Source of the DNA: Cyclobacterium sp.
GTDB taxonomy: Bacteria > Bacteroidota > Bacteroidia > Cytophagales > Cyclobacteriaceae
Direction: 5' to 3'
NCBI RefSeq assembly: GCF_014762705.1
Contig: NZ_JABURL010000056.1
Coordinates: 1 to 64,000 of the forward strand
DNA length: 64,000 nt
Shown here: positions 1-64,000 of the stretch, one piece after another
Layout: each line of letters begins with the position of its first letter
How positions within the stretch are numbered: the first letter of the stretch is position 1
Notes under the pieces: model-generated
The model's database searches: none
What the model saw: the letters and a program-made list of their open reading frames with translations, nothing else
Told to the model about the DNA's origin: nothing
Translations under genes and position numbers: made by a program

Positions 1-203
1 ACATAAAAATAAATTTAGTATTGTAACTATTTCGATTAGATAAAAAAAAATGAATTTATTCAAATTGATTTGAATTATTTTTTGATTGGATTTACATTTA
101 TATTTAAAATTTACATCAATAAAATTATAATTTTCTTTTTTTATATAAATTTTAATGGGTGTTTTCACGCATTTAATTTAACTATTTGTTAAAAGTATAA
201 GAT

Positions 204-398
204 TTAAAGTAGTTTTACATAAACTTTTCTAATTGCCTGCCAAAAAGGGAAGTTGTCAAACTTACTGCGGATGAATGCCCTGCCGTTTGGTTTATGGTAA
301 TTTGTATTTTCGGATGGATCATCAAGAGAATCTCTAAGGAAAGAAATGTAAGCCTTACCTTCAAATTGAGCAAGGTTCCACTTTTTCAGCTTGCGCAT
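204..398 (-). CDS. small basic hypothetical protein, last in RiPP operon
   Basis: A 64-codon frame with an ATG start lies 21 bp downstream of the DUF3405-like glycosyltransferase gene, on the same strand, and ends where the sequence becomes extremely AT-rich. The product is rich in Lys, Arg, Phe and Trp and has no signal peptide or membrane segment. I recognise no family. It could be the last cistron of the RiPP operon or a decayed gene tail. Its position, spacing and ordinary amino-acid composition favour coding, but nothing proves it. Confidence 0.35.
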   Translation of the reverse strand: MRKLKKWNLAQFEGKAYISFLRDSLDDPSENTNYHKPNGRAFIRSKFDNFPFWQAIRKVYVKLL

Positions 399-419
399 TC
401 GGGGATTGTTATGCAGGTT

Positions 420-1211
420 TTAATCATCCGTCAGTTTTACAGGGTGGTAGAGTTTGTTTTTCAATGTTCCGGTCTCCGCAAAAACCGGTCTCCAACGCAT
501 GGTGCCGTCGGAGAGTATGCCTCTATTGTTGGGGCTGTTGTCCAGGTAGAACCGGTTTTCAAAGCCCTCGGGCACAAATTCTCCCTTGCCTCCAAAGTCA
601 TGGATAGAAAGTCCGCTTTCGTAAAGCAGGGTAGGGATCAGTACCTCGTGATGCCCACACCACTTGCTGAGGAGTGCTTTGTGGATTAATTCCAGGGCTT
701 GCCGCGAAATGCGGTAAATGGGGTTAAAGGAGCGGATCCGTTGCTCTTGTGGGATAACAGTATAGGGATGGGCCAGGGCAGGCCACCAGGGCCATTCCGG
801 CTCCTCCTTGTAGCGGCGGATATGACTGCTGATAAAATCAGTGTCCAGGGAGGAAAAAGCCTCAAAAAAGGCTCCCCAATCTCCGGAGAACGCCACATCG
901 TCCTCAATGCACCAATAGTAATCGTATTGTGGATGAGATAGATAAAATTTCAGCAAGGGGAAATGGTTGCTGCCCGGAACCAGAGTAAAGGCAAGGGGGA
1001 AATAGTTCAGGGAGCTTAAGACCTCATCCGTAAATGTAAAAGCATTAAGCCCTGAAGCATTAACACCAGGCTTCCCTTTATCCAGATGGTAAAGCAATAC
1101 CGTATCTCCTGTATCCCGGGTTGCTTCAAATATTTCCCGGTATTTTTGAATCAAAGGAAGGGAAGTTTTATTGGATAGTATTAAAAAGGATTGACTATTT
1201 TTCACCACCAT
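420..1211 (-). CDS. DUF3405-like glycosyltransferase
   Basis: The 263-residue protein has the outline of a small cytoplasmic GT-A-like glycosyltransferase related to the DUF3405 family. A central WCIEDDVAFSGDW motif supplies the acidic metal/nucleotide-sugar-binding residues (EDD), and a later KWCGHHEVLIPT segment is typical of the acceptor side of such enzymes. There is no signal peptide or membrane helix. It follows LanC-like gene 1 by 64 bp and is the last large gene of the RiPP operon, so a role in glycosylating the exported peptide is plausible. The sugar and acceptor are unknown. The ATG at 1211 is the only good start. Confidence 0.65.
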   Translation of the reverse strand: MVVKNSQSFLILSNKTSLPLIQKYREIFEATRDTGDTVLLYHLDKGKPGVNASGLNAFTFTDEVLSSLNYFPLAFTLVPGSNHFPLLKFYLSHPQYDYYWCIEDDVAFSGDWGAFFEAFSSLDTDFISSHIRRYKEEPEWPWWPALAHPYTVIPQEQRIRSFNPIYRISRQALELIHKALLSKWCGHHEVLIPTLLYESGLSIHDFGGKGEFVPEGFENRFYLDNSPNNRGILSDGTMRWRPVFAETGTLKNKLYHPVKLTDD

Positions 1212-1275
1212 ACTATAATAATTTTAGTTTGAATTAAGAGTGTTTTATATGATTTGGACCTATATAGCCTTCAAA

Positions 1276-2529
1276 TTAGTTTTTTCCACCAACTGTATCA
1301 TTTAAATATTCCAGTAGAAGTATTCCTATACCGCCTAATCCTGCTGTCAATCCACAATTACGCACCATGTCTTGATTATAACCATTCTCCTCCCAATATT
1401 TCGATCTGCTTATTTTTTGGATTATTTTTTCCATAGGTAATAATAGCTCCGAAGTCCCGGTAAGGGCTGACAATTTTCTACTGATCCATGCCAGACCTGT
1501 GATACCACCTTGTGCCAGGATATTCAGGTTTTTGCATTCCTCATCGATAATCGTATCCATGGAAATGCTTTCCTTTAGCAGATCCGCATGATCTTGCAAC
1601 GCAGTCAATGGTAACTCTTTTAATATGCTTTCCAATCCCAACAGAAGGTACATTCTATTGCTATGCAATCTTGGATAAAGCGAAGTGATGATTGGGGTAA
1701 GGTAATCCAGCATACGGTCAATTTTATTGGAATTGACCTGTAGTTGTTTTGCCTTGGCAAGGAGGATCAATAGTAGAGGAAGATCCCAATACAGGATAAA
1801 CAATTCCGGTTCCCGGTGCTGAAATTTTTCCTCCTCTACCAGCTGTCCTATCCGATTAATGATTTCGGAGACGACCCGGGTATGGATATTTTGGTTTATG
1901 GACTTAGCATGACCCTGTGAAATTTCGAGCCTACTGGTATAGTAAGCCAAATATCCCAACAATCCCTGCCGGAGATCTACAGGCAATGTTTCTTTGTTTG
2001 CATTCCAATAGCTAATGATTTGGTGGTCGACATCAATTAAAATTTCATCGGGATCACCTTCTACATAATCATTTTTGATCAGATGGCAAAGGCCCCAGGC
2101 AATGCCGGAAAGCCCGTTTTGAAAATTTGCAGGTATGATAAAATTCCCTAAAGTATTATAAACATCCATTAGAATATGCTCTGCAATGGATAGAATTTCA
2201 CCATTTCTGGTACTCCTTCCCAACATAAAGAAATAAATACTCAATCCGATTTTTCCGTTTAATATTCCTACCTCATTTTTTGCTGGTTCATTTTTATTTA
2301 TGAAGTCATTAAGTTTCTCAAGAATAGATAAAATCTGTTTTAGATTTTTTGTTATTAGGGGCTTGCTTTCTTCTCTGACCTTCGGAATACAATTTATTTC
2401 TAACTTATTTAAATTTATTGTTGGTGAATTTGAGGGATAAAAAACTGTAATTGCGGGGACTTTTTTTTCTTTGTTAAGCCAAGATGACTTTTTTCTTTTT
2501 ACAAAATCTTCAAAAGGAAATGGGCCCAA
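1276..2529 (-). CDS. LanC-like protein 1 (alpha/alpha-toroid)
   Basis: This 417-residue frame carries the repeated GxxG helices of the LanC cyclase fold: NGLSGIAWGL near residue 140, QGLLGY near 190, GGITGLAW near 345 and AGLGGIGILLLEYL at the C-terminus. True LanC enzymes use a zinc site with a C-terminal Cys-His-Gly. Here the equivalent is Cys-Gly (RNCGLTAG), so the ligand set looks incomplete and cyclase activity is doubtful. The first 54 residues have no counterpart in LanC-like protein 2 and read like the tail of the preceding sulfotransferase, which shares the same reading frame. The only upstream start is TTG at 2529. The middle of the gene is very similar at DNA level to LanC-like gene 2 (3855-4940), indicating duplication or gene conversion. 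Confidence 0.7.
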   Translation of the reverse strand: MGPFPFEDFVKRKKSSWLNKEKKVPAITVFYPSNSPTINLNKLEINCIPKVREESKPLITKNLKQILSILEKLNDFINKNEPAKNEVGILNGKIGLSIYFFMLGRSTRNGEILSIAEHILMDVYNTLGNFIIPANFQNGLSGIAWGLCHLIKNDYVEGDPDEILIDVDHQIISYWNANKETLPVDLRQGLLGYLAYYTSRLEISQGHAKSINQNIHTRVVSEIINRIGQLVEEEKFQHREPELFILYWDLPLLLILLAKAKQLQVNSNKIDRMLDYLTPIITSLYPRLHSNRMYLLLGLESILKELPLTALQDHADLLKESISMDTIIDEECKNLNILAQGGITGLAWISRKLSALTGTSELLLPMEKIIQKISRSKYWEENGYNQDMVRNCGLTAGLGGIGILLLEYLNDTVGGKN

Positions 2530-2535
2530 TTCTTT

Positions 2536-3027
2536 TCAATCAATCGACAAGCCCAGAAAATCTATTAGCTTTACCCATCCTTCACCTTTTGTGATATCTA
2601 AAATCAATAATCTACTGTTAGATTCAAGAAAATATTTCCTGACCCTTTCATTGTGTTTATAGTATGTTTCTTCAAATAGTTTAGCATCAAATTTTGCAGT
2701 ACCAAAAATTTCTACACGATAATCAAGGAACCATTTTTCTTTAATTCGCTCGGGAGGTCTCTTATCGATAAAAAACGTTCTGCATGAACTAAGCCAGTCA
2801 TTAACATTTCTTGTTGTCAATATAAATTTGGAACCGGGGTAAATTCTATCAAGATCAATAAACCTGGAAGGTACAGGGGAATCACAAACAAAATCAAAAT
2901 GATCTATTTTGTTCCACTGATTAGGAGAGAGGCAATGACCGGAAACAAAGCCCAACTTTCTCATCGCCTGAGTTAGTGATTGTGTTCCCGTCCTGGGTAG
3001 TCCTATGCCAAATATTTTTGATTTCAT
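2536..3027 (-). CDS. sulfotransferase family protein, short
   Basis: The product has 163 residues. GIGLPRTGTQSL (about residues 7-18) is the 5'-phosphosulfate loop and TTRNVNDWLSS (about residue 100) is the 3'-phosphate site that binds PAPS in sulfotransferases. Family members usually run over 200 residues. This one stops at a TGA (2536-2538) just after FLGLSID, and the frame continues without shift into LanC-like gene 1 with residues (LGPFPFEDF) that look like the missing sulfotransferase C-terminus. It is therefore either slightly truncated or one half of a split fusion. Its place between a glycosyltransferase and a LanC-like gene suggests tailoring of the peptide or its glycan. Confidence 0.65.
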   Translation of the reverse strand: MKSKIFGIGLPRTGTQSLTQAMRKLGFVSGHCLSPNQWNKIDHFDFVCDSPVPSRFIDLDRIYPGSKFILTTRNVNDWLSSCRTFFIDKRPPERIKEKWFLDYRVEIFGTAKFDAKLFEETYYKHNERVRKYFLESNSRLLILDITKGEGWVKLIDFLGLSID

Positions 3028-3064
3028 TATTACCCTATCTAAAAATCCCGTAATGAAAATAGCA

Positions 3065-3841
3065 TTATCTCCAGCTTTTAATTTCTCTTTTCAATTCCTT
3101 TTTCGACATCACCAGGGACTTTTGCAATTCCGTCATTTTTTTGTCATTTTGATTGGAACTGTGGAAGGAGCTATTGAGCCCCCTTTCGTGGGAAAGATGA
3201 AATAAGGGGCCGGGTACATGTTGGTGCCGGTACCCCAATATCTTCCAGCGGTTTGCCCGGTCTCCATCTTCCCTGCCCCAGCCGTAGAATTTCTCGTTTT
3301 CCATCCCCGCATCTACATAGGCCTGCCTATGGGCAAAGAATACCCCACCCACCGGATTGGGGGTATACAGTGCTTTCATTTTGCCCTGCTGCTTTTCCAA
3401 TAGACCAATGTCCCCTGATTGGATATAAAGATCCCGCAAAATGTCAGAAGTGTCCAAAAACCGGTCCTGAAATGGGGTCACAAAATCGGCCTTTTCCTCC
3501 CTTAGCCTTTTCATGGTTGCTTCTATTTGGCTTGAGGGAATGATGACATCCGTATCCCAGAGGCTTATATAGGTAGTTTCACAGGTAGCTGCCAGGGTAT
3601 TGATGTATTTCGTCCGGTGAAAGACAGCATCAAGGTCTTCCACAAACCGGTAATCCACCTCCCTGGGTAGCAATTGTTGTAATATTCCGGTATTGCGCCG
3701 GGAGGCTTCCAGAATTTTTATCCTGGTATGAAAACTTCCCAGGAGGAAATCCAGGATGACAAGGGTATTTTCTAGCCGGTCTACCGTATCTATCCGTAAA
3801 GGGATGATAAAGGTGACATCTCTAAGATCTGATTTTTCCAT
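3065..3841 (-). CDS. family 2/GT7-like glycosyltransferase
   Basis: A 258-residue protein starting at the ATG at 3841; a GTG at 3871 would add ten residues but overlap LanC-like gene 2. The order is that of a GT2/GT7-C type glycosyltransferase: a beta strand VTFIIPLRID at the N-terminus, a DxD-like LWDTDVIIP metal site near residue 95, and FYGWGREDGDRANRW near 195, which matches the acceptor/galactosyltransferase C-terminal motif. There is no membrane segment. It directly follows LanC-like gene 2 (13 bp), the same LanC-then-glycosyltransferase order seen at 2529-420. By analogy with glycocin operons, it may glycosylate the precursor peptide before export. Confidence 0.75.
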   Translation of the reverse strand: MEKSDLRDVTFIIPLRIDTVDRLENTLVILDFLLGSFHTRIKILEASRRNTGILQQLLPREVDYRFVEDLDAVFHRTKYINTLAATCETTYISLWDTDVIIPSSQIEATMKRLREEKADFVTPFQDRFLDTSDILRDLYIQSGDIGLLEKQQGKMKALYTPNPVGGVFFAHRQAYVDAGMENEKFYGWGREDGDRANRWKILGYRHQHVPGPLFHLSHERGLNSSFHSSNQNDKKMTELQKSLVMSKKELKREIKSWR

Positions 3842-3854
3842 ATGCTGCAAAAAT

Positions 3855-4940
3855 TTATTTTTCCATTTCACCAGGGCTATCTTTTAGAATTTCCAGTAAG
3901 AGCATTCCTATTCCGGACAGACCTGTGGCCCATCCTGTATTTTTCTTCATTTCCTGATAATGGCTCTCCTCCAGCCAATACACCGATTTACTTATTTTCC
4001 GGATTAACGCTTCCCTGGCAAATAGCAGCTCTGAAGTTCCGGTAGCGGCTGACAATTTTCTGCTGATAAATGCCAGACCCGTGATACCATCCTGTGCCAG
4101 GATATTCAGGCTTTTGCATTCTTCTTCAATGATCCTGGTCAGGGAGATACTTTTCCTCAGGAGATCTGCATGGTCTTGCAAAACAGTCAGGGGTAATTGT
4201 TTGATCATGCTTTCCAGTCCCAACAAAAGGAACACTCTATTGCTATGCAATCTTGGATACAGGGAGGTGATGATTGGGGTAAGGTAGTCCAGTATACGGT
4301 CAATTTTATTGGAACTGACCTGTAGTTGTTTCGACTTGGCCAGGAGGATCAATAGTAGAGGAAGATCCCAAAACAGGGTAAACAAATCCGGTTCCCTTTG
4401 CTGAAAATTCTCCTCCTCTACCAGTTGTCCGATCCGGTTGATGATTTCGGACACCACCCGGGTGTGGATATAACGGTTTACGGGATCATGTGATAGTTCC
4501 AGCCTACAGGTGTAGTAAACCCAATACCCCAGCAAACCCTGCCTGATATCTACGGGCAATGTTTCTTTGTTTGCATTCCAATAGCGGTAGATGCGGTCGT
4601 CCACATCCTCCAGAATTTCATCCGGATCAGCAGCTACAAAATCATTTTTGATCAAATGGCACAGACCCCAGGCAATGCCCGCAAGCCCGTTTTCAAAATC
4701 AGCAGCAATGGAAATGTTTCCTGCTGCTTCATAAACTTCCCCTATACATTTTTCAGCCATGGTTTGATGTGCCGGGTCATTGGTCTCCCGGGCCAACATA
4801 AAATAATAAATACCCAGGCCCATTTTTCCCTGAAAGAGTCCGGGGGCTTCATTGGAGGGGGCATATTCGGCCAAAAGTCGGTTGATTGCTATGAGTTTGG
4901 ACGGTAACTGTATGCTACTTTCGGTTTGTTGGGTTTTCAT
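3855..4940 (-). CDS. LanC-like protein 2 (alpha/alpha-toroid)
   Basis: A 361-residue LanC-family protein with the GxxG helices of the toroid (NGLAGIAWGLCHL near residue 110, QGLLGYWVYY, DGITGLAF, TGLSGIGMLLLEIL at the end). The C-terminal zinc-binding Cys-His-Gly of real lanthionine cyclases is replaced by Asn-Thr-Gly, so even the Cys retained in LanC-like protein 1 is gone. No dehydratase gene (LanB, LanM type) is found in the window, so a non-cyclase role such as chaperone or scaffold for precursor modification is likely. It starts 11 bp after the HlyD gene and is translationally close to the following glycosyltransferase. Long stretches near 4270-4450 are almost identical in DNA to 1690-1880. 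Confidence 0.75.
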   Translation of the reverse strand: MKTQQTESSIQLPSKLIAINRLLAEYAPSNEAPGLFQGKMGLGIYYFMLARETNDPAHQTMAEKCIGEVYEAAGNISIAADFENGLAGIAWGLCHLIKNDFVAADPDEILEDVDDRIYRYWNANKETLPVDIRQGLLGYWVYYTCRLELSHDPVNRYIHTRVVSEIINRIGQLVEEENFQQREPDLFTLFWDLPLLLILLAKSKQLQVSSNKIDRILDYLTPIITSLYPRLHSNRVFLLLGLESMIKQLPLTVLQDHADLLRKSISLTRIIEEECKSLNILAQDGITGLAFISRKLSAATGTSELLFAREALIRKISKSVYWLEESHYQEMKKNTGWATGLSGIGMLLLEILKDSPGEMEK

Positions 4941-4951
4941 TATCTTCCGGT

Positions 4952-6256
4952 TTAATTGGCCATGATTGATTTAAATTTAAAGAAAAGCCTTTCTGCCACA
5001 CTCAGGTCCCGGGTAATGATCTCGGCGTTTCCCAAAAGTTCCTGCGTAAAGGGGATCCTGGTATTAAAAGAGGTTTGCGTACCTTCCGGAAGGGAGGCGT
5101 AAACCAGATAATTGAATTCATCATCCGGGGAGACAGCCACCCTGGTAACACGACCCGTCAGGGCACCATACTGCTGAAAAGGGAAATTGTCCAGCTTAAT
5201 CAACACTTTGAGGCCCATAGCCACTTTTCCGGCATTCTGTGCCGGTATTTTCATGGCACCTACCAGTTCCTCCTTGTTTTCCGGAAGTACGGTAAACACC
5301 GGCTCGCCGGCATTTACCTGTTGATTGGCACTCCAGATTTTCTGAAAGCTGACCAGACCTCCGGTAGAAGATTTCATCAGGTACGTATATTCCCAATCCC
5401 GCAGGGCACGCTGCAGCCCATGGTAGGACTGGATCAGGCTTTTCAGGGCGCGGGTCTCCTCTTCCTTTTTATTGATTTCCGTGATGCGCAGCGTTTGGTT
5501 TCCCACGCTCAGGGCCTCCTGCATTTGGGAAATGGCTATGGCCATGCTGTTGACCTGCTCCTGTATCTGTAGGTATTCCATTTCCCTGGCTTCAAAATCC
5601 TTGTCGGCAATTACCCCATCTTCATGCAGTGCCTTGTTGCGATCGTAGTCGAGCTGGACCAGTTCCATTCTACGTTCCAATAGCTCCTTTTGGGCGATCT
5701 GCCTTTCGATCCGGTTATTGATTTCCACCAATGCGGTACGGCTTCCGTCCAACTGCCCGATATAGGGTTGAAGTTCCAGAAGCAGCCGGTATTCCATGTA
5801 ATTTCGTTCAAATTCAAGAAAGGCAGGTTCCACTTCTCCCAGTACCAGGCTGGTAAGTGAATCCATGGGGAAGGCATACCCATTTTCCTTTCCAAAGACC
5901 GCCTTTTCCAATTGTGCTTTCAGGATCAGGATATCCTCCAGGTTTGCGGTGCTTTTGATCCCGGCAAGTGGCTGGCCGGAGGAGACAAGTTCTCCGTTTT
6001 CCACAAAGAGCTTTTCTATCTGACCTGAGGTACGGGCCAGCACCCGCTCCGTCGGCTCCCGGGTGGTCACCAGCACCTTTGCCTGCACAAAATCCGGGTA
6101 CCTTATCAGAAAAGAGAGCGTGATGATCAGACAGGTCATAACAAATACCAGGGTGATGCCCCAGCGGATCAGCCAGGCCGGCGGCCGGGTGATGATCTCC
6201 TGTACTTCTTCGGACCGGAGATGAAGGTTATCGGTATGGGTGGGCTGATCCGGCAT
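4952..6256 (-). CDS. HlyD-family membrane fusion protein
   Basis: The 434-residue periplasmic adaptor of the peptide exporter. It has one N-terminal transmembrane segment (about residues 29-51), a biotinyl-lipoyl-like half (SGQIEKLFVENGELVSSGQPLAGI), a long alpha-helical hairpin rich in Glu, Gln and Leu (about 115-285), then a second lipoyl half and beta-barrel. It lies 2 bp after the C39 ABC transporter gene, the standard pairing for double-glycine peptide exporters in Gram-negative bacteria, where an outer-membrane TolC-type channel completes the system. No TolC gene is in the window. Confidence 0.9.
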   Translation of the reverse strand: MPDQPTHTDNLHLRSEEVQEIITRPPAWLIRWGITLVFVMTCLIITLSFLIRYPDFVQAKVLVTTREPTERVLARTSGQIEKLFVENGELVSSGQPLAGIKSTANLEDILILKAQLEKAVFGKENGYAFPMDSLTSLVLGEVEPAFLEFERNYMEYRLLLELQPYIGQLDGSRTALVEINNRIERQIAQKELLERRMELVQLDYDRNKALHEDGVIADKDFEAREMEYLQIQEQVNSMAIAISQMQEALSVGNQTLRITEINKKEEETRALKSLIQSYHGLQRALRDWEYTYLMKSSTGGLVSFQKIWSANQQVNAGEPVFTVLPENKEELVGAMKIPAQNAGKVAMGLKVLIKLDNFPFQQYGALTGRVTRVAVSPDDEFNYLVYASLPEGTQTSFNTRIPFTQELLGNAEIITRDLSVAERLFFKFKSIMAN

Positions 6257-6258
6257 GG

Positions 6259-8460
6259 TCAGTTTGTATTTATTTTTTCCAGCTCCAATTGATTTTTTAC
6301 CAAATCAAAATAGGCCCCCTGTGCATACAGCAGTTGGTCATGGGACCCCAGTTCCACTATTTTTCCCTGATCGATAACGATGATCTGGTCTGCATTTTTT
6401 ACCGTACTCAGGCGATGGGCAATGACCACTACCGTCTTGCCTTTCATAAAATGCTGCAGGTTTTCCATCACGATGCGTTCGTTTCGGGCATCGAGTGCCG
6501 AGGTTGCCTCGTCAAAAAAGAGAATTTCAGGATCCTTATACACCGCCCGTGCGATAAAAAGCCGCTGCTTTTGTCCGGTGCTGATCCCGGCTCCCTCATT
6601 GCCGATTTTGGTATTGAAGCCTAGCGGCAGGGATTGGATGTAATCGTAGATATTGGCGATCCGGGCGGCTTTGATCAACAGCTCCTGGTCGATGCGGTCC
6701 TGACCCACAGCAATATTGGCCGCTATGGTATCGTTAAACACGTATCCTTCCTGCATCACCACCCCGCAATGATCCCTCCAGCTTCTGGCAGCAATGATAC
6801 TAAGGTCATGGAGGCCATACAGGATCTCTCCTTTGGTGGGTTCATAAAACTTGAGTAGCAACTTCATCAAGGTGGTCTTTCCGCTGCCGCTGGCACCTAC
6901 CACCGCCGTCACTTTCTGTGGAGGTATGATCAGGTTGAGCCCTTTCAGAACGGGCTCAACGGCTCCTATATACCGAAAGGACAGGTTTTTCAGGGTCAAC
7001 TCCTTAGCTACCTTGATTTTCCGGATATACTGCTTATCCCTGCTTTCCTCCTCTTGCTTGTCGTGAATCTCGTTTAGCCGCTCCAGGCTGATGCTGGCAT
7101 CCTGATAGGCCCGGATAAAACCAACTACCTGGGTGATGGGGCTGTTTAGTTGCCCGATGATGTACTGGAGCGAAAGCATCATGCCCAGGGTAAGATTGCC
7201 TTCTATAACCAGCACGGCTGAGGTAAACGTGATGAGAATATTCTTCAGCTCATTGATCATGGAGGAACCTACGCCCTGGGTTTGTTCCAGGGAAAGGGTC
7301 TGAATAGACACATTGAACAGGCTGGCCTGTACAAATTCCCACCGCCATCGATTTTGCTTTTCCGCATTGTGCATTTTGATTTCCTGCATGCCGTTGATCA
7401 GTTCGATCACCGTGCTCTGTTCCTGGCTCAACTGGGCAAAACGCTTGTAGTCCAGCTCCCGCCTTCGCTTCATGAAATACAGTACCCAGAGAATGTAGAA
7501 AATGCTTCCCGCCAGAAAAATTAAAAAAATCGTGATGCTGTAGTAAATAAGTACCGCTCCGAAAACGAAGAAATTAAAAAAGGAAAATAGTGTGCTAAGG
7601 GTGGTTCCTGTCAACAGGTTTTCTATCCGGCGGTGGTCGCCGATGCGCTGCATGATGTCCCCGGTCATCCGGGTATCGAAATAGGCAATGGGCAGGTTCA
7701 TCAGCTTGATAAAAAAGTCGGATACCAGGGAGATATTGATCCGGGTACTCAGGTGAAGCAAAATCCAGCTCCGGAACACTTCTACACTGGTGCGGCCTAC
7801 AAACAGCATTATCTGCGCCAATAGTACCAGGTAGATAAAACCGATATCCTGGTTTTGAATGCCCACATCGACGATGCTCTGGGTCAGAAAGGGAAAAATA
7901 AGCTGCAAGAGACTGCCTACCAGCAGCCCGATACAAAGCTGAACCAAGAGATTTTTGTAATTGAACAAATACCGGAACAGAAAGCGTAGTGAGCGCTTGT
8001 CTTCCTCCTCCCATTTCATCCTTTTGAAGTCCGGAGTGACTTCCAGTAACAGGGTGACGCCTTCTTTGGTAGCATCACCCGCACCGTTTCCGATCCACCG
8101 GTCGATAAATTCCGTTTTGGACAGGCGGATCAGTCCATAGGCGGGATCGGAAAGGTAAACCTGATCTTTTTTGATCCGGTACACCACTACAAAGTGCCTT
8201 TTGTCCCAATGGACGATCAGGGGAAGCTGTGCCTGTTTCAGCCGGTTAAAGTCCAGCCTGGCCCCTATGGTTTTAAATCCGATGGATTCCGCTGCCTCGC
8301 TTAGCTTGAGCAGGTTGCTTCCGGAGCGGGTGGTTTCCGAATATTCCCGTATTTCCTGCAGTGAGACCAATTTGCCGTAATGTTTGGCAATGATGCGTAG
8401 GCAGGTGGGGCCGCAGTCTTTGGCATCGGGTTGTTTGTAGAAAGGGAAAGTGGTTTTCAA
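6259..8460 (-). CDS. C39 peptidase-containing ABC transporter (PCAT)
   Basis: The 733-residue exporter cleaves double-glycine leaders and pumps the core peptide across the inner membrane. Residues 1-130 form an active peptidase C39 domain: Gln10, catalytic Cys16 (DAKDCGPTCL), His89 (KRHFVVV) and Asp105 (LSDPAYG). A six-helix ABC membrane domain follows (about 160-440). The nucleotide-binding domain has Walker A GASGSGKTT at 522, signature STGQKQR near 627, Walker B ILFFDE at 646-651 and the H-loop IAHRLST near 680. The start must be the TTG at 8460, because a stop codon lies three codons upstream and the next residues are needed for catalysis. The clients are evidently the GG-leader peptides at 9821, 14359 and 16869. 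Confidence 0.95.
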   Translation of the reverse strand: MKTTFPFYKQPDAKDCGPTCLRIIAKHYGKLVSLQEIREYSETTRSGSNLLKLSEAAESIGFKTIGARLDFNRLKQAQLPLIVHWDKRHFVVVYRIKKDQVYLSDPAYGLIRLSKTEFIDRWIGNGAGDATKEGVTLLLEVTPDFKRMKWEEEDKRSLRFLFRYLFNYKNLLVQLCIGLLVGSLLQLIFPFLTQSIVDVGIQNQDIGFIYLVLLAQIMLFVGRTSVEVFRSWILLHLSTRINISLVSDFFIKLMNLPIAYFDTRMTGDIMQRIGDHRRIENLLTGTTLSTLFSFFNFFVFGAVLIYYSITIFLIFLAGSIFYILWVLYFMKRRRELDYKRFAQLSQEQSTVIELINGMQEIKMHNAEKQNRWRWEFVQASLFNVSIQTLSLEQTQGVGSSMINELKNILITFTSAVLVIEGNLTLGMMLSLQYIIGQLNSPITQVVGFIRAYQDASISLERLNEIHDKQEEESRDKQYIRKIKVAKELTLKNLSFRYIGAVEPVLKGLNLIIPPQKVTAVVGASGSGKTTLMKLLLKFYEPTKGEILYGLHDLSIIAARSWRDHCGVVMQEGYVFNDTIAANIAVGQDRIDQELLIKAARIANIYDYIQSLPLGFNTKIGNEGAGISTGQKQRLFIARAVYKDPEILFFDEATSALDARNERIVMENLQHFMKGKTVVVIAHRLSTVKNADQIIVIDQGKIVELGSHDQLLYAQGAYFDLVKNQLELEKINTN

Positions 8461-8525
8461 AAATTTTTAAATAATAGGTTAAATTCAATTATTTTAAAGA
8501 GCGGGTTGCCCGATTCACCAATTTA

Positions 8526-9710
8526 TTAATCTTCGATTTTCAGCCCCACCCGAAACAGCCGAAAATAATCCTTTTCCACTACATCATCTGGTTTTTCCTG
8601 CATCCATAGCTCATTATTTCTGAGCAACATACTTTCCGGAACCAATCCTTCTGGGACAAAATCTTTAATATTATTGCCTAGAGTGTCTATAATTGCAATT
8701 CTGTGAGTATATTTTTTCAGCATTCTTTCCCTGAATAGTAAATTTTCTTGCTGAGTTTTATTCTCGTTTTCCGCTTCCTTATCTGTATCAGAATAACCAG
8801 AAAAATAGGCGATAACAAAATATCCATCTATTTTCTTGATGTTTAACACACTGCCTGATGTAAATTTCAAGGTAGGATCAACCGAATTATCGATTGAACC
8901 GCTAAAATACCGGTAATCTTCTAGATCAATAGGAATAGGCGAAAGCAAAGAATAGGGTTTGTTTAAGCCGTAAACATAAATCATTGGTTCGGCCCCAAAC
9001 ACGACATACATCCGGTCATCCTTTATGGTGAATATTGGCTCCCAGGCATTCATGTAAAAGTATTTTCCGTTTCGAAATAAACTGCTTTCGGGAAGCTGGA
9101 TAAAGGGTTCTCTGTTGCCGGATTTTGGGTTAAGCCAAATCATCAAAGAGATCTCATCATAAAACCTTATATCAGATGGAAAAATGTCATCCGGCTCCTC
9201 TTGGTTGCTATAAAGATAACGATTACCCGATGTTTCCATCCCAAAGCCCATAGTTTTCCTCGTAAAATTGGGTATTTTAAAATTTTTGAACTTTACTCTA
9301 CTTAGGAGCCTGCCAGAAAAATCATAAGTCATAAAACCGTTGTATCCATAGGCCAGAAAAGTTTTGTCATCAATTATCCTTAAAGTTGACATCAGTTTTC
9401 CATAACCATCGGGGACATCTCCCAATTTGGAGAAGGAGTCGAGAATTTCTCCTTCAAAATTGGCAACCATGATTTCTTCCGTAGCTTGCCTATGCTCCAT
9501 GAAAAGAATTGTACCTGATTTAGGGTCAATGTCATGGATTGTGGGGTTTCCAAGGTAGTCAATTTGAATACTATCAAGTTTTTCGAAAGAAAAAACTTTA
9601 TTTGCCTGAAAAATTTCAGTTTTTTCTTGTGCATCATTCTTTGATGCACAAGAAAAAAAAATTACCGATAGAATGATTGTAGGACAATAAAATCTCATTG
9701 AGAATTCCAT
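8526..9710 (-). CDS. propeller-like lipoprotein 1 (DUF4221-like)
   Basis: A 394-residue secreted lipoprotein: short hydrophobic signal ending in the lipobox FFSC (Cys21), then a long beta-rich domain with repeated hydrophobic-strand/turn units, resembling the DUF4221 / six-bladed propeller lipoproteins of Bacteroidota. A second ATG at 9698 gives an equally good signal. It is sandwiched between precursor 1 and the exporter gene. Cassettes 2 and 3 also have a protein of this kind directly after their precursor. The protein sequences are much more diverged than the peptide leaders, so it may be a peptide-specific partner, for example for self-protection or surface retention. The function is unknown. 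Confidence 0.6.
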   Translation of the reverse strand: MEFSMRFYCPTIILSVIFFSCASKNDAQEKTEIFQANKVFSFEKLDSIQIDYLGNPTIHDIDPKSGTILFMEHRQATEEIMVANFEGEILDSFSKLGDVPDGYGKLMSTLRIIDDKTFLAYGYNGFMTYDFSGRLLSRVKFKNFKIPNFTRKTMGFGMETSGNRYLYSNQEEPDDIFPSDIRFYDEISLMIWLNPKSGNREPFIQLPESSLFRNGKYFYMNAWEPIFTIKDDRMYVVFGAEPMIYVYGLNKPYSLLSPIPIDLEDYRYFSGSIDNSVDPTLKFTSGSVLNIKKIDGYFVIAYFSGYSDTDKEAENENKTQQENLLFRERMLKKYTHRIAIIDTLGNNIKDFVPEGLVPESMLLRNNELWMQEKPDDVVEKDYFRLFRVGLKIED

Positions 9711-9787
9711 TTATTTTAATTAAATACGATTAAATATTTAGTAAATGATTTAAATTAAATAAAATGTAAAGGGTTGGATGCTGTAAA

Positions 9788-9812
9788 AATTTGGGGCATG
9801 TAGCCCCAAATT
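9788..9812 (-). terminator. hairpin after precursor 1
   Basis: A perfect 10-bp inverted repeat (AATTTGGGGC, 5-nt loop, GCCCCAAATT) lies 8 bp after the precursor 1 stop codon. Read on the minus strand it is followed by a short T run, so it resembles an intrinsic terminator or a 3'-stabilising stem. It would let the short precursor message accumulate above the downstream lipoprotein/exporter message. Confidence 0.6.
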
Positions 9813-9820
9813 AATGTATA

Positions 9821-10066
9821 TCAACAGTAACCTGCCTCCGAACCACAACTGTCACAACAGTAATTCCCCCCATACTTTGCAACAAAGCACTTTACTGATT
9901 CCAAAGAATAACCACACGCTTCATAACCTGATGGGTCTCTATACCCGCAGGTCCCAGGGGCACTTGGACATGAGCCTCCAGAACCCCCATAAATACCCGC
10001 CATTTGGCTTCTTTGCAGCACATCCTCTGCTGCCAGCTTTAATTTTTCTAAATTCAACTTTTTCAT
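9821..10066 (-). CDS. GG-leader Cys-rich RiPP precursor 1
   Basis: An 81-residue peptide. The leader begins MKKLNLEKLKLAAEDVLQR and ends IYGG, the double-glycine site recognised by C39 peptidases such as the one encoded two genes downstream. Predicted cleavage leaves a core of about 50 residues, Gly/Ser/Tyr-rich with eight Cys, including a CCDSC cluster near the C-terminus. The even Cys number and the thiol-oxidase gene directly upstream suggest a disulfide-bonded product. The leader resembles the Bacteroidota GG precursor families (TIGR04149 type), but no radical-SAM gene is nearby. Two paralogous precursors lie at 14359 and 16869. Confidence 0.9.
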   Translation of the reverse strand: MKKLNLEKLKLAAEDVLQRSQMAGIYGGSGGSCPSAPGTCGYRDPSGYEACGYSLESVKCFVAKYGGNYCCDSCGSEAGYC

Positions 10067-10161
10067 TTTTCTTTTTATTAATGAAGTTTATTGTTTCCCC
10101 GGACCAGCTAAGGACACCCGGGAATTGCGCCCATTCATCGCGATAGAATTTCTTTATATAC

Positions 10162-11748
10162 CTACTTATAGACATTTATTTCCTTGAGGTCTGCAATTCG
10201 GTATTCCTTTGGTAATTGATGTCCATTGATAAAAATAGTAGGTGTATGGGTGATTCCTTCCTTTTCACACCAATTCTTCATGGCCAGTAGTTTTTCCTGC
10301 TGTTGGTTCAGCTCTCCATTCATTGGGTAGCGCACGGCAAAAGCCGCATAGTCCTTTTTTTCGGCAGCATACCACTGATCCAATGCTTCCTGCGTTACCT
10401 TGGGGTCCCCTTTGCTGTTTATGGCCAGCAAATGGCTGATGGTTTTTACATGGAGATCGTCCGTACTTTTATTGGGAAAGAATATGATCTGTAAGTCAAT
10501 GATTCCCTCTTCCACCAAGCGCTCCAATTCCGGATGTGCCTCTGAACAGGGTCCACAGTAGGGATTACACACCTTGATGACCTGATACCTGGGGGATTCG
10601 TTTTTTAATAGTATGCCCAGGTCCCGGGTCGGGTTGTTTATCTTTTTTGACCGGGAAAGCAGGCTTTCAAAAATTACCGGATCGCTTTTTAATTTTTTCA
10701 GGTTCCTTTGGTAAGTATAAAGCTTGTCTTTCGCATCCAGGATAGGTTTCAGGTATATCCATCCTAAAAGAATGCCTATAAAAATAAAGGCAAAGGCAGC
10801 AACTGTCGGCAAATCAATCGCATGCTGATAGACCTGCAGGGCCCAGGCCAATGCTATCTCCAGCACCAAGATACCTATCAGGAACAGGCATAGCCGGCAC
10901 CAACTCTTTATTTTGAATGCCTGGTAATAAAAGGATATAACTACCACCGGAAGCGTTGCCAGACTTAGCCATGCTAATGTGGGAAGTACACTAAGCGAAG
11001 ATATTTGGGTTAACAGCAACAATGAGCCGGCAAAGAAGTAAGCAAAAGCCAGGGATCCGGGGCTAATGGCCCCATCCGCAAACTTGAAAGCTGTACTGTC
11101 CAGTACCGTGTTGCAGTCCGCCTTCGCTCCTCCGGAGCAGAATTTTTGAACCAATGGATTGTCTTTGTCAATTACCCGCCATAAAATCAATCCCGAAACG
11201 CCCAATCCGATCAGCTTCAGCAGCAGTAAGCCTGCTGAAGCAAGTCCGTGCACGGTTCCCATCTGCTCAGGCCATCCGAAACCTACTGCAATCAAAGCGA
11301 ACAGGACCAGGCCTGCCATCAGGAAGGTCTGTATTTTTTCTTTTTGAAGACGTTCTTCAATTCCCGGTTCGGCTGCGTGCTCGCTTTTTTCTACTGCCAA
11401 AACCACCCCGGTCCATGAATTCAAAAATTCCTCCCGGCTTACTTTGAATGCTTTTCCCGTTTCATCATATCCGGAAAAACTATCTCCAGCAATATGGGAA
11501 AGGGTTTGGAAATATTCCTTTCCTTGTACCTTGACCTGCACGATACAGGGCATGGGGATCTGATCCAGCTTCTCTTTCCCGATTTTAAGGGGAAGCGTGC
11601 TGATATGGTACTTTTCCATCACATCCGAAAGGGTCAGCAAACTGGGGAATTGTGGATGGGAAAGGATTTCTTCTTTCAGGTAGTTTTTGGTAAATGGAAT
11701 CTTCAGCAATTCAAGGATTTTACCGGAGCTGTGGAAACAATTATTCAT
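10162..11748 (-). CDS. C39-like/VKOR/thioredoxin fusion thiol oxidase
   Basis: A 528-residue membrane protein (ATG at 11748; a TTG nine bases earlier is less likely). The N-terminal 125 residues resemble a C39-type peptide-binding domain without the Gln/Cys catalytic layout. Several transmembrane helices follow (about 135-345), with the VKOR active site Cys284-Arg-Leu-Cys287 and a Cys pair in the periplasmic loop near 200. The C-terminus is a DsbA/thioredoxin-like domain with Cys398-Gly-Pro-Cys401 and the cis-Pro segment HTPTIF. Such fusions pass electrons from cysteine pairs of exported substrates to quinone. As first gene of the operon, immediately before a Cys-rich precursor, it probably oxidises the exported peptides. 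The C39-like domain may capture GG leaders. Confidence 0.85.
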   Translation of the reverse strand: MNNCFHSSGKILELLKIPFTKNYLKEEILSHPQFPSLLTLSDVMEKYHISTLPLKIGKEKLDQIPMPCIVQVKVQGKEYFQTLSHIAGDSFSGYDETGKAFKVSREEFLNSWTGVVLAVEKSEHAAEPGIEERLQKEKIQTFLMAGLVLFALIAVGFGWPEQMGTVHGLASAGLLLLKLIGLGVSGLILWRVIDKDNPLVQKFCSGGAKADCNTVLDSTAFKFADGAISPGSLAFAYFFAGSLLLLTQISSLSVLPTLAWLSLATLPVVVISFYYQAFKIKSWCRLCLFLIGILVLEIALAWALQVYQHAIDLPTVAAFAFIFIGILLGWIYLKPILDAKDKLYTYQRNLKKLKSDPVIFESLLSRSKKINNPTRDLGILLKNESPRYQVIKVCNPYCGPCSEAHPELERLVEEGIIDLQIIFFPNKSTDDLHVKTISHLLAINSKGDPKVTQEALDQWYAAEKKDYAAFAVRYPMNGELNQQQEKLLAMKNWCEKEGITHTPTIFINGHQLPKEYRIADLKEINVYK

Positions 11749-12061
11749 GCGGTTCAAACAGTTTAATAGTATGTAGATTACCAGAAAAGTAGGAATCTAT
11801 ATATGCTTTTGCTTTTATTACTTCCCAATCTAATGGATAAAATCAAAAAATATAAGTGAATAATTGTATTTCCCGTGAACTGACCTGTTTTTCCCGTGAA
11901 CAGGCAGTTTTATCCCGTGAAGGAAATGACAAATATTGGTAACAGCCTGAGGATTAAGGAGGAGATATGCCATTTGACCTGTGGCTTTGGGATTTTTTTT
12001 GGTTCTGAAAAAGAAAGGAAGGTAAAATAATGTTTTGATCAAACCGTTAAAAAATTCAGCC
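11749..12061 (-). promoter_or_regulatory. promoter and upstream region of cassette 1
   Basis: The gene-free stretch before the VKOR fusion gene holds three direct repeats TCCCGTGAA at 11871, 11892 and 11913, exactly 21 bp apart. Nine-base direct repeats two helical turns apart are the layout bound by LytTR-type response regulators. The bases between repeats and gene (11758-11870) are nearly identical to those before cassettes 2 and 3, so this is a shared promoter region. A possible -7 element (TAGATTGG on the minus strand) lies 38 bp downstream of the nearest repeat. The regulator is not encoded in the window. Confidence 0.6.
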
Positions 12062-12946
12062 TTAGTATATGGTCATTTTTGAACGCTGTTTATGAAGAAA
12101 GTCTGAAAAGTCATGGATCATGTTCTTTTTCGTAGCCTGAAAATCCAACCGTTCCGGCTTCCAATCTACCCTGCTGAATAGCCCGTCTAACGCTTTTTTG
12201 TAGGCATCTGCTCCGGAGTTATTCTTTGGAATCTCATATATTTTTATTCCGAGTTCCCCGATGATTGAAACCCGGTAATCCAGTGGGTTTCCAAAGAAGA
12301 TGACCGGTATGCCCATGGCCATGCAGGGAAGGGCACAGTGGAGTCTGCTTGTCACCACCAGATTTGCATAGCGCTTATACAGGTACAACAGTTTTTTTGC
12401 CTGAAGTCGCTTATGATACGGTGTATTGTTTGGATTTACGGTATGTGTCATCCGCAGACCGTTTTTTTCAATAAAATCCGGCAAAAGAAACGGAACATCT
12501 ACAATCATGATTGCGCCATCTTCAGGTTTTTTAGTCCTTTCGGGCAGGGTAAGCGTCAAACAGCGGCTGTAGAAGGCCTCAATGCCGGCAGCCTTTAATT
12601 TCTCTGCAGTAAAGCTGTCCCGGCATCCTATGGGCTCATGCTTTTTGAAAAATGCCAAAATCTCTTCCGATAAAAAATGCCGCCAGGAGTCATTCCAGTC
12701 GCTGATATGGAATCCCCAAAAAACCGGCAAAATGCTATTACTGATGGGAAGGCAATGCTCAGGCTGGTGTGAAAACCACCCGTTCATGATCAATAAATGG
12801 TTAGGGTTACAATGGGCGCTTGCCAGTGTATCCCTGTTAAGCCTCATGTTAATTTCCGGCAAAAATCTTTCAGTGGCAATAGATTGGATCTGATCCCCCA
12901 GGTTGTTCAATCCCTGGTAGTCAAATCCTGCATAGCGTATTTTCAT
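12062..12946 (-). CDS. polysaccharide pyruvyl transferase family protein
   Basis: A 294-residue protein of the PF04230 family: N-terminal YAGFDYQGLNNLGDQ, GCRDSFTAEKL near residue 105, and SRLHCALPCMAMGIPVIFFG near 195-215, the characteristic C-terminal nucleotide-sugar-like fold motif. Members add pyruvate ketals to sugars or act as related transferases. It stands at the downstream end of RiPP cassette 2, after the truncated exporter fragment, in the position the tailoring genes occupy in cassette 1. It may therefore modify a glycan on precursor 2, or be an unrelated passenger. No catalytic assignment is possible from sequence alone. Confidence 0.75.
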   Translation of the reverse strand: MKIRYAGFDYQGLNNLGDQIQSIATERFLPEINMRLNRDTLASAHCNPNHLLIMNGWFSHQPEHCLPISNSILPVFWGFHISDWNDSWRHFLSEEILAFFKKHEPIGCRDSFTAEKLKAAGIEAFYSRCLTLTLPERTKKPEDGAIMIVDVPFLLPDFIEKNGLRMTHTVNPNNTPYHKRLQAKKLLYLYKRYANLVVTSRLHCALPCMAMGIPVIFFGNPLDYRVSIIGELGIKIYEIPKNNSGADAYKKALDGLFSRVDWKPERLDFQATKKNMIHDFSDFLHKQRSKMTIY

Positions 12947-13000
12947 AATCTTGAAGGTTTTCCGATAATTAATTCCATATTGAAGTAACCTAAGATTATT

Positions 13001-13136
13001 AGCGGGTGGTTTCCGAATATTCCCGTATCCCCTGCAGTGAGATCAGTTTGCCGTAATGTTTGGCAATAATGCGCAGGCAGGTGGGGCCGCAGTCTTTGGC
13101 ATCGGGTTGTTTGTAGAAAGGGAAAGTGGTTTTCAA
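13001..13136 (-). pseudogene. 5' fragment of the C39 ABC exporter gene
   Basis: These 136 bp are a near-copy of the first 45 codons of the exporter gene (8325-8460), including the TTG start and the codons for the Gln10 and Cys16 catalytic residues. The match ends abruptly at 13001, where unrelated sequence with a TAA in frame begins. The fragment sits after lipoprotein gene 2, just as the full gene follows lipoprotein gene 1, so it is a leftover of a duplicated cassette. Confidence 0.9.
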
Positions 13137-13158
13137 GAAAAGGGGTGTTTAAATCTAT

Positions 13159-14286
13159 TTATTTTTTTTCCATCTTCAAACGGACAAACCCCATCTCATC
13201 ATTTATATTTTCGTAAATCCAAATTTCCCCATCCTTCGCAAAATGCCTCCCGGGTTTTTTGGTCAATTGAGGAACTAAAGTTTCTCCCAGTATATTTAAG
13301 TCCTTGTCTAGTGCTGTTAAATATACTTTTGATCGGATTTTTTCACCGCCGATATTTTCGATCTCCTGATAAGAAAATCGATAAAAACACGCCCCTTGCT
13401 CTTCCCAAATCGGGGGCATAAAATTAATTTCTTGCCTTAATTTTCTTTTTGCAACTTCAAATTCCTCAGGCGTTTCGTATTCTTTTTCAAACTCATTCTC
13501 TTTATGGTTGGCAGTAAGTTGGCTATTATATGATTTCATAAATAGAGAATCCATCTCAGTATCATACCACATTAACGTATTCGTTATTAAATTCGATAAA
13601 ATCACTTTCGTCCCGACCTTTTCTAGACTTACCGGTGGGGATTCAAATATTCGTATACCACCCGAGTTGAAAATAATATTATAATTGGACAACTTCCCAA
13701 AGCTTTCCAGCATCAATCTGCTAACCTTAAACGTGTCCAAATGGAGTATTCCCAAAGTATAACTTTCATCAATATAACTATGGATTATTACATATAACCT
13801 GTTGGCATTCGTGTCTAGAACCCGATCTAATTTTAATCGCTCTCCACCTTTTGTTGCCTTCTTACCAATAAAAAAATCTTCAAAATTTAATGTCATCAGT
13901 TTTTTCCCATCCATGGAAAATAGTGCGGTTTGACCATATCCCGTCATGGTTATTTGGTTTTCATTGTGAACGCTCATTGCCCCACTTGGCCCAGTTCCGT
14001 TCGGTCCTTCTCTTTCAAAAGGAAGTTTTTCCTCCAGCCGTAGCTCATCCAGGTTAATTTTTTCAAGGGTATGGTCATCGCTATTAAAATTATAAAAGTA
14101 CTTTCCATCCTTACCTATGTCCGCATTCAATAGTTGATGCTTCAAAAAGATAATTTCATCTCCTGGGTCAATGATAACTGTATCTATCGAAAGATTTAAG
14201 TTGGAAAAAAAGTCTAAGTAATTTTTGTTGCTTTTCCCCTGACAGGAAATCAACACTATAAGTGTCAAGTAGGATAAATGCCGCAT
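13159..14286 (-). CDS. propeller-like lipoprotein 2 (DUF4221-like)
   Basis: A 375-residue lipoprotein with signal MRHLSYLTLIVLISC (lipid-modified Cys15). The ATG at 14286 is preferred over a longer frame starting at 14319, because that ATG lies inside the hairpin following precursor 2. The rest is beta-rich with Asp/Gly turns, similar in size and pattern to the proteins at 8526, 15631 and 20108. Its position directly after precursor 2 repeats the cassette 1 order. Function is unknown; a specific partner of the core peptide is an inference. Confidence 0.55.
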   Translation of the reverse strand: MRHLSYLTLIVLISCQGKSNKNYLDFFSNLNLSIDTVIIDPGDEIIFLKHQLLNADIGKDGKYFYNFNSDDHTLEKINLDELRLEEKLPFEREGPNGTGPSGAMSVHNENQITMTGYGQTALFSMDGKKLMTLNFEDFFIGKKATKGGERLKLDRVLDTNANRLYVIIHSYIDESYTLGILHLDTFKVSRLMLESFGKLSNYNIIFNSGGIRIFESPPVSLEKVGTKVILSNLITNTLMWYDTEMDSLFMKSYNSQLTANHKENEFEKEYETPEEFEVAKRKLRQEINFMPPIWEEQGACFYRFSYQEIENIGGEKIRSKVYLTALDKDLNILGETLVPQLTKKPGRHFAKDGEIWIYENINDEMGFVRLKMEKK

Positions 14287-14309
14287 ACTAATTTTTGTTT
14301 TTAATTCTA

Positions 14310-14342
14310 AATCGGCCATACTTGAAAAAGGTATGGCCGATT
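14310..14342 (-). terminator. hairpin after precursor 2
   Basis: A perfect 12-bp inverted repeat (AATCGGCCATAC / GTATGGCCGATT, 9-nt loop) begins 16 bp after the precursor 2 stop. It has no T run, so it may act as an mRNA-stabilising or attenuating stem rather than a strong terminator. Its sequence is unrelated to the hairpins after precursors 1 and 3, but its position is the same. Confidence 0.5.
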
Positions 14343-14358
14343 AAAATGATTACATTAT

Positions 14359-14586
14359 CTATTGAGCACTACAACTGCCTTCTCCACTTGCACACCAAGT
14401 TATAATAGCAGCACGCAATTCATTAAGGGAACAGTAAGTACCTTCCCAAGAGCCAATACTTCCTGAGCAATCGCAGTCATATCGTTGACACCCATCGCCG
14501 GATCCTCCATAAATGGTTCCCATTTGATTTCTCTGCAGCACATCCTCTGCTGCCAACTTTAATTTTTCCAAATTCAACTTTTTCAT
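14359..14586 (-). CDS. GG-leader Cys-rich RiPP precursor 2
   Basis: A 75-residue peptide with the same leader as precursor 1 (MKKLNLEKLKLAAEDVLQR, then NQMGTIYGG). The predicted core of about 44 residues has six Cys (including CDC and YCSL motifs) and is unlike core 1 except for a Cys-Ser-Leu segment. It has the arrangement expected for an exported disulfide peptide. The exporter fragment in its own cassette is broken, so it would depend on the exporter at 6259. Confidence 0.85.
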   Translation of the reverse strand: MKKLNLEKLKLAAEDVLQRNQMGTIYGGSGDGCQRYDCDCSGSIGSWEGTYCSLNELRAAIITWCASGEGSCSAQ

Positions 14587-14673
14587 TTTTCCTTTGATTA
14601 ATGAATTTTATTGTTTTCCCGGACCAGCTTAGGACACCAGGGAATTGCGCCCATTCATCGCGATAGAATTTCT

Positions 14674-14790
14674 TTATATACCTACTGGAAGGCATTTAAT
14701 TCCTTGAGATCTGCAATTCGGTATTCGTTTGGTAAATGGAATTTTCAGCCATTCGACGATCTTACCGGAGCTGTGGAAACAATTATTCAT
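14674..14790 (-). pseudogene. deletion scar of the VKOR gene, cassette 2
   Basis: The first 20 or so codons of a VKOR fusion gene (MNNCFHSSGK...) are joined directly to DNA matching its last 13 codons. The join falls at the 8-bp sequence TTACCAAA, which occurs near both ends of the intact gene at 10162-11748, so a deletion between short direct repeats removed about 1.47 kb. The join is out of frame and yields a 38-codon frame ending at TAA. Whether the mini-frame is translated is unknown; it keeps a start codon and the usual upstream region. Confidence 0.8.
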
Positions 14791-14799
14791 GCGGTTCAA

Positions 14800-14945
14800 A
14801 CAGTTTAATAGTAGGTAGATTACCAGAAAAGTAGGAATCTATATATGCTTTTGCTTTTTTTACTTCCCAATCTAATGGATAAAATCAAAAAATATAATTG
14901 AATAATTGTATTTCCCGTGAACTGGCCTGTTTTTCCCGTGAACGG
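14800..14945 (-). promoter_or_regulatory. promoter region of cassette 2
   Basis: This is almost the same sequence as upstream of the VKOR fusion gene, with TCCCGTGAA direct repeats at 14913 and 14934 (21 bp apart). The third repeat of cassette 1 is lost. Conservation of both spacing and sequence suggests the cassettes respond to the same regulator. Confidence 0.55.
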
Positions 14946-14950
14946 GCGGT

Positions 14951-15142
14951 TTATTTTTTCTATATCGGATGCGGGGTTTGCCAAACATATTATACAGGGC
15001 TGTGGTTTCCGTTTCAGGTTTAGACACAGGGCTGCACCCTGTGTTTGGGTATTGCGCACCTTCAGTGCTGGGATTCGGTTCTGTTTTCATTCATCCAAGC
15101 GTTGAATGGGAGGGATACCTCAGCGATGGGTGTAGCCCATCG
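14951..15142. repeat. REP-like repeat, copy A
   Basis: First of two imperfect copies spaced 234 bp apart. It contains a perfect hairpin CACAGGG-CTGCA-CCCTGTG at 15025-15043, a short stem around CACCTTCAGTG, and a second perfect hairpin CGATGGG-TGTAG-CCCATCG at 15124-15142. Stem-loops with GGGCTGCACCC or GGGTGTAGCCC cores are typical of the dispersed palindromic elements found between genes in Bacteroidota. Confidence 0.65.
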
Positions 15143-15184
15143 ATTTGGGAATCCCGGATTGCTCTGAGCCCTGGAGGGACGGCA

Positions 15185-15358
15185 TTTTTTTTCTATGGAT
15201 TGGTGAGCGGTTTGGGAAACATATTTTTCAGGGCTGTGGTTTAGATTTCGGGTTTAGTCACAGGGCTGCATCCTGTGCTTTGGTATTAAGCACCTTCAGT
15301 GCTTGGGACTCCGTTCGGTTTTCATTCATCCAAGCCTTGAAATGGGGGGAAAAACCTC
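15185..15358. repeat. REP-like repeat, copy B
   Basis: Second copy of the element at 14951, with the hairpin CACAGGG-CTGCA-TCCTGTG at 15259-15277 and the CACCTTCAGTG stem. Both copies begin with a stretch ending AAACATATT...CAGGGCTGTGG. No transposase gene accompanies them. The remaining gene-free bases to 15630 contain two degraded TCCCGTC words but nothing else I recognise. Confidence 0.6.
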
Positions 15359-15630
15359 AACTTACATTAAAATAATTAGCGATATACTTCAAACAGGAGT
15401 GATTACATTCCATGTGATCGGGCGGTTTTTCCCGTCGGAGAAAGGGGAGCTATCTGTAACTTCCCGTCAATGAATGGATGGAAAATCCTTCCGGACTGTG
15501 GTGTTGGGAGATAGGTTTGTTTTGGATAACGTTAGCAAGGTAAAAAACAGGAATTTACCAGACTGGTAAAAATTTCAGTTTTTGTTAAAAGAAATAAAAC
15601 ACTAATTGCGAATAAATAATCTGTTGAGCG

Positions 15631-16785
15631 TCAATTTTTGACGATCTGGTAAATTTCATAACGAATGAAATCCTCCTCAACATCTGGATTTTCAATTTGA
15701 ATCAATAGCCTGTTCCCGGGAAGAGAAATCATTAACTTCCCGTTCACTGGAAGTGACAAGTCTTCGGTTAGCTGTCGCGATTCATCAAAGACAATTAGTT
15801 GATGGTAGTCAGGATCTCTGAAGTGGTGGTATTGAGGGGCTCCTGCCAGGTTATTTTCATAAGCAGCTGGAGAAATTTCTCTAATGTATTCCAGCAGGAT
15901 AAGACCTCCCTCTAATAAAAGTATCCTGTGGTTTTTGCCTGCCAGATTGATCCTGTTTTTAAAAGAAGGTAAACTTGCAGTAGAAATGGGATTGTTGTCC
16001 AGGGATTTAAACTTTTCATGAGATATTTCTATCCTGGATTTCAATAGCCCGGTAGACAGGTCATAGACTGTGATTTCCTTATCAAAGGAAGTAGTCAGGT
16101 ATAGTTTGTTGGTTTTATCGGCAAGCGCAAACACCGGAAAATACATAACACCAACGGATTTATCCAGTTTATCGGATATTTCCCGCTCTGACACAGGGGC
16201 AATTTCATATAATCTTTCATTTTGAGGTTCGTAAATTTCAATCAAATGGCTGGATCTGAAATCCTTGCCCCCCAAATAGCGGCTTGTCCCGGTTGGAATT
16301 GTAAAAAAACTGAATTGCAAACTGTCCAATTGCGGATAGAAGTAGTTAAAAACTTCCATCCTCCCAAAAATTTGGGTATTGGTTCCAGATGGATATTTTG
16401 ATCTCGCTTTTACGTTTAGTTTTTGGTCATATAAAACGATCTCAAACGGCGACTGTACCCAAATGTCTCCATCTTTAGAAAATGCCATACAATTAGCGGC
16501 AGTGGATACCTGGTCAGGCCCTTGCCCAACGAGTATTTTTTGTGCAATCATTTCACCATTATCGTTGACAATGGTAATCTTCAGGCCCTCCGGACTTTTA
16601 AAATATCCCAAATACTGTTTCTTCTCCGGGTAAAAATCAATGATTTCAACTGGGAAAAATGAGTTGATTTTAAAGGCCGCTTTTTTTTCAAAGGAATACT
16701 GGGTGAATCCGAGCAACGGATATGCTGACAATAAAGCGGACAGATATGTGAAAAGAACGAGTTTTCTGAGAGGTGTAACCAACAT
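15631..16785 (-). CDS. propeller-like secreted protein 3 (DUF4221-like)
   Basis: A 384-residue protein with an N-terminal signal (LVLFTYLSALLSAYPLLGFTQ) but, unlike its paralogs, no lipobox Cys, so it would be periplasmic or released rather than lipid-anchored. The body has the same beta-rich, Asp/Gly-turn pattern, including strand pairs such as ITVYDLSTGLL and DLSLPVNGKLMISLPGNRLL. It follows precursor 3 directly, completing the third precursor/propeller pair. Function unknown. Confidence 0.55.
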   Translation of the reverse strand: MLVTPLRKLVLFTYLSALLSAYPLLGFTQYSFEKKAAFKINSFFPVEIIDFYPEKKQYLGYFKSPEGLKITIVNDNGEMIAQKILVGQGPDQVSTAANCMAFSKDGDIWVQSPFEIVLYDQKLNVKARSKYPSGTNTQIFGRMEVFNYFYPQLDSLQFSFFTIPTGTSRYLGGKDFRSSHLIEIYEPQNERLYEIAPVSEREISDKLDKSVGVMYFPVFALADKTNKLYLTTSFDKEITVYDLSTGLLKSRIEISHEKFKSLDNNPISTASLPSFKNRINLAGKNHRILLLEGGLILLEYIREISPAAYENNLAGAPQYHHFRDPDYHQLIVFDESRQLTEDLSLPVNGKLMISLPGNRLLIQIENPDVEEDFIRYEIYQIVKN

Positions 16786-16824
16786 TTTACGGAGTTAAAT
16801 TGGAATTTTATTGTAAAAAGGGAA

Positions 16825-16851
16825 AAAGTACGGTATTAAAAACCGTACTTT
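16825..16851 (-). terminator. hairpin after precursor 3
   Basis: A perfect 10-bp inverted repeat (AAAGTACGGT / ACCGTACTTT, 7-nt loop) lies 17 bp after the precursor 3 stop. On the minus strand it is followed by TTCCCTTTTT, so it can act as a terminator. Confidence 0.6.
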
Positions 16852-16868
16852 CCAAGAAAAATTAACTT

Positions 16869-17084
16869 TCAATTGCAATTACAAACGGATACAGGGTCTG
16901 TACTCCCGCAATAGAATTCCCTGGCCGACAGACTACAATCCGGAACTTCCATTGAACGTGTCCAATGATCACATGTCAAATAGCAAGTAGTACCACCAGA
17001 TCCTCCATAAATAGTTCCCATTTGATTTCTTTGCAGCACATCCTCTGTTGCCAGCTTTAGTTTTTCTAAATTCAACTTTTTCAT
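16869..17084 (-). CDS. GG-leader Cys-rich RiPP precursor 3
   Basis: A 71-residue peptide with the leader MKKLNLEKLKLATEDVLQR...TIYGG, differing from precursor 2 by one residue up to the cleavage site. The predicted core of about 41 residues has six Cys, including DCSL and a terminal CNCN. As with the other two cores the Cys count is even and a Cys-Ser-Leu segment is present; otherwise the sequences do not align. It has no exporter in its own cassette and presumably uses the one at 6259. Confidence 0.85.
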   Translation of the reverse strand: MKKLNLEKLKLATEDVLQRNQMGTIYGGSGGTTCYLTCDHWTRSMEVPDCSLSAREFYCGSTDPVSVCNCN

Positions 17085-17178
17085 TTCTCTTTTGATTAAG
17101 AAAGTTTATTGTCTCCCGGACTTGCTAAGGACACCCGGGACTTGTGCCCATTCATCGCGATAGAATTCGTTTATATAC

Positions 17179-17286
17179 CTACTGGTAGGTATTTATTTCC
17201 TTGAGGTCTGCACTGGATATACCGCTGGTATAGCGAATTTTCAGCCATTCGAGGAGCCTATCGGAGCTGTGGAAACAATTATTCAT
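17179..17286 (-). pseudogene. in-frame deletion scar of the VKOR gene, cassette 3
   Basis: A 35-codon frame joins the first codons of a VKOR fusion gene (MNNCFHSS...) to its last eleven (SADLKEINTYQ versus IADLKEINVYK in the intact gene), this time in the correct frame. The Trp at residue 14 is shared with the cassette 2 scar but not with the intact gene, so scars 2 and 3 may descend from a common truncated ancestor. It could be an inert remnant or a translated mini-protein. Confidence 0.75.
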
Positions 17287-17299
17287 GCGGTTCAAACAG

Positions 17300-17756
17300 T
17301 TTAATAGTATGTAGATTACCAGAAAAGTAGGAATCTATATATTTTATTGCTCTTATTACTTCCCAATCTAATGGATAAAATCAAAAAACATAAGTAAATA
17401 ATTGTATTTCCCGTGAACTGACCTATTTTTCCCGTGGACGTGACGTTTCTCCCTGTGAATGAAGGGGTACATACAACTAACTCCCAGATATTGGGGAAAT
17501 AGATATACCTACTGGTCGGTGAATTTTGGATTTGAAAAAGTCAAGTAAGTAGAAAACTGGATTTGACCTTTTCTTCAAAAATTACAATCTATGTTTTTGC
17601 TAAATGTCAAAAGTCGTTCGGGGAAGTTAGTCACTTTCGTTGATATGGGTCTGAATAGCGACCATGTTTACCCGATTGATCCGAAATACTGGTTCCGTAT
17701 ATGACACTGTTTTAGTATTCTATTTTGTACGTGGGAATCCCAAGCCAGAGGCCAAA
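17300..17756 (-). promoter_or_regulatory. promoter region of cassette 3 and upstream gene-free DNA
   Basis: The first 110 bp match the promoter regions of cassettes 1 and 2. Repeats TCCCGTGAA at 17409 and TCCCGTGGA at 17430 are 21 bp apart, and a weaker TCCCTGTGA follows at 17450. Beyond about 17460 the similarity ends and I see no gene or clear signal up to the Uma2 gene. Confidence 0.5.
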
Positions 17757-18368
17757 CTATAATCCTCCAAGTACATGATCCAGGTCCAGCTCAAATCCAG
17801 GCAGGGCTTCAGAAATTACCCTGTCACCCAAGGTGAATAAACGGGAGGCGCGGTATTTCCGCTCATCCAGGGTATAAATAAGAAGCGTTCGCTCATCCGG
17901 ATGGATGACCCAGTATTCTTTCACTCCCGAAGCCTCATACACTTCGTATTTTAACTTTAAGTCTTTTCGATTGTTGCCGGGAGAAAGTATTTCTATGATC
18001 AAGTCTGGTGCACCGAGACAGCCACGTTCGTCTATCTTCTCTGCACCACATACGACACATAGGTCCGGTTGGACCACCGTATCGATATCTTCATTCGCTT
18101 TGGAAGCCACCGGCAGTCGTACATCGAAAGGTGCTGAGAATACTTCACAAGGCTTACCCTTTAGAAAATCGTACAGCGAGTAGAAAATTTTTCCGGAAAT
18201 CCGTTGGTGAATCACTCTTGGTGCGGCTGCCTGTCGAAACACCTTTCCACGGATCAGTTCTACGATTTCATCAATCTCCCAGGTAAGATAATCCGCATAC
18301 GTGTAAGAGCCGTAAGCAAAGTCAGGTTCTTTGGCTATGTTTTTTTCAGGTTGCGTTTCCATGGGCAT
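17757..18368 (-). CDS. Uma2 family (DUF820) endonuclease-like protein 1
   Basis: A 203-residue protein of the Uma2 family, a PD-(D/E)xK nuclease-fold family common in cyanobacteria and Bacteroidota. The core residues are visible: DTVVQPDLCVV, APDLIIEILSPGN, LKLKYEVYEASGVKEYWVI. ATG at 18368 is preferred to the GTG at 18377. A second family member lies at 21988, about half identical by eye, on the same strand. Cellular role of the family is unknown; a nuclease activity is inferred from fold only. Confidence 0.85.
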   Translation of the reverse strand: MPMETQPEKNIAKEPDFAYGSYTYADYLTWEIDEIVELIRGKVFRQAAAPRVIHQRISGKIFYSLYDFLKGKPCEVFSAPFDVRLPVASKANEDIDTVVQPDLCVVCGAEKIDERGCLGAPDLIIEILSPGNNRKDLKLKYEVYEASGVKEYWVIHPDERTLLIYTLDERKYRASRLFTLGDRVISEALPGFELDLDHVLGGL

Positions 18369-18427
18369 ACAAAACACGTGAATGATTTATAAAAATAATA
18401 AAAACCAATCAATTCTGCGAGAAATAC

Positions 18428-18640
18428 CTATCGGTAACGGAAATATGGACTGGATGCCTGGATTTCGATACAAAACCCCAAAAAGCTACCCGGGTACATT
18501 GCTGCCCAGGCCAATATCATCTGACGAAATCTATAAAACCCATTTCCGACCTGCCTGGATCCGAACAGGACGACTCCTGGAAGGGATTTCAAACCCTGAA
18601 ACAGTTTATCTTGTAGAATCCGACGGATCATCTTTTTCAT
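18428..18640 (-). pseudogene. decayed N-terminus of AAA_14/DUF4143-type ATPase
   Basis: The frame begins MKKMIRRILQDKLFQGLKS and continues VVLFGSRQVG, the usual opening of DUF4143-family ATPases in which GPRQVGKTTL is the Walker A motif. Here the Lys-Thr-Thr is replaced by unrelated residues and the similarity is lost, so this is a broken 5' end. No remainder of the gene is seen downstream, where the Uma2 gene begins. Confidence 0.45.
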
Positions 18641-19177
18641 GTTTCCGGTTTTGATCCTAATTTTAAGTAGTAATCGACATAAAAAATTGGGGGATGATTT
18701 TTTCTAAGGCTCAAAGCCACTTCTTCCAGTAAGTCGACGGGTAGCATACAGGTGTTTTATGCTAACCTACAATATTATTGTTTAATAAACAACAATATTA
18801 TAGGTTATTAAACAATAAAAAATATGCTAAAAAAATGTTTCCCCGTATACCTGTGGATAAAATTCAAGATTTTGGTTGGTTTGACGATTTGATCACTCGG
18901 ATGTTGGCTATGCCGAATGCTAAAAGCAAAAGGCCAATGGCTAAACGAATCATAATTAAACAGTTTAATAATTAACCGATTATAAGAACTATTAATCACC
19001 AGCCTGCCTGCCGGAAACAAATCATAATACAAGAATCAGGTCTGAACAATCGAACGCGTTTCCGACCCTTTAGCCATGAGCGTATTGGATTCCATTGAAA
19101 ATTACCTTGATATTTTTAAATAATCTCAAATCTTCGTTATTTTTAGTAATAAAAATGATGGGGTGCAGCCACTTAAA
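18641..19177. other. gene-poor stretch
   Basis: It holds an AT-rich inverted repeat around 18770-18820 (TTGTTTAATAA words on both strands) and a possible 65-codon plus-strand frame at 18778-18975 (basic, no recognised family), which I cannot support as a gene. Nothing else is seen. Confidence 0.4.
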
Positions 19178-19615
19178 ATGAAAACATACAAGGCCAAAAA
19201 AGGACACCTGATGCAGGGGATACTGCTTGTCCTGCTGGTATTACCATTGGCATATGGTCTCTTCGATACAAAACCGATGAAGGAGAAGTTGCGAAGGATT
19301 ATCCCCCTCACTGCTCCGGCCCTATTTATTATCTGGCCCTATCTTGACACCCGGTATTGGATCCGGGGCCATTCCTTTTACTACAAGTCAGGATATATCA
19401 AAGGGGAAATTGATATAGCCGGTATCACCACCATCCTTAAAGGCAAAACCCGCTGGGTGGGAGTGAAGCCTGCCTTGGCTACCGGAGGCTTGATTGTCAA
19501 ATACAACCGGTACGATGATGTATACATAGCCCCGGAAGACAGCGAAAGCCTGATCGCCGATCTCCTTACCATCAACCCCGCCATCCAGGTAATCCCACCC
19601 GGGAAAGATACCTAG
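19178..19615 (+). CDS. PH-domain-like membrane protein
   Basis: A 145-residue protein with two N-terminal hydrophobic segments (GILLVLLVLPLAYGLF and IIPLTAPALFIIWPYL) followed by a small beta-rich domain (WIRGHSFYYKSGYIKGEIDIAGITTILKG...) like the bacterial PH domains of the bPH_6 type. The ATG at 19178 is chosen over a GTG at 19163. It stands alone between repeats, and its role is unknown. Confidence 0.6.
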   Translation: MKTYKAKKGHLMQGILLVLLVLPLAYGLFDTKPMKEKLRRIIPLTAPALFIIWPYLDTRYWIRGHSFYYKSGYIKGEIDIAGITTILKGKTRWVGVKPALATGGLIVKYNRYDDVYIAPEDSESLIADLLTINPAIQVIPPGKDT

Positions 19616-20107
19616 GGGGCATTGAAACAAGCTGAGCAGATAAAAAACCAGATAGGTATCTGATATGCCCTTTGGTAGGGGAGAACAGCTGAATACGTTC
19701 CTCTGGAAGTATTCTTTTAGGCAACATTGAAGCAACCATACCTATTTGGACGCATTAACGATTGAGGAATAGAGAAAGCACAGCTAAGCTGACCTTCTTG
19801 CAAATCCGAACGAAGTCAATTCCCCCTTACAAGGGGGCAAGGGGGATTTTTTCCAAAACTGTATTGTCCAGGACAGGTTTTTAAGGTTATGTAATTCTCG
19901 TTAAAATCCCCCTGCGCCCCTTAAAAAGGGGGATTTAGTTACACTACCTGAAAGCACTCGCGGTCCACTATTGCATGTAAATCGAATAGACGTTTACCCA
20001 ATTAAAGCTGAATAGGTTCCATTTAAACGGACTGAAAAAAAATACCCTGACAGCAGCAAGTAGGAAGCTTTACTTTGTTTTTTAAACCAATAGTTTTACT
20101 TTTAACC
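19616..20107. repeat. gene-free stretch with REP-like inverted repeat
   Basis: Two arms of about 20 bp, AAGGGGGCAAGGGGGATTTT near 19831 and its imperfect reverse complement near 19902, flank about 50 bp. Each arm also contains its own CCCCCTT/AAGGGGG inverted pair. This is a typical intergenic palindromic element of Bacteroidota. A related word occurs near 21410. No gene is seen. Confidence 0.55.
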
Positions 20108-21271
20108 ATGTCGAATCTTCGCCTAATCTTAATAACACTTCTAGCCATTTGCCTGCTTTCCTGTTCCCGCTCCCAAAAGGAAACTACAGATTCCCGCAGC
20201 TATGCACTGCAACTGGTGGACTCCCTGCGTGTCGATTATATGGGCAACCTGGAGTTAAAAGATTACGACCCGGAAACGGAGCAGTACCTAGCCTACAACC
20301 AACAGAAGAAGGAAGTCCTGATTTTTGATACTTCGGGCGATATCCAACATTCGTTTATCCTCCAAAGTGAGGGTCCGGAGGCCATCATTGGCTATGGGCC
20401 TAACCCTACCTTTGCGGGAAGTAAAATCTGTATTTTTGCCGATAAAATCTACACCCTGAGCCGGCAGGGTAAGGTGTTGAACCGGACGGAGATACCCTAT
20501 TCCTATTTCTGGATCGTGGGAGGTGCACATATAGCAGCCTCTTCGCTGGGGGATAAATTGCTGTACTACAAACCGGAATCGGCGGAAGAAGGCCAGGACC
20601 GGCAGGCAGCCTATCAGGGCATGTTGGACGGAGGGCCCATGATGGAGGTGCTGGATACCCTCAGCGGTGAATATTATCCCACCATGCATTTTCCGGAAAC
20701 GGATGCCTTTGAGGAAGGGCTCTTTTACGGGTACCCCACACCCCTTATCCAAAATGGCGGCTCCCAATGGTTCCTTTCAGTCAATAATGCCCTGGAGTTC
20801 CATGTTTATGTGGAAAAGGAACAGCGGCTGGATTATCAGCAGACGGTAAAAATCCCCGCTCAAAACGCCTATCTGGACCAGCCTGTTCCCCTGGAGCAAA
20901 TGGATAGTTTTTTCGAAAAAAACGGGCTGGTTTACCGCATTCCCCAGATTCACCGGTTTTTACCACTGGAAGATCATTTTTTGGCCTTCTACAGCAAGGG
21001 GGTTTCTCCCGAAACCAAAGCCGCCTTTGATGTTTCGGATCCCGCTCAGCGGCGGGAATTGGTGTATTCCTTTCCCATGGAATTTGCGGTTTTTGATTCG
21101 GATCTTAAGAACCTGGCGGTGGACCTGCAAATCCCCAAATCCATGGATCCCTATGCTGCCCTGGTGGACAAGGATGGGCATATCCTGGCCCTAAAGGACC
21201 AGGAACAGGCAGGGGTAGAGGAAGATTTTCATACGGTTTATAAATTTAAACTGGTCCACGGAGGGGAGTAA
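20108..21271 (+). CDS. orphan propeller-like lipoprotein 4 (DUF4221-like)
   Basis: A 387-residue lipoprotein (ATG at 20108; signal ending LLSC, Cys19). Its N-terminal domain parallels lipoprotein 1 of the RiPP locus: DSLRVDYMGNLELKDYDPE here against DSIQIDYLGNPTIHDIDPK there. It is on the opposite strand, about 3 kb beyond cassette 3, and has no precursor gene next to it. It is probably a paralog of the three peptide-linked propeller proteins; function unknown. Confidence 0.65.
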   Translation: MSNLRLILITLLAICLLSCSRSQKETTDSRSYALQLVDSLRVDYMGNLELKDYDPETEQYLAYNQQKKEVLIFDTSGDIQHSFILQSEGPEAIIGYGPNPTFAGSKICIFADKIYTLSRQGKVLNRTEIPYSYFWIVGGAHIAASSLGDKLLYYKPESAEEGQDRQAAYQGMLDGGPMMEVLDTLSGEYYPTMHFPETDAFEEGLFYGYPTPLIQNGGSQWFLSVNNALEFHVYVEKEQRLDYQQTVKIPAQNAYLDQPVPLEQMDSFFEKNGLVYRIPQIHRFLPLEDHFLAFYSKGVSPETKAAFDVSDPAQRRELVYSFPMEFAVFDSDLKNLAVDLQIPKSMDPYAALVDKDGHILALKDQEQAGVEEDFHTVYKFKLVHGGE

Positions 21272-21540
21272 ATTTAATTATTGGTTGCGAGAAGATAGTC
21301 AATTCGTTAGAAACCTGAATTCGATTCTAGATGATGTTTCTGTGGCCAAGCGGTACCTTTTGATAATGAACACAGAAAATGCAAATAAGATAAATCCCTC
21401 CGCCGCGGCGGAGGGCAAGGGGGGATTTTTTCGACATGCTAAATATTAAAATCTTTCATTTATCTTCTAAAATTCTACCGATTAGTAAAATTTAACATTT
21501 TTTGGGTAGGGACATCAACTTTTTTCGGAGCGTTCACGAT

Positions 21541-21982
21541 AAAAACCGTCGAGGTCTCAAAGACCTCAACGGTTATCGAGCCTGCAGACCTTTAGGGTTT
21601 TCCCGAACCCCGAAGGTCTTTTTCGGAGCCGATAGGATTAGATTCTCGAAGATCTGATCCAGAGCGTTGACCATAAAAACCGTCGAGGTCTCAAAGCCCT
21701 CAACGGTTATCGAGCCTGCAGACCTTTGGGGTTTTCCCAACCCCGACGGTCTTTTTCGGAGCCGAAGGATTAGATTCTCGAAGATCTGATCCAGAGCGTT
21801 GACCATAAAAACCGTCGAGGTCTCAAAGCCCTCAACGGTTATCGAGCCTGCAGACCTTTGGGGTTTCCCGAACCCCGAAGGTCTTTTTCGGAGTCGAAAG
21901 GATTAGATTCCCGAAGGTCTTTCGCAGAGCGTTCACGAAAAAAACCGTCGAGGTCCCAAAGACCTCAACGGTTTCAATGGCT
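21541..21982. repeat. 133-bp tandem repeat, 3.3 units
   Basis: Units start at 21541, 21675, 21807 and 21940 (partial). Each contains two stem-loops: AACCGT-CGAGGTCT...GACCTC-AACGGTT, and AGACCTT(T)...AAGGTCT around GGGTTTTCCCGAACCCC. Units 2 and 3 are almost identical, so the array expanded recently. The partial unit ends 5 bp from the stop of the second Uma2 gene and could act as its terminator. Open frames through the array are by-products of the repeat. Confidence 0.85.
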
Positions 21983-21987
21983 TTTTT

Positions 21988-22599
21988 TTAATCCTCCGGG
22001 TTTTCGAAAAGGTCCGCAAGGTTTAATTTGAAACCTGAAATTACCTGGGAACCGATCGTATCTCCATGTGTAAGTAAGCGGCTGGGCTGATAGGTACCAT
22101 TAATTAACCGGTAGACCAATAAAGTCTGTTCATCGGGATGAATGATCCAGTATTCTTTGACACCACTCTCTAGGTAAATGTCGTATTTTTGCCTGAGCTC
22201 TTTCTGGTTATTGCCTGGAGATAGGATTTCCACGACCAGGTCAGGTGCACCCAAACAGCCCCTTTCGTCCAACTTGCTGCTGTCGCAAACCACGCAGATA
22301 TCCGGTTGCACCACCGTATCAATTTTTTCAGGCAAGTGGGAATCCTTTGGAAGACGAACATCAAATGGCGCAATAAATACCTTGCAGGGATGTTGATCCA
22401 GGTAGTCAGCAAATATCCTGGCCATTTCCAGCAAGAGTTCCTGATGGATCCTTCGGGGTGCAGCAGCTGCCCGGAAAACTTTGCCCTTGATCAATTCCAC
22501 CATTTCATCCATCTGCCATTGGAGGTAGTCCAAATAGGTATAATGGCCATAAGAAGTGAATGGCTCTTCCGATTGGTCTGGTTTTTCTTGCAAATCCAT
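21988..22599 (-). CDS. Uma2 family (DUF820) endonuclease-like protein 2
   Basis: A 203-residue paralog of the protein at 17757, with the same nuclease-fold residues (DTVVQPDICVV, APDLVVEILSPGN, LRQKYDIYLESGVKEYWII) and the same opening SYGHYTYLDYLQWQMDEMVELIKGKVFR pattern. It is preceded by no obvious promoter and followed directly by the 133-bp tandem repeat. It probably arose by duplication with its relative 4 kb away. Confidence 0.85.
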   Translation of the reverse strand: MDLQEKPDQSEEPFTSYGHYTYLDYLQWQMDEMVELIKGKVFRAAAAPRRIHQELLLEMARIFADYLDQHPCKVFIAPFDVRLPKDSHLPEKIDTVVQPDICVVCDSSKLDERGCLGAPDLVVEILSPGNNQKELRQKYDIYLESGVKEYWIIHPDEQTLLVYRLINGTYQPSRLLTHGDTIGSQVISGFKLNLADLFENPED

Positions 22600-23523
22600 A
22601 ATAGTAATTTACAAATAATATTTCAGAATTACAGTTTGATAGGCAGGTGATTCCTGGAAAAATACACAGTTAAATTGATGTGATGATGATGTGATGATGT
22701 GATGATTTGGTGATATGATGATGTCAATATAAAAAACCAAAAAGCCATAGTGGAATTTTACTCCCAAAACCAACTTCTATGTCATCAGCTGCAGCGTAAA
22801 TTGCCTTATTATCGGATGGATTACCTTTTTTGTCTTTCCCACCAATTTCAAAAAGGTATTTTTGATCGACCAGAAAATCCAAATCAATCTATTGTTCCAC
22901 TGGATATAATGATAAAGACTTCGTGTGCAAGTATTTTTGACGCAGAAATTAACTTAACATGCAATTCAACGAGTGCTTCCGTATTGTTTGTTATAATAAT
23001 CAAAAATGATATAAAATGGTTGTTGTAACAAACGAAAATGGAAGATTATAGTGGGTGTAACAAACAGATTTTGGCACAATGTCGAAGGGCGAAGAGCGAG
23101 GATGGACTGCGGCGATCAGCAGGGTCATGTTTTTACCCATTGGAATCCTCTCCAAAAACCGGAGGGAGGAGGTAAGATTTTAAAAGTGAAAATAGCCTCT
23201 ATGATACGGTCTTAAAGAAGGTCTTGTAGTATTTTTTTAATGGAATTTCACAAGTTACCGTAAGATATTGGTATTCTATTCCTGCCATTGAACTGAAAAG
23301 GCCTCGAAATTCCGGCTTTCCTTCCATTTGGAAAAATTATCAGTACATCGACCTGTATATGACAAAATATTTGGTATTTTGGTCGGTGAAATTAAAATCC
23401 CGGACCCAAAACATCCATCCCTTTTGGACCAATCGGGTGGGCCATTTGAGAAAACCACCGATTGGGTGGCAGCAGATATTGCCATTGCCAGGCAGGAAAA
23501 GTAACGATAACGAAAAAAGAGAA
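22600..23523. other. gene-free stretch with GATGTGATG microsatellite
   Basis: A simple repeat of GATGTGATG/GATGAT words runs from about 22677 to 22722. The rest has only short frames with no family likeness, including a 92-codon plus-strand frame at 22750 that I regard as noise. The last 160 bp precede the DUF6250 gene and should contain its promoter, but I cannot place it. Confidence 0.5.
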
Positions 23524-24264
23524 ATGAAGCCGCTCGTACTTTTATTGACCTTGCTCATCATCTTGCCAATCAGCCTGGTCGCCCAGGAGTCTGCTTATGT
23601 CACATTGAATGACTCCCTGGTATTAAAGCCTACTATGATATTTTCAGAGGAATTCAGCGACCTGGACGATTGGATTGCCGAGCAGCAACCCGGAGGAAAG
23701 GTCGTTCTAAATAGGGGTGGAATGGAAATCGAAGACACAGGAGGCTGTACCGTTTGGTTTGACAAAAAATTGGCTCAACCTGTGATGATCGAGTTTACCG
23801 CTACGGTGATCGATGAAGGTGGGCCGCAGGACCGGGTTTCGGACTTGAATTGCTTTTGGTTGGCTACGGATCCCTGGCACGGGGATTTTTTTGGGGACCA
23901 GCACCCACATAGAGCGGGTAAATTTAGTCAGTATGATAGCTTAAAACTCTATTATGTGGGGCTTGGCGGCCATAACAATACCAAGACGAGGTTTCGCAGG
24001 TATTCCGGGGATGGACAAAAGCCTTTACTCCCGGAGCACGATCTCTCAGATGAAACCTATCTGATTGTCCCGAATGTACCGAATCGAATACGCATTATCG
24101 TGTACAATAGTACGATCCAATACTGGAGAAATGAACAATTGATTTTCAATGTTTATGATGCTTCACCCTATTATTCGGGCTATTTTGGGTTTCGAACGGT
24201 GAATAATCACCTTGTCATTGATGATTTTTACGTGTATGAGCTTTCAAAAATGGACGATCATTAG
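23524..24264 (+). CDS. DUF6250-type secreted protein
   Basis: A 246-residue exported protein (ATG at 23524; signal [21 protein letters not shown]). The body is a concanavalin-like beta-sandwich of the DUF6250/DUF1961 type: [49 protein letters not shown] and a final [21 protein letters not shown]. These proteins occur with polysaccharide lyases and sulfatases and may bind or cleave glycans, but activity is not established. It opens the sulfatase/lyase cluster and is 79 bp from the next gene. Confidence 0.7.
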
Positions 24265-24343
24265 CACCATAAAAAAGAAAACGAAGTTGAAAGTATTAAC
24301 CATGTGGGAAAAGATCGAAAGCAACTATTTATATACTGCAAAA

Positions 24344-25750
24344 ATGAAAACATACATCACTGGGGCCTTCCTACTATTTGGCGTTTTTCTTATTTCCTGT
24401 TCGGAAAGGCAACAAGAAACAGAAATAAGGAAACCCAATATCCTCTTTATCGCTGTGGATGATTTGCGGCCGGAGCTCAATTTTTATGGGGAAGGGCACA
24501 TTCAGTCCCCCCACCTGGACCGGCTGGCCGGCCAAAGCCTGGTATTCGATCGTGCCTATTGCAATGTGCCGGTTTGCGGGGCATCCCGGGCCAGCTTGCT
24601 GACCGGAGCCAGGCCTACACGCAACAGATTTATTGACTACAAAACCTTAAAGGATGCAGACTACCCCGATGCAGAATCCCTGCCCATGCACTTTAAGAAC
24701 AACGGCTACACCACCCTATCCAATGGGAAGGTATACCATCATGCTAAGGACGATTCCCTGGCCTGGGATGAAATATGGCATCCGGACGGAAAGTATACCT
24801 ACGCTACCGAGGAATATAGGGAGATACGGGCAAATACCTTTCGCGGCATGCCCATGGAAAATGCCGATGTGCCGGATTCTGCGTACAGGGACGGTAAGTT
24901 GGCGCTAAAAGCCATACGTGATTTGAACAAACTCAGAGATGGAAATAAGCCCTTTTTTCTGGCACTGGGATTTTACAAGCCGCATCTGCCCTTTACCGCG
25001 CCCAAAAAATACTGGGACCAGTACCGACGGGAGGACATCGAGCTTCCCGAAAATTATCGGCAGCCCGAAACCACCCCCCGTAAGGCCTATCACAATTTTG
25101 GAGAACTTAGAAATTATGAAACCATACCCGAGGAAGGCCATTTGCCTGAAGAACTGGCAAAGGAGCTGATACACGGCTATTATGCCTGTGTCAGCTATAC
25201 GGATGCACAGATCGGTATGGTATTGGACGAATTGGAGCGACTGGGCCTGGCCGAGAATACCATTGTAGTCCTCTGGGGGGATCATGGCTGGAATTTGGGA
25301 GACCACAAGCTCTGGTGCAAGCATGCCAATTTCAATTCATCCCTTCAAGTGCCGATGACCATCAAAGTTCCGGGAAAAACCAATGGCCGTCATACCGACT
25401 TTATCACAGAGACCATAGATCTTTATCCCAGCCTTTGTGAGCTGGCAGGCCTAGAAAAACCGGATCACCTGGAAGGAGACAGTTTTGTTTCGCTTATGGA
25501 CACAGGGGAACGGGAAAAAGATTATGCCGTTTCAAAATTCCATGATGGCGTAACACTGGTGAAGGGATCATTTCAGTATACCGAATGGACCGATGACCAG
25601 GGTGAAGCCTATGAAAGGATGCTCTTCGATCATAAAACCGATCCCCTCGAATTGGATAACCTGGCTGAAAAGGAGGAATACCAAAGCAAAGTGGATGAAT
25701 TATCCATGGAACTGAGGGAAAGATGGGGTGAAAGTTTTTTAACGAACTAA
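24344..25750 (+). CDS. S1 sulfatase, iduronate-2-sulfatase-like (S1_7 type)
   Basis: A 468-residue lipoprotein (ATG at 24344; signal ending LISC, Cys19). It contains the sulfatase formylglycine motif at Cys78 ([14 protein letters not shown]), the Asp39-Asp40 metal ligands (AVDDLRPEL) and the late metal motif [16 protein letters not shown]. The [11 protein letters not shown]...SPHLDRLA opening and the [10 protein letters not shown] segment are those of iduronate-2-sulfatase-type enzymes. It would remove sulfate from an oligosaccharide in the periplasm or at the surface, and needs a formylglycine-generating maturase encoded elsewhere. Confidence 0.9.
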
Positions 25751-25760
25751 AGCGACACAG

Positions 25761-28250
25761 ATGGGCAGCAAAAACACGTGTATCCTTTCACTTCTGGTAT
25801 TTCTTAGTGGATGGCTTTCCGCCCAACAGCCTGAGCGTCCTTTAATCTGGGTACGTCCAGGTGAGCGATCGGCTATTCTGGAAAAAATCGAAAGGCAGGA
25901 CTGGGCCCAAAAAATTTATTCTGATTTTATCAACCAACTGGACGGGGATATTAAGGGCCATCAAACCGATCCGGCACTTTTCCTTCAGGACTTGCCCTTT
26001 GATTGGGAAAAGAAGCAACCGGATCGATACCCGCCTTTCCACCTGACCTACCATACTGAAAATGGGGATCACAAAAACCTGGACAATGCCACCGATGAAG
26101 AAATGGCCCAGGCAAGGACTTTAATCCGGTACCTGCAATTGGGCATCGATTGTGGCATGGCCTATTACCTGACTGAAGAAGAAAAATACGCCCAATGCGC
26201 CACGGATATTCTATATTCATTTATAAAAGGCGTGCTCCGGTCGGAAGTCTCGGACTGGCAGGGAAGGGGAGGTTGGCTTTTCCCCGACGATGGTTTCCGT
26301 GAAGTTAGGGAAATTGGCTACAAGGTCCCGTTGATATATGATTTCATTGCAGCTTTTATTAAAAAGGGGGGAAGGCCATATGACCTGGTAAAAAAGGAAA
26401 AAACCGATTTCCCCATCAACGAGGCCCAGGCGGTTTTTCGTACTTATGCCGACATCACCATCAATTATGGGATGATTCGATCCAACCATCCCATTTTGGA
26501 GGCACCCAACCTGGTTTACAATGCACTGGCCATGGAGGATGGAAAGGAGCGTGAAAGATTACTTTCCTACTTTCTGACCAAAAATACAGCACACCAGGAT
26601 GCCTTGAATGAAATGGCGGCCATGTATAAGGAAAAGGGAGACCTTTGGCCCGAAACCTCCCAATACCTGAATGCTGCTGCCTCCATATTGACCAGACTGA
26701 TGTTGGTGGTTAATAAATACGACCCTGGGTTGAGGCTGGGGGATAAGTACGCAAACCTTTTATTCTCCTTGCCGGCATTGGATTACCTTGTCTACCCCAA
26801 CAATCAGCTCATCCGTTGGGGAGATGGTAAACGCACCGGTACACCCCCCTATAGCAGTTATGAAGAGGCTTACCTGCTGGGAGAGATGGATAGTGCCAGG
26901 CGAATCACCGATGAATTCGGGCCACTGCTTACAAGGGCTATAAACCAGGGTAGGTATGAAAGGGACGGTATGTTGGCAGTGCTTTGGTATGATCGGGAGT
27001 TTAAAGGTAAGGAAGCCAAACTGCTGCTTCCCCGAACCGACAAGGTGGATCATGCAGGTATATTTCTTCAACGAAATTTAAGTGCCTCCCAAAATCCCAA
27101 TGATGGTTTGATGTGTTTCGTAGGTGGTGCCCATATGGTTCATGGCCATGCCGAAGGAATGAATATAGAACTTTATGGCAAAGGGGAAGTGTTGGGTGTA
27201 GATAATGGGAGGGGGCGTTATCAACAAGACATACACGAAAATTATTCCCGTATCTTTGCGGCCCACAATACAGTAATCGTAAATGGCAATTCCAGAAGTG
27301 ATGGTGGGTGGGTAAATTTGGGTATAAACAGCGTTCAACTGCTCGCCATGGAACCCATGCCAAAAGAACTAGCCCTTTCACCCTACCATTCTTTTTCTAC
27401 AACCAGTTTTATCGATGACAAAGGGGAACAGGCAGAGGCTTACCAGGAGCGCACCCTGGCACTGATCAGAACCTCCGATACTACCGGATACTATGTGGAT
27501 GTATTTCGCTCTAGATCCAAATTGCCCGATCAATACCATGATTATTTGTACCACAATATTGGGGACAGGTTGGAAATCCTGAACGGTGATGTTAGCTTGA
27601 AGCCAACCCCTGACAGGTACATGGCCAATGCCGGGTTGCCTTGGGTGCAGAACCAGGAATACCGCCATCCCGGCTGGCACTTTTTTGAGGATGTACATTC
27701 CACCGGTGAGTACAAAAAGAAGGTTCGGGCCAGGTTTATAGCCGAAAAATTTGAAAAACCGGTTTACATGGATTTGCATCTTCCGGCTGATGAAAGCCGG
27801 GAGTACACCCAGGTACTCGCTCCGCCTACCTTTGAAGCACCTGCACCTTACGAAGATAAACCAACCCCTACTTTGGTGATCCGTAAAACAGGCGAAGCCT
27901 GGACCCAGCCTTTTGTGGTGGTGTTTGAACCTTTTGAAGGAAACCCTGAAAACCATTCCATACAATCTGTTGAAAAACTGGAACAGGATGGGAAATTTAG
28001 AGGAATCCGCGTCCAAAGTTTCGCTGCTGGTAAAGGTTTGGTGCAATACATTATTACGCAGGTAAAGGGAGAGAGATATAACAACGATGACCTGGGTATT
28101 TCATTTATAGGATCATTTGCGGTTATCACTGAGACATCAGCAGGAAAGCTGCAGAACATCTATATTGGTGAAGGGGAGGAACTCAGGTATGGGTACATCA
28201 ACGTTAAACCAGCATTTCCAGATAGATCATTGTACCGGGAATTTCGATGA
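25761..28250 (+). CDS. heparinase II/III-fold polysaccharide lyase (PL40-like?)
   Basis: An 829-residue exported protein (signal MGSKNTCILSLLVFLSGWLSAQ). The first half is an alpha/alpha toroid. The second is the heparinase II/III beta domain, recognisable from CFVGGAHMVHGHAEGMNIELYGKGEVLGVD and YSRIFAAHNTVIVNG, the usual position of catalytic His/Tyr residues. It follows the iduronate-sulfatase-like gene by 10 bp. Together with the sulfatase-rhamnosidase gene downstream, this suggests an ulvan lyase of family PL40, but family-level assignment needs a search. Confidence 0.75.
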   Translation: MGSKNTCILSLLVFLSGWLSAQQPERPLIWVRPGERSAILEKIERQDWAQKIYSDFINQLDGDIKGHQTDPALFLQDLPFDWEKKQPDRYPPFHLTYHTENGDHKNLDNATDEEMAQARTLIRYLQLGIDCGMAYYLTEEEKYAQCATDILYSFIKGVLRSEVSDWQGRGGWLFPDDGFREVREIGYKVPLIYDFIAAFIKKGGRPYDLVKKEKTDFPINEAQAVFRTYADITINYGMIRSNHPILEAPNLVYNALAMEDGKERERLLSYFLTKNTAHQDALNEMAAMYKEKGDLWPETSQYLNAAASILTRLMLVVNKYDPGLRLGDKYANLLFSLPALDYLVYPNNQLIRWGDGKRTGTPPYSSYEEAYLLGEMDSARRITDEFGPLLTRAINQGRYERDGMLAVLWYDREFKGKEAKLLLPRTDKVDHAGIFLQRNLSASQNPNDGLMCFVGGAHMVHGHAEGMNIELYGKGEVLGVDNGRGRYQQDIHENYSRIFAAHNTVIVNGNSRSDGGWVNLGINSVQLLAMEPMPKELALSPYHSFSTTSFIDDKGEQAEAYQERTLALIRTSDTTGYYVDVFRSRSKLPDQYHDYLYHNIGDRLEILNGDVSLKPTPDRYMANAGLPWVQNQEYRHPGWHFFEDVHSTGEYKKKVRARFIAEKFEKPVYMDLHLPADESREYTQVLAPPTFEAPAPYEDKPTPTLVIRKTGEAWTQPFVVVFEPFEGNPENHSIQSVEKLEQDGKFRGIRVQSFAAGKGLVQYIITQVKGERYNNDDLGISFIGSFAVITETSAGKLQNIYIGEGEELRYGYINVKPAFPDRSLYREFR

Positions 28251-28524
28251 GGACCGGAAATCTAAGAATTGGCAAAAAAGAATGGGGTACCAACAAATCA
28301 GTAGTTTTGAAGCCCAATATTATAGGTTCGTTGACCTTTTTGTTTAGGCTGAATTGGGTTTGACGATGATAAATTTAAGGTATTGGCTTCAAATAACATT
28401 CACAGTGAAAGGTAAAAGTATTTGTAACCCACTGCGAAAGGTTTTTGAATAGGGTAGCTATTATAGTTAAATTGAGGCTTTAAAGAAATTCTAAGTCATT
28501 TTATTTAAATAAACCGAAAAGAAC

Positions 28525-29556
28525 ATGAATATCAAGAATTATTTGACCATTTCGTTTTTGATTGCAGGGGTCTTGACTTTGCTGTCATGTTCGGAAAACA
28601 AACCTGAAGAAAGTGAGCAGGACCAGGACAGTCCAAAGGAAAAAAGCTGGGAAATCCTTGATTGTGAAGGTAGTCCAAATGCCAGACATGAAAATAGTTT
28701 TGTGGAGGTAAATGATAAATTTTACCTGCTTGGGGGCCGGGGCATCAAGCCCGTGAATATTTTTGATCCAGCATCCAATAGTTGGACATCCGGGGCTGAG
28801 CCACCGGTGGAAGTGCACCATTTTCAGGCGGTGGCCTATGCCGGTAAGATTTATATTATAGGGGCCATGACAGGACCTTATCCCCGTGAAAAACCCCTGG
28901 AAAATATCCTGATTTATGATCCGGCAAATGATGCCTGGGAAATGGGAGATACCATTCCGGAAGAAAGGCGCAGGGGCTCTGCAGGAGTGATCGTGACAGG
29001 TGACAAGGCCATCGTCCTGAGTGGTATCATCGATGGGCACTGGGAAGGGCATGTACCCTGGACAGATCAATATGATTTTAGTACCGGGGAATGGACAGTG
29101 CTGGCTGATGCTCCCCGACCAAGAGATCATTTCCATGCAGCCATGAATGAAGGAAAGATTTATTGCGCCGGGGGAAGGAATTCATCTGCCAAAACCGGTG
29201 ATACCTTTGAGCTGACCATTCCTGAGGTGGATGTTTATGATATTGCTGATAATTCCTGGAGCTCCCTGCCGGAAGGGCAACATTTGCCTACTGAAAGGGC
29301 AGGTACTTCAAGTGCTTTTATCGGGCAGCAGCTGGTGATTATCGGAGGGGAGAGTGCCAGTCAGGAAGTGGCACATGCTGAGGTGGAGGCCTATCATACC
29401 GGCAACCAAACCTGGGAAAGGCTGGATCCATTGGTCCGGGGTCGACACGGTTCCCAGGCCATCGTGTACAAAGGGGCAATTTACATTGCCGCCGGAAGTG
29501 GCAACAGGGGAGGAAGCCCGGAGTTGGATACCATTGAAAGGTATGCTGAGGAATAA
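28525..29556 (+). CDS. Kelch-repeat lipoprotein
   Basis: A 343-residue lipoprotein (signal ending LLSC, Cys22) made of Kelch repeats forming a propeller: recurring KFYLLGGRG, KIYIIGAMTG, KAIVLSGIIDG, KIYCAGGRN, QLVIIGGES, AIYIAAGSG strands each followed by a DVYD-type turn. In polysaccharide loci such proteins may bind sugars or serve as structural partners. No catalytic residues can be named. It stands 114 bp upstream of the sulfatase-rhamnosidase gene. Confidence 0.8.
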   Translation: MNIKNYLTISFLIAGVLTLLSCSENKPEESEQDQDSPKEKSWEILDCEGSPNARHENSFVEVNDKFYLLGGRGIKPVNIFDPASNSWTSGAEPPVEVHHFQAVAYAGKIYIIGAMTGPYPREKPLENILIYDPANDAWEMGDTIPEERRRGSAGVIVTGDKAIVLSGIIDGHWEGHVPWTDQYDFSTGEWTVLADAPRPRDHFHAAMNEGKIYCAGGRNSSAKTGDTFELTIPEVDVYDIADNSWSSLPEGQHLPTERAGTSSAFIGQQLVIIGGESASQEVAHAEVEAYHTGNQTWERLDPLVRGRHGSQAIVYKGAIYIAAGSGNRGGSPELDTIERYAEE

Positions 29557-29670
29557 TTATCTCTTAAAAAATCAGTATTGCTGATAATGGCTACCGGAAA
29601 TGGGATTTTTAAGAAAAAGGAGTACTTTTAATATTCCTTTTTCACCATAGCAATTGAAATAACCTAACAT

Positions 29671-32600
29671 ATGCTTAAAACGATTTATACCCTTTTGGTA
29701 TTGATGGCCACCACCCAACTGTTTTGCCAGGCCCAATCCCAAAATGATCCGGACAAAAAACCCAATATCATCTTTATACTGACCGATGACCAGCGCTGGG
29801 ATGCGCTCGGACATGCCGGCAACGAATTGATCCATACTCCTGAAATGGACCGGCTTGCTGAAGAGGGAGCCTACTTTAAAAATGCGCTGGTGACCACCCC
29901 CATCTGTGCGGCCAGCCGGGCTACTATTTTTACAGGACTTTACGAAAGAACCCATGCCTATACCTTTCAGACCGGCCCCATCAAGGCCGAATACATGGAA
30001 ACGTCCTATCCCAAACTGTTGAAAGAAGCTGGATACCGGCTGGGGTTTTACGGAAAATACGGAGTCAACTACAAGGACCTTGCCGGGCAATTTGACGAAT
30101 ACGAATCCTACGACAGGAACGGACAATTTAAGGACCGAAGAGGCTATTTTTACAAAACAATCGGCAGCGATACCGTCCACCTTACCCGCTATACCGGACA
30201 ACAGGCCCTGGACTTTATCGAAAACGCCAATGCCGATGAACCCTTTTGCTTATCCTTGTCTTTCAGTGCCCCCCATGCCCACGATTCGGCGGAGGATCAG
30301 TATTTCTGGCAGGATGAGACGGATCCCCTCTTGCAGGGCATTACCATTCCCGATGCGGACCTTTCCGAAGACCGCTTTTTTGATGCCCAACCAGAGATCG
30401 TCAAGTCCGGCTTTAACCGGCTGCGCTGGACCTGGCGCTACGATACGCCGGAAAAATACCAGCACAGCGTCAAAGGTTATTACCGCATGCTTTCAGGCAT
30501 AGACCTGGAAATTGCCAAAATCAGACAGCAACTTAGAGCCAAAGGTCTGGACCAGAATACAGTCATTATCCTTATGGGAGACAATGGCTATTTCCTGGGT
30601 GAAAGGCAATTGGCCGGCAAGTGGCTGATGTATGACAATTCAATTCGGGTGCCATTGATGGTTTACGATCCAAGACTTTCCAGCCATGTGGATTCAGAGG
30701 AAATGGCTGCCAATGTGGATGTGCCGGCCACCATTTTGGATTTGGCCGGCGTTCAGATACCCGATGCCTACCAGGGCAAAAGCCTGATGCCGGTGGTGAA
30801 GGGAGAGCGGCTCAACCGGGATACCGTCCTGATCGAACACCTTTGGGATTTTGAAAATATCCCGCCAAGTGAAGGCCTTCGCACGGCAGAATGGAAGTAT
30901 TTCCGCTATGTCAATGACAAATCCATTGAAGAATTATATCATCTGGGAGAAGACCCAAAAGAAATCAATAACCTGGCTGCTGATCCTGCCCATGCAGCTA
31001 CCCTGCAAGCATTCCGCAAAAAGTTGGACGCCATGGGGGAGGCCTTATCCGATGAAAGCACGGCCGCTCCGGTAAACCTTCATGTAGAAATGATCAGGAA
31101 ACCTTCAGGACTAACCTTAAAAGATCACAACCCCGAGTTTGGCTGGCAGGTACCGGAAGGCCTGGTCTTTCAGTCGGCCTACCAGGTTTTGGTCAGCAGT
31201 TCAGAGGAAAAAATCTACCAAAATCTGGGCGATGTATGGGATAGCGGTAAAGTGCAGGGATCAAAATCCTTAAATATTGCCTATGAAGGTCCGGATCTGA
31301 AGGAAAACAAGGACTACTTTTGGAAGGTGAGGCTGTGGGATGGAGACAACCGCACGGGTCGTTATGCCCAAAGCCAGGCATTCCGTGTAGGGGGAGATGG
31401 TGGTTACCTGACCACTGCCAATGGTTTTATGCAGGAAGACATCCTGCCTCAATCGCTTGAAAAAGTAGGAGAAGATACCTGGCTGGCTGATTTTGGCAAG
31501 GCAGCTTTTGCCAATTTGGCCTTCTCTTATTCCACGGATAAGTCCGAAACCCTGACCATCCGTCTGGGAGAGCAACTGGAAAGAGGCAGGATCAACCGGG
31601 ATCCTCAGGGTCATATCCGCTTTCAGGAAGTGGAGGTGCCCGTCAGTCCTGAAAAAGACCGATATGTTCTGCAATTACCAGCGGATAAAAGGAATACAGG
31701 CCCGGCAGCGGTGGCCCTTACGGATTCATTTCCGGTATTGCTGCCTTATCGGTATGCCGAAATTGTAGCCCAAAAACAGCCGGAAGCACTTACCCAGCAA
31801 GCCTATTTTGGTTATTTTGAAGAAGATCAAAGTCAGTTCAGCAGTTCGGATACCATACTGAATCAGGTATGGGACCTATGTAAGTATTCCATGAAAGCCA
31901 CATCCTTTGCAGGTATTTATGTGGACGGGGACAGAGAGCGCATTCCCTATGAGGCAGATGCCTATATCAACCAGCTCAGCCACTATGCGGTGGATTGGGA
32001 ATACCCCATTGCCCGCAGGAGTATCGAATACTTTATGGAAAATCCCACCTGGCCCACCGAATGGCAGTTGCATGTGGCCCTGATGTTTTATGAGGATTAC
32101 CTGTACACAGGCAATACCGAGCTGATTGAACACTATTACGATGAACTCAAGCACAAAACCCTGATGGAGCTGGCCCGTGAAGACGGGCTGATAAGTTCTG
32201 CCAACGCAACGCCGGAGTTTATGAAAAAGCTTGGATTTAAAGATCCGGATGTGAAAATGAGAGACATTGTGGACTGGCCTCCGGCACAGAAGGATACCGG
32301 ATGGGAGTTGGCCACCGAAGAAGGGGAGCGGGACGGATTTGTTTTCACCCCTATCAACACCGTAATCAACGCACTGTATTTCCGCAACCTGGAAATCATG
32401 GGGGAATTTGCCCGGCTGTTGGGCAGAACCCGGGAAGCGATGGAGTACGAGTTGATGGCGGCAAAGGTAAAGAAAGCAGTGACCGAAAAATTGATTGATC
32501 CGGAGAAAGGCATTTACCTGGATGGTGAGGGGGCCGGCCATTCTTCCCTGCATGCCAACATGATGCCGCTGGCCTTTAATATGGTGCCCGAAGAAAACAT

Positions 32601-33174
32601 TCCGGCTGTGGTGGAATTTATCAAATCCAGGGGCATGGCCTGCAGCGTCTATGGATCCCAATACCTGATGGATGGGCTATACAACGCCGGGGAGGCCGAC
32701 TATGCCCTGGAACTGATGACCGCCACCCATGACCGCAGCTGGTGGAACATGATCGCTATTGGTTCTACCATGACTCTGGAAGCCTGGGACATGAAATACA
32801 AGCCCAATGCAGATTGGAACCATGCCTGGGGAGCCGTTCCCGGGAATATCGTCGCCCGGAAAATGTGGGGCATTATCCCCAAGACGCCAGGGGGCAGCCT
32901 GCTGGAGATCCGGCCTCAGCTAAGCAGGTTGACGGAAACGGATATAGCTGTTCCCTTCCTTACAGGCAAGGTGAAGGCTTCCTACAAAAAGGTGAACAAC
33001 CGCTTACAGCGCTATGCCTTTGAGCTGCCGGCCAATGTCTCGGCGGATTTGTTTTTGGAATTTGGACCCAATGATGCCGTCTCCCTCAATGGAGAAAAAG
33101 TCAATACCCAGTTTGGCTCCATCCGGCTTTCTCCGGGAAAGAGCGAAATTGAACTTCAGGTGAATTCTTTTTAA
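29671..33174 (+). CDS. sulfatase / GH78 alpha-L-rhamnosidase fusion
   Basis: An 1167-residue exported protein (N-terminal signal about residues 1-21). Residues 30-460 form an S1 sulfatase with the formylglycine motif at Cys79 (CAASRATIFTGL), Asp39-Asp40 metal ligands and GDNGYFLGERQLAGK. From about 470 a beta-rich domain leads into a GH78-type alpha/alpha barrel with the acidic segment YVDGDRERIPYEAD and the usual C-terminal beta domain (TPGGSLLEIRPQL). Desulfation and rhamnose removal in one chain is known from the ulvan locus of Formosa agariphila (S1_25/GH78 enzyme), the best precedent for this layout. It points strongly to a sulfated-rhamnose polymer as substrate. Confidence 0.9.
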   Translation: MLKTIYTLLVLMATTQLFCQAQSQNDPDKKPNIIFILTDDQRWDALGHAGNELIHTPEMDRLAEEGAYFKNALVTTPICAASRATIFTGLYERTHAYTFQTGPIKAEYMETSYPKLLKEAGYRLGFYGKYGVNYKDLAGQFDEYESYDRNGQFKDRRGYFYKTIGSDTVHLTRYTGQQALDFIENANADEPFCLSLSFSAPHAHDSAEDQYFWQDETDPLLQGITIPDADLSEDRFFDAQPEIVKSGFNRLRWTWRYDTPEKYQHSVKGYYRMLSGIDLEIAKIRQQLRAKGLDQNTVIILMGDNGYFLGERQLAGKWLMYDNSIRVPLMVYDPRLSSHVDSEEMAANVDVPATILDLAGVQIPDAYQGKSLMPVVKGERLNRDTVLIEHLWDFENIPPSEGLRTAEWKYFRYVNDKSIEELYHLGEDPKEINNLAADPAHAATLQAFRKKLDAMGEALSDESTAAPVNLHVEMIRKPSGLTLKDHNPEFGWQVPEGLVFQSAYQVLVSSSEEKIYQNLGDVWDSGKVQGSKSLNIAYEGPDLKENKDYFWKVRLWDGDNRTGRYAQSQAFRVGGDGGYLTTANGFMQEDILPQSLEKVGEDTWLADFGKAAFANLAFSYSTDKSETLTIRLGEQLERGRINRDPQGHIRFQEVEVPVSPEKDRYVLQLPADKRNTGPAAVALTDSFPVLLPYRYAEIVAQKQPEALTQQAYFGYFEEDQSQFSSSDTILNQVWDLCKYSMKATSFAGIYVDGDRERIPYEADAYINQLSHYAVDWEYPIARRSIEYFMENPTWPTEWQLHVALMFYEDYLYTGNTELIEHYYDELKHKTLMELAREDGLISSANATPEFMKKLGFKDPDVKMRDIVDWPPAQKDTGWELATEEGERDGFVFTPINTVINALYFRNLEIMGEFARLLGRTREAMEYELMAAKVKKAVTEKLIDPEKGIYLDGEGAGHSSLHANMMPLAFNMVPEENIPAVVEFIKSRGMACSVYGSQYLMDGLYNAGEADYALELMTATHDRSWWNMIAIGSTMTLEAWDMKYKPNADWNHAWGAVPGNIVARKMWGIIPKTPGGSLLEIRPQLSRLTETDIAVPFLTGKVKASYKKVNNRLQRYAFELPANVSADLFLEFGPNDAVSLNGEKVNTQFGSIRLSPGKSEIELQVNSF

Positions 33175-33397
33175 AGTAACCTTAGAAATTACTGGTGAAA
33201 AATGACATATTTTTTTTCATAGATACTACTGCAAGAGGCAGGATATTCACCCTGTTTGTCTGTTACAGCTGATTCTAATACATTAAACAAATTTTGCAAA
33301 CAAATAATCCGGATTTTGTACTCCATTTTATTTAACCTTTTGTTCAAAACTACGTTTTGTTTATGTGATATTGATTTTCATTTTAAAACATTCGGCC

Positions 33398-33859
33398 ATG
33401 AAAAATATATTTTTGCTTTTAACAGGATTCTTTTTTTGCTCAGGGGTCACTTTTGGGCAAAATATATTAGGGTTCAAGGCCTTTCCCAATAAACTGAATA
33501 AACTCAAGACGTTTCCATCTATTTCTGATCTGAGTATGCCAGGTTTTACATGGTTCCCAAATAATTCGGGGATTATTGAGGGGGAATTATCATTTCTGGA
33601 AAAACACCAACCAATGGCACTTGTCAATAAAAAAAAGCTGTCTGATAAGGGCAAGGCATTGGCGAGAACTTTTTCGGAACAAGACAATATGCCTATCATT
33701 GACCTTTCTAAAGGATTTTCTTCCAATTTGCACATTAAAATATTTCCAGAAGATTATCCCTCCAATATGCCTATAATACCTGGAAGAACCCAAATAATTC
33801 AGGAGGGTTTGAATGTGGGCGATGCCCCAATTATTATCCCTGATGCCAGGAATCCCTAG
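33398..33859 (+). CDS. small secreted protein of unknown family
   Basis: A 153-residue protein with a clear signal peptide (MKNIFLLLTGFFFCSGVTFGQ) from the ATG at 33398. The mature part is rich in Pro, Ile and Asn and ends with repeated NMPII/DAPIII motifs. I recognise no domain. It stands alone between the rhamnosidase fusion and katG. Confidence 0.6.
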   Translation: MKNIFLLLTGFFFCSGVTFGQNILGFKAFPNKLNKLKTFPSISDLSMPGFTWFPNNSGIIEGELSFLEKHQPMALVNKKKLSDKGKALARTFSEQDNMPIIDLSKGFSSNLHIKIFPEDYPSNMPIIPGRTQIIQEGLNVGDAPIIIPDARNP

Positions 33860-36522
<2,663 letters not shown>

Positions 36523-36994
36523 GGTGTTTCTACTTAAGTCTTAAATAATTGGGTTATAAATCAACTTTATAGAAAGCCAGATCCTAGGGTCTGGCTTTTT
36601 TATTCTTTGCCTGGTGTCTTTGTCAAACCTTGAGTGAGGGGGATTGGGTTTTGAGATAGGTCGATGCACAAAATACCATCATTGCAGTGGTTCTGTGAGG
36701 CTTTTTGTATCGATAAGATAACTCAACAGACGAACCAGATTAGCCATAGGTGAAGGCTTGATTTGACACTCTTGAATAATTCTCAATGGTACTGCAATTC
36801 GGTACTGTCTAGTTATTGCGCCCAGACTTATTCAAATTTTTATGATGACCTATTTGCAATTCCTAGTTAAAAATTCAATGCTTCACACTTTCAAAAATAA
36901 TTATTGAATAAAGAAATCAAGTATCTACGGGATTGAATTTAATATTCTTTTTTTGAACTAAATAACATTGTAACTTTACAATAAATACTTGAAT
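36523..36994. other. gene-free stretch after katG
   Basis: Apart from the katG terminator there is no supported gene. Near its end, TTTG at 36952 and TAACTTTA at 36971 could be a Bacteroidota -33/-7 promoter for the oxidoreductase gene, although the 15-bp spacing is short. Confidence 0.35.
36575..36601 (+). terminator. intrinsic terminator of katG
   Basis: AGCCAGA-TCCTAGGG-TCTGGCT stem-loop followed by a run of six T, 52 bp after the katG stop: a textbook Rho-independent terminator. Confidence 0.85.
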
Positions 36995-38413
36995 ATGGAA
37001 CCAACTTTTGATGCCGTTGTTGTTGGATCAGGACCTAATGGACTATCAGCCGCAATTGTTTTACAAAAGCATGGATTAAATGTACTTCTAATTGAGGGTA
37101 AAGAAACAATTGGCGGAGGTATGCGAACGATGGAGCTTACGCTTCCCGGTTTTAAACATGACGTTTGTTCAGCAATCCATCCCATGGCCGCTGCAGGACC
37201 ATTTTTTAAGACATTACCGCTTGCTCAATATGGACTTGAATTTATCCACCCCAAAACGCTGGCAGGACATCCGTTACCGGATGGGACAGTAGTTTCCTTA
37301 CATCGTTCCCTGTTCGAAACCGCTGATCAATTGGGCAGGGACGGGAATGCCTATATTGATTTATTAAAACCCCTTGTGGATCATTGGGATGCTTTGTCTC
37401 CCGATATTTTATCACCGTTAAAAATTCCAAATAATCCAATAAAGCTTGGCTTATTTGGAATTAATGCACTTAAATCCTCAACCTTGCTTGCGCAAAGGTT
37501 CAAAGAAACAAGGACACGGGCACTTTGGGCTGGGATGGCAGCTCATGGTATACAACCACTCACCAATATCGCTACATCAGCTATAGGTATGGTATTGATG
37601 GCAGCTGGCCACCATAGTGGTTGGCCAATGATAAAAGGAGGCTCCCAATCCCTGGCCGATGCTTTAGCTGGTTATTTTGTAGCTATTGGAGGAAAAATTG
37701 AGAAAGGGAAAATGGTAACGCACTTTGGCCAAATTCCTGATTCAAAATTGGTCATGTTTGACCTGAGCCCAAAAAACTTATTAAAAATAGCCGGAGATAA
37801 GTTTTCCAAATTGTATTGCTGGCAACTAAAGAGGTTTAGGTATGGAATGGGTGTTTTTAAAATGGATTTTGCACTTTCCGAGCCCATACCCTGGGAGTCC
37901 GAAATGCTTAGGCACGCAGGAACAGTTCATTTGGGAGGGACGTTGGAAGATATAAAAAAATCAGAGAAACTGATCTGGGAGGGCAAATATAGCCAAAATC
38001 CCTATGTGCTTTTATCCCAACAAAGCCTGTTCGATAAAACCCGTTCACCAGATGGGTATCATACGGCATGGGCCTATTGCCATGTGCCTGCAGGATCTGA
38101 GGTCGACATGTCAAGCAGTATTTTGAGCCAAATTGAAAAATATGCACCTGGCTTTAAAGATTCCATAATTGGGAAACATACTTTCAACAGCAGGGAGATT
38201 GAAAATTATAACCCCAATTATATAGGTGGAGATATCAATGCAGGGGTTCAGGACTGGTCTCAGATATTTACCAGACCAGCTCTGAGGATTTCTCCCTATA
38301 GAACCTCCTTCAAAAACTTTTACATTTGCTCTGCATCCACTCCACCAGGAGGTGGGGTGCATGGAATGGGTGGTTATTACGCGGCAAAGAGAGCCATTAA
38401 AGATTTATTTTAA
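36995..38413 (+). CDS. FAD-dependent oxidoreductase (phytoene-desaturase-like)
   Basis: A 472-residue flavoprotein (ATG at 36995) with the N-terminal dinucleotide fold VVVGSGPNGLSAAIVLQKHG and the FAD ribose Glu (LIEGKETIGGGMR), and the C-terminal FAD motif GGGVHGMGGYYAAK. This architecture is shared by phytoene desaturases, retinol saturases and related NAD(P)/FAD oxidoreductases. The substrate cannot be named. The next two genes follow closely (22 bp, then a 20-bp overlap), so the three probably act together, perhaps on a lipid or isoprenoid. Confidence 0.8.
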   Translation: MEPTFDAVVVGSGPNGLSAAIVLQKHGLNVLLIEGKETIGGGMRTMELTLPGFKHDVCSAIHPMAAAGPFFKTLPLAQYGLEFIHPKTLAGHPLPDGTVVSLHRSLFETADQLGRDGNAYIDLLKPLVDHWDALSPDILSPLKIPNNPIKLGLFGINALKSSTLLAQRFKETRTRALWAGMAAHGIQPLTNIATSAIGMVLMAAGHHSGWPMIKGGSQSLADALAGYFVAIGGKIEKGKMVTHFGQIPDSKLVMFDLSPKNLLKIAGDKFSKLYCWQLKRFRYGMGVFKMDFALSEPIPWESEMLRHAGTVHLGGTLEDIKKSEKLIWEGKYSQNPYVLLSQQSLFDKTRSPDGYHTAWAYCHVPAGSEVDMSSSILSQIEKYAPGFKDSIIGKHTFNSREIENYNPNYIGGDINAGVQDWSQIFTRPALRISPYRTSFKNFYICSASTPPGGGVHGMGGYYAAKRAIKDLF

Positions 38414-38435
38414 ATTTTCGGAAAAGGCGAACGAT

Positions 38436-39020
38436 ATGAAAAGCTTCATAAAGAAATATAAAATTACTTTGGTCTTCTATGGATCTGTTATTTTTCTTTT
38501 AGTATCGATGGTATTTGCAAGGTTGGTAAGAGAGCCATATCCAAGTTTAAACATGCCTGCCTTTACGAGAAGTGGAATAAATGATGGGCTTTTACCAGCC
38601 AGTTATTTTGAGATTATTTATTTGAACAACGACGAAGAGGTGTGGAAAGGGAATTTACAGGAACTTTTCAATCCAAAAAATTTAGTTAGATACAGAAATA
38701 ACATGCATTTTATTTTTTTCAATCAGGCAGGAACAAACCTGGAAGAGTCAAAAAAACAAAAGCGAAGAATAATATCATTGATTCCAGGTGGAGTAAAAGT
38801 CCATGCAACACTAAAAAAATGGACAACCAATAACGTAATTGGAGGAGCAGAAAAAGAAATACCTAAACTCATGTTTAAAAGGAGACCATTTAAATCGGAC
38901 AAGGTTACTGGCTTTATTGTCAACGAGTACAAAGAATATTATCACCTGGTGGATGGGTTTCAGTATAGGGAAATTGTTAGACAAAAAGCATTTTCATTTG
39001 ATGACCGTAAAACTAATTAA
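38436..39020 (+). CDS. membrane-anchored protein of unknown family
   Basis: A 194-residue protein from the ATG at 38436, with one N-terminal transmembrane segment (FYGSVIFLLVSMVFARLV) and a basic, mixed alpha/beta remainder. I recognise no domain. It lies between the oxidoreductase and the HTTM-like gene; its 3' end overlaps the next gene by 20 bp, indicating translational coupling. Confidence 0.55.
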   Translation: MKSFIKKYKITLVFYGSVIFLLVSMVFARLVREPYPSLNMPAFTRSGINDGLLPASYFEIIYLNNDEEVWKGNLQELFNPKNLVRYRNNMHFIFFNQAGTNLEESKKQKRRIISLIPGGVKVHATLKKWTTNNVIGGAEKEIPKLMFKRRPFKSDKVTGFIVNEYKEYYHLVDGFQYREIVRQKAFSFDDRKTN

Positions 39021-40095
39021 CGAGAAAATTACCAATTGGCTTAAAAATACATGGAAGCCTACCTTTTTTCAGCTAGGCCTAACCAGAATTTTATTTTGTC
39101 TTGGTTTTTTTATTTTTGACCTTCCGCAATTTATTGAAATATCAAGTTTTGAATTGGTGTTTTTTGACCCACCTGTAGGGCTCTCTTTATTGATAGGGCC
39201 AATTACATCAAGTGATTTTTGGTGGACGTTTGATTTGATGTTAAGAATCGTTTTTGCCTCTTTATTAGTCGGATTTCGAACGAAGGAATCATCAATAATT
39301 TTTGGATTACTTTTACTTTTTGGTTTTACTTATGTCTACAGTTACGGGAAAATTAATCATAACATTTTCCCCGTAATTTTCCCCGTAATTATGGCCTTTA
39401 CCAATTGGGGAGGGGCACTTTCAGTCGATTCGATAATGAATAGGACAACAAAAATCGAACCCAGGGGATGGCCATTAACCTTTCTTTCATTTTTGTTGGG
39501 GTGGGGTTATTTTACTGCAGGATTGCCAAAACTAATTGGAGGATGGTTGGATCTTTCCTACTCAACCACAGCTGGTTTTATGTTAAGAAGGTATTATTCA
39601 GGTGCAGATCCCTTGTACTTAAATGAAATGTTTGTAAAAATAAACAATTTATTTATTTATAAAGTGTTAGACTACAGTACTTTATTATTCGAATTGGGTT
39701 TTATATTTACAATATTTTGGTCTCCCGTGTTTTTGAGAGCCGTTGGAATGGCAGCTATGTTTCATCTAGGGGTATTATTAACTGTAAATATTCCTTTTTC
39801 ACTACACGTACTGGTTTTCTTGCCATATTTAATTTATTTTTATTTCGACAACACAAACCAACTTTCAGAAAATTTCCAACTTTTTTTTAGCCGGAATAAA
39901 AAAGTATTTTTACCCATCTTTTTTATTTTAGCAGTAGTGATTATCACCGACTATTATCCCAAACTATTTCAATTCCACCAACATTTTATATTATTTCTAA
40001 TTTGTATTCCCTCTGTATTTATGGTTTCTCCAAATTTTGTCCGTATGTTTTTTAATAAAATGACAAGTCGATTAGAGAAAAATTTAAACAAATAA
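39001..40095 (+). CDS. HTTM-like polytopic membrane protein
   Basis: A 364-residue protein (ATG at 39001) with about eight transmembrane helices. The pattern matches the HTTM family (membrane domain related to vitamin K-dependent gamma-carboxylase): an N-terminal RILFCLGFFIF helix, SYGKINHN near residue 115, GWGYFTAGLPKLIGGW, and FELGFIFTIF...AAMFHLGVLLTVNIPFS. Bacterial HTTM proteins are mostly uncharacterised. Coupling to an FAD oxidoreductase suggests a membrane redox or lipid-modifying activity. Confidence 0.6.
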   Translation: MTVKLINEKITNWLKNTWKPTFFQLGLTRILFCLGFFIFDLPQFIEISSFELVFFDPPVGLSLLIGPITSSDFWWTFDLMLRIVFASLLVGFRTKESSIIFGLLLLFGFTYVYSYGKINHNIFPVIFPVIMAFTNWGGALSVDSIMNRTTKIEPRGWPLTFLSFLLGWGYFTAGLPKLIGGWLDLSYSTTAGFMLRRYYSGADPLYLNEMFVKINNLFIYKVLDYSTLLFELGFIFTIFWSPVFLRAVGMAAMFHLGVLLTVNIPFSLHVLVFLPYLIYFYFDNTNQLSENFQLFFSRNKKVFLPIFFILAVVIITDYYPKLFQFHQHFILFLICIPSVFMVSPNFVRMFFNKMTSRLEKNLNK

Positions 40096-40492
40096 GGTGA
40101 ATTAAATTGATCCTCCGGTACTTTCCTCCTTCTTGAATTTAGGGCCTGCTTAGAAATTATTCAAGCCTCAATTTAGACGTTTTGGGCTATGATTCTCAGA
40201 AATAAGCTTGGCTAGTTGAAAGGAACTATACGAAAAAGGGAAAAAGTATTACGTTTTCCATCCCTGGCCGAATCTTTTCAAAACGGGATAACAAGGTATT
40301 ATCCCCGAATTTCCCAATTTCTGATATTTTCCTATCTCAAATTTTTCACGATTTTCCCAGTATTTCCAACTACTAAAGAAAGGCAAGTGGTAAAATCAGT
40401 TATTATACCTTGAGAAAACAGTTTTCCACATAAAAATGAGTAGATTTATTCTTGTAAATTAAATCTAAACAGATAAGCTGGTAACCAAGGTT
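40096..40492. other. gene-free stretch
   Basis: No supported frame, hairpin terminator or repeat was seen here. Confidence 0.4.
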
Positions 40493-40873
40493 ATGGGAAT
40501 ATTCAATTCAATATTAGGGAATGCAGGTGCAGTCAATAAAGAAACCCTCCAAAGGGATTATGGAAGAATACTGACTGCAGAAGAGCAAATAGAAACGGGG
40601 TTTAAGCTTTTCAGAGATACGTTCATTTTTACCAATAAGAGACTGGTCCTTGTGGACAAGCAAGGAATTACGGGAAGAAAATCCGAATACCTTTCCTTGC
40701 CTTATAAGAGCATTTCCCGCTTTAGTATAGAGACGGCCGGGACTTTTGATTTGGATGCAGAATTAAAAATATGGATTTCCAGTGATCCGCAGCCTGCGGT
40801 AAGTAAGAAGTTTAATAAATCCGTGGATGTCTATGAAGTACAAAAATTACTGGCGGGTTTTGTACTTGGGTAA
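40493..40873 (+). CDS. PH-domain protein (bPH_1, PF08000 type)
   Basis: A 126-residue cytoplasmic protein consisting of a single bacterial PH domain: an N-terminal helix (MGIFNSILGNAG), then LTAEEQIETGFKLFRDTFIFTNKRLVLVDKQG, the hallmark strand pair of PF08000, and SLPYKSISRFSIETAG. The family binds other proteins or lipids but has no defined function. It is isolated, unrelated in sequence to the PH-like protein at 19178. Confidence 0.85.
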   Translation: MGIFNSILGNAGAVNKETLQRDYGRILTAEEQIETGFKLFRDTFIFTNKRLVLVDKQGITGRKSEYLSLPYKSISRFSIETAGTFDLDAELKIWISSDPQPAVSKKFNKSVDVYEVQKLLAGFVLG

Positions 40874-41008
40874 TCGACACGGTCTATTACCTCAAGCCTG
40901 CTTTTTATAGCTTCATATATCCCTTTAACCTGGCAAACCAAAATAACTTACGATGGAGTAAATTTCTTTTGTTTAACGATAATTTTCCGGAATTATATAC
41001 TACTGCCC

Positions 41009-42460
41009 ATGAAAAACCTGATATTAACCTTTCTATCCATTTTCATTATTTTGCTTTCCTTTTCAGCAATGGCACAACAACGGCCAAATATCGTGCTGAT
41101 TATGGCTGATGACCTTGGCGGCAGAGACCTGCCGGCCTATGGGAATCGATTCAACGAGACGCCCAATATTGACAAATTGGTCAGTCAGGGTATGCTGTTT
41201 CACAACGCTTATGCGGCTCCGGTTTGTTCTCCAACCCGGGCCAGTATACAAGCTGGTCAATATCCTGCCAGAGTAGGCATATTTGACTTTATTCCCGGTC
41301 ATTGGCGTCCTTACGAAGAGGTTACCGTTCCCCACCATCAGGTTCAGCACCTGCCAGATAAGATTGTTACTATCGGGAATGCCATGCAATCGGCAGGCTA
41401 TACCACCGGTTATTTTGGCAAATGGCATTTGGGAAATAACCCTGAACACTTGCCCCAAAACAGGGGGTATGATAAAGCGTATATGTATGCAGGTGGTGGT
41501 TTCTACCAGCCCCGATTTGTTCCGGAGTATACGTCTGCTGAAGGGGCCCGATTGAGTGAAACCCTCACCAGCATGGGGGTTGATTTCATTGCTGAGAATA
41601 AAGAAAATCCATTTTTTCTCTTTATCTCTCATTACGATGTGCACGTGCAGTTGGACGCAGACAAGGACCTGGTTGAAAAATTTCTCAACAAACCGAAAGA
41701 TCCGGATTATGCAAGCAATGCCGTGTATGCGGCGATGATTTCCCATGTGGACCAAAGTGTAGGTGCTGTCATGAAAGCCGTTGATGAAATGGGCCTGGCG
41801 GAGAATACCCTATTTATTTTCTATTCCGATAATGGAGGAGTGGATAACCGGTTTGACAATGTCCCACTCCTGGGAGGGGATAGCAAAGACGTTTATCCGG
41901 AAGGTCATCCCCTTCGCTATATTGCCACAAACAATGCGCCGCTGCGGGCAGGGAAGGGAACGCTTTATGAAGGAGGGGTCCGTGTTCCGTTGATCGTTCG
42001 CTGGCCGGAAAAGGTAGAAGCTGGGAGTACTTCTGAGGCAATTGTTTCCAGCGTAGACTTTTACCCTACATTTTTGGACCTGGGAAAGGGTGAGCGACCG
42101 CCAGATCAGGTGCTTGACGGATATTCTATGGTACCTCCTCTGACAGAAAACAGGTTTGACCCGGAGCGGGAAGTGTTCACCCATTATCCCGTGTACCATC
42201 ACGAGCAGCCCATGTCGGCTTTGAGAAAAGGCTCCTGGAAAATCATAGAAAACCTGGTTTCCGGAGAGTTTGACTTGTATAACCTGCGGTACGATGTCAA
42301 CGAAATGACTGACCTTAAATTTAGTTATCTTGAAAAGTTGGCTGAAATGAAGTCAGCATTAAAAAAATGGCAAACAGAAACCAACGCCCAAAACCCGGTT
42401 CCTAATCCTGATTTTGACTTAGGCAAAAGGTACGAATGGGGTACCAACCCATTCAGGTAA
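41009..42460 (+). CDS. S1 sulfatase (arylsulfatase A-like, S1_16 type)
   Basis: A 483-residue exported sulfatase (signal MKNLILTFLSIFIILLSFSAMAQ). The formylglycine motif is Cys73-Ser-Pro-Thr-Arg77, metal ligands are in IMADDLGGRD, and GYFGKWHLGN and YSDNGG are the conserved active-site segments. The CSPTR variant is common in the arylsulfatase A-like/S1_16 group of Bacteroidota. It is the first gene of a three-gene set with the TIM-barrel protein (38 bp) and the DUF4838 protein (46 bp). Confidence 0.9.
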   Translation: MKNLILTFLSIFIILLSFSAMAQQRPNIVLIMADDLGGRDLPAYGNRFNETPNIDKLVSQGMLFHNAYAAPVCSPTRASIQAGQYPARVGIFDFIPGHWRPYEEVTVPHHQVQHLPDKIVTIGNAMQSAGYTTGYFGKWHLGNNPEHLPQNRGYDKAYMYAGGGFYQPRFVPEYTSAEGARLSETLTSMGVDFIAENKENPFFLFISHYDVHVQLDADKDLVEKFLNKPKDPDYASNAVYAAMISHVDQSVGAVMKAVDEMGLAENTLFIFYSDNGGVDNRFDNVPLLGGDSKDVYPEGHPLRYIATNNAPLRAGKGTLYEGGVRVPLIVRWPEKVEAGSTSEAIVSSVDFYPTFLDLGKGERPPDQVLDGYSMVPPLTENRFDPEREVFTHYPVYHHEQPMSALRKGSWKIIENLVSGEFDLYNLRYDVNEMTDLKFSYLEKLAEMKSALKKWQTETNAQNPVPNPDFDLGKRYEWGTNPFR

Positions 42461-42498
42461 ATGAAGTAAAAACACATCAAAAGTAAAATAAACATACT

Positions 42499-43347
42499 AT
42501 GGGAAAGAAAAAGTGGTTATTCATAGCCTTACCGGTACTCTTGCTGGGTATGGCCAGCATGGTAAAAAGCCCTGTTCGCGAACTGTCGCTGAAAAAGAGC
42601 GACTGGCACATGGGCGTAGCCTTGTATTCCTTTAACAGATTTCCTTTTTCCAGTTCGTTAGAAAAAGCGAAAGCTGCCGGAGTAACTTACGTAGAAGGCT
42701 TTGATTTTCATAAAATGGGTAACGATTTTGGCGACAAAGCCATGACCGATCTTAGCCCCTCAGAGGCAAAAACAGTAAAAATGCTATTGCGGGATAAGGG
42801 ATTAAAAATGAAATCCATGTACGTAGGAACAGCACAGACTGAAGCCGATTGGCGCAAAGCCTTTGAACTGGCCAAATCCTTGAAGGTCCAATACCTGGTC
42901 ACAGAACCGAAAAGAGCCCACTGGGATCTGGTGGATGAGCTTGCTGGAGAGTTCAGAATTAAAGTTGCGCTTCACCAGCATTCCAAAGAGGCCGGAAGTA
43001 TTTACTGGCATCCGGATTCGGTATTGTCAGCGATCAAAAACCACTCCAATTTCGGTGCTTGTGGAGATTTGGGGCATTGGGTCAGAAGCGGACTTAATCC
43101 CGTGGAAAGTTTAAAAAAGCTCGACGGTCACCTGATGAGTATTCATCTCAAAGACCTGGATGCTTATGGGCAATCTGCCAAAGACAGGATGGTGGGCGAG
43201 GGGATCATTGATTTCGAAGCGGTGGTTGCCGAACTCGGTAGGCAGGGATTTGATGGGGAGGTCTATGTGGAGTGTGAGCATAATATGGAGGATAACCTGA
43301 AGGATGTAAGGCATGCGGTAACCTATTTTGACAGTCTAAGTCCTTGA
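42499..43347 (+). CDS. secreted sugar isomerase/epimerase-like TIM barrel
   Basis: A 282-residue protein of the xylose-isomerase-like AP-endonuclease-2 superfamily, with metal-binding segments VEGFDF, VTEPK, VALHQHSKE, GACGDLGHW, SIHLKDL and YVECEH. Unlike most sugar isomerases it starts with a hydrophobic signal-like segment (WLFIALPVLLLGMASMV), so it is likely periplasmic. In sulfatase loci these proteins may act on oxidised sugars (for example 3-keto glycosides); the exact reaction is unknown. Confidence 0.8.
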   Translation: MGKKKWLFIALPVLLLGMASMVKSPVRELSLKKSDWHMGVALYSFNRFPFSSSLEKAKAAGVTYVEGFDFHKMGNDFGDKAMTDLSPSEAKTVKMLLRDKGLKMKSMYVGTAQTEADWRKAFELAKSLKVQYLVTEPKRAHWDLVDELAGEFRIKVALHQHSKEAGSIYWHPDSVLSAIKNHSNFGACGDLGHWVRSGLNPVESLKKLDGHLMSIHLKDLDAYGQSAKDRMVGEGIIDFEAVVAELGRQGFDGEVYVECEHNMEDNLKDVRHAVTYFDSLSP

Positions 43348-43393
43348 GGCAAGGTCCCTGCTTTCTTTTCAATAAACGTAAACCCAATTTGTC

Positions 43394-45280
43394 ATGTATG
43401 CAAAAGTAACTCTTACTGCAGTCATTTACCTGCTTGTGGCTGTTTATTCCGGACCTTTGTCCCTGGCTCAGGATTTGAATTTGGTGGAGAAAGGAAATAG
43501 CGGATACCAAATCGTGCTTCCCGAGGATGCAGCTGTTCAGGAAATTCAGGCGGGCATGGTTTTGCAGGATTATTTGCAACGCATTTCGGATGCTATTATT
43601 CCGGTAAATCACGATGATGAAGGTGTTTCCGACTTAGAAATCCTCATTGGAAATGTAAACAGACCAGAGGTAAAAGGTATATCCCTTGAAGCACTTGGTC
43701 CGGAAGGTCATTATATTGGGACCCGGGGCAAGAAACTAATCATCCTTGGCGGGCCGGAGAAAGGGGTTATCTATGGGGTTTATGCCTTTTTGGAAAATTA
43801 TTTGGGCTGTAGGAAGTATACCTCCAAAGTGGATCATATTCCACGGCAATCTACCATCCACCTGGAACAGATAAATGAGCTGGAGGTTCCGGTGTTTTCT
43901 TTCAGGGAGGTGTTTTATCAGGATGTTTATGATCCTGAATTCATGGATTGGCACAGACTGCATTCCTTTTCCGGCAAAGGGTCCTCTCCCACAGCCTGGG
44001 GATATTGGGTGCATACCTTTCACCAACTTCTGGATCCAAAAGATTATGGGGAGTCCCACCCGGAATATTTCAGCTATTATGAGGGCAAACGACACTCCGG
44101 TCTGGTTCCTTCCTGGGATGGAAAGAGTGTACAGCCTGAGGCACAGCTTTGTCTTACCAATCCTGAGGTATTGGAAATCGTCTGTAAAAACCTGCAAAAG
44201 GCAATTGAACAGAATCCCGGTGCAAAATACTGGTCGGTAAGCCAAAACGACAATGTCAATTACTGCCGCTGTGAACATTGTGCTGCTTTGGATGCCCAAC
44301 ATGCTGCTTTCGCACCGGAGGAAAAGCTTTACGAAACACATGGAAGTGAATATCCTGCCCTGGGAATGGGCTCCATGCTTACCTTTGTCAATAAAGTGGC
44401 AGAGCGGTTTCCGGATAAAATTATTTCTACCCTGGCCTACCAATATACCCGGGTACCTCCTAAGGATTTGGTGCCTGCAAAAAATGTAAATATCATGCTT
44501 TGCAGCATAGAAAGTACGCGTAATGAACCTCTAGAAACGGGAGACAGGGCTTTCAGCGATGACTTGAAGGGCTGGGGTAAGTTGACAGATAATATTCTGG
44601 TCTGGGATTACACCATTCAGTTTTCAAACCTGCTTTCCCCCTTTCCAAACCTGCGCACCCTGCAGCCCAATATCAGGTTTCTCAAGGAAAACCGGGTAAG
44701 TGCAGTATTTGAGCAAGGGAATATCCAATCCGGTGGGGAATTTGCTGCGTTAAGAGCCTATTTACTTACTAGATTGGTCAATGATCCGGAAATAGACCTG
44801 GAGAAAGAAATGACGGAATTCTTACTGGCCTATTACGGGCAGGCTGCCGGGCATATCAAGGCCTATATCAATTTGATGCATGAGCACAATCAGGGATTCA
44901 CTGGCCGAAAGCTTTCTATCTTCGGCGGTCCTTTGCAGGAGAGGGATTCCTACTTGACACCGGACCTTATTATAGCCTATAATGGTATTTTTGATAAGGC
45001 TGAAAGAGCGGTGAGGGATTATCCGGATCAGCTGGACCGCGTCAGATCTGCACGGTTACCGGTAAGCTTTGCCATGTTGGAGATAGAGAAAGAAAATGCG
45101 GCTGAGCAGTGGGGGATTTTGGAGTCAGGGGAAAAAAGAAAGGTGCCAAATGAAATAAGCGAACTGCTTTACGACTTCGTTTACCACTGTATCCGGACCA
45201 ATGTCAGCAGGCTTTCCGAGTGGCATACGCCCCCGAAGGAATACCTGGAAAAGTATTCAATGGTCAGTTCAAAAGACTGA
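43394..45280 (+). CDS. DUF4838 domain protein (glycosidase-like)
   Basis: A 628-residue exported protein. Residues 25-150 resemble the GH20-type N-terminal beta domain (LILGGPEKGVIYGVYAFLENYLGCRKY). The centre is a DUF4838 TIM-barrel, visible in WVHTFHQLLDPKDYGESHPEYFSYY, SVSQNDNVNYCRCEHCAALD and TLAYQYTRVPPK. Family members are found in glycan-degradation loci and are suspected glycoside hydrolases. The substrate is unknown. It closes the sulfatase/epimerase set. Confidence 0.8.
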   Translation: MYAKVTLTAVIYLLVAVYSGPLSLAQDLNLVEKGNSGYQIVLPEDAAVQEIQAGMVLQDYLQRISDAIIPVNHDDEGVSDLEILIGNVNRPEVKGISLEALGPEGHYIGTRGKKLIILGGPEKGVIYGVYAFLENYLGCRKYTSKVDHIPRQSTIHLEQINELEVPVFSFREVFYQDVYDPEFMDWHRLHSFSGKGSSPTAWGYWVHTFHQLLDPKDYGESHPEYFSYYEGKRHSGLVPSWDGKSVQPEAQLCLTNPEVLEIVCKNLQKAIEQNPGAKYWSVSQNDNVNYCRCEHCAALDAQHAAFAPEEKLYETHGSEYPALGMGSMLTFVNKVAERFPDKIISTLAYQYTRVPPKDLVPAKNVNIMLCSIESTRNEPLETGDRAFSDDLKGWGKLTDNILVWDYTIQFSNLLSPFPNLRTLQPNIRFLKENRVSAVFEQGNIQSGGEFAALRAYLLTRLVNDPEIDLEKEMTEFLLAYYGQAAGHIKAYINLMHEHNQGFTGRKLSIFGGPLQERDSYLTPDLIIAYNGIFDKAERAVRDYPDQLDRVRSARLPVSFAMLEIEKENAAEQWGILESGEKRKVPNEISELLYDFVYHCIRTNVSRLSEWHTPPKEYLEKYSMVSSKD

Positions 45281-45287
45281 GTCAATC

Positions 45288-45387
45288 TTTACCATTTACC
45301 GGGTATGGAAGAGGGAGGCTGTTTTTCCGGAGCTCCGAAAACCGTTTACGAATGGTGGGATATAAAAGAAAGGCCCTAGGCCAATGG
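45288..45387 (+). pseudogene. fragment of an MFS transporter gene
   Basis: About 100 bp align with the MFS permease gene near 53960-54075: TTTACC..., GGGTATGG(G/A)(A)GA(A/G)GGAGG, CCAAAACCGTATACGAATGG against CGAAAACCGTTTACGAATGG, and CCAATGG. An internal piece is missing and frames are lost. It marks a former copy of the permease near the sulfatase set. Confidence 0.7.
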
Positions 45388-46107
45388 CCTCTTTGGCTAC
45401 CTGCCCAATCCCGAACAACACAAACTGGGGCCTACGAAACTTGATTTTTCACCTGTAGGGTACAAGAGGCATTCTCCGACAAAATCGTTGCTCAATTACT
45501 GGAATTATTTGGGTATTTGAAATAGAAAACACAAAAATTTCTTTGTTAAATAATATACAGGCTTATTTTAATTGCAATCATTGGATTTGGTTCTCCCGGT
45601 TTTGGCTGGAAACATAGGCGATGAATACCTGTTGTCTAATTAAATTTTGATAAATGCCTGCACGCAATAATAGCGGTCTCATGTTGCAGGAATAGGTGGC
45701 GGAAATTGTATGCTGAACGCTAAGGTCCGATACGGATTTTCGGCCCATTTTTTACATGAACGATAATTCAAAAACGCTTTACCTCCGACTTTGTAAACTG
45801 GCATACAGGATGGTACTTACAGCAAGACACTACCTGAAGTAAAATGGCATAAAAAGTTGTTGGGGTAATAGAATAACACGGAATACCCAAAAATGGATTG
45901 CCACACCAGGTACCGAGGCCTGAGGCAGAACGCTTTCCCTGTTCGACAATTCCTTTTGATCAACTACAATTTAAGGAAGGTTATTAACATCGTTCAGACC
46001 AGCCCCTAGCCTTTTAACCAATGAAAAATTGCAACACGTCAACTTAAAACTAAAAAACAGAACGTAAAGATTATCAATTAGGTATAAGCAATTAGCTGCA
46101 ATTTGGA
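45388..46107. other. gene-free stretch with a coding remnant
   Basis: A plus-strand open frame at about 45386-45521 ends in KSLLNYWNYLGI and a stop, and has coding-like composition. It looks like the 3' end of a lost gene of unknown family. The rest to 46107 shows no gene, terminator or repeat. Confidence 0.35.
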
Positions 46108-47619
46108 CTAGTAAGAGGAAGGAATGTTCGGTCTGTATTCCAATAAGTTTTTCCATATTTGAATCTTCACGGCCCGTCTTGGAATACCATGGTAGGTCGA
46201 AAGGAAAGATTCTTCGTGAATTAGTTGTTGAAAGATGGCTCTCCCCTCCATTGAGTCAAAATTCCAGCTTACAAAGATTCCGGTATTCTGTTGTCCGATA
46301 AATTTTTCCATTCCATTCCACAGATCAAATTGGTTTTTACGAGACCCCATATTCAACACATAGGTTTGCGGATGTCCCGAAAGGTAAAACGAAAGCTCTG
46401 AAGCTGTATGGTAGGAATCTGAAAAAATAAATTCTTCCCGAATAGCGAGACTATCTTTAAGATAATCGATTCTTTCTGCCAAATTTCGATGGCCAAGTAA
46501 TCTAACGATCACCTTTTGTTCCTTTATTCGGAAATGCTTATTTGACTTCATTTTCGCGAAATCCGGAAGTAAGAATATAACAGGTAAACCAATACTAAGG
46601 AAAATACCCCATTTGCTGATTACATTCCAGCTCTTGGTTTGCAGTTCCATCCATTTCCCCAGAGCGATTGCAAATCCACAATAGGCAAATGCTGGCCAGT
46701 TAATATTTACTTTGTCAATTAAGCTCAGGCATGCAAACAACAAAAATGCTGATATACCAGGTGCAACGAGAAATGCCAAAACAGCATTCTTTTTTCTTAA
46801 AATAAAATATATCATTCCCAGCCAGGACGGTAGTAATAATAAAGATATAATAGCTAATTGCTCGTTCGAATAGATGATAAATCGATTTACAGCATCAGTT
46901 ATTTCAAAGTGTTTAAGGTCGATACCATCAGCCCCGGCTAATGCTGCTAAATGTTTGAAAGTATCGAAATGGTTTTGCCAGTTCCAGATTACTAAAGGGA
47001 CCAAGCCCAAACTGCTTATCGAAAAAAAAATAAGAAAATTTACTTGTTGAGAATTCCATTTTTTATTGTAAAACAAAAACAAAAAAAGCGCTGGGTATAT
47101 CAGTGCCATCACCAATTTTGCCATTAACCCCGCAGCAGTAGCAATACCAGCAGCAACCCACCATCCCTTTTTTTCTTCCTTAATTGCTCTATAAGAAAAA
47201 TAGATAGTCAAAATCCAAAAAAAGGTAAGGGATGAATCCGTCACATGAAATGTGGAGGCCAGCCACCAGAATGGCATGCCCTGAATGACTGCTGCAGACC
47301 AGAAGCCAACTTTCTTTGAATAAAGGTAAGATCCAAAAAGAAACGTAATCCATGCGACTCCTATACCACTTAGAATCGCATTGAGACGAACAGCAATCTC
47401 CGTATGACCCATAAGAGAGGTACTAAGTAAATTTAGAACCGCTACTAAAGGGGGTTTCGAATAATAATGCCATGCCATTTTACGCGACCATAACCAATAG
47501 TGCGCTTCTTCGGTAAATAAGTTTATTTCCGGTCGAAGGGTAAACAGGATTTTGGTTACAGCCAGACCTAACGTCAATAACCAAAAGTTCAAGGAATATT
47601 TTGCTTGGTCTGTAGCCAT
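46108..47619 (-). CDS. ArnT/PMT-like family 39 glycosyltransferase
   Basis: A 503-residue integral membrane protein (ATG at 47619) with about eleven transmembrane helices. Near the N-terminus it has EAHYWLWSRKMAWHYYSKPPLVA, the periplasmic-loop motif with the catalytic acidic residue of GT39/ArnT enzymes that use polyprenyl-phosphate sugars. Such enzymes transfer a sugar to lipid A, proteins or glycans. It is a stand-alone gene on the minus strand, between pseudogenes. Confidence 0.85.
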   Translation of the reverse strand: MATDQAKYSLNFWLLTLGLAVTKILFTLRPEINLFTEEAHYWLWSRKMAWHYYSKPPLVAVLNLLSTSLMGHTEIAVRLNAILSGIGVAWITFLFGSYLYSKKVGFWSAAVIQGMPFWWLASTFHVTDSSLTFFWILTIYFSYRAIKEEKKGWWVAAGIATAAGLMAKLVMALIYPALFLFLFYNKKWNSQQVNFLIFFSISSLGLVPLVIWNWQNHFDTFKHLAALAGADGIDLKHFEITDAVNRFIIYSNEQLAIISLLLLPSWLGMIYFILRKKNAVLAFLVAPGISAFLLFACLSLIDKVNINWPAFAYCGFAIALGKWMELQTKSWNVISKWGIFLSIGLPVIFLLPDFAKMKSNKHFRIKEQKVIVRLLGHRNLAERIDYLKDSLAIREEFIFSDSYHTASELSFYLSGHPQTYVLNMGSRKNQFDLWNGMEKFIGQQNTGIFVSWNFDSMEGRAIFQQLIHEESFLSTYHGIPRRAVKIQIWKNLLEYRPNIPSSY

Positions 47620-48050
47620 TGAATATTGACTCAATAAAGGAGGCAAAACTTATCTTGGATTATATAGGTGAACTACAGAATCTTTAAGATTAAGTTAGTT
47701 CAATAATGTGACTTTTCAAATGTTTTCAAATCAGGGTTTAATCTTTTGTTTTTTTAATTTGTTATTCTAGCGTCATATGAAGTATAAACTAGAATTAAAG
47801 GGATGGTTTACCGACAGTGGCAACTATTATTGCTGATCTAAAAATAATATTATGTTTCGAATAGGTCCCTAAATATCCAACAGGCCTTCTTCTTTCCGAA
47901 TATGCTTAGTTTGTTGATCCTCCTTCATATGCCTAAATTGATATGCTTTGGAATGTGGGCTGAGTGGCAGAGAAGGCTCCCCTTCAAAATATACCCTTTG
48001 TTTCCTTCTACTGAACTAGACGGTCGTTTAATTATTAATTCAACTACCGA
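47620..48050. other. gene-free stretch with minus-strand remnant
   Basis: A minus-strand open frame of about 40 codons ending at 47869 (FRHMKEDQQTKHIRKEEG) looks like the 3' end of a decayed gene I cannot identify. Nothing else supported. Confidence 0.3.
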
Positions 48051-48760
48051 ATGCTGAGTTTATCCTTACTTATTCTTTCGGCTGGATTTAAAGGCACAGG
48101 ACATTACAGTCGATGATTTACTGGCTCACTATTTTGAAAACACAGGAGGTATCGAAAACTGGAGGAAGCTTACTACGATGCGGATGAAAGGTTTGATGCA
48201 CATGCAGGGAATGGAATTTTTGGGAGTAAATACCCAGGCCAGACCCAATAAACAGCGAGCGAAGGTAGACATTCAGGGTCAGTCCATGATTCAGGCATAT
48301 GATGGAGAAGACGCCTGGTGGTTGTTTCCCCTGCAAACCGGCCCTGATCCATAGTCCATGCCATACGAAATGGCGGAAAGTATGGTAAAAAGCAATTTTG
48401 AAGGCGATTTCATCGACTATGCAAAAAAAGGGCATATCGTTGAATTTTTAGGCAGCAGTGAAGTAGATGGTGTACCCCACCTATGAGATCAGACTGAAAA
48501 AAGAAAATGGGGAAGTAGTCTATTACTACTTTGACAAAGAATATTTCGTGCCTGTCAAGCCGAGGTCAGAAGCGGCGACAGGCCTGATGAAGGGGCAATT
48601 CATCGAAACTTTTCTGAGCGATTATCAGGAAGGGAATGGCATAATGATTCCTCATTTTACAGTAGTGAGCGTGAGTGGTCAAACTGTCCAAAGTCTCACC
48701 TAGCAAGAGGTTGAACTGAATCCTGAAGTCGACGAACTGATTTTCTCCCGTCCAAAATAA
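48051..48760 (+). pseudogene. LolA-like outer membrane lipoprotein-sorting protein, broken
   Basis: Pieces of one protein lie in successive frames: an early frameshift after the signal (about 48080), VDDLLAHYFENTGGIENW onward, a TAG at 48353, IDYAKKGHIVEFLGSSEVDGV, a frameshift near 48472, YEIRLKKENGEVVYYYFD to GQTVQSLT, a TAG at 48701, and a natural TAA at 48758. The order and motifs match Bacteroidota LolA-like proteins of about 240 residues. At least two stops and two frameshifts make it a clear pseudogene. Confidence 0.85.
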
Positions 48761-48931
48761 GAGTAAATCTTTTAGCGCCGAATCTTTCCTGATTCAGACA
48801 TAATTCGTAATTAACCCTGCTTCGATTAGATGAGCCCTGATTTAGGAAAATCTCGTGAATTTGTTTTAATTCGATATTGCTTTGGCCATTTCAGTTGAAG
48901 TATCTATGTGTTTAATCAGGCAGGTATTCCC

Positions 48932-50587
48932 ATGAAACCAATAATCGCTTTTTATCTATTTATCGCTATTTTCTTTTCGTATGGCATCCACTGTGCGGGC
49001 CAAAACGTCATTGAAAGAGACTCGAAACAGGCACTTCAATATGGCGTGTACGAATTGAGTTTCCACACTTCCGAAAAAGGGAAAGATCCCTTCAATGAAT
49101 TGGATCTGAAACTTATTTTTAAATTACCTGGAGGTAGCATCGTTACGGTAGACGGGTTTAATGATGGTGGATCATTGTTTAAGGCGAGAGCCTATTGCAG
49201 GGAAACAGGAACCTGGACATGGGAGTCCGAGTCCAATGACCCGGCCATGGATGGCTTGTCCGGATCATTTGAAGTACTGCCCTCTAAGCTGAAAGGGAAG
49301 TTGATAGTTCATCCCGGGGATCCGTATCAATTCGCTTATCATAACGGAGATTGGTTTCTGCATATCGGGGATACCGGCTACAGATTTGTCGTAGCTTCAG
49401 AACCGCTTTGGAAGGAATACATCGACCAGGCAAGTGAAATGGGCGCAACGAAAATCCGAACCTGGTTTGCTATGGAACGGTCTGCAGTAAGTGATCTTTT
49501 TGAGGGAGATGGCAAAACCATCGCCCTCAATTATTGGCGGGAAATAGAACGCCGGATAATATACACCCTGGAAAATCACCCCCATATGGTATTGCAATTG
49601 ATTCCCTATGCCGAAGATGCCGATCTTATCAACAGCTATGCATCGGGAAATCCAGCCGCCCTCAAAGTCGCCCAGTATGCCCAGGCCCGTTGGTCCTCCT
49701 TTCCCAACATCCAATGGACCATGTCAAACGACATGGTCATCGTAACTAAGGATAGTTTATCCGGAAGAGAGGTTCATTTTGAAACCATTAATTTAATTGG
49801 CAGAGACATGGCTGCCAGAGAACCCTGGGGAACCTTGCTTACCAATCACCAGTCACGGTTTAAAGGCTATGATTTTGCACAGGAGCCCTGGTCTGATTTT
49901 GTAACGCTGGAGGATCTGGATCAGGTAGCTGGATTAAAAATTCTGGAGTACCGTGAAAAAATTAGGCAACCCATTGTTAATGATGAGGACCGGTACGAAC
50001 TGTATCGTCCTGCTGCTCACAGGCGTTATTTTTTCAGAAGACTGATGTGGGCTTCCCTTCTTTCAGGAGGGCATGCGACCTATGGGGGATTGAGGACCTA
50101 TGAGGCCTATGGTGGACACAATATTGGGCCCCGTGGCCAGATGAGTAACGATTACATTCCATTTGAAGGGATGGAAAAGGGTGTTTCCGGATATTTTGAT
50201 GCCAATAAAAGGGGTATTCTTTTCCAGGGCGGGCATGATTTCCGGCATATCCATCGATTCTTTTCTACTGCAGGCATCGATCTGGCAGGGATGCAGCCTG
50301 ATGATGCCCTGGTGGGCAATGTGCCTTTTAAATACAAAGTTATTCGGGACAAGGAGAATATGATTATTTATTTGGCAAATCCATCGGGAGAAAACCCGGG
50401 GACGGATTTCCCTGCTGCAGAGGTTCCTGAGGTTGAATTTTTACTGGAGAATGGTACTTATCAAATACTTTGGTTTGATCCGGATACTGGTTCCTGGGTA
50501 CGAAGTGGCCGGATAACTGGCGGCCAGCAAAAATTTGTAGCTCCTTCCATTGAAGACTGGGTCCTTTTAATAAAGAAAGTGGACTAG
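48932..50587 (+). CDS. DUF5060/DUF4038 (GH140-like) secreted glycosidase
   Basis: A 551-residue exported protein (ATG at 48932; signal to about residue 24). Residues 30-130 are a DUF5060 beta-sandwich (ELSFHTSEKGKDPFNELDLKLIF, GSFEVLPSKLKGKLIVHP). Then comes a DUF4038-type TIM barrel (DWFLHIGDTGYRFVVASEPLWKEYIDQASEMGATKIRTWF, QWTMSNDMVI, HATYGGLRTYEAYGG) and a C-terminal beta domain. The family includes apiosidases of GH140 and related enzymes. The acid catalysts cannot be fixed from sequence alone. Confidence 0.8.
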   Translation: MKPIIAFYLFIAIFFSYGIHCAGQNVIERDSKQALQYGVYELSFHTSEKGKDPFNELDLKLIFKLPGGSIVTVDGFNDGGSLFKARAYCRETGTWTWESESNDPAMDGLSGSFEVLPSKLKGKLIVHPGDPYQFAYHNGDWFLHIGDTGYRFVVASEPLWKEYIDQASEMGATKIRTWFAMERSAVSDLFEGDGKTIALNYWREIERRIIYTLENHPHMVLQLIPYAEDADLINSYASGNPAALKVAQYAQARWSSFPNIQWTMSNDMVIVTKDSLSGREVHFETINLIGRDMAAREPWGTLLTNHQSRFKGYDFAQEPWSDFVTLEDLDQVAGLKILEYREKIRQPIVNDEDRYELYRPAAHRRYFFRRLMWASLLSGGHATYGGLRTYEAYGGHNIGPRGQMSNDYIPFEGMEKGVSGYFDANKRGILFQGGHDFRHIHRFFSTAGIDLAGMQPDDALVGNVPFKYKVIRDKENMIIYLANPSGENPGTDFPAAEVPEVEFLLENGTYQILWFDPDTGSWVRSGRITGGQQKFVAPSIEDWVLLIKKVD

Positions 50588-50912
50588 CATTTTAATAAGT
50601 TGGTCATTTTAGTGCGTTTCAGAATGTCTTTTTCTGGTTCTATTTTAAATTACCAATGAGATATTTATTTTCCCATATAGCTAATTTTAAATCCTGATAC
50701 AACGAACATCCCTAAATTCCTACATATTCCAAAAACCTCTTCGTCATCCCGATTTCTGCGTTTTTTAAAATATTAGGTCTCGGAATGGCAGAACTAAGAA
50801 ACACTACCATATGGCTGGGTAAAAAACAAACCAAAGCCAGGGAGAACGTTTCTTAATAATTAACTGCAAGATTCATTTTTCAAAATGTTTACAAAGAAGT
50901 TGGTTTAACAGA
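50588..50912. other. convergent gene-free stretch
   Basis: This lies between two convergent genes. No clear hairpin terminator, repeat or small gene was found. Confidence 0.35.
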
Positions 50913-51974
50913 TCAGTTAGCTTTTTTCAACGTCATTGAATTTCTGGCTTTGATTTGAGCCATTTCAGAATCATGCCGGTGTTGGTCGTAGGTTTTCAGG
51001 TTAAATTCTTTCAGGATATCGGCAATTAAGATTTCCGGGGATAAACTTTCAATTATTGACCATTCTTCTTCGTGAAAGTTAGTAATGCGAATATTCCGCC
51101 CATATTTCTCCCTGATTTTATCAAAATGCTGAACAAAAGGCCAGGTATGTAAAAATGCTTTTTCCAGGTTAACAGGGGCACAATACCAATTTTTTTCCCA
51201 GGACCCGGTTTGAGCCAACTCCCCGCCCGTAATATCCCAGAGTTTGGAACTCCCTTTTCGGGTGCTGGTGGCAAGTACATACCGATGGAGTAAGGCTTTC
51301 GCCTGCAGGCTTTGGCCACCTCCATAGGCAGACGGCCAGAAAACGATTTCAGCACCCTTATCCTTCAGCTTTTTCCATCCATCATCCCACATCACATCAA
51401 AGCAGATCTGTATGCCAACTTTCCCGAAATCAGTCTGGAATACCGGCGGATCGAGCGGGCCGGGTGTAAGTCCGTTGTTTATTTCATTTTCGGTCAGGTG
51501 GATCTTCCGGTATTCACCAACACGAGACCCATTTCTATCTAATAGGACGGCCGAATTAAATATATTGCCGTTTTCCTCCGTGTTTACCGCAACCACCAGG
51601 TAACAACGGTTAGCTTTAGCAAAAGCCGCCATGCGGGGCAAAACGTTATTGGAAAGGACTAATTTCTCTGGAAGGCTGTATTTTTTGGCCACGTTAGAGG
51701 TATGAAAAACTTCGGGTAAGCAAATTATGTCAGGTTGGTTCACCAGTACTTTTTCCATTATGGCAAAAATCCTTTCAAACATTTCTTCGGCCGTATCCAC
51801 ATAAATATCTGTTTGCGAAATACCTGCCACCCATACTTCCCGTGGAAGCTTTTCCCGAACTTCTGGGTGCTGCATTGACTGGCCTTTAACAGACAGTATA
51901 CCCATCGATGAGATACCGGCAGTAAGGGCCGCTGTCTTCAAGAATTTTCTACGGTGATTGGGTTTCTTATCCAT
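50913..51974 (-). CDS. Tat-exported nitrilase-family amidohydrolase
   Basis: A 353-residue carbon-nitrogen hydrolase. The catalytic triad is visible: Glu in ICLPEVFH, Lys in YRKIHLTEN, Cys in IQICFDVMW. An N-terminal twin-arginine signal (HRRKFLKTAALTAGISSMG) predicts export in folded form, which is unusual for the mostly cytoplasmic nitrilase superfamily but recurs in Bacteroidota polysaccharide loci. The substrate amide or nitrile is unknown. It is transcribed alone, opposite to the flanking genes. Confidence 0.85.
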   Translation of the reverse strand: MDKKPNHRRKFLKTAALTAGISSMGILSVKGQSMQHPEVREKLPREVWVAGISQTDIYVDTAEEMFERIFAIMEKVLVNQPDIICLPEVFHTSNVAKKYSLPEKLVLSNNVLPRMAAFAKANRCYLVVAVNTEENGNIFNSAVLLDRNGSRVGEYRKIHLTENEINNGLTPGPLDPPVFQTDFGKVGIQICFDVMWDDGWKKLKDKGAEIVFWPSAYGGGQSLQAKALLHRYVLATSTRKGSSKLWDITGGELAQTGSWEKNWYCAPVNLEKAFLHTWPFVQHFDKIREKYGRNIRITNFHEEEWSIIESLSPEILIADILKEFNLKTYDQHRHDSEMAQIKARNSMTLKKAN

Positions 51975-52581
51975 TGGGTGTCAATTTAATGCTGTCTTAT
52001 GTAAATCTTGTAAATGAAATGGTCACTGAATTGGTAATTTACCGAACCTTTTCCATTGGTTATAGAAAAGATTTAAGTTTTTGGCTTCCTATCCGGCTAT
52101 AGGCGAAAAAAGGGATCTTTTTTATGGTAATATCCGCAAAGGGGATCCTCTTGCAAGGAATATAGGCCCTGGGATAAATCCACTTCTTCGGTTTATGTGG
52201 ACCTAAAGTGAAAGACCCTTGCCTGATTAAAAGCCTGCTCAAGGAGAAATGGCATTTAAGAACCTATAGGTAATTTCAGGTTGTTTTATCATTTTAATTC
52301 ATGAAAGGGCTTCCGGCCGTTTTTGGCGGATGTAGGTAAAATTTTAAAATATTTCTTAAGGGTTGAAATAGTATATGTTTTGAATTTACATTTACCAGGT
52401 AGTTTCAAAAACAATATGGCTACCGCTCCCGGTATGTTTTTTTGGTTCAGCATAGGGTTTATATCATTTTGATTTAATTTTGGGACTTTAATGGGAAAAA
52501 AGCTATTGGTGAGCCTGGAATAATCATGCGCGCTCCGGGGCGAAGGGAAACCCGCTAAACAATTGAAAAAATCAGAAATAA
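51975..52581. other. divergent intergenic region (nitrilase / GntR regulator)
   Basis: It should hold the promoters of both divergent genes. I see no convincing promoter pair, operator palindrome or small gene. Confidence 0.35.
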
Positions 52582-53355
52582 ATGAAGCCAAAATTCGTCA
52601 AGATCAGCGATTGGGTAATTGAGAAGATTCGGTCCGGGGAATTGTTGCCCGGAGATAAAGTCCCATCTGAAAATGAATTGATCCATACTTTTGCTGTCAG
52701 CAATACCACTGCCCGGAAAAGCCTTCAATTGATCGAGACAAAAGGCTATGCCCAACGCATAAAGGGGAAGGGGACTTTTGTGTTAAACAAAACGGAAGAC
52801 CATCATTTGCTAAGGGTTTTAGGTTCCATAGATGCCACCAGGAGAGGGTTTGATGAAGGACTGAAGGTGGAAGGCTTCCAACCAAAGACGGTTGTGTTGG
52901 AAAAGACCATTCTGGATCATGGGATTTCGACGGAGATTAGCGGAAAACACTACATTATGGAAGGACCGGTATTGAAGGTACATCAATTAAGGTATGCCGA
53001 TGATTTATTGCTGAAAGATGAAACCAAATATATATCCATAAAGCTTTGCCCTCGGATCAACATGCTTTCAACGGACCTTTCTTATTTTAAGGTGTACGAA
53101 GACAAGTACAATCATAAAATTTCGGATATCAAACAAAACCTAAGTACCATTATCCTTCCCCCGGATGATCAGGCCAATAATTTTGAAGTCAGGGAAGCTT
53201 TGCCGGTTTTCGTCTTGGATAGTGTGGTTTTGTGCCAACCCGGGACTGTCCTGGAATTGGAGAAATCAATGTACCGGGGCGATAAATATAAATTTGCCAT
53301 TATTGCCCATCCTGAATACAATGAGATCGTTCATTCTGGCACAAAAAAGGTTTGA
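52582..53355 (+). CDS. GntR-family regulator with UTRA domain
   Basis: A 257-residue transcription factor. Residues 1-70 are the GntR winged helix (KISDWVIEKIRSGELLPGDKVPSENELIHTFAVSNTTARKSL with the wing IKGKGTFV). The rest is a UTRA-type effector domain of the HutC subfamily. Such regulators usually repress neighbouring sugar-catabolic genes until a sugar or sugar phosphate binds. It sits 310 bp upstream of the permease/isomerase/SusCD operon and most likely controls it. Confidence 0.9.
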   Translation: MKPKFVKISDWVIEKIRSGELLPGDKVPSENELIHTFAVSNTTARKSLQLIETKGYAQRIKGKGTFVLNKTEDHHLLRVLGSIDATRRGFDEGLKVEGFQPKTVVLEKTILDHGISTEISGKHYIMEGPVLKVHQLRYADDLLLKDETKYISIKLCPRINMLSTDLSYFKVYEDKYNHKISDIKQNLSTIILPPDDQANNFEVREALPVFVLDSVVLCQPGTVLELEKSMYRGDKYKFAIIAHPEYNEIVHSGTKKV

Positions 53356-53665
53356 TCCGTCAATTGAGCCATTTTTATTCTCACTAATTTTTCCTCTGGG
53401 GTTTTTGCATGATCATTTTTTGATTTTCTAGCTACTAAACCTGATCCAGGGGTATTTATTTTCCTGCTTACCAAAACCCTATTAAGTTTTTAACTCATTT
53501 AATTTAACATAGTGCGTTAGGATGTATTTTGAGAAGATGTTTACAATAGATTAATATTAGGTTTATCACTGCATTTTCACAATAAAATTGTTAAAATACC
53601 ATTTGCTCTTGTTTTTTTAAATCAAAGATCATATAATTGTTTTTATAACTTAGAGCGTTAAGTAA
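53356..53665 (+). promoter_or_regulatory. upstream region of the permease/SusCD operon
   Basis: A gene-free, AT-rich stretch. TTG at 53609 and TATAATTG at 53632, 20 bp apart, resemble the Bacteroidota -33/-7 promoter and lie 27 bp before the permease start. No clear GntR palindrome was recognised. Confidence 0.3.
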
Positions 53666-54922
53666 ATGAACCCAAAAATCCGCTGGTACATATTGATCCT
53701 GGTGTTTATAGCCACAGGCTTGAATTTTCTTGACAGGCAGGTATTGTCTATGACGATCATTAAAATTCAGGAGGAGTTGCAAATTTCTGATGTCGAATAT
53801 GGCTGGGTCAATACCGGGTTTTTGATCAGTTATGCCTTAATGTTTACGGTAGGTGGGCGCTTGATTGATAAGGTTGGTGGCAAGTTAGGATTGGGTTTGT
53901 CTGTAGGACTGTGGTCACTTGCCAGTGCGCTTCACGGCATCATGAGCAATTTTTACCATTTACTGGGATTTCGGTTTTTACTGGGTATGGGAGAAGGAGG
54001 ATGTTTTCCCGGAGCAGCCAAAACCGTATACGAATGGTTTGATAAAAAAGAACGGGCACTTGCCAATGGAGTTGCCATTGGAGGAGCGGCTATAGGAGCG
54101 GTCGTAGCTCCACCCCTGACCATAGTGATATCCGGACAATATGGATGGCGCTGGGCTTTTATCATTCCGGGAATCATAGGGGTGGTTTGGGTAATTGCCT
54201 GGTTTACGCCTTCCTGGAAGAAAAGCCTGTATGCCGTTTCACGGCGGGAACGGAAACAAGTAGGAAGCCCCATTCAGGTGCCGCTACTTCATTTACTTAA
54301 AAACCGGACAGTACAAGCATTTATACTGATCCGTTTTTTATTGGACCCGGTGTTTTATTTTTTGATGTTCTGGGTACCCAAATACCTCAATCAGGAACGG
54401 GACCTTTCCTTTGAGAGGATAGGTGAACTCTTTTGGATTCCTTTCCTGGCTCTTGGACTTTCTAATATCATGGGGGGATGGTGTTCGGACAAGTTGGTTT
54501 CCAGGAACTTGTCAATTAATGCTGCCAGGAAATGGGTCATGGGTTTTGCTGCCGCCCTCACGCTGGTGGCCCCATTTATCTCCACCGTATCTTCGGTAGA
54601 AGTGGCCATTTTGCTCATGTCCCTGATGATGCTTGCCCATGGTTTCTGGATCACCAACTACATAACAGCTATAACAGACATTTTCGGTAAATATGCCACT
54701 TCCACGGTGGTGGGACTTTCTGGAACTGCGGGAGCGGTTGCCGGGATGATCCTCAATCCAGTTATCGGTTGGGTGGCGCAAAACTACTCCTATGGGCCTT
54801 TATGGCTGGTTTCGGGGATCATGTATCCCCTGGCATTTATCATATTGCTGGTCTTTATTCCAAGGATTGCTACCATGGAATTTGGGAAAGAAGGGCAAAT
54901 GGGTAAGATCATAAACGAATAA
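53666..54922 (+). CDS. MFS transporter, ACS/hexuronate type
   Basis: A 418-residue permease with twelve predicted transmembrane helices. The opening GLNFLDRQVLSMTIIKIQEELQISDVEYGWVNTGF, the RFLLGMGEGGCFPGAAKTVYEWF motif and WGFAFIIPG-like segment (GWRWAFIIPGIIG) are typical of the anion:cation symporter branch that takes up hexuronates and other sugar acids. As the first structural gene after the regulator it should import the oligomer or acid sugar released by the surface enzymes. A decayed piece of a similar gene is at 45288. Confidence 0.85.
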   Translation: MNPKIRWYILILVFIATGLNFLDRQVLSMTIIKIQEELQISDVEYGWVNTGFLISYALMFTVGGRLIDKVGGKLGLGLSVGLWSLASALHGIMSNFYHLLGFRFLLGMGEGGCFPGAAKTVYEWFDKKERALANGVAIGGAAIGAVVAPPLTIVISGQYGWRWAFIIPGIIGVVWVIAWFTPSWKKSLYAVSRRERKQVGSPIQVPLLHLLKNRTVQAFILIRFLLDPVFYFLMFWVPKYLNQERDLSFERIGELFWIPFLALGLSNIMGGWCSDKLVSRNLSINAARKWVMGFAAALTLVAPFISTVSSVEVAILLMSLMMLAHGFWITNYITAITDIFGKYATSTVVGLSGTAGAVAGMILNPVIGWVAQNYSYGPLWLVSGIMYPLAFIILLVFIPRIATMEFGKEGQMGKIINE

Positions 54923-54955
54923 CGGACAAAAATTGAAATTTTTAAACATAGAAAA

Positions 54956-56449
54956 ATGAAAAATCCAATGGAAGATGTTAACCAGGTAGCCGGTGGGTAC
55001 CAGCTCGAACGACGCATGGAATCCAAACCCAGAATAGGCGTATTTGGCGTAGGGTACTTTAAATATTGGGCTCAGTTTGAAGGCCTACTGGAAGATCTTT
55101 TGGAAAAACAACGGGTATTCCTGGAAAAATTGGAAATGAATCAGGTAGAAACCGTTGATTTTGGACTGGTAGACAATGCCCAATCTGCCTATGCTTTGGT
55201 GCCTAAACTTAAAGCTGCTAATCTTGATTTGATTTTTTGTGACATGCTCACCTATGCTACTTCCAGCACTTTTGGGACAATTATCAAAAATATGGAGGTC
55301 CCCATTGTTCTGGTTGCCCTGCAGCCGGACAAAGCCATGGACTATTCCCGTGCCTCAACCTACATGCAATTGTATAATGACGATATCTGTTCCCTTCCGG
55401 AATTTGCCGGAGTGGCAGTAAGGTTTGGGAAACAGGTGCCGGAGGTCATCATAGGTACACTTCATGATGATCCGGAGGCAGAGGCTTTGATTGGAGAATA
55501 TTGCCGGATTGCGAAAGTTTTGCATGGGCTTAAAACAGCCAGGATAGGCCATATAGGGCATCCCATAGAAGCCATGTTGGACATGCATACGGATGCTACC
55601 ATGCTTACTGCTCATTTTGGTGTACATGTGGTGCAGTGTGAGGCCAATCAAATCGTTCACCAGTATGTCAACAAGGTGAGCGATGCGGAAGTAACCCAGG
55701 AAGAAAAACGCATCCTTTCATTCTTCGACACGCCGGACCCCGTGTCTGACCCCATTTCCGAAAAGTTAAAGCCAACCGACTTAAGTGTGGCTGCAAAGGC
55801 ATCTCTGGCCCTGAAAAAATTCATTGCCGCAGAAGAGCTGGATGGTTTAGCCTACTATTATAACGGGGAAGACAACAGCCCTACCCAATTGGTCATGTCC
55901 AACCTGATCGTAGGCAATTCCCTGCTAACCAGTTCGGGTTTTCCGATGTGTGGGGAATCTGACTTAAAGACCTGCCTGGCCATGTTTATCATGGACCGCC
56001 TGGGAATAGGAGGAAGTTTTGCAGAGTTTCATCCCGTAGATTTTAAAGAAAACTTTGTACTGGTAGGGCATGATGGTCCGCACAATATCTCCATCGCTCA
56101 GGGGAAGCCAGTCTTGCGGAGTTTAAAGAAATACCACGGTAAGCCTGGCTTTGGTGCAGGGGTAGAATTCAAGATCAAGGAGGGGCCCATTACCATGCTG
56201 AGCATCAGTTCAACTTACCAGGGGAAATTCAAATTTGTATTGGCCGAAGGAGAATCGGTGGAAGGTCCCATTCCTCCGACAGGGAATACCAATACCAGGG
56301 GATTCTTTAAACCCGATGTACGGACCTTTCTTACCAAATGGGTCAAAGAAGGACCCACCCACCATTTCGCATTGGGTATTGGACATCATGCCAGTAGCAT
56401 TCAGAAAATCGCTAATTACCTGCAGATCGAATCGGTGATTGTGTCATAA
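54956..56449 (+). CDS. L-arabinose/L-fucose isomerase-like protein
   Basis: A 497-residue cytoplasmic enzyme with the layout of the FucI/AraA superfamily: an N-terminal Rossmann-like domain (RIGVFGVGYFKYWAQFEGL), LIFCDMLTYATSSTF, RIGHIGHPIEAMLDMHTD, and the C-terminal metal-binding part PMCGESDLKTCLAMFIMD and HHFALGIGHH. It would interconvert an aldose and a ketose, consistent with catabolism of a deoxy- or pentose sugar imported by the neighbouring permease. Exact substrate unknown. It starts 33 bp after the permease gene. Confidence 0.8.
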   Translation: MKNPMEDVNQVAGGYQLERRMESKPRIGVFGVGYFKYWAQFEGLLEDLLEKQRVFLEKLEMNQVETVDFGLVDNAQSAYALVPKLKAANLDLIFCDMLTYATSSTFGTIIKNMEVPIVLVALQPDKAMDYSRASTYMQLYNDDICSLPEFAGVAVRFGKQVPEVIIGTLHDDPEAEALIGEYCRIAKVLHGLKTARIGHIGHPIEAMLDMHTDATMLTAHFGVHVVQCEANQIVHQYVNKVSDAEVTQEEKRILSFFDTPDPVSDPISEKLKPTDLSVAAKASLALKKFIAAEELDGLAYYYNGEDNSPTQLVMSNLIVGNSLLTSSGFPMCGESDLKTCLAMFIMDRLGIGGSFAEFHPVDFKENFVLVGHDGPHNISIAQGKPVLRSLKKYHGKPGFGAGVEFKIKEGPITMLSISSTYQGKFKFVLAEGESVEGPIPPTGNTNTRGFFKPDVRTFLTKWVKEGPTHHFALGIGHHASSIQKIANYLQIESVIVS

Positions 56450-56478
56450 ACCAAGTAAATAACCAAAACCAAAATACC

Positions 56479-59400
56479 ATGAAAACAGCTTTCAAAATTT
56501 CGGTGGTTCTAATGATCCTGGGGATCTTTCCCGGCCATTATAACCTGTTTGCGCAAGTCTCTGATCGGCTGAACATCAGCGGAACAGTGACTGCCGCAGA
56601 AGACGGTAGCACTATTCCGGGAGTAACCGTACTGGAGAAAGGTACCTCCAACGGCACTGTGACGGACATTGATGGGGAATTTCAGATCGACGTAAGCAGT
56701 ACCAATTCCGTTTTGATCTTCTCTTACGTAGGGTACATTACTGAGGAAGTTCCGGTTGGAAGCCAGAATATTGTGAATATTCGATTGCGGACTGATCAAA
56801 AACAACTGGATGAAGTAGTGGTAGTAGGCTATGGTACCCAACGAAGAAAGGATTTGAGTGGGTCCATTTCCCGAATCACATCAGAGGAGTTTTTACAGCC
56901 CTCCTCAGTTAGTTTTGACCAAATGTTGCAGGGAAAGGTTCCCGGAGTACAGATCAACCAAACAACAGGTGCTCCAGGTGGAAATGTGAATATTCTGGTA
57001 AGGGGCGTAAGTTCCATTACGGGAGGGAACCAACCACTATATGTAATTGACGGGTACCCGGTCGATGGTGGAGGCAATACGGATATGAGTGGTTATGGCG
57101 GATCCAGCTTTTCTTCGGAAAACATGGCGTCCAACACTTCCAACAGGATAAACCCTCTCACCTCCATCAATCCATCGGATATTGAGTCCATCGAAATATT
57201 AAAGGATGCTTCTGCTACGGCAATTTATGGTTCAAGGGGCTCCAATGGAGTGGTCATTATTACCACCAAAAGAGGATCTTATGAAAAGGCACAAATAAAC
57301 CTGGATATATCACATGGTTACCAGGAAGTGGCTAACAAATTGGATATGATGAATGCGCAGCAGTATGCAGAATTTGTAGCAGATGGCAGAGACAACGCCT
57401 GGGTATTTGCAGGAGGAAACATTGATGACCCCAATGAGGTCAGAAGTGTGGCAACACGGGTAAGGCCGGAGTTCAGAAACCCCTCATCCATTACCACGGA
57501 TACCGACTGGCAGGATGTCATTTTCAGGACAGCTCCTGTCAGTAATATTCAGCTTTCTTCCAGAGGGGGGACAGACAATACCAACTTTTTTATATCGGCA
57601 GGCTATTTTTCTCAGGAAGGAATTGTAGTTAATTCTGATTACAACCGATTTAACATGAGGGTGAATTTTGATGCGCAGATCACCGATAATATCCGCGTGG
57701 GAACCTCTACATACGGTTCTTATGGGTATGGGCGTTTTGCCAATACGGAATCTCATTACGGACAGGGAGGGCTTCTTTCAAATGCACTGGCCGCATCACC
57801 AACAATTCCTGTTTATGATGATGAAGGGAATTATTATTTTGACCAGGCGGATGTAACAGATGGCCTGGGCTTTCTTGCCAACGTACTGGCTGTAAGTGAA
57901 GGAACCCAGGATAGACGAAAAGTGATGGATGTTTTTACCAACAATTATCTCGAGGTGGATATATCCGAAAACCTGATGTTCAGAACCTCGGCCGGAGTAA
58001 ATTTCAGTTCAAACAGTACCCGCCTGTGGCGCTCAAACGCGGTGCCTTTATATACTTCCCTGAACTACCCTGCAACTGCTGGCGCTACCAAAATCGAGAA
58101 TTTGAACTGGCTGAATGAAAATACCTTTACTTATAACCGGATTATAGAAAACCGGCATTCGCTGAATGCAGTAGTCGGGTTTACAGCCCAGAAAAACAGC
58201 AGCGACCGGCTTTCTGCAGGTGCTTCTGATTTTCCAACCAACTATGTGACCTACCTTTCCGGCGGTATTGTAAATGCAGGTACCCAAACTCTGAATGAAT
58301 GGTCGTTGCTGTCTCTAATGGCAAGGGTCAATTATTCCCACGATGACAAGTATTTGTTTACGGCTACGGTAAGAAGAGATGGTAGCTCCCGGTTTGGCAG
58401 TAATTACAAATGGGGGTCTTTCCCATCCTTCTCGGTAGGATACAATATTTCCGAAGAGGAATTTCTGAGCAATGCCGATTTCCTTAGCAATTTGAAGCTC
58501 AGGGCCAGTTATGGGATTTCGGGTAACAATCAGATCGGCAATTATACCCATATTGGTTTATTGAGTACTACCCGGTATATCAACAACAGCGGCTTGATTC
58601 CCGGGCTGGTACCAAGCAGCCTGGCCAATGACGACCTTACCTGGGAAATATCCAGACAAACCAACTTTGGATTGGATCTGGGATTATTTCAGGATAGGGT
58701 AAATCTGACAGCAGACGTTTACCGTGATCTCAAAACAGACTTGCTCCTGGCGGTGCAGTTGCCGGCGGCTTCCGGGTTTACCAGTTCTACCCAAAACATA
58801 GGGGATATTGAGAACAAAGGGCTTGAGTTGGGATTGAATACCATTAATGTCAACCAAACCAATTTTGGTTGGAACAGTAACTTTACATTTACAGCCAATA
58901 GAAACAAAGTATTAAAATTGGCAACTGACGGTGGAAGAATATCTACTTCCTCCTTTCAGGTCACTCAGGTAGGATATCCTGTGTCCAGTTTTTTCCTGAT
59001 CAACAAGCTAGGCGTATTCATGACAAGTGAGGAGGTGGATGGTGCGGCGTTGTTTCATCCGAGAACCCAAGCTGGCGATCTTAGGTTTGAAGATGTGGAC
59101 GGAAATGGTGTTATTAATCAAAACGACCGGAAAATAGTAGGAGATCCCTGGCCAGATTTTGTATGGGGAATGGACAATAATTTCAGATTGGGGGCATTCA
59201 GCTTCAATGTTTCACTTGTGGGGTCACAAGGCGCTCAAACTTATTTGATGTCTGGTGGCTCCTTGATGGGGTCCAATAGTGTGCAAAATGGGTTGGCGAT
59301 TCAGGACAGGAGGTGGAGATCAGAGGAAAATCCCGGCGATGGGATCATTCCCAGGGCCATCCGAAGCAACTATGCCAATGGTTTTGGTACTTCTTCCCAA

Positions 59401-59658
59401 TTCCTATTCGATGCCTCATTTGTGAGGTTAAGAAACGTCATGTTGGGATATGAAATGCCGCAGGATCTGGTAAGTAGGTTCAAGCTAACCAGATTAAATG
59501 TGTATGCCAACATTGCCAATCTTTACACCTGGACCGACTATCCGGGATACGACCCGGAATCTACCACTACGGGAAATAATGTGGTCAATGCTGGATTGGA
59601 CTATTTGAACTACCCGCTGCCACGGACCTATACACTTGGTCTTAAAATAACCCTATAA
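56479..59658 (+). CDS. susC: SusC/RagA TonB-dependent outer membrane transporter
   Basis: A 1059-residue outer-membrane protein (signal to about residue 26). It has a carboxypeptidase-like domain (SGTVTAAEDGSTIPGVTVLEKGTSNGTVTDIDGEF, about 33-110), the TonB-box region LDEVVVVGYG, a plug domain (VPGVQINQTTGAPGG, PLYVIDGYPVDGG, VESIEILKDASATAIYG-type segment) and a C-terminal beta barrel ending in an aromatic-rich strand (TYTLGLKITL). It imports oligosaccharides with the SusD protein encoded 16 bp downstream. Confidence 0.95.
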   Translation: MKTAFKISVVLMILGIFPGHYNLFAQVSDRLNISGTVTAAEDGSTIPGVTVLEKGTSNGTVTDIDGEFQIDVSSTNSVLIFSYVGYITEEVPVGSQNIVNIRLRTDQKQLDEVVVVGYGTQRRKDLSGSISRITSEEFLQPSSVSFDQMLQGKVPGVQINQTTGAPGGNVNILVRGVSSITGGNQPLYVIDGYPVDGGGNTDMSGYGGSSFSSENMASNTSNRINPLTSINPSDIESIEILKDASATAIYGSRGSNGVVIITTKRGSYEKAQINLDISHGYQEVANKLDMMNAQQYAEFVADGRDNAWVFAGGNIDDPNEVRSVATRVRPEFRNPSSITTDTDWQDVIFRTAPVSNIQLSSRGGTDNTNFFISAGYFSQEGIVVNSDYNRFNMRVNFDAQITDNIRVGTSTYGSYGYGRFANTESHYGQGGLLSNALAASPTIPVYDDEGNYYFDQADVTDGLGFLANVLAVSEGTQDRRKVMDVFTNNYLEVDISENLMFRTSAGVNFSSNSTRLWRSNAVPLYTSLNYPATAGATKIENLNWLNENTFTYNRIIENRHSLNAVVGFTAQKNSSDRLSAGASDFPTNYVTYLSGGIVNAGTQTLNEWSLLSLMARVNYSHDDKYLFTATVRRDGSSRFGSNYKWGSFPSFSVGYNISEEEFLSNADFLSNLKLRASYGISGNNQIGNYTHIGLLSTTRYINNSGLIPGLVPSSLANDDLTWEISRQTNFGLDLGLFQDRVNLTADVYRDLKTDLLLAVQLPAASGFTSSTQNIGDIENKGLELGLNTINVNQTNFGWNSNFTFTANRNKVLKLATDGGRISTSSFQVTQVGYPVSSFFLINKLGVFMTSEEVDGAALFHPRTQAGDLRFEDVDGNGVINQNDRKIVGDPWPDFVWGMDNNFRLGAFSFNVSLVGSQGAQTYLMSGGSLMGSNSVQNGLAIQDRRWRSEENPGDGIIPRAIRSNYANGFGTSSQFLFDASFVRLRNVMLGYEMPQDLVSRFKLTRLNVYANIANLYTWTDYPGYDPESTTTGNNVVNAGLDYLNYPLPRTYTLGLKITL

Positions 59659-59674
59659 CCTTAAAAAGAACGTC

Positions 59675-61108
59675 ATGAAAAGATATTGCTTATATATAGT
59701 TTGCTGCATATTAATGTCAGCTTGTTCTGATTTTCTGGAATTGGAGCCTGAGCATCAGATCAGTGAAGGCTCGTTTTATCAAAATGTCAACGATTTCGAA
59801 ACTGCTTTAATTGGGAGTTATTCTGGGTTACAAAACCTTCACAGCACCGCTTTGGTATATTTGGGTGAACTCACTACAGATAATGCTGAAATTCAATGGA
59901 CATCGCCCACTGTTTCGGAAGTGGAATTGGACGAAGTAAATTTCACGCCTGCCAACGGCTTTCTGAATACCGTTTGGTCAGTGTGTTTTACTACCGTGTC
60001 CAGATCTAATAATATCCTCACCCGGTTGGACGATGTGGAAATGAGTGCATCGGCAAAGGATCAGATCCGGGGAGAAGCACTGTTTTTAAGGGCATACGGC
60101 TACTTTCACCTGGTAAGGACCTTTGGGCAGGTTCCCGTAGTGGATGTTGCTTTCAGGAGTCCTGCAGCGATCAATTCGTATGATATGTCTCGAAAACCTG
60201 TTGAGGAAGTTTATGCGCTTATAGAACAGGATCTTTCCCAGGCAGCCACTCTTTTAGAAGGAGCAAGTGCACAGGGAAAATCCCGGGCTTCAACAGGTGC
60301 GGCAAAAACCTTGCTAGGGAAGGTCTACCTGACTACTCAGGAATATGACTTAGCCGCCAGCATTCTGAAGGAAGTGATTGATAGCAATGCCTACACCCTC
60401 AACGAGGATTACAAAACCTTATTTAGTCCGGGAAATGATGATTTGGATGAATCTATATTTGAAATTAAATTCATGTCTGGTAACCTGGGTGTTGGCAACG
60501 GTTTCTCTAGTATTTTTACTCCTGCTCGTTTTGATATGGATATTTTCCCCAATCAAATGCAAGGCTCCGGACGGGTACTGCCTACGCCCGATATGGCTGA
60601 TGCCTATGAAAGTGGCGATCTGAGGAGAGCTGCTTCCATAGGTGACTCTGTACTGCTGGTCACCGGGGAATACGAAGATGAGCTGTATGGACTTAAATTT
60701 GTCGATTTTACGACCGGAGTACAGGGAGACGGAGGTGTAAATTTTACTGCGCTTAGGTATGCAGACGTATTATTGATGTACGCAGAGGCGCTTAACCAAA
60801 CAGTAAATACCGGCGAATCATTGGAATACCTGAATCAGGTGCGGAATCGTGCCGGTTTGGAAGATTTATCAGGGCTGTCCTCAGATGAGCTGTCATTAGC
60901 ATTGGAACAGGAAAGACGGGTAGAATTTTTCCTTGAAGGACACCGTTGGTTCGATCTGGTAAGAACAGGCCGGCTTTTACCGGTTATGAACGGGTATTTT
61001 CAGCAAAATAACATGAATTTTACAGTGGAGGAACATAATTTGGTGATGCCGATACCTCTGAGGGAAATCGACATCAATCCTGACCTTGGACAAAACACCG
61101 GGTACTGA
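59675..61108 (+). CDS. susD: SusD/RagB surface glycan-binding lipoprotein
   Basis: A 477-residue lipoprotein (signal ending LMSAC, Cys17) with the SusD fold: N-terminal DFLELEPEHQISEGSFYQN, TPR helices including RGEALFLRAYGYFHLVRTFGQVPVV, and the C-terminal LNQVRNRAGL, LALEQERRVEFFLEGHRWFDLVRTGR motif. It forms the lid of the SusC transporter and captures glycans at the cell surface. The stop overlaps the start of the next gene by one base. Confidence 0.95.
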   Translation: MKRYCLYIVCCILMSACSDFLELEPEHQISEGSFYQNVNDFETALIGSYSGLQNLHSTALVYLGELTTDNAEIQWTSPTVSEVELDEVNFTPANGFLNTVWSVCFTTVSRSNNILTRLDDVEMSASAKDQIRGEALFLRAYGYFHLVRTFGQVPVVDVAFRSPAAINSYDMSRKPVEEVYALIEQDLSQAATLLEGASAQGKSRASTGAAKTLLGKVYLTTQEYDLAASILKEVIDSNAYTLNEDYKTLFSPGNDDLDESIFEIKFMSGNLGVGNGFSSIFTPARFDMDIFPNQMQGSGRVLPTPDMADAYESGDLRRAASIGDSVLLVTGEYEDELYGLKFVDFTTGVQGDGGVNFTALRYADVLLMYAEALNQTVNTGESLEYLNQVRNRAGLEDLSGLSSDELSLALEQERRVEFFLEGHRWFDLVRTGRLLPVMNGYFQQNNMNFTVEEHNLVMPIPLREIDINPDLGQNTGY

Positions 61109-63624
61109 TGACTACATTCAAGAGGTACGGGTTATTATTCGTATGCCTGCTCACTGCATGGCATATGAACGCTCAGGACAATCTTAAGGGAAAGCCGTTC
61201 AACAACATTACGTTGGAGGCTTCCCTTAAGCCTTTTAAATTGAATGAAAAAGCCTATATTCAGGTTGTTGCAACCGAAATGTTTACTCAATGGCAATCCT
61301 TACTCCGGCATGCCGATACCGTTTCCGTCATGTTATGGACCGGCGACGGGTCGGAAATACTGGATTATAAGGGCAATAAGGTTCAACCTTTGGAATGGGC
61401 GATGTATATGGGAAATCCCAATACAGAACATGAGGTAGGATCTGGGCCAGAATACCTCTCCCTTCATGAAAGAGCACTTTTGTATCGGGAAAATCCTCCG
61501 GAATTCAACTATGGGGACCTGGCTTTTATCGTTAAATCCCTCAAAGAAGCAGGTAGAAGGATTACGGGTAAACCGATTCTGGTGGGGGCCACTTTTGATC
61601 CGGGTCCGGAATTCGCCAAATCCCCTTTTAAATATGAAAAACACCCTGAAATATTGGGTGGCAATGCCATGGGGCACAAAACTTTTGTGAGCAGTTATGC
61701 TGTATTGGAAGGTGATTCCGAAGCCTACGCCGGCTTTCCTGATGGTATTCCTGACGAGACACCGTTTGGTACTTTCTTTGGCCGGCAGAGTCAACATTTT
61801 CTTACAGATTTAGGCTTTGATTATATCTGGTTCAGCAACGGGTTCGGATTTGGAGCAGAAGGATGGTCTGCCACAGGGGCAATTTTTTCAGGGAAAGATT
61901 TTCAGGAAGAAAAGCTCAACCCTGCCGCTGAAAAAGTATTGGAATTCTGGAAGCTTTTTCGTCAGGAATGTCCGGATTTTCCCATTCAAACCCGTGGAAC
62001 AAATCTTTCGGTAGGTGCGGACCTTGCCAGGGATGCGGTAGATCTTAAGGGAATTTATGATGGAGGTTTTAATATGCTACCCCCGCCTAATTCTCCGTGG
62101 GCAGCGTTGGATGGAGATTTTGGCTTAGAGTTGGCAGGATACATGTCCAGAATGGCTGAATTACCTGATTCCAGGTTTCCCTTTAGGTACTACACCCATG
62201 ACCCCTGGTGGATCAATAGCCCTTGGCTCGACAGGTATGGACGGGAACCGCATGACATTTACCTGCCGATGTCAGTAGGAAGAATTGATGAAAATGGCGA
62301 AATGGGGGTCCCCACCCATCTGAATTTCCTGAGCATTGATGATACCTATGGGAATATGCCTACACAGGTACCCGATGAAGTGATTCCCCATATTTTAAAA
62401 GCCAGATATGACCTGCCCACATCTCCCGGTCCTTTGGTTTGGGTGTACCCATTTGACGAATACCATGATTGGGCAAAAAATCAGGATGGAAGGTTACCGG
62501 AGGTATATTACGGAGATTGGTTTATCCGGCAGGCGATCAATTCCGGTCTGCCGTTAAATACCGTCATTTCCACGGATTCTTTTCAGGAAGCAATTGTAAA
62601 AAAACCCGGGCTGTTTGCGGAATCCATACTGATTACCATCGCCCCGGAAGAAAATGCGTCCCTCGAGCAAGCCTTAATGGAGTTTGTGAAAAAAGGAGGC
62701 AATCTTATTGTATTTGGACCAATGGATCATTCCAGCAGGGAATTTATGGATTTTATTAATCTTACAAACGTAGATCCATTAGAGGGTGAAATGCGGTTGG
62801 TTTCAAACGTAAATAAAGGTCTTATGGAGGAAAATGCGCCTGATTTGATTAACCATAGATCTTTGTTTTCCGGCGGAGGTTTTCGTTCGAAAATGAATGA
62901 TCCTGATGATGAATATTCAAGAAAACTGCTTCATGTGGAGCAATCGGGCCAGTTAAGAGACATGGCCTGGGTTCGGACCCATCCAGACTGGGAAGGAGGC
63001 AAGGTCTTGTATTTTAGAGGGACCAACTCCAGTGATTTTACGGGAGGCAGGCTATTGACCCCGGATGATCCGGAAGAATATGTAATTGTTCCTGAATTGC
63101 TTCGAAAGATGCTATCGGCATTTGGAATGAACATCAAGGTTGAGAGACAGGGTATTTCGATTAAAGATCCTGTGCTGACTATCAACCGATCGGACAATGC
63201 TTTTATTTTCTCGGGGTATAACCCGAATTCTACCGTTAAACAGTATTTTAGATTTGAGCAGGGGGCACCTTTGCTGTTGGGGCTGGAAACGATACTTGAG
63301 GACGGCCATTCCACATATACCATGCCTACCGCATGGCACAGGGAGTGCCGGGCTTTTGTGGAGCAGGAGTCTGGTATGCTATCCTTTAAGGAGCTACATT
63401 CAGGTCAAAAGGGAATTGAAAAGCGGTACCAGGTGAGCGGATTAAAGAATGGCACCCTAAGGTTTTATCCACAGGACGCTGCTACGAAGGAAGATTTGCA
63501 GGTATTTCTTAATGCCGGCTACCCCTGGAAAAATGGACGGATTCCATTCAAGGAAATAAATGACGAAAGGGGATCTTATGTTGAAGTAAGTAATGTTACC
63601 GGAACAGTGGTGTTTGCCTGGTAA
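61108..63624 (+). CDS. large secreted glycosidase-like protein, unassigned family
   Basis: An 838-residue exported protein (signal to about residue 22). The first half looks like a TIM barrel (NITLEASLKPFK, DTVSVMLWTGDGSEIL, ILVGATFDPGPEFA, FDYIWFSNGFGFG, YTHDPWWINSPWLDRYG). From about residue 490 there is a Rossmann-like, GATase/trimerization-type domain (ESILITIAPEENASLEQALMEFVKKGGNLIVFGP), then a beta-rich tail. The layout recalls GH42-type enzymes, but I cannot assign a family. It is translationally coupled to susD (ATGA-type overlap), so it most likely acts on the imported glycan. Confidence 0.7.
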   Translation: MTTFKRYGLLFVCLLTAWHMNAQDNLKGKPFNNITLEASLKPFKLNEKAYIQVVATEMFTQWQSLLRHADTVSVMLWTGDGSEILDYKGNKVQPLEWAMYMGNPNTEHEVGSGPEYLSLHERALLYRENPPEFNYGDLAFIVKSLKEAGRRITGKPILVGATFDPGPEFAKSPFKYEKHPEILGGNAMGHKTFVSSYAVLEGDSEAYAGFPDGIPDETPFGTFFGRQSQHFLTDLGFDYIWFSNGFGFGAEGWSATGAIFSGKDFQEEKLNPAAEKVLEFWKLFRQECPDFPIQTRGTNLSVGADLARDAVDLKGIYDGGFNMLPPPNSPWAALDGDFGLELAGYMSRMAELPDSRFPFRYYTHDPWWINSPWLDRYGREPHDIYLPMSVGRIDENGEMGVPTHLNFLSIDDTYGNMPTQVPDEVIPHILKARYDLPTSPGPLVWVYPFDEYHDWAKNQDGRLPEVYYGDWFIRQAINSGLPLNTVISTDSFQEAIVKKPGLFAESILITIAPEENASLEQALMEFVKKGGNLIVFGPMDHSSREFMDFINLTNVDPLEGEMRLVSNVNKGLMEENAPDLINHRSLFSGGGFRSKMNDPDDEYSRKLLHVEQSGQLRDMAWVRTHPDWEGGKVLYFRGTNSSDFTGGRLLTPDDPEEYVIVPELLRKMLSAFGMNIKVERQGISIKDPVLTINRSDNAFIFSGYNPNSTVKQYFRFEQGAPLLLGLETILEDGHSTYTMPTAWHRECRAFVEQESGMLSFKELHSGQKGIEKRYQVSGLKNGTLRFYPQDAATKEDLQVFLNAGYPWKNGRIPFKEINDERGSYVEVSNVTGTVVFAW

Positions 63625-63698
63625 TAAAATCTAAAAAGCGATGTCGCTCAAATCATAACTTAATACTGCTTGGACATTACCAATAAATCCTATTTTCT

Positions 63699-64000
63699 AT
63701 GCGTTTCGATAACTTATCCTACCTATTCTCAATCCTTATAACCGGGGTATTCTTACCTGGATGTTCCCAAAAAGGTGAAGAGAAAGCAAAGCCAAATATC
63801 CTGATCATACTGACCGATCAGCAAACCAATGATGCCATCAGTTATTTGGGCAATCCAAATTTACATACGCCTGCAATGGATCAGTTGGCAGCTGAAGGCA
63901 CTTATTTTACAGCGTCTTATTGTAGCAGTCCGGTGTGCGGGCCTGCAAGAAGCAGCCTGATTACAGGAATGATGCCTCATAAAACAGGTGTGGTCTGGAA
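63699..64000 (+). CDS. S1 sulfatase, N-terminal part (window-truncated)
   Basis: The first 100 codons of a sulfatase run off the window end. A lipoprotein signal ends FLPGC (Cys22), then KPNILIILTDQQTNDAISYLGN with the metal-binding Asp, and the formylglycine motif Cys80-Gly-Pro-Ala-Arg84 (VCGPARSSLITG), where Ala replaces the usual Ser or Thr at the fourth position. It lies 74 bp after the glycosidase-like gene and belongs to the same locus. Confidence 0.85.
   Translation, partial: MRFDNLSYLFSILITGVFLPGCSQKGEEKAKPNILIILTDQQTNDAISYLGNPNLHTPAMDQLAAEGTYFTASYCSSPVCGPARSSLITGMMPHKTGVVW

Follow-up and report, generated by a model that had tools for sequence, protein, structure and literature searches.

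According to the broad definition given in PMC12457901, glycocins are peptides that carry a sugar on Ser, Thr or Cys. The pathways of sublancin, glycocin F and thermoglycocin, as presented there, combine a Cys-rich peptide, a PCAT with a C39 peptidase, thiol-disulfide proteins and a glycosyltransferase. The cyclase domains of the class III LanKC enzymes are members of the LanC superfamily that have no zinc ligands and still cyclise (PMC10604976). In a survey of Bacteroidales RiPPs, LanC-like genes without a dehydratase were noted as a puzzle (PMC10352776); the clusters BGC3-5 of that survey contain LanC-like genes without LanB or the zinc triad and with CAZymes nearby, and in BGC5 another protein follows each precursor. 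Bacteroidetocins are peptide toxins of Bacteroidota; the terms double-glycine and disulfide occur in PMC6671954. Our literature search, which covered titles and the starts of abstracts, with subscription journals and preprints mostly outside its scope, returned no peptide pathway comprising a LanC-like protein, a glycosyltransferase and a sulfotransferase.

In this study, we analysed a stretch of 64,000 nucleotides from a marine Cyclobacterium (hereafter, the window). Gene calls and a Pfam scan confirmed a minus-strand operon at 204-11757, with satellite cassettes reaching to about 17460 (Table 1). The parts named in the initial annotation, namely a VKOR/thioredoxin protein, a GG precursor, a C39-ABC exporter, an HlyD protein, LanC-like proteins and a sulfotransferase, were borne out by Pfam matches, the precursor being the one part without such a match. 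Of the two glycosyltransferases that it listed, one matches a glycosyltransferase model, but the other matches DUF3405 only. The sulfotransferase and the second LanC-like protein, listed there as separate, are both present as domains; however, they form one 583-aa protein in the related locus L004 (a single frame, L004:11914-13665) and are split in the window by an in-frame stop at their junction.

Table 1. Features of the operon and its satellite cassettes (positions in the window).
Feature	Position	Strand	Evidence or remark
GT4-type glycosyltransferase C-terminus remnant	204..398	-	48% over 27 residues vs G198 protein end
DUF3405 protein, possible second glycosyltransferase	420..1211	-	PF11885 28.8 bits, cut-off 25
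LanC-like 2, C-terminal part of the protein fused in L004	1276..2529	-	PF05147 33.4 bits
Sulfotransferase, N-terminal part of the protein fused in L004	2536..3027	-	PF17784 88 bits, cut-off 22.8
GT7-type glycosyltransferase	3065..3871	-	PF02709 27.0 bits, cut-off 23
LanC-like 1, zinc-less, adjoins the GT7-type glycosyltransferase	3855..4940	-	PF05147 41.0 bits, cut-off 23.2
HlyD-type membrane fusion protein	4952..6256	-	Pfam HlyD_3 58.9 bits
PCAT (C39 peptidase and ABC exporter)	6259..8460	-	Pfam C39 119.6, ABC_membrane 117.9, ABC_tran 98.5 bits
Putative lipoprotein, propeller-like, partner of precursor 1	8526..9710	-	no Pfam or NCBIfam match
Precursor 1, GG leader, core SGGSC..., 8 Cys in 53 residues	9821..10066	-	no Pfam match
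Thiol oxidase: N-terminal C39-like, VKOR and thioredoxin domains	10162..11757	-	Pfam C39 40.3, VKOR 36.9, Thioredoxin_4 27.6 bits, all above cut-off
12-base sequence repeated in tandem (21-bp period) upstream of the main operon	11866..11901	-	
Polysaccharide pyruvyl transferase-like protein, possible further tailoring enzyme	12062..12946	-	PF04230 56.1 bits
Satellite cassette 2: promoter, VKOR scar, precursor 2, DUF4221 protein, PCAT 5' stub	12999..14952	-	
PCAT 5' stub	13136-12999	-	satellite cassette 2
DUF4221 protein	14319-13159	-	satellite cassette 2
Precursor 2	14586-14359	-	satellite cassette 2
Satellite cassette 3: promoter, VKOR remnant, precursor 3, propeller-like protein	15631..17463	-	
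Propeller-like protein	16785-15631	-	satellite cassette 3
Precursor 3	17084-16869	-	satellite cassette 3

The order VKOR, precursor, PCAT, HlyD, LanC-like, GT7-type glycosyltransferase recurs in other genera. In the window, position 3841 is a likelier start of the GT7-type glycosyltransferase than 3871 and is the start used in L004. The DUF3405 protein is 82% identical to the product of a G198 gene that adjoins a LanC-like and a GT7-type glycosyltransferase gene, and the ORF at 398-204 matches only the last 27 residues of a 413-aa G198 protein, which itself matches Glycos_transf_1. Because position 1 of the window is the start of contig C121, the operon may continue on another contig. A family-2 glycosyltransferase gene and a fourth precursor gene lie on contig C1 (L146) of this genome, arranged as they are downstream in G206, and C1 and C121 are presumably adjacent. 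The pyruvyl transferase-like gene is retained in G206 and is a fragment in C. lianum. The partner of precursor 1, which by eye we take to be a putative propeller-like lipoprotein, varies between cassettes. In the thiol oxidase, an alignment of 10 homologues with two PCAT C39 domains indicates a C39-like domain without catalytic residues, the Q..DC motif and the HFVVVY histidine both being absent; the Cys pairs of VKOR and thioredoxin are retained across the 10 homologues.

Judged by profile comparison, both LanC-like proteins belong to the LanC superfamily. The best PDB matches of the family profile are LanKC structures (4e-8). LanC-like 1 as a single sequence gave one unrelated PDB match (E 0.22), and its AlphaFold model, built from 5 rows, was unusable (mean pLDDT 42), so the LanC-like fold rests on the sequence profiles. 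According to PMC10352776, the zinc-less LanC-like proteins of Bacteroidales may be carbohydrate-active, endoglucanase-like enzymes, and the LanC-like genes studied here do lie among sugar enzymes. Nevertheless, we rejected the endoglucanase reading and regard it as extremely improbable, because, up to E 1, the profile retrieves from the PDB lanthionine synthetases, LanC-like proteins and two kinase-domain proteins but no glycosidase, and because the profile aligns to that of true LanC over 324 columns (hhalign, 99.9%). BGC3-5 also differ from the present operon in having radical SAM enzymes, and VKOR and sulfotransferase have 0 occurrences in the main text of that survey.

In alignments, LanC-like 1 and LanC-like 2 are without the zinc and catalytic motifs (His, Cys and Cys-His absent), and the zinc-site strings CHG, CYG and SHG occur in 0 of 23 aligned members of the family. 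Both genes are under purifying selection, with dN/dS between the window and L004 of 0.28 for LanC-like 1, 0.24 for LanC-like 2 and 0.12 for the glycosyltransferase. Profile A3, which recovers true LanCs in six other genomes, gave no matches in this genome beyond the two window genes: no further LanC-type gene and no LanM, LanKC or LanL with a LanC domain. The PF05147 scan of this genome found LanC-like 1 and missed LanC-like 2. No LanB was found in the genome (0 matches with a model that is positive in 9 of 99 genomes of the phylum); DUF4135 gave 0 matches, as it did in its controls. The phylum also has loci of the class I lanthipeptide type (G331 and G461 among them), which resemble the operon in their GG precursor, LanC-type protein and, in several, PCAT and HlyD. 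However, LanB is present in 8/8 of these true-LanC stretches and the zinc motifs are kept in 7/8, whereas LanB occurs in 1 of 30 non-control stretches (L113). This count combined a Pfam scan with a nine-sequence model, the latter also run with L113 left out, and the 30 stretches include contig C1 and three with weak glycosyltransferase matches (G881, G962, G1051).

The earlier statement that lanthionine formation is unlikely is fair but should be put less firmly, since LanKC enzymes cyclise without zinc and L113 has LanB. A metal-independent cyclase, as in class III LanKC, could act here on residues made reactive in some unrecognised way, such as by elimination of a sulfate ester that the fused sulfotransferase had added. 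The nearest solved relatives are indeed zinc-ligand-free LanKC enzymes that cyclise, and the sulfotransferase-LanC fusion parallels the two-part LanM layout (PMC10604976). In contrast to LanKC, the proteins studied here have no kinase or lyase domain, are stand-alone or sulfotransferase-fused and are accompanied by glycosyltransferases. Furthermore, most LanC-like genes adjoin a glycosyltransferase rather than a sulfotransferase, neither LanB nor a further LanC-type gene was found in the genome, and the VKOR domain and even Cys counts point to disulfides. We know of no precedent for sulfate as a leaving group in such peptides, which also weighs against this cyclase, and we consider it highly improbable. 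L113 is a distant relative locus that holds a LanC-like and a GT7-type glycosyltransferase gene; its LanB lies about 6 kb from the LanC-like gene, and its two precursors have Gly at +1.

Of the 295 genomes sampled from the taxonomic family, 18 have the zinc-less LanC-like gene, 20 have a GT7-type glycosyltransferase (threshold > 160 bits) and 17, which span eight genera, have both. In the glycosyltransferase alignment, the motif WDxD is kept in 15/15 rows and GWGxEDGxR in 14/15. The two genes are mostly side by side, near precursors of the GG type or of the NVEA(LA) type. One NVEA-type precursor had no Pfam match, two had no NCBIfam match, and a literature search for NVEALA returned no paper. 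The sulfotransferases also recur across related loci, some of them fused to LanC-like or glycosyltransferase domains. In addition to the fusion in L004, a sulfotransferase-glycosyltransferase fusion is present in L107, with both parts over their cut-offs, and in L111, with the glycosyltransferase part just below; in L102, a GT7-like domain is fused to a sulfotransferase part that is below its cut-off (E 9e-5). It is also conceivable that the transferases act on a surface glycan that has nothing to do with the peptide. In a fuller form of that idea, the product is a plain disulfide bacteriocin of the bacteroidetocin type, and the glycosyl- and sulfotransferases serve a surface polysaccharide as mere neighbours. 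A GG leader, PCAT, HlyD, a thiol oxidase and even Cys counts would suffice for such a product, and the bacteroidetocins are termed unmodified in PMC10352776, whereas modifying enzymes lie within the operon here. Nevertheless, the pairing of the LanC-like and glycosyltransferase genes in 17 genomes, mostly adjoining and close to precursors, and the fusion of the LanC-like protein to the sulfotransferase in L004 make us consider a plain bacteriocin unlikely. A glycosylated, perhaps sulfated, disulfide peptide, as first proposed, is the best-supported reading, given that neither LanB nor another LanC-type gene was found in the genome and that transferases recur and are fused across related loci. 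The sulfotransferase-LanC gene is interrupted in the window.

In its gene content, with a precursor that has a cleavable leader and with a PCAT, the operon resembles a glycocin pathway and would work like one. A peptide glycosyltransferase of the SunS/GccA kind and two nested disulfides with CX6C pairs are further marks of glycocins. The CX6C pairs are at chance level here. The initial annotation held that the cores lack such pairs. This is true of core 3, but each of cores 1 and 2 contains two C-X6-C, and the argument for a distinct class drawn from their absence was wrong. At least two C-X6-C occur in 4 of the 31 GG precursors, compared with 2.95 expected by shuffling, which is no enrichment. 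A true glycocin with a diverged glycosyltransferase is a further reading; the pairs of cores 1 and 2 agree with it, as do the PCAT, thiol oxidase, glycosyltransferase and Cys-rich peptide of the clusters in PMC12457901, and the broad definition used there would take in any proven sugar on this peptide. However, up to E 0.1 the glycosyltransferase profile (A6) matches only beta4GalT7 (beta-1,4-galactosyltransferase 7) in the copy of the PDB that was searched, and the Pfam match of the enzyme is to Glyco_transf_7C. Neither a LanC-like protein nor a VKOR fusion is listed in the passages of PMC12457901 on which we drew; together with the GT7/beta4GalT-like transferase, the sulfotransferase and the Bacteroidota host, these two parts set the present pathway apart. 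We therefore find a true glycocin very unlikely.

Ser occupies position +1 of the core in 25 of the 31 GG-type precursors and in 1 of the 9 precursors from LanB loci (p 0.0003 by Fisher's test, an optimistic value because the precursors are paralogues with shared leaders and thus not independent). The leaders of the LanB loci differ as a group, and a preference of the PCAT could therefore explain Ser+1. The cores are otherwise variable, and their Cys number is even in 26/31. The count kept the grasp-with-spasm precursor of C. lianum (L036) and two long peptides of L110, though they lower it; it omitted the relics of G199, G202, G203, G204 and G205, and ORFs without a plausible leader were dropped by eye, including the Cys-rich L107 12707-12871. 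TIGR04149, a model of rSAM-modified RiPP precursors, scored 18.4 bits on precursor 1, below its cut-off of 25. In Cyclobacterium genomes without the LanC-like gene, precursors stand beside PCAT stubs or with no PCAT in view, and they look like relics: the GG is altered in G204, and G205 and G208 have no clear precursor ORF. The orphan precursors of G199 and G202, also from genomes without the LanC-like gene, have an intact GG followed by Ser, which counts against the reading that we prefer.

The satellites are spare copies of the precursor gene with differing sequences. One promoter element is common to the satellite precursor cassettes and the main operon, and one VKOR deletion scar is common to several of the cassettes; no PCAT stub was seen in cassette 3. 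Promoter and terminator scans gave 35 and 21 sites, respectively, compared with 38.5 and 21.4 in shuffles, and Rfam gave no match in the window.

Our preferred reading, to which we give about an even chance, is an operon for a disulfide-rich peptide that is glycosylated by the GT7-type enzyme, elsewhere also sulfated, and exported by PCAT and HlyD, with the zinc-less LanC-like protein as a non-cyclising partner of the transferase. In the cytosol, the GT7-type glycosyltransferase would place a sugar on the peptide, perhaps at or near the conserved Ser+1, and the DUF3405 protein, the pyruvyl transferase and, in relatives, a sulfotransferase might elaborate the glycan. The LanC-like protein would partner the transferase, probably holding the peptide rather than forming thioether rings; a second copy is fused to the sulfotransferase in a close relative. 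The PCAT would then cut after GG and, together with HlyD, export the peptide, in which the VKOR/thioredoxin protein would form the disulfides. The satellite cassettes, which have the promoter element of the main operon, may provide this machinery with additional cores. That sugar or sulfate goes onto the peptide is an inference, as are the adaptor role, the attachment site, the order of the steps, the use of the satellites and the function of the product. More tentatively, the operon may represent a new class of glyco- and sulfo-peptides. In this class, a chemically dead LanC fold would serve as a peptide-holding adaptor, one copy per transferase (one beside the GT7-type glycosyltransferase, one fused to the sulfotransferase), matched by the C39-like domain of the oxidase, likewise dead; the N-terminal Ser(-Gly) would be the attachment point, and between the expression site and the co-regulated satellites there would be an exchange of cores and partner proteins. 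We consider this possible but doubtful.

The LanC-like family retains the LanC sequence signature and has lost the metal site. It makes the puzzle of the orphan LanC genes testable, as it accompanies a single type of glycosyltransferase and, at some loci, sulfotransferases. If the LanC-like protein is a transferase adaptor, many annotations of an orphan LanC would need revision, and such operons would give access to glycosylated, sulfated disulfide peptides whose core variation is built in.

The initial annotation saw no LanB dehydratase in the operon, and this holds genome-wide: the LanB model (PF04738) has no match in the host genome, and the same model is positive in 9 of 99 genomes of the phylum. 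The LanM model (DUF4135) has no match in the host genome either, and the control genomes are silent with it too. PF05147 finds LanC-like 1 alone, in two stretches, and misses LanC-like 2; therefore, this model is insensitive to diverged copies. Profile A3, built for LanC-like proteins, does detect true LanCs in six other genomes, and in the host genome it finds no LanC-type gene beyond the two of the window. LanB occurs in 8/8 stretches with a true LanC vs 1/30 other stretches. In the lanthipeptide class tests that could be made, the operon falls outside the classes tested. The sole LanB among the 30 stretches, in L113 of genome G870, lies about 6 kb from a LanC-like gene and a GT7-type glycosyltransferase of the kind seen in the operon (GT7C); this LanB is diverged, and about 11 kb hold it together with precursors of the NVEA type, a LanC-like gene without zinc motifs and the GT7-type glycosyltransferase, which is possibly a mixed pathway. 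The TolC search proposed with the initial annotation returned 50 OEP (TolC-type) domain matches across the host genome.

Positions of the operon, its satellites and other features (L numbers are stretches from other genomes)
Feature	Position	Strand	Content
Main operon	about 11757 to 420; remnant reaches 204	minus	in order: thiol oxidase (N-terminal C39-like, VKOR, thioredoxin), GG-leader precursor, propeller-like putative lipoprotein, PCAT (C39 peptidase and ABC exporter), HlyD, LanC-like 1, GT7C, sulfotransferase, LanC-like 2, DUF3405 protein, GT4-type remnant
Direct repeat	11866-11901; 14908-14943		GTTCACGGGAAA twice, 21-bp period
Satellite cassette 2	14952-12999		precursor and partner, upstream of main operon
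Satellite cassette 3	17463-15631		precursor and partner, upstream of main operon
Uma2 family protein	17757-18377		
Second protein	21988-22599		alike by eye to the Uma2 family protein
Putative polysaccharide region	24212-61108		two sulfatases, heparinase II/III-like protein, SusC/SusD-type pair
C. lianum expression site	L036:5751-8760		graspetide cassette
Possible mixed pathway	L113:857-11769		
Retropepsin-like aspartyl protease genes (that of L110 under cut-offs)	L106:11381-12787; L110:11883-13289		near LanC-like genes
GT7-like/sulfotransferase-like protein	L102:6991-8412		

The LanC-like proteins are relatives of LanC, because their profile matches true LanC in hhalign (99.9%, over 324 columns) and the best PDB matches of the LanC-like profile are class III LanKC structures (4e-8). 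In an alignment with true LanCs, the LanC-like proteins have lost three motifs (the catalytic His, the first Cys and the Cys-His-Gly), and none of 23 LanC-like members contains CHG, CYG or SHG. As a caution, LanKC cyclases, too, are without zinc ligands and yet form rings (PMC10604976). Between the window and Cyclobacterium sp. SYSU L10401, dN/dS is 0.28 for LanC-like 1, 0.24 for LanC-like 2 and 0.12 for GT7C, and thus all three are under constraint. In ten homologues of the thiol oxidase, the Cys motifs of VKOR and thioredoxin are kept, and the C39-like domain has not retained the residues with which the C39 domain of PCAT catalyses. We infer that this C39-like domain may be a leader-binding domain, a second dead enzyme domain used in peptide handling.

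We drew 295 genomes from the host's taxonomic family. The LanC-like profile (1e-10) is positive in 24, and in six of these (G331, G343, G461, G870, G889 and G943) the stretches examined contain true LanCs that accompany LanB, which leaves 18 genomes with a zinc-less LanC-like gene. GT7C exceeds its threshold of 160 bits in 20 genomes, with matches under 90 bits in three more, and the two sets overlap in 17 genomes of eight genera. Among the exceptions, the LanC-like gene of G919 is broken; in G870 and G1033 a diverged copy adjoins GT7C and was detected solely by inspection there (that of G870 is under the Pfam cut-off); and the 20 kb examined of G1066 show no LanC-like gene. In searches of 198 genomes of the phylum, 291 of the order and 395 of the class, the full-length zinc-less form is confined to the host's family. 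Outside it, 13 other class matches and 8 order matches are partial and lie within the N-terminal two thirds; the two inspected individually (G025 and G281) are true LanCs beside LanB.

Contig C121 (87,828 bases) begins with the window. LanC-like 1 is 99% identical in C. lianum and 93% in SYSU L10401. The sulfotransferase and two LanC-like proteins of the initial annotation are present, and two of the three are parts of one protein in a relative: in SYSU L10401 the sulfotransferase and LanC-like 2 form a single protein of 583 aa, with both Pfam domains above cut-off, and in the window, where the surrounding DNA is nearly identical, a single in-frame stop splits the copy at the junction. In C. 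lianum, only a 47-aa ORF resembles the sulfotransferase start, and LanC-like 2 was not found. Therefore, the fusion is intact in one relative, interrupted in the window and lost in another. Sulfotransferases are also fused to glycosyltransferase domains in L107 and L111 (the latter's glycosyltransferase part just under cut-off), and one L102 protein combines an N-terminal GT7-like domain with a C-terminal sulfotransferase-like part under the Pfam cut-off (E 9e-5). Stand-alone copies occur in L039, L111 and L102. The scan covered selected neighbours, so this count of three genera is a lower bound. It is the fusions that argue best for a single pathway in which LanC-like protein, glycosyltransferase and sulfotransferase would act. 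Also near LanC-like genes are GT4-type, family-2 and group-1 glycosyltransferases, an FkbM-type methyltransferase, a Gly_transf_sug protein, a fucosyltransferase, a STELLO-type protein and a pyruvyl transferase. GT7C keeps WDxD in 15/15 rows and GWGxEDGxR in 14/15. Elsewhere in the window, the polysaccharide region looks like one for the use of sulfated polysaccharide.

The cores of 31 GG-type precursors from LanC-like loci vary widely. Ser stands at the core start in 25 of them (19 Ser-Gly) vs 1/9 LanB-locus precursors (Fisher p 0.0003, relatedness ignored), and the core Cys number is even in 26/31 vs 4/9. At the same position, precursors with an NVEA-like leader, a second type, have Ser in 6/12 and Cys in 4/12, and both L113 peptides have Gly. 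We propose this first core residue as a putative modification site; a preference of PCAT or of export would be a simple alternative source of the Ser. Retropepsin-like proteins of L106 and L110 are a possible alternative leader protease.

Each satellite opens with the main operon's promoter region, followed by a VKOR remnant, and cassette 2 closes with a 5′ stub of PCAT (96% identity over 136 bases). The VKOR start is joined to its end at the same place, with 1,478 bases missing, in window satellite 2, both C. lianum C26 satellites, one SYSU L10401 satellite, G199, G202 and G205, which argues for one ancestral deletion that was then copied. The 12-base repeat lies upstream of 15/15 main and satellite units compared, at a constant distance from where VKOR starts and with at most two mismatches; its exact form occurs twice in the window vs 0 expected. 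The 21-bp spacing is reminiscent of LytTR-type sites. In the window the precursor 1 type occupies the expression site, and G202 has it as an orphan unit (65% for the precursor, 49% for the partner). The precursor 2 type stands at the expression site in SYSU L10401, and its window copy is a satellite (58% and 68%). In C. lianum, a grasp-with-spasm graspetide cassette (TIGR04193 285.5 bits, cut-off 175; TIGR04192 228.8 bits, just under 230) replaces precursor and partner inside the VKOR...PCAT-HlyD-LanC-like-GT operon. We read these arrangements as one machinery that would serve several co-regulated precursors, with putative cassette exchange by recombination, as read from comparisons between genomes. 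The partner differs from core to core and may be a cognate factor, for example for immunity.

The glycocin-like proposal of the initial annotation stands as a likeness to the glycocin pathway in how the operon would work. Its statement that the cores lack CX6C pairs does not hold, as cores 1 and 2 carry two each; two or more pairs occur in 4/31 precursors vs 2.95 expected, which is no excess over chance. The nearest PDB structure to the GT7C profile is beta-1,4-galactosyltransferase 7, weakly (E 0.002). Class membership hinges on definition and chemistry; we file the operon as a variant of modified peptide pathways that probably works like a glycocin pathway.
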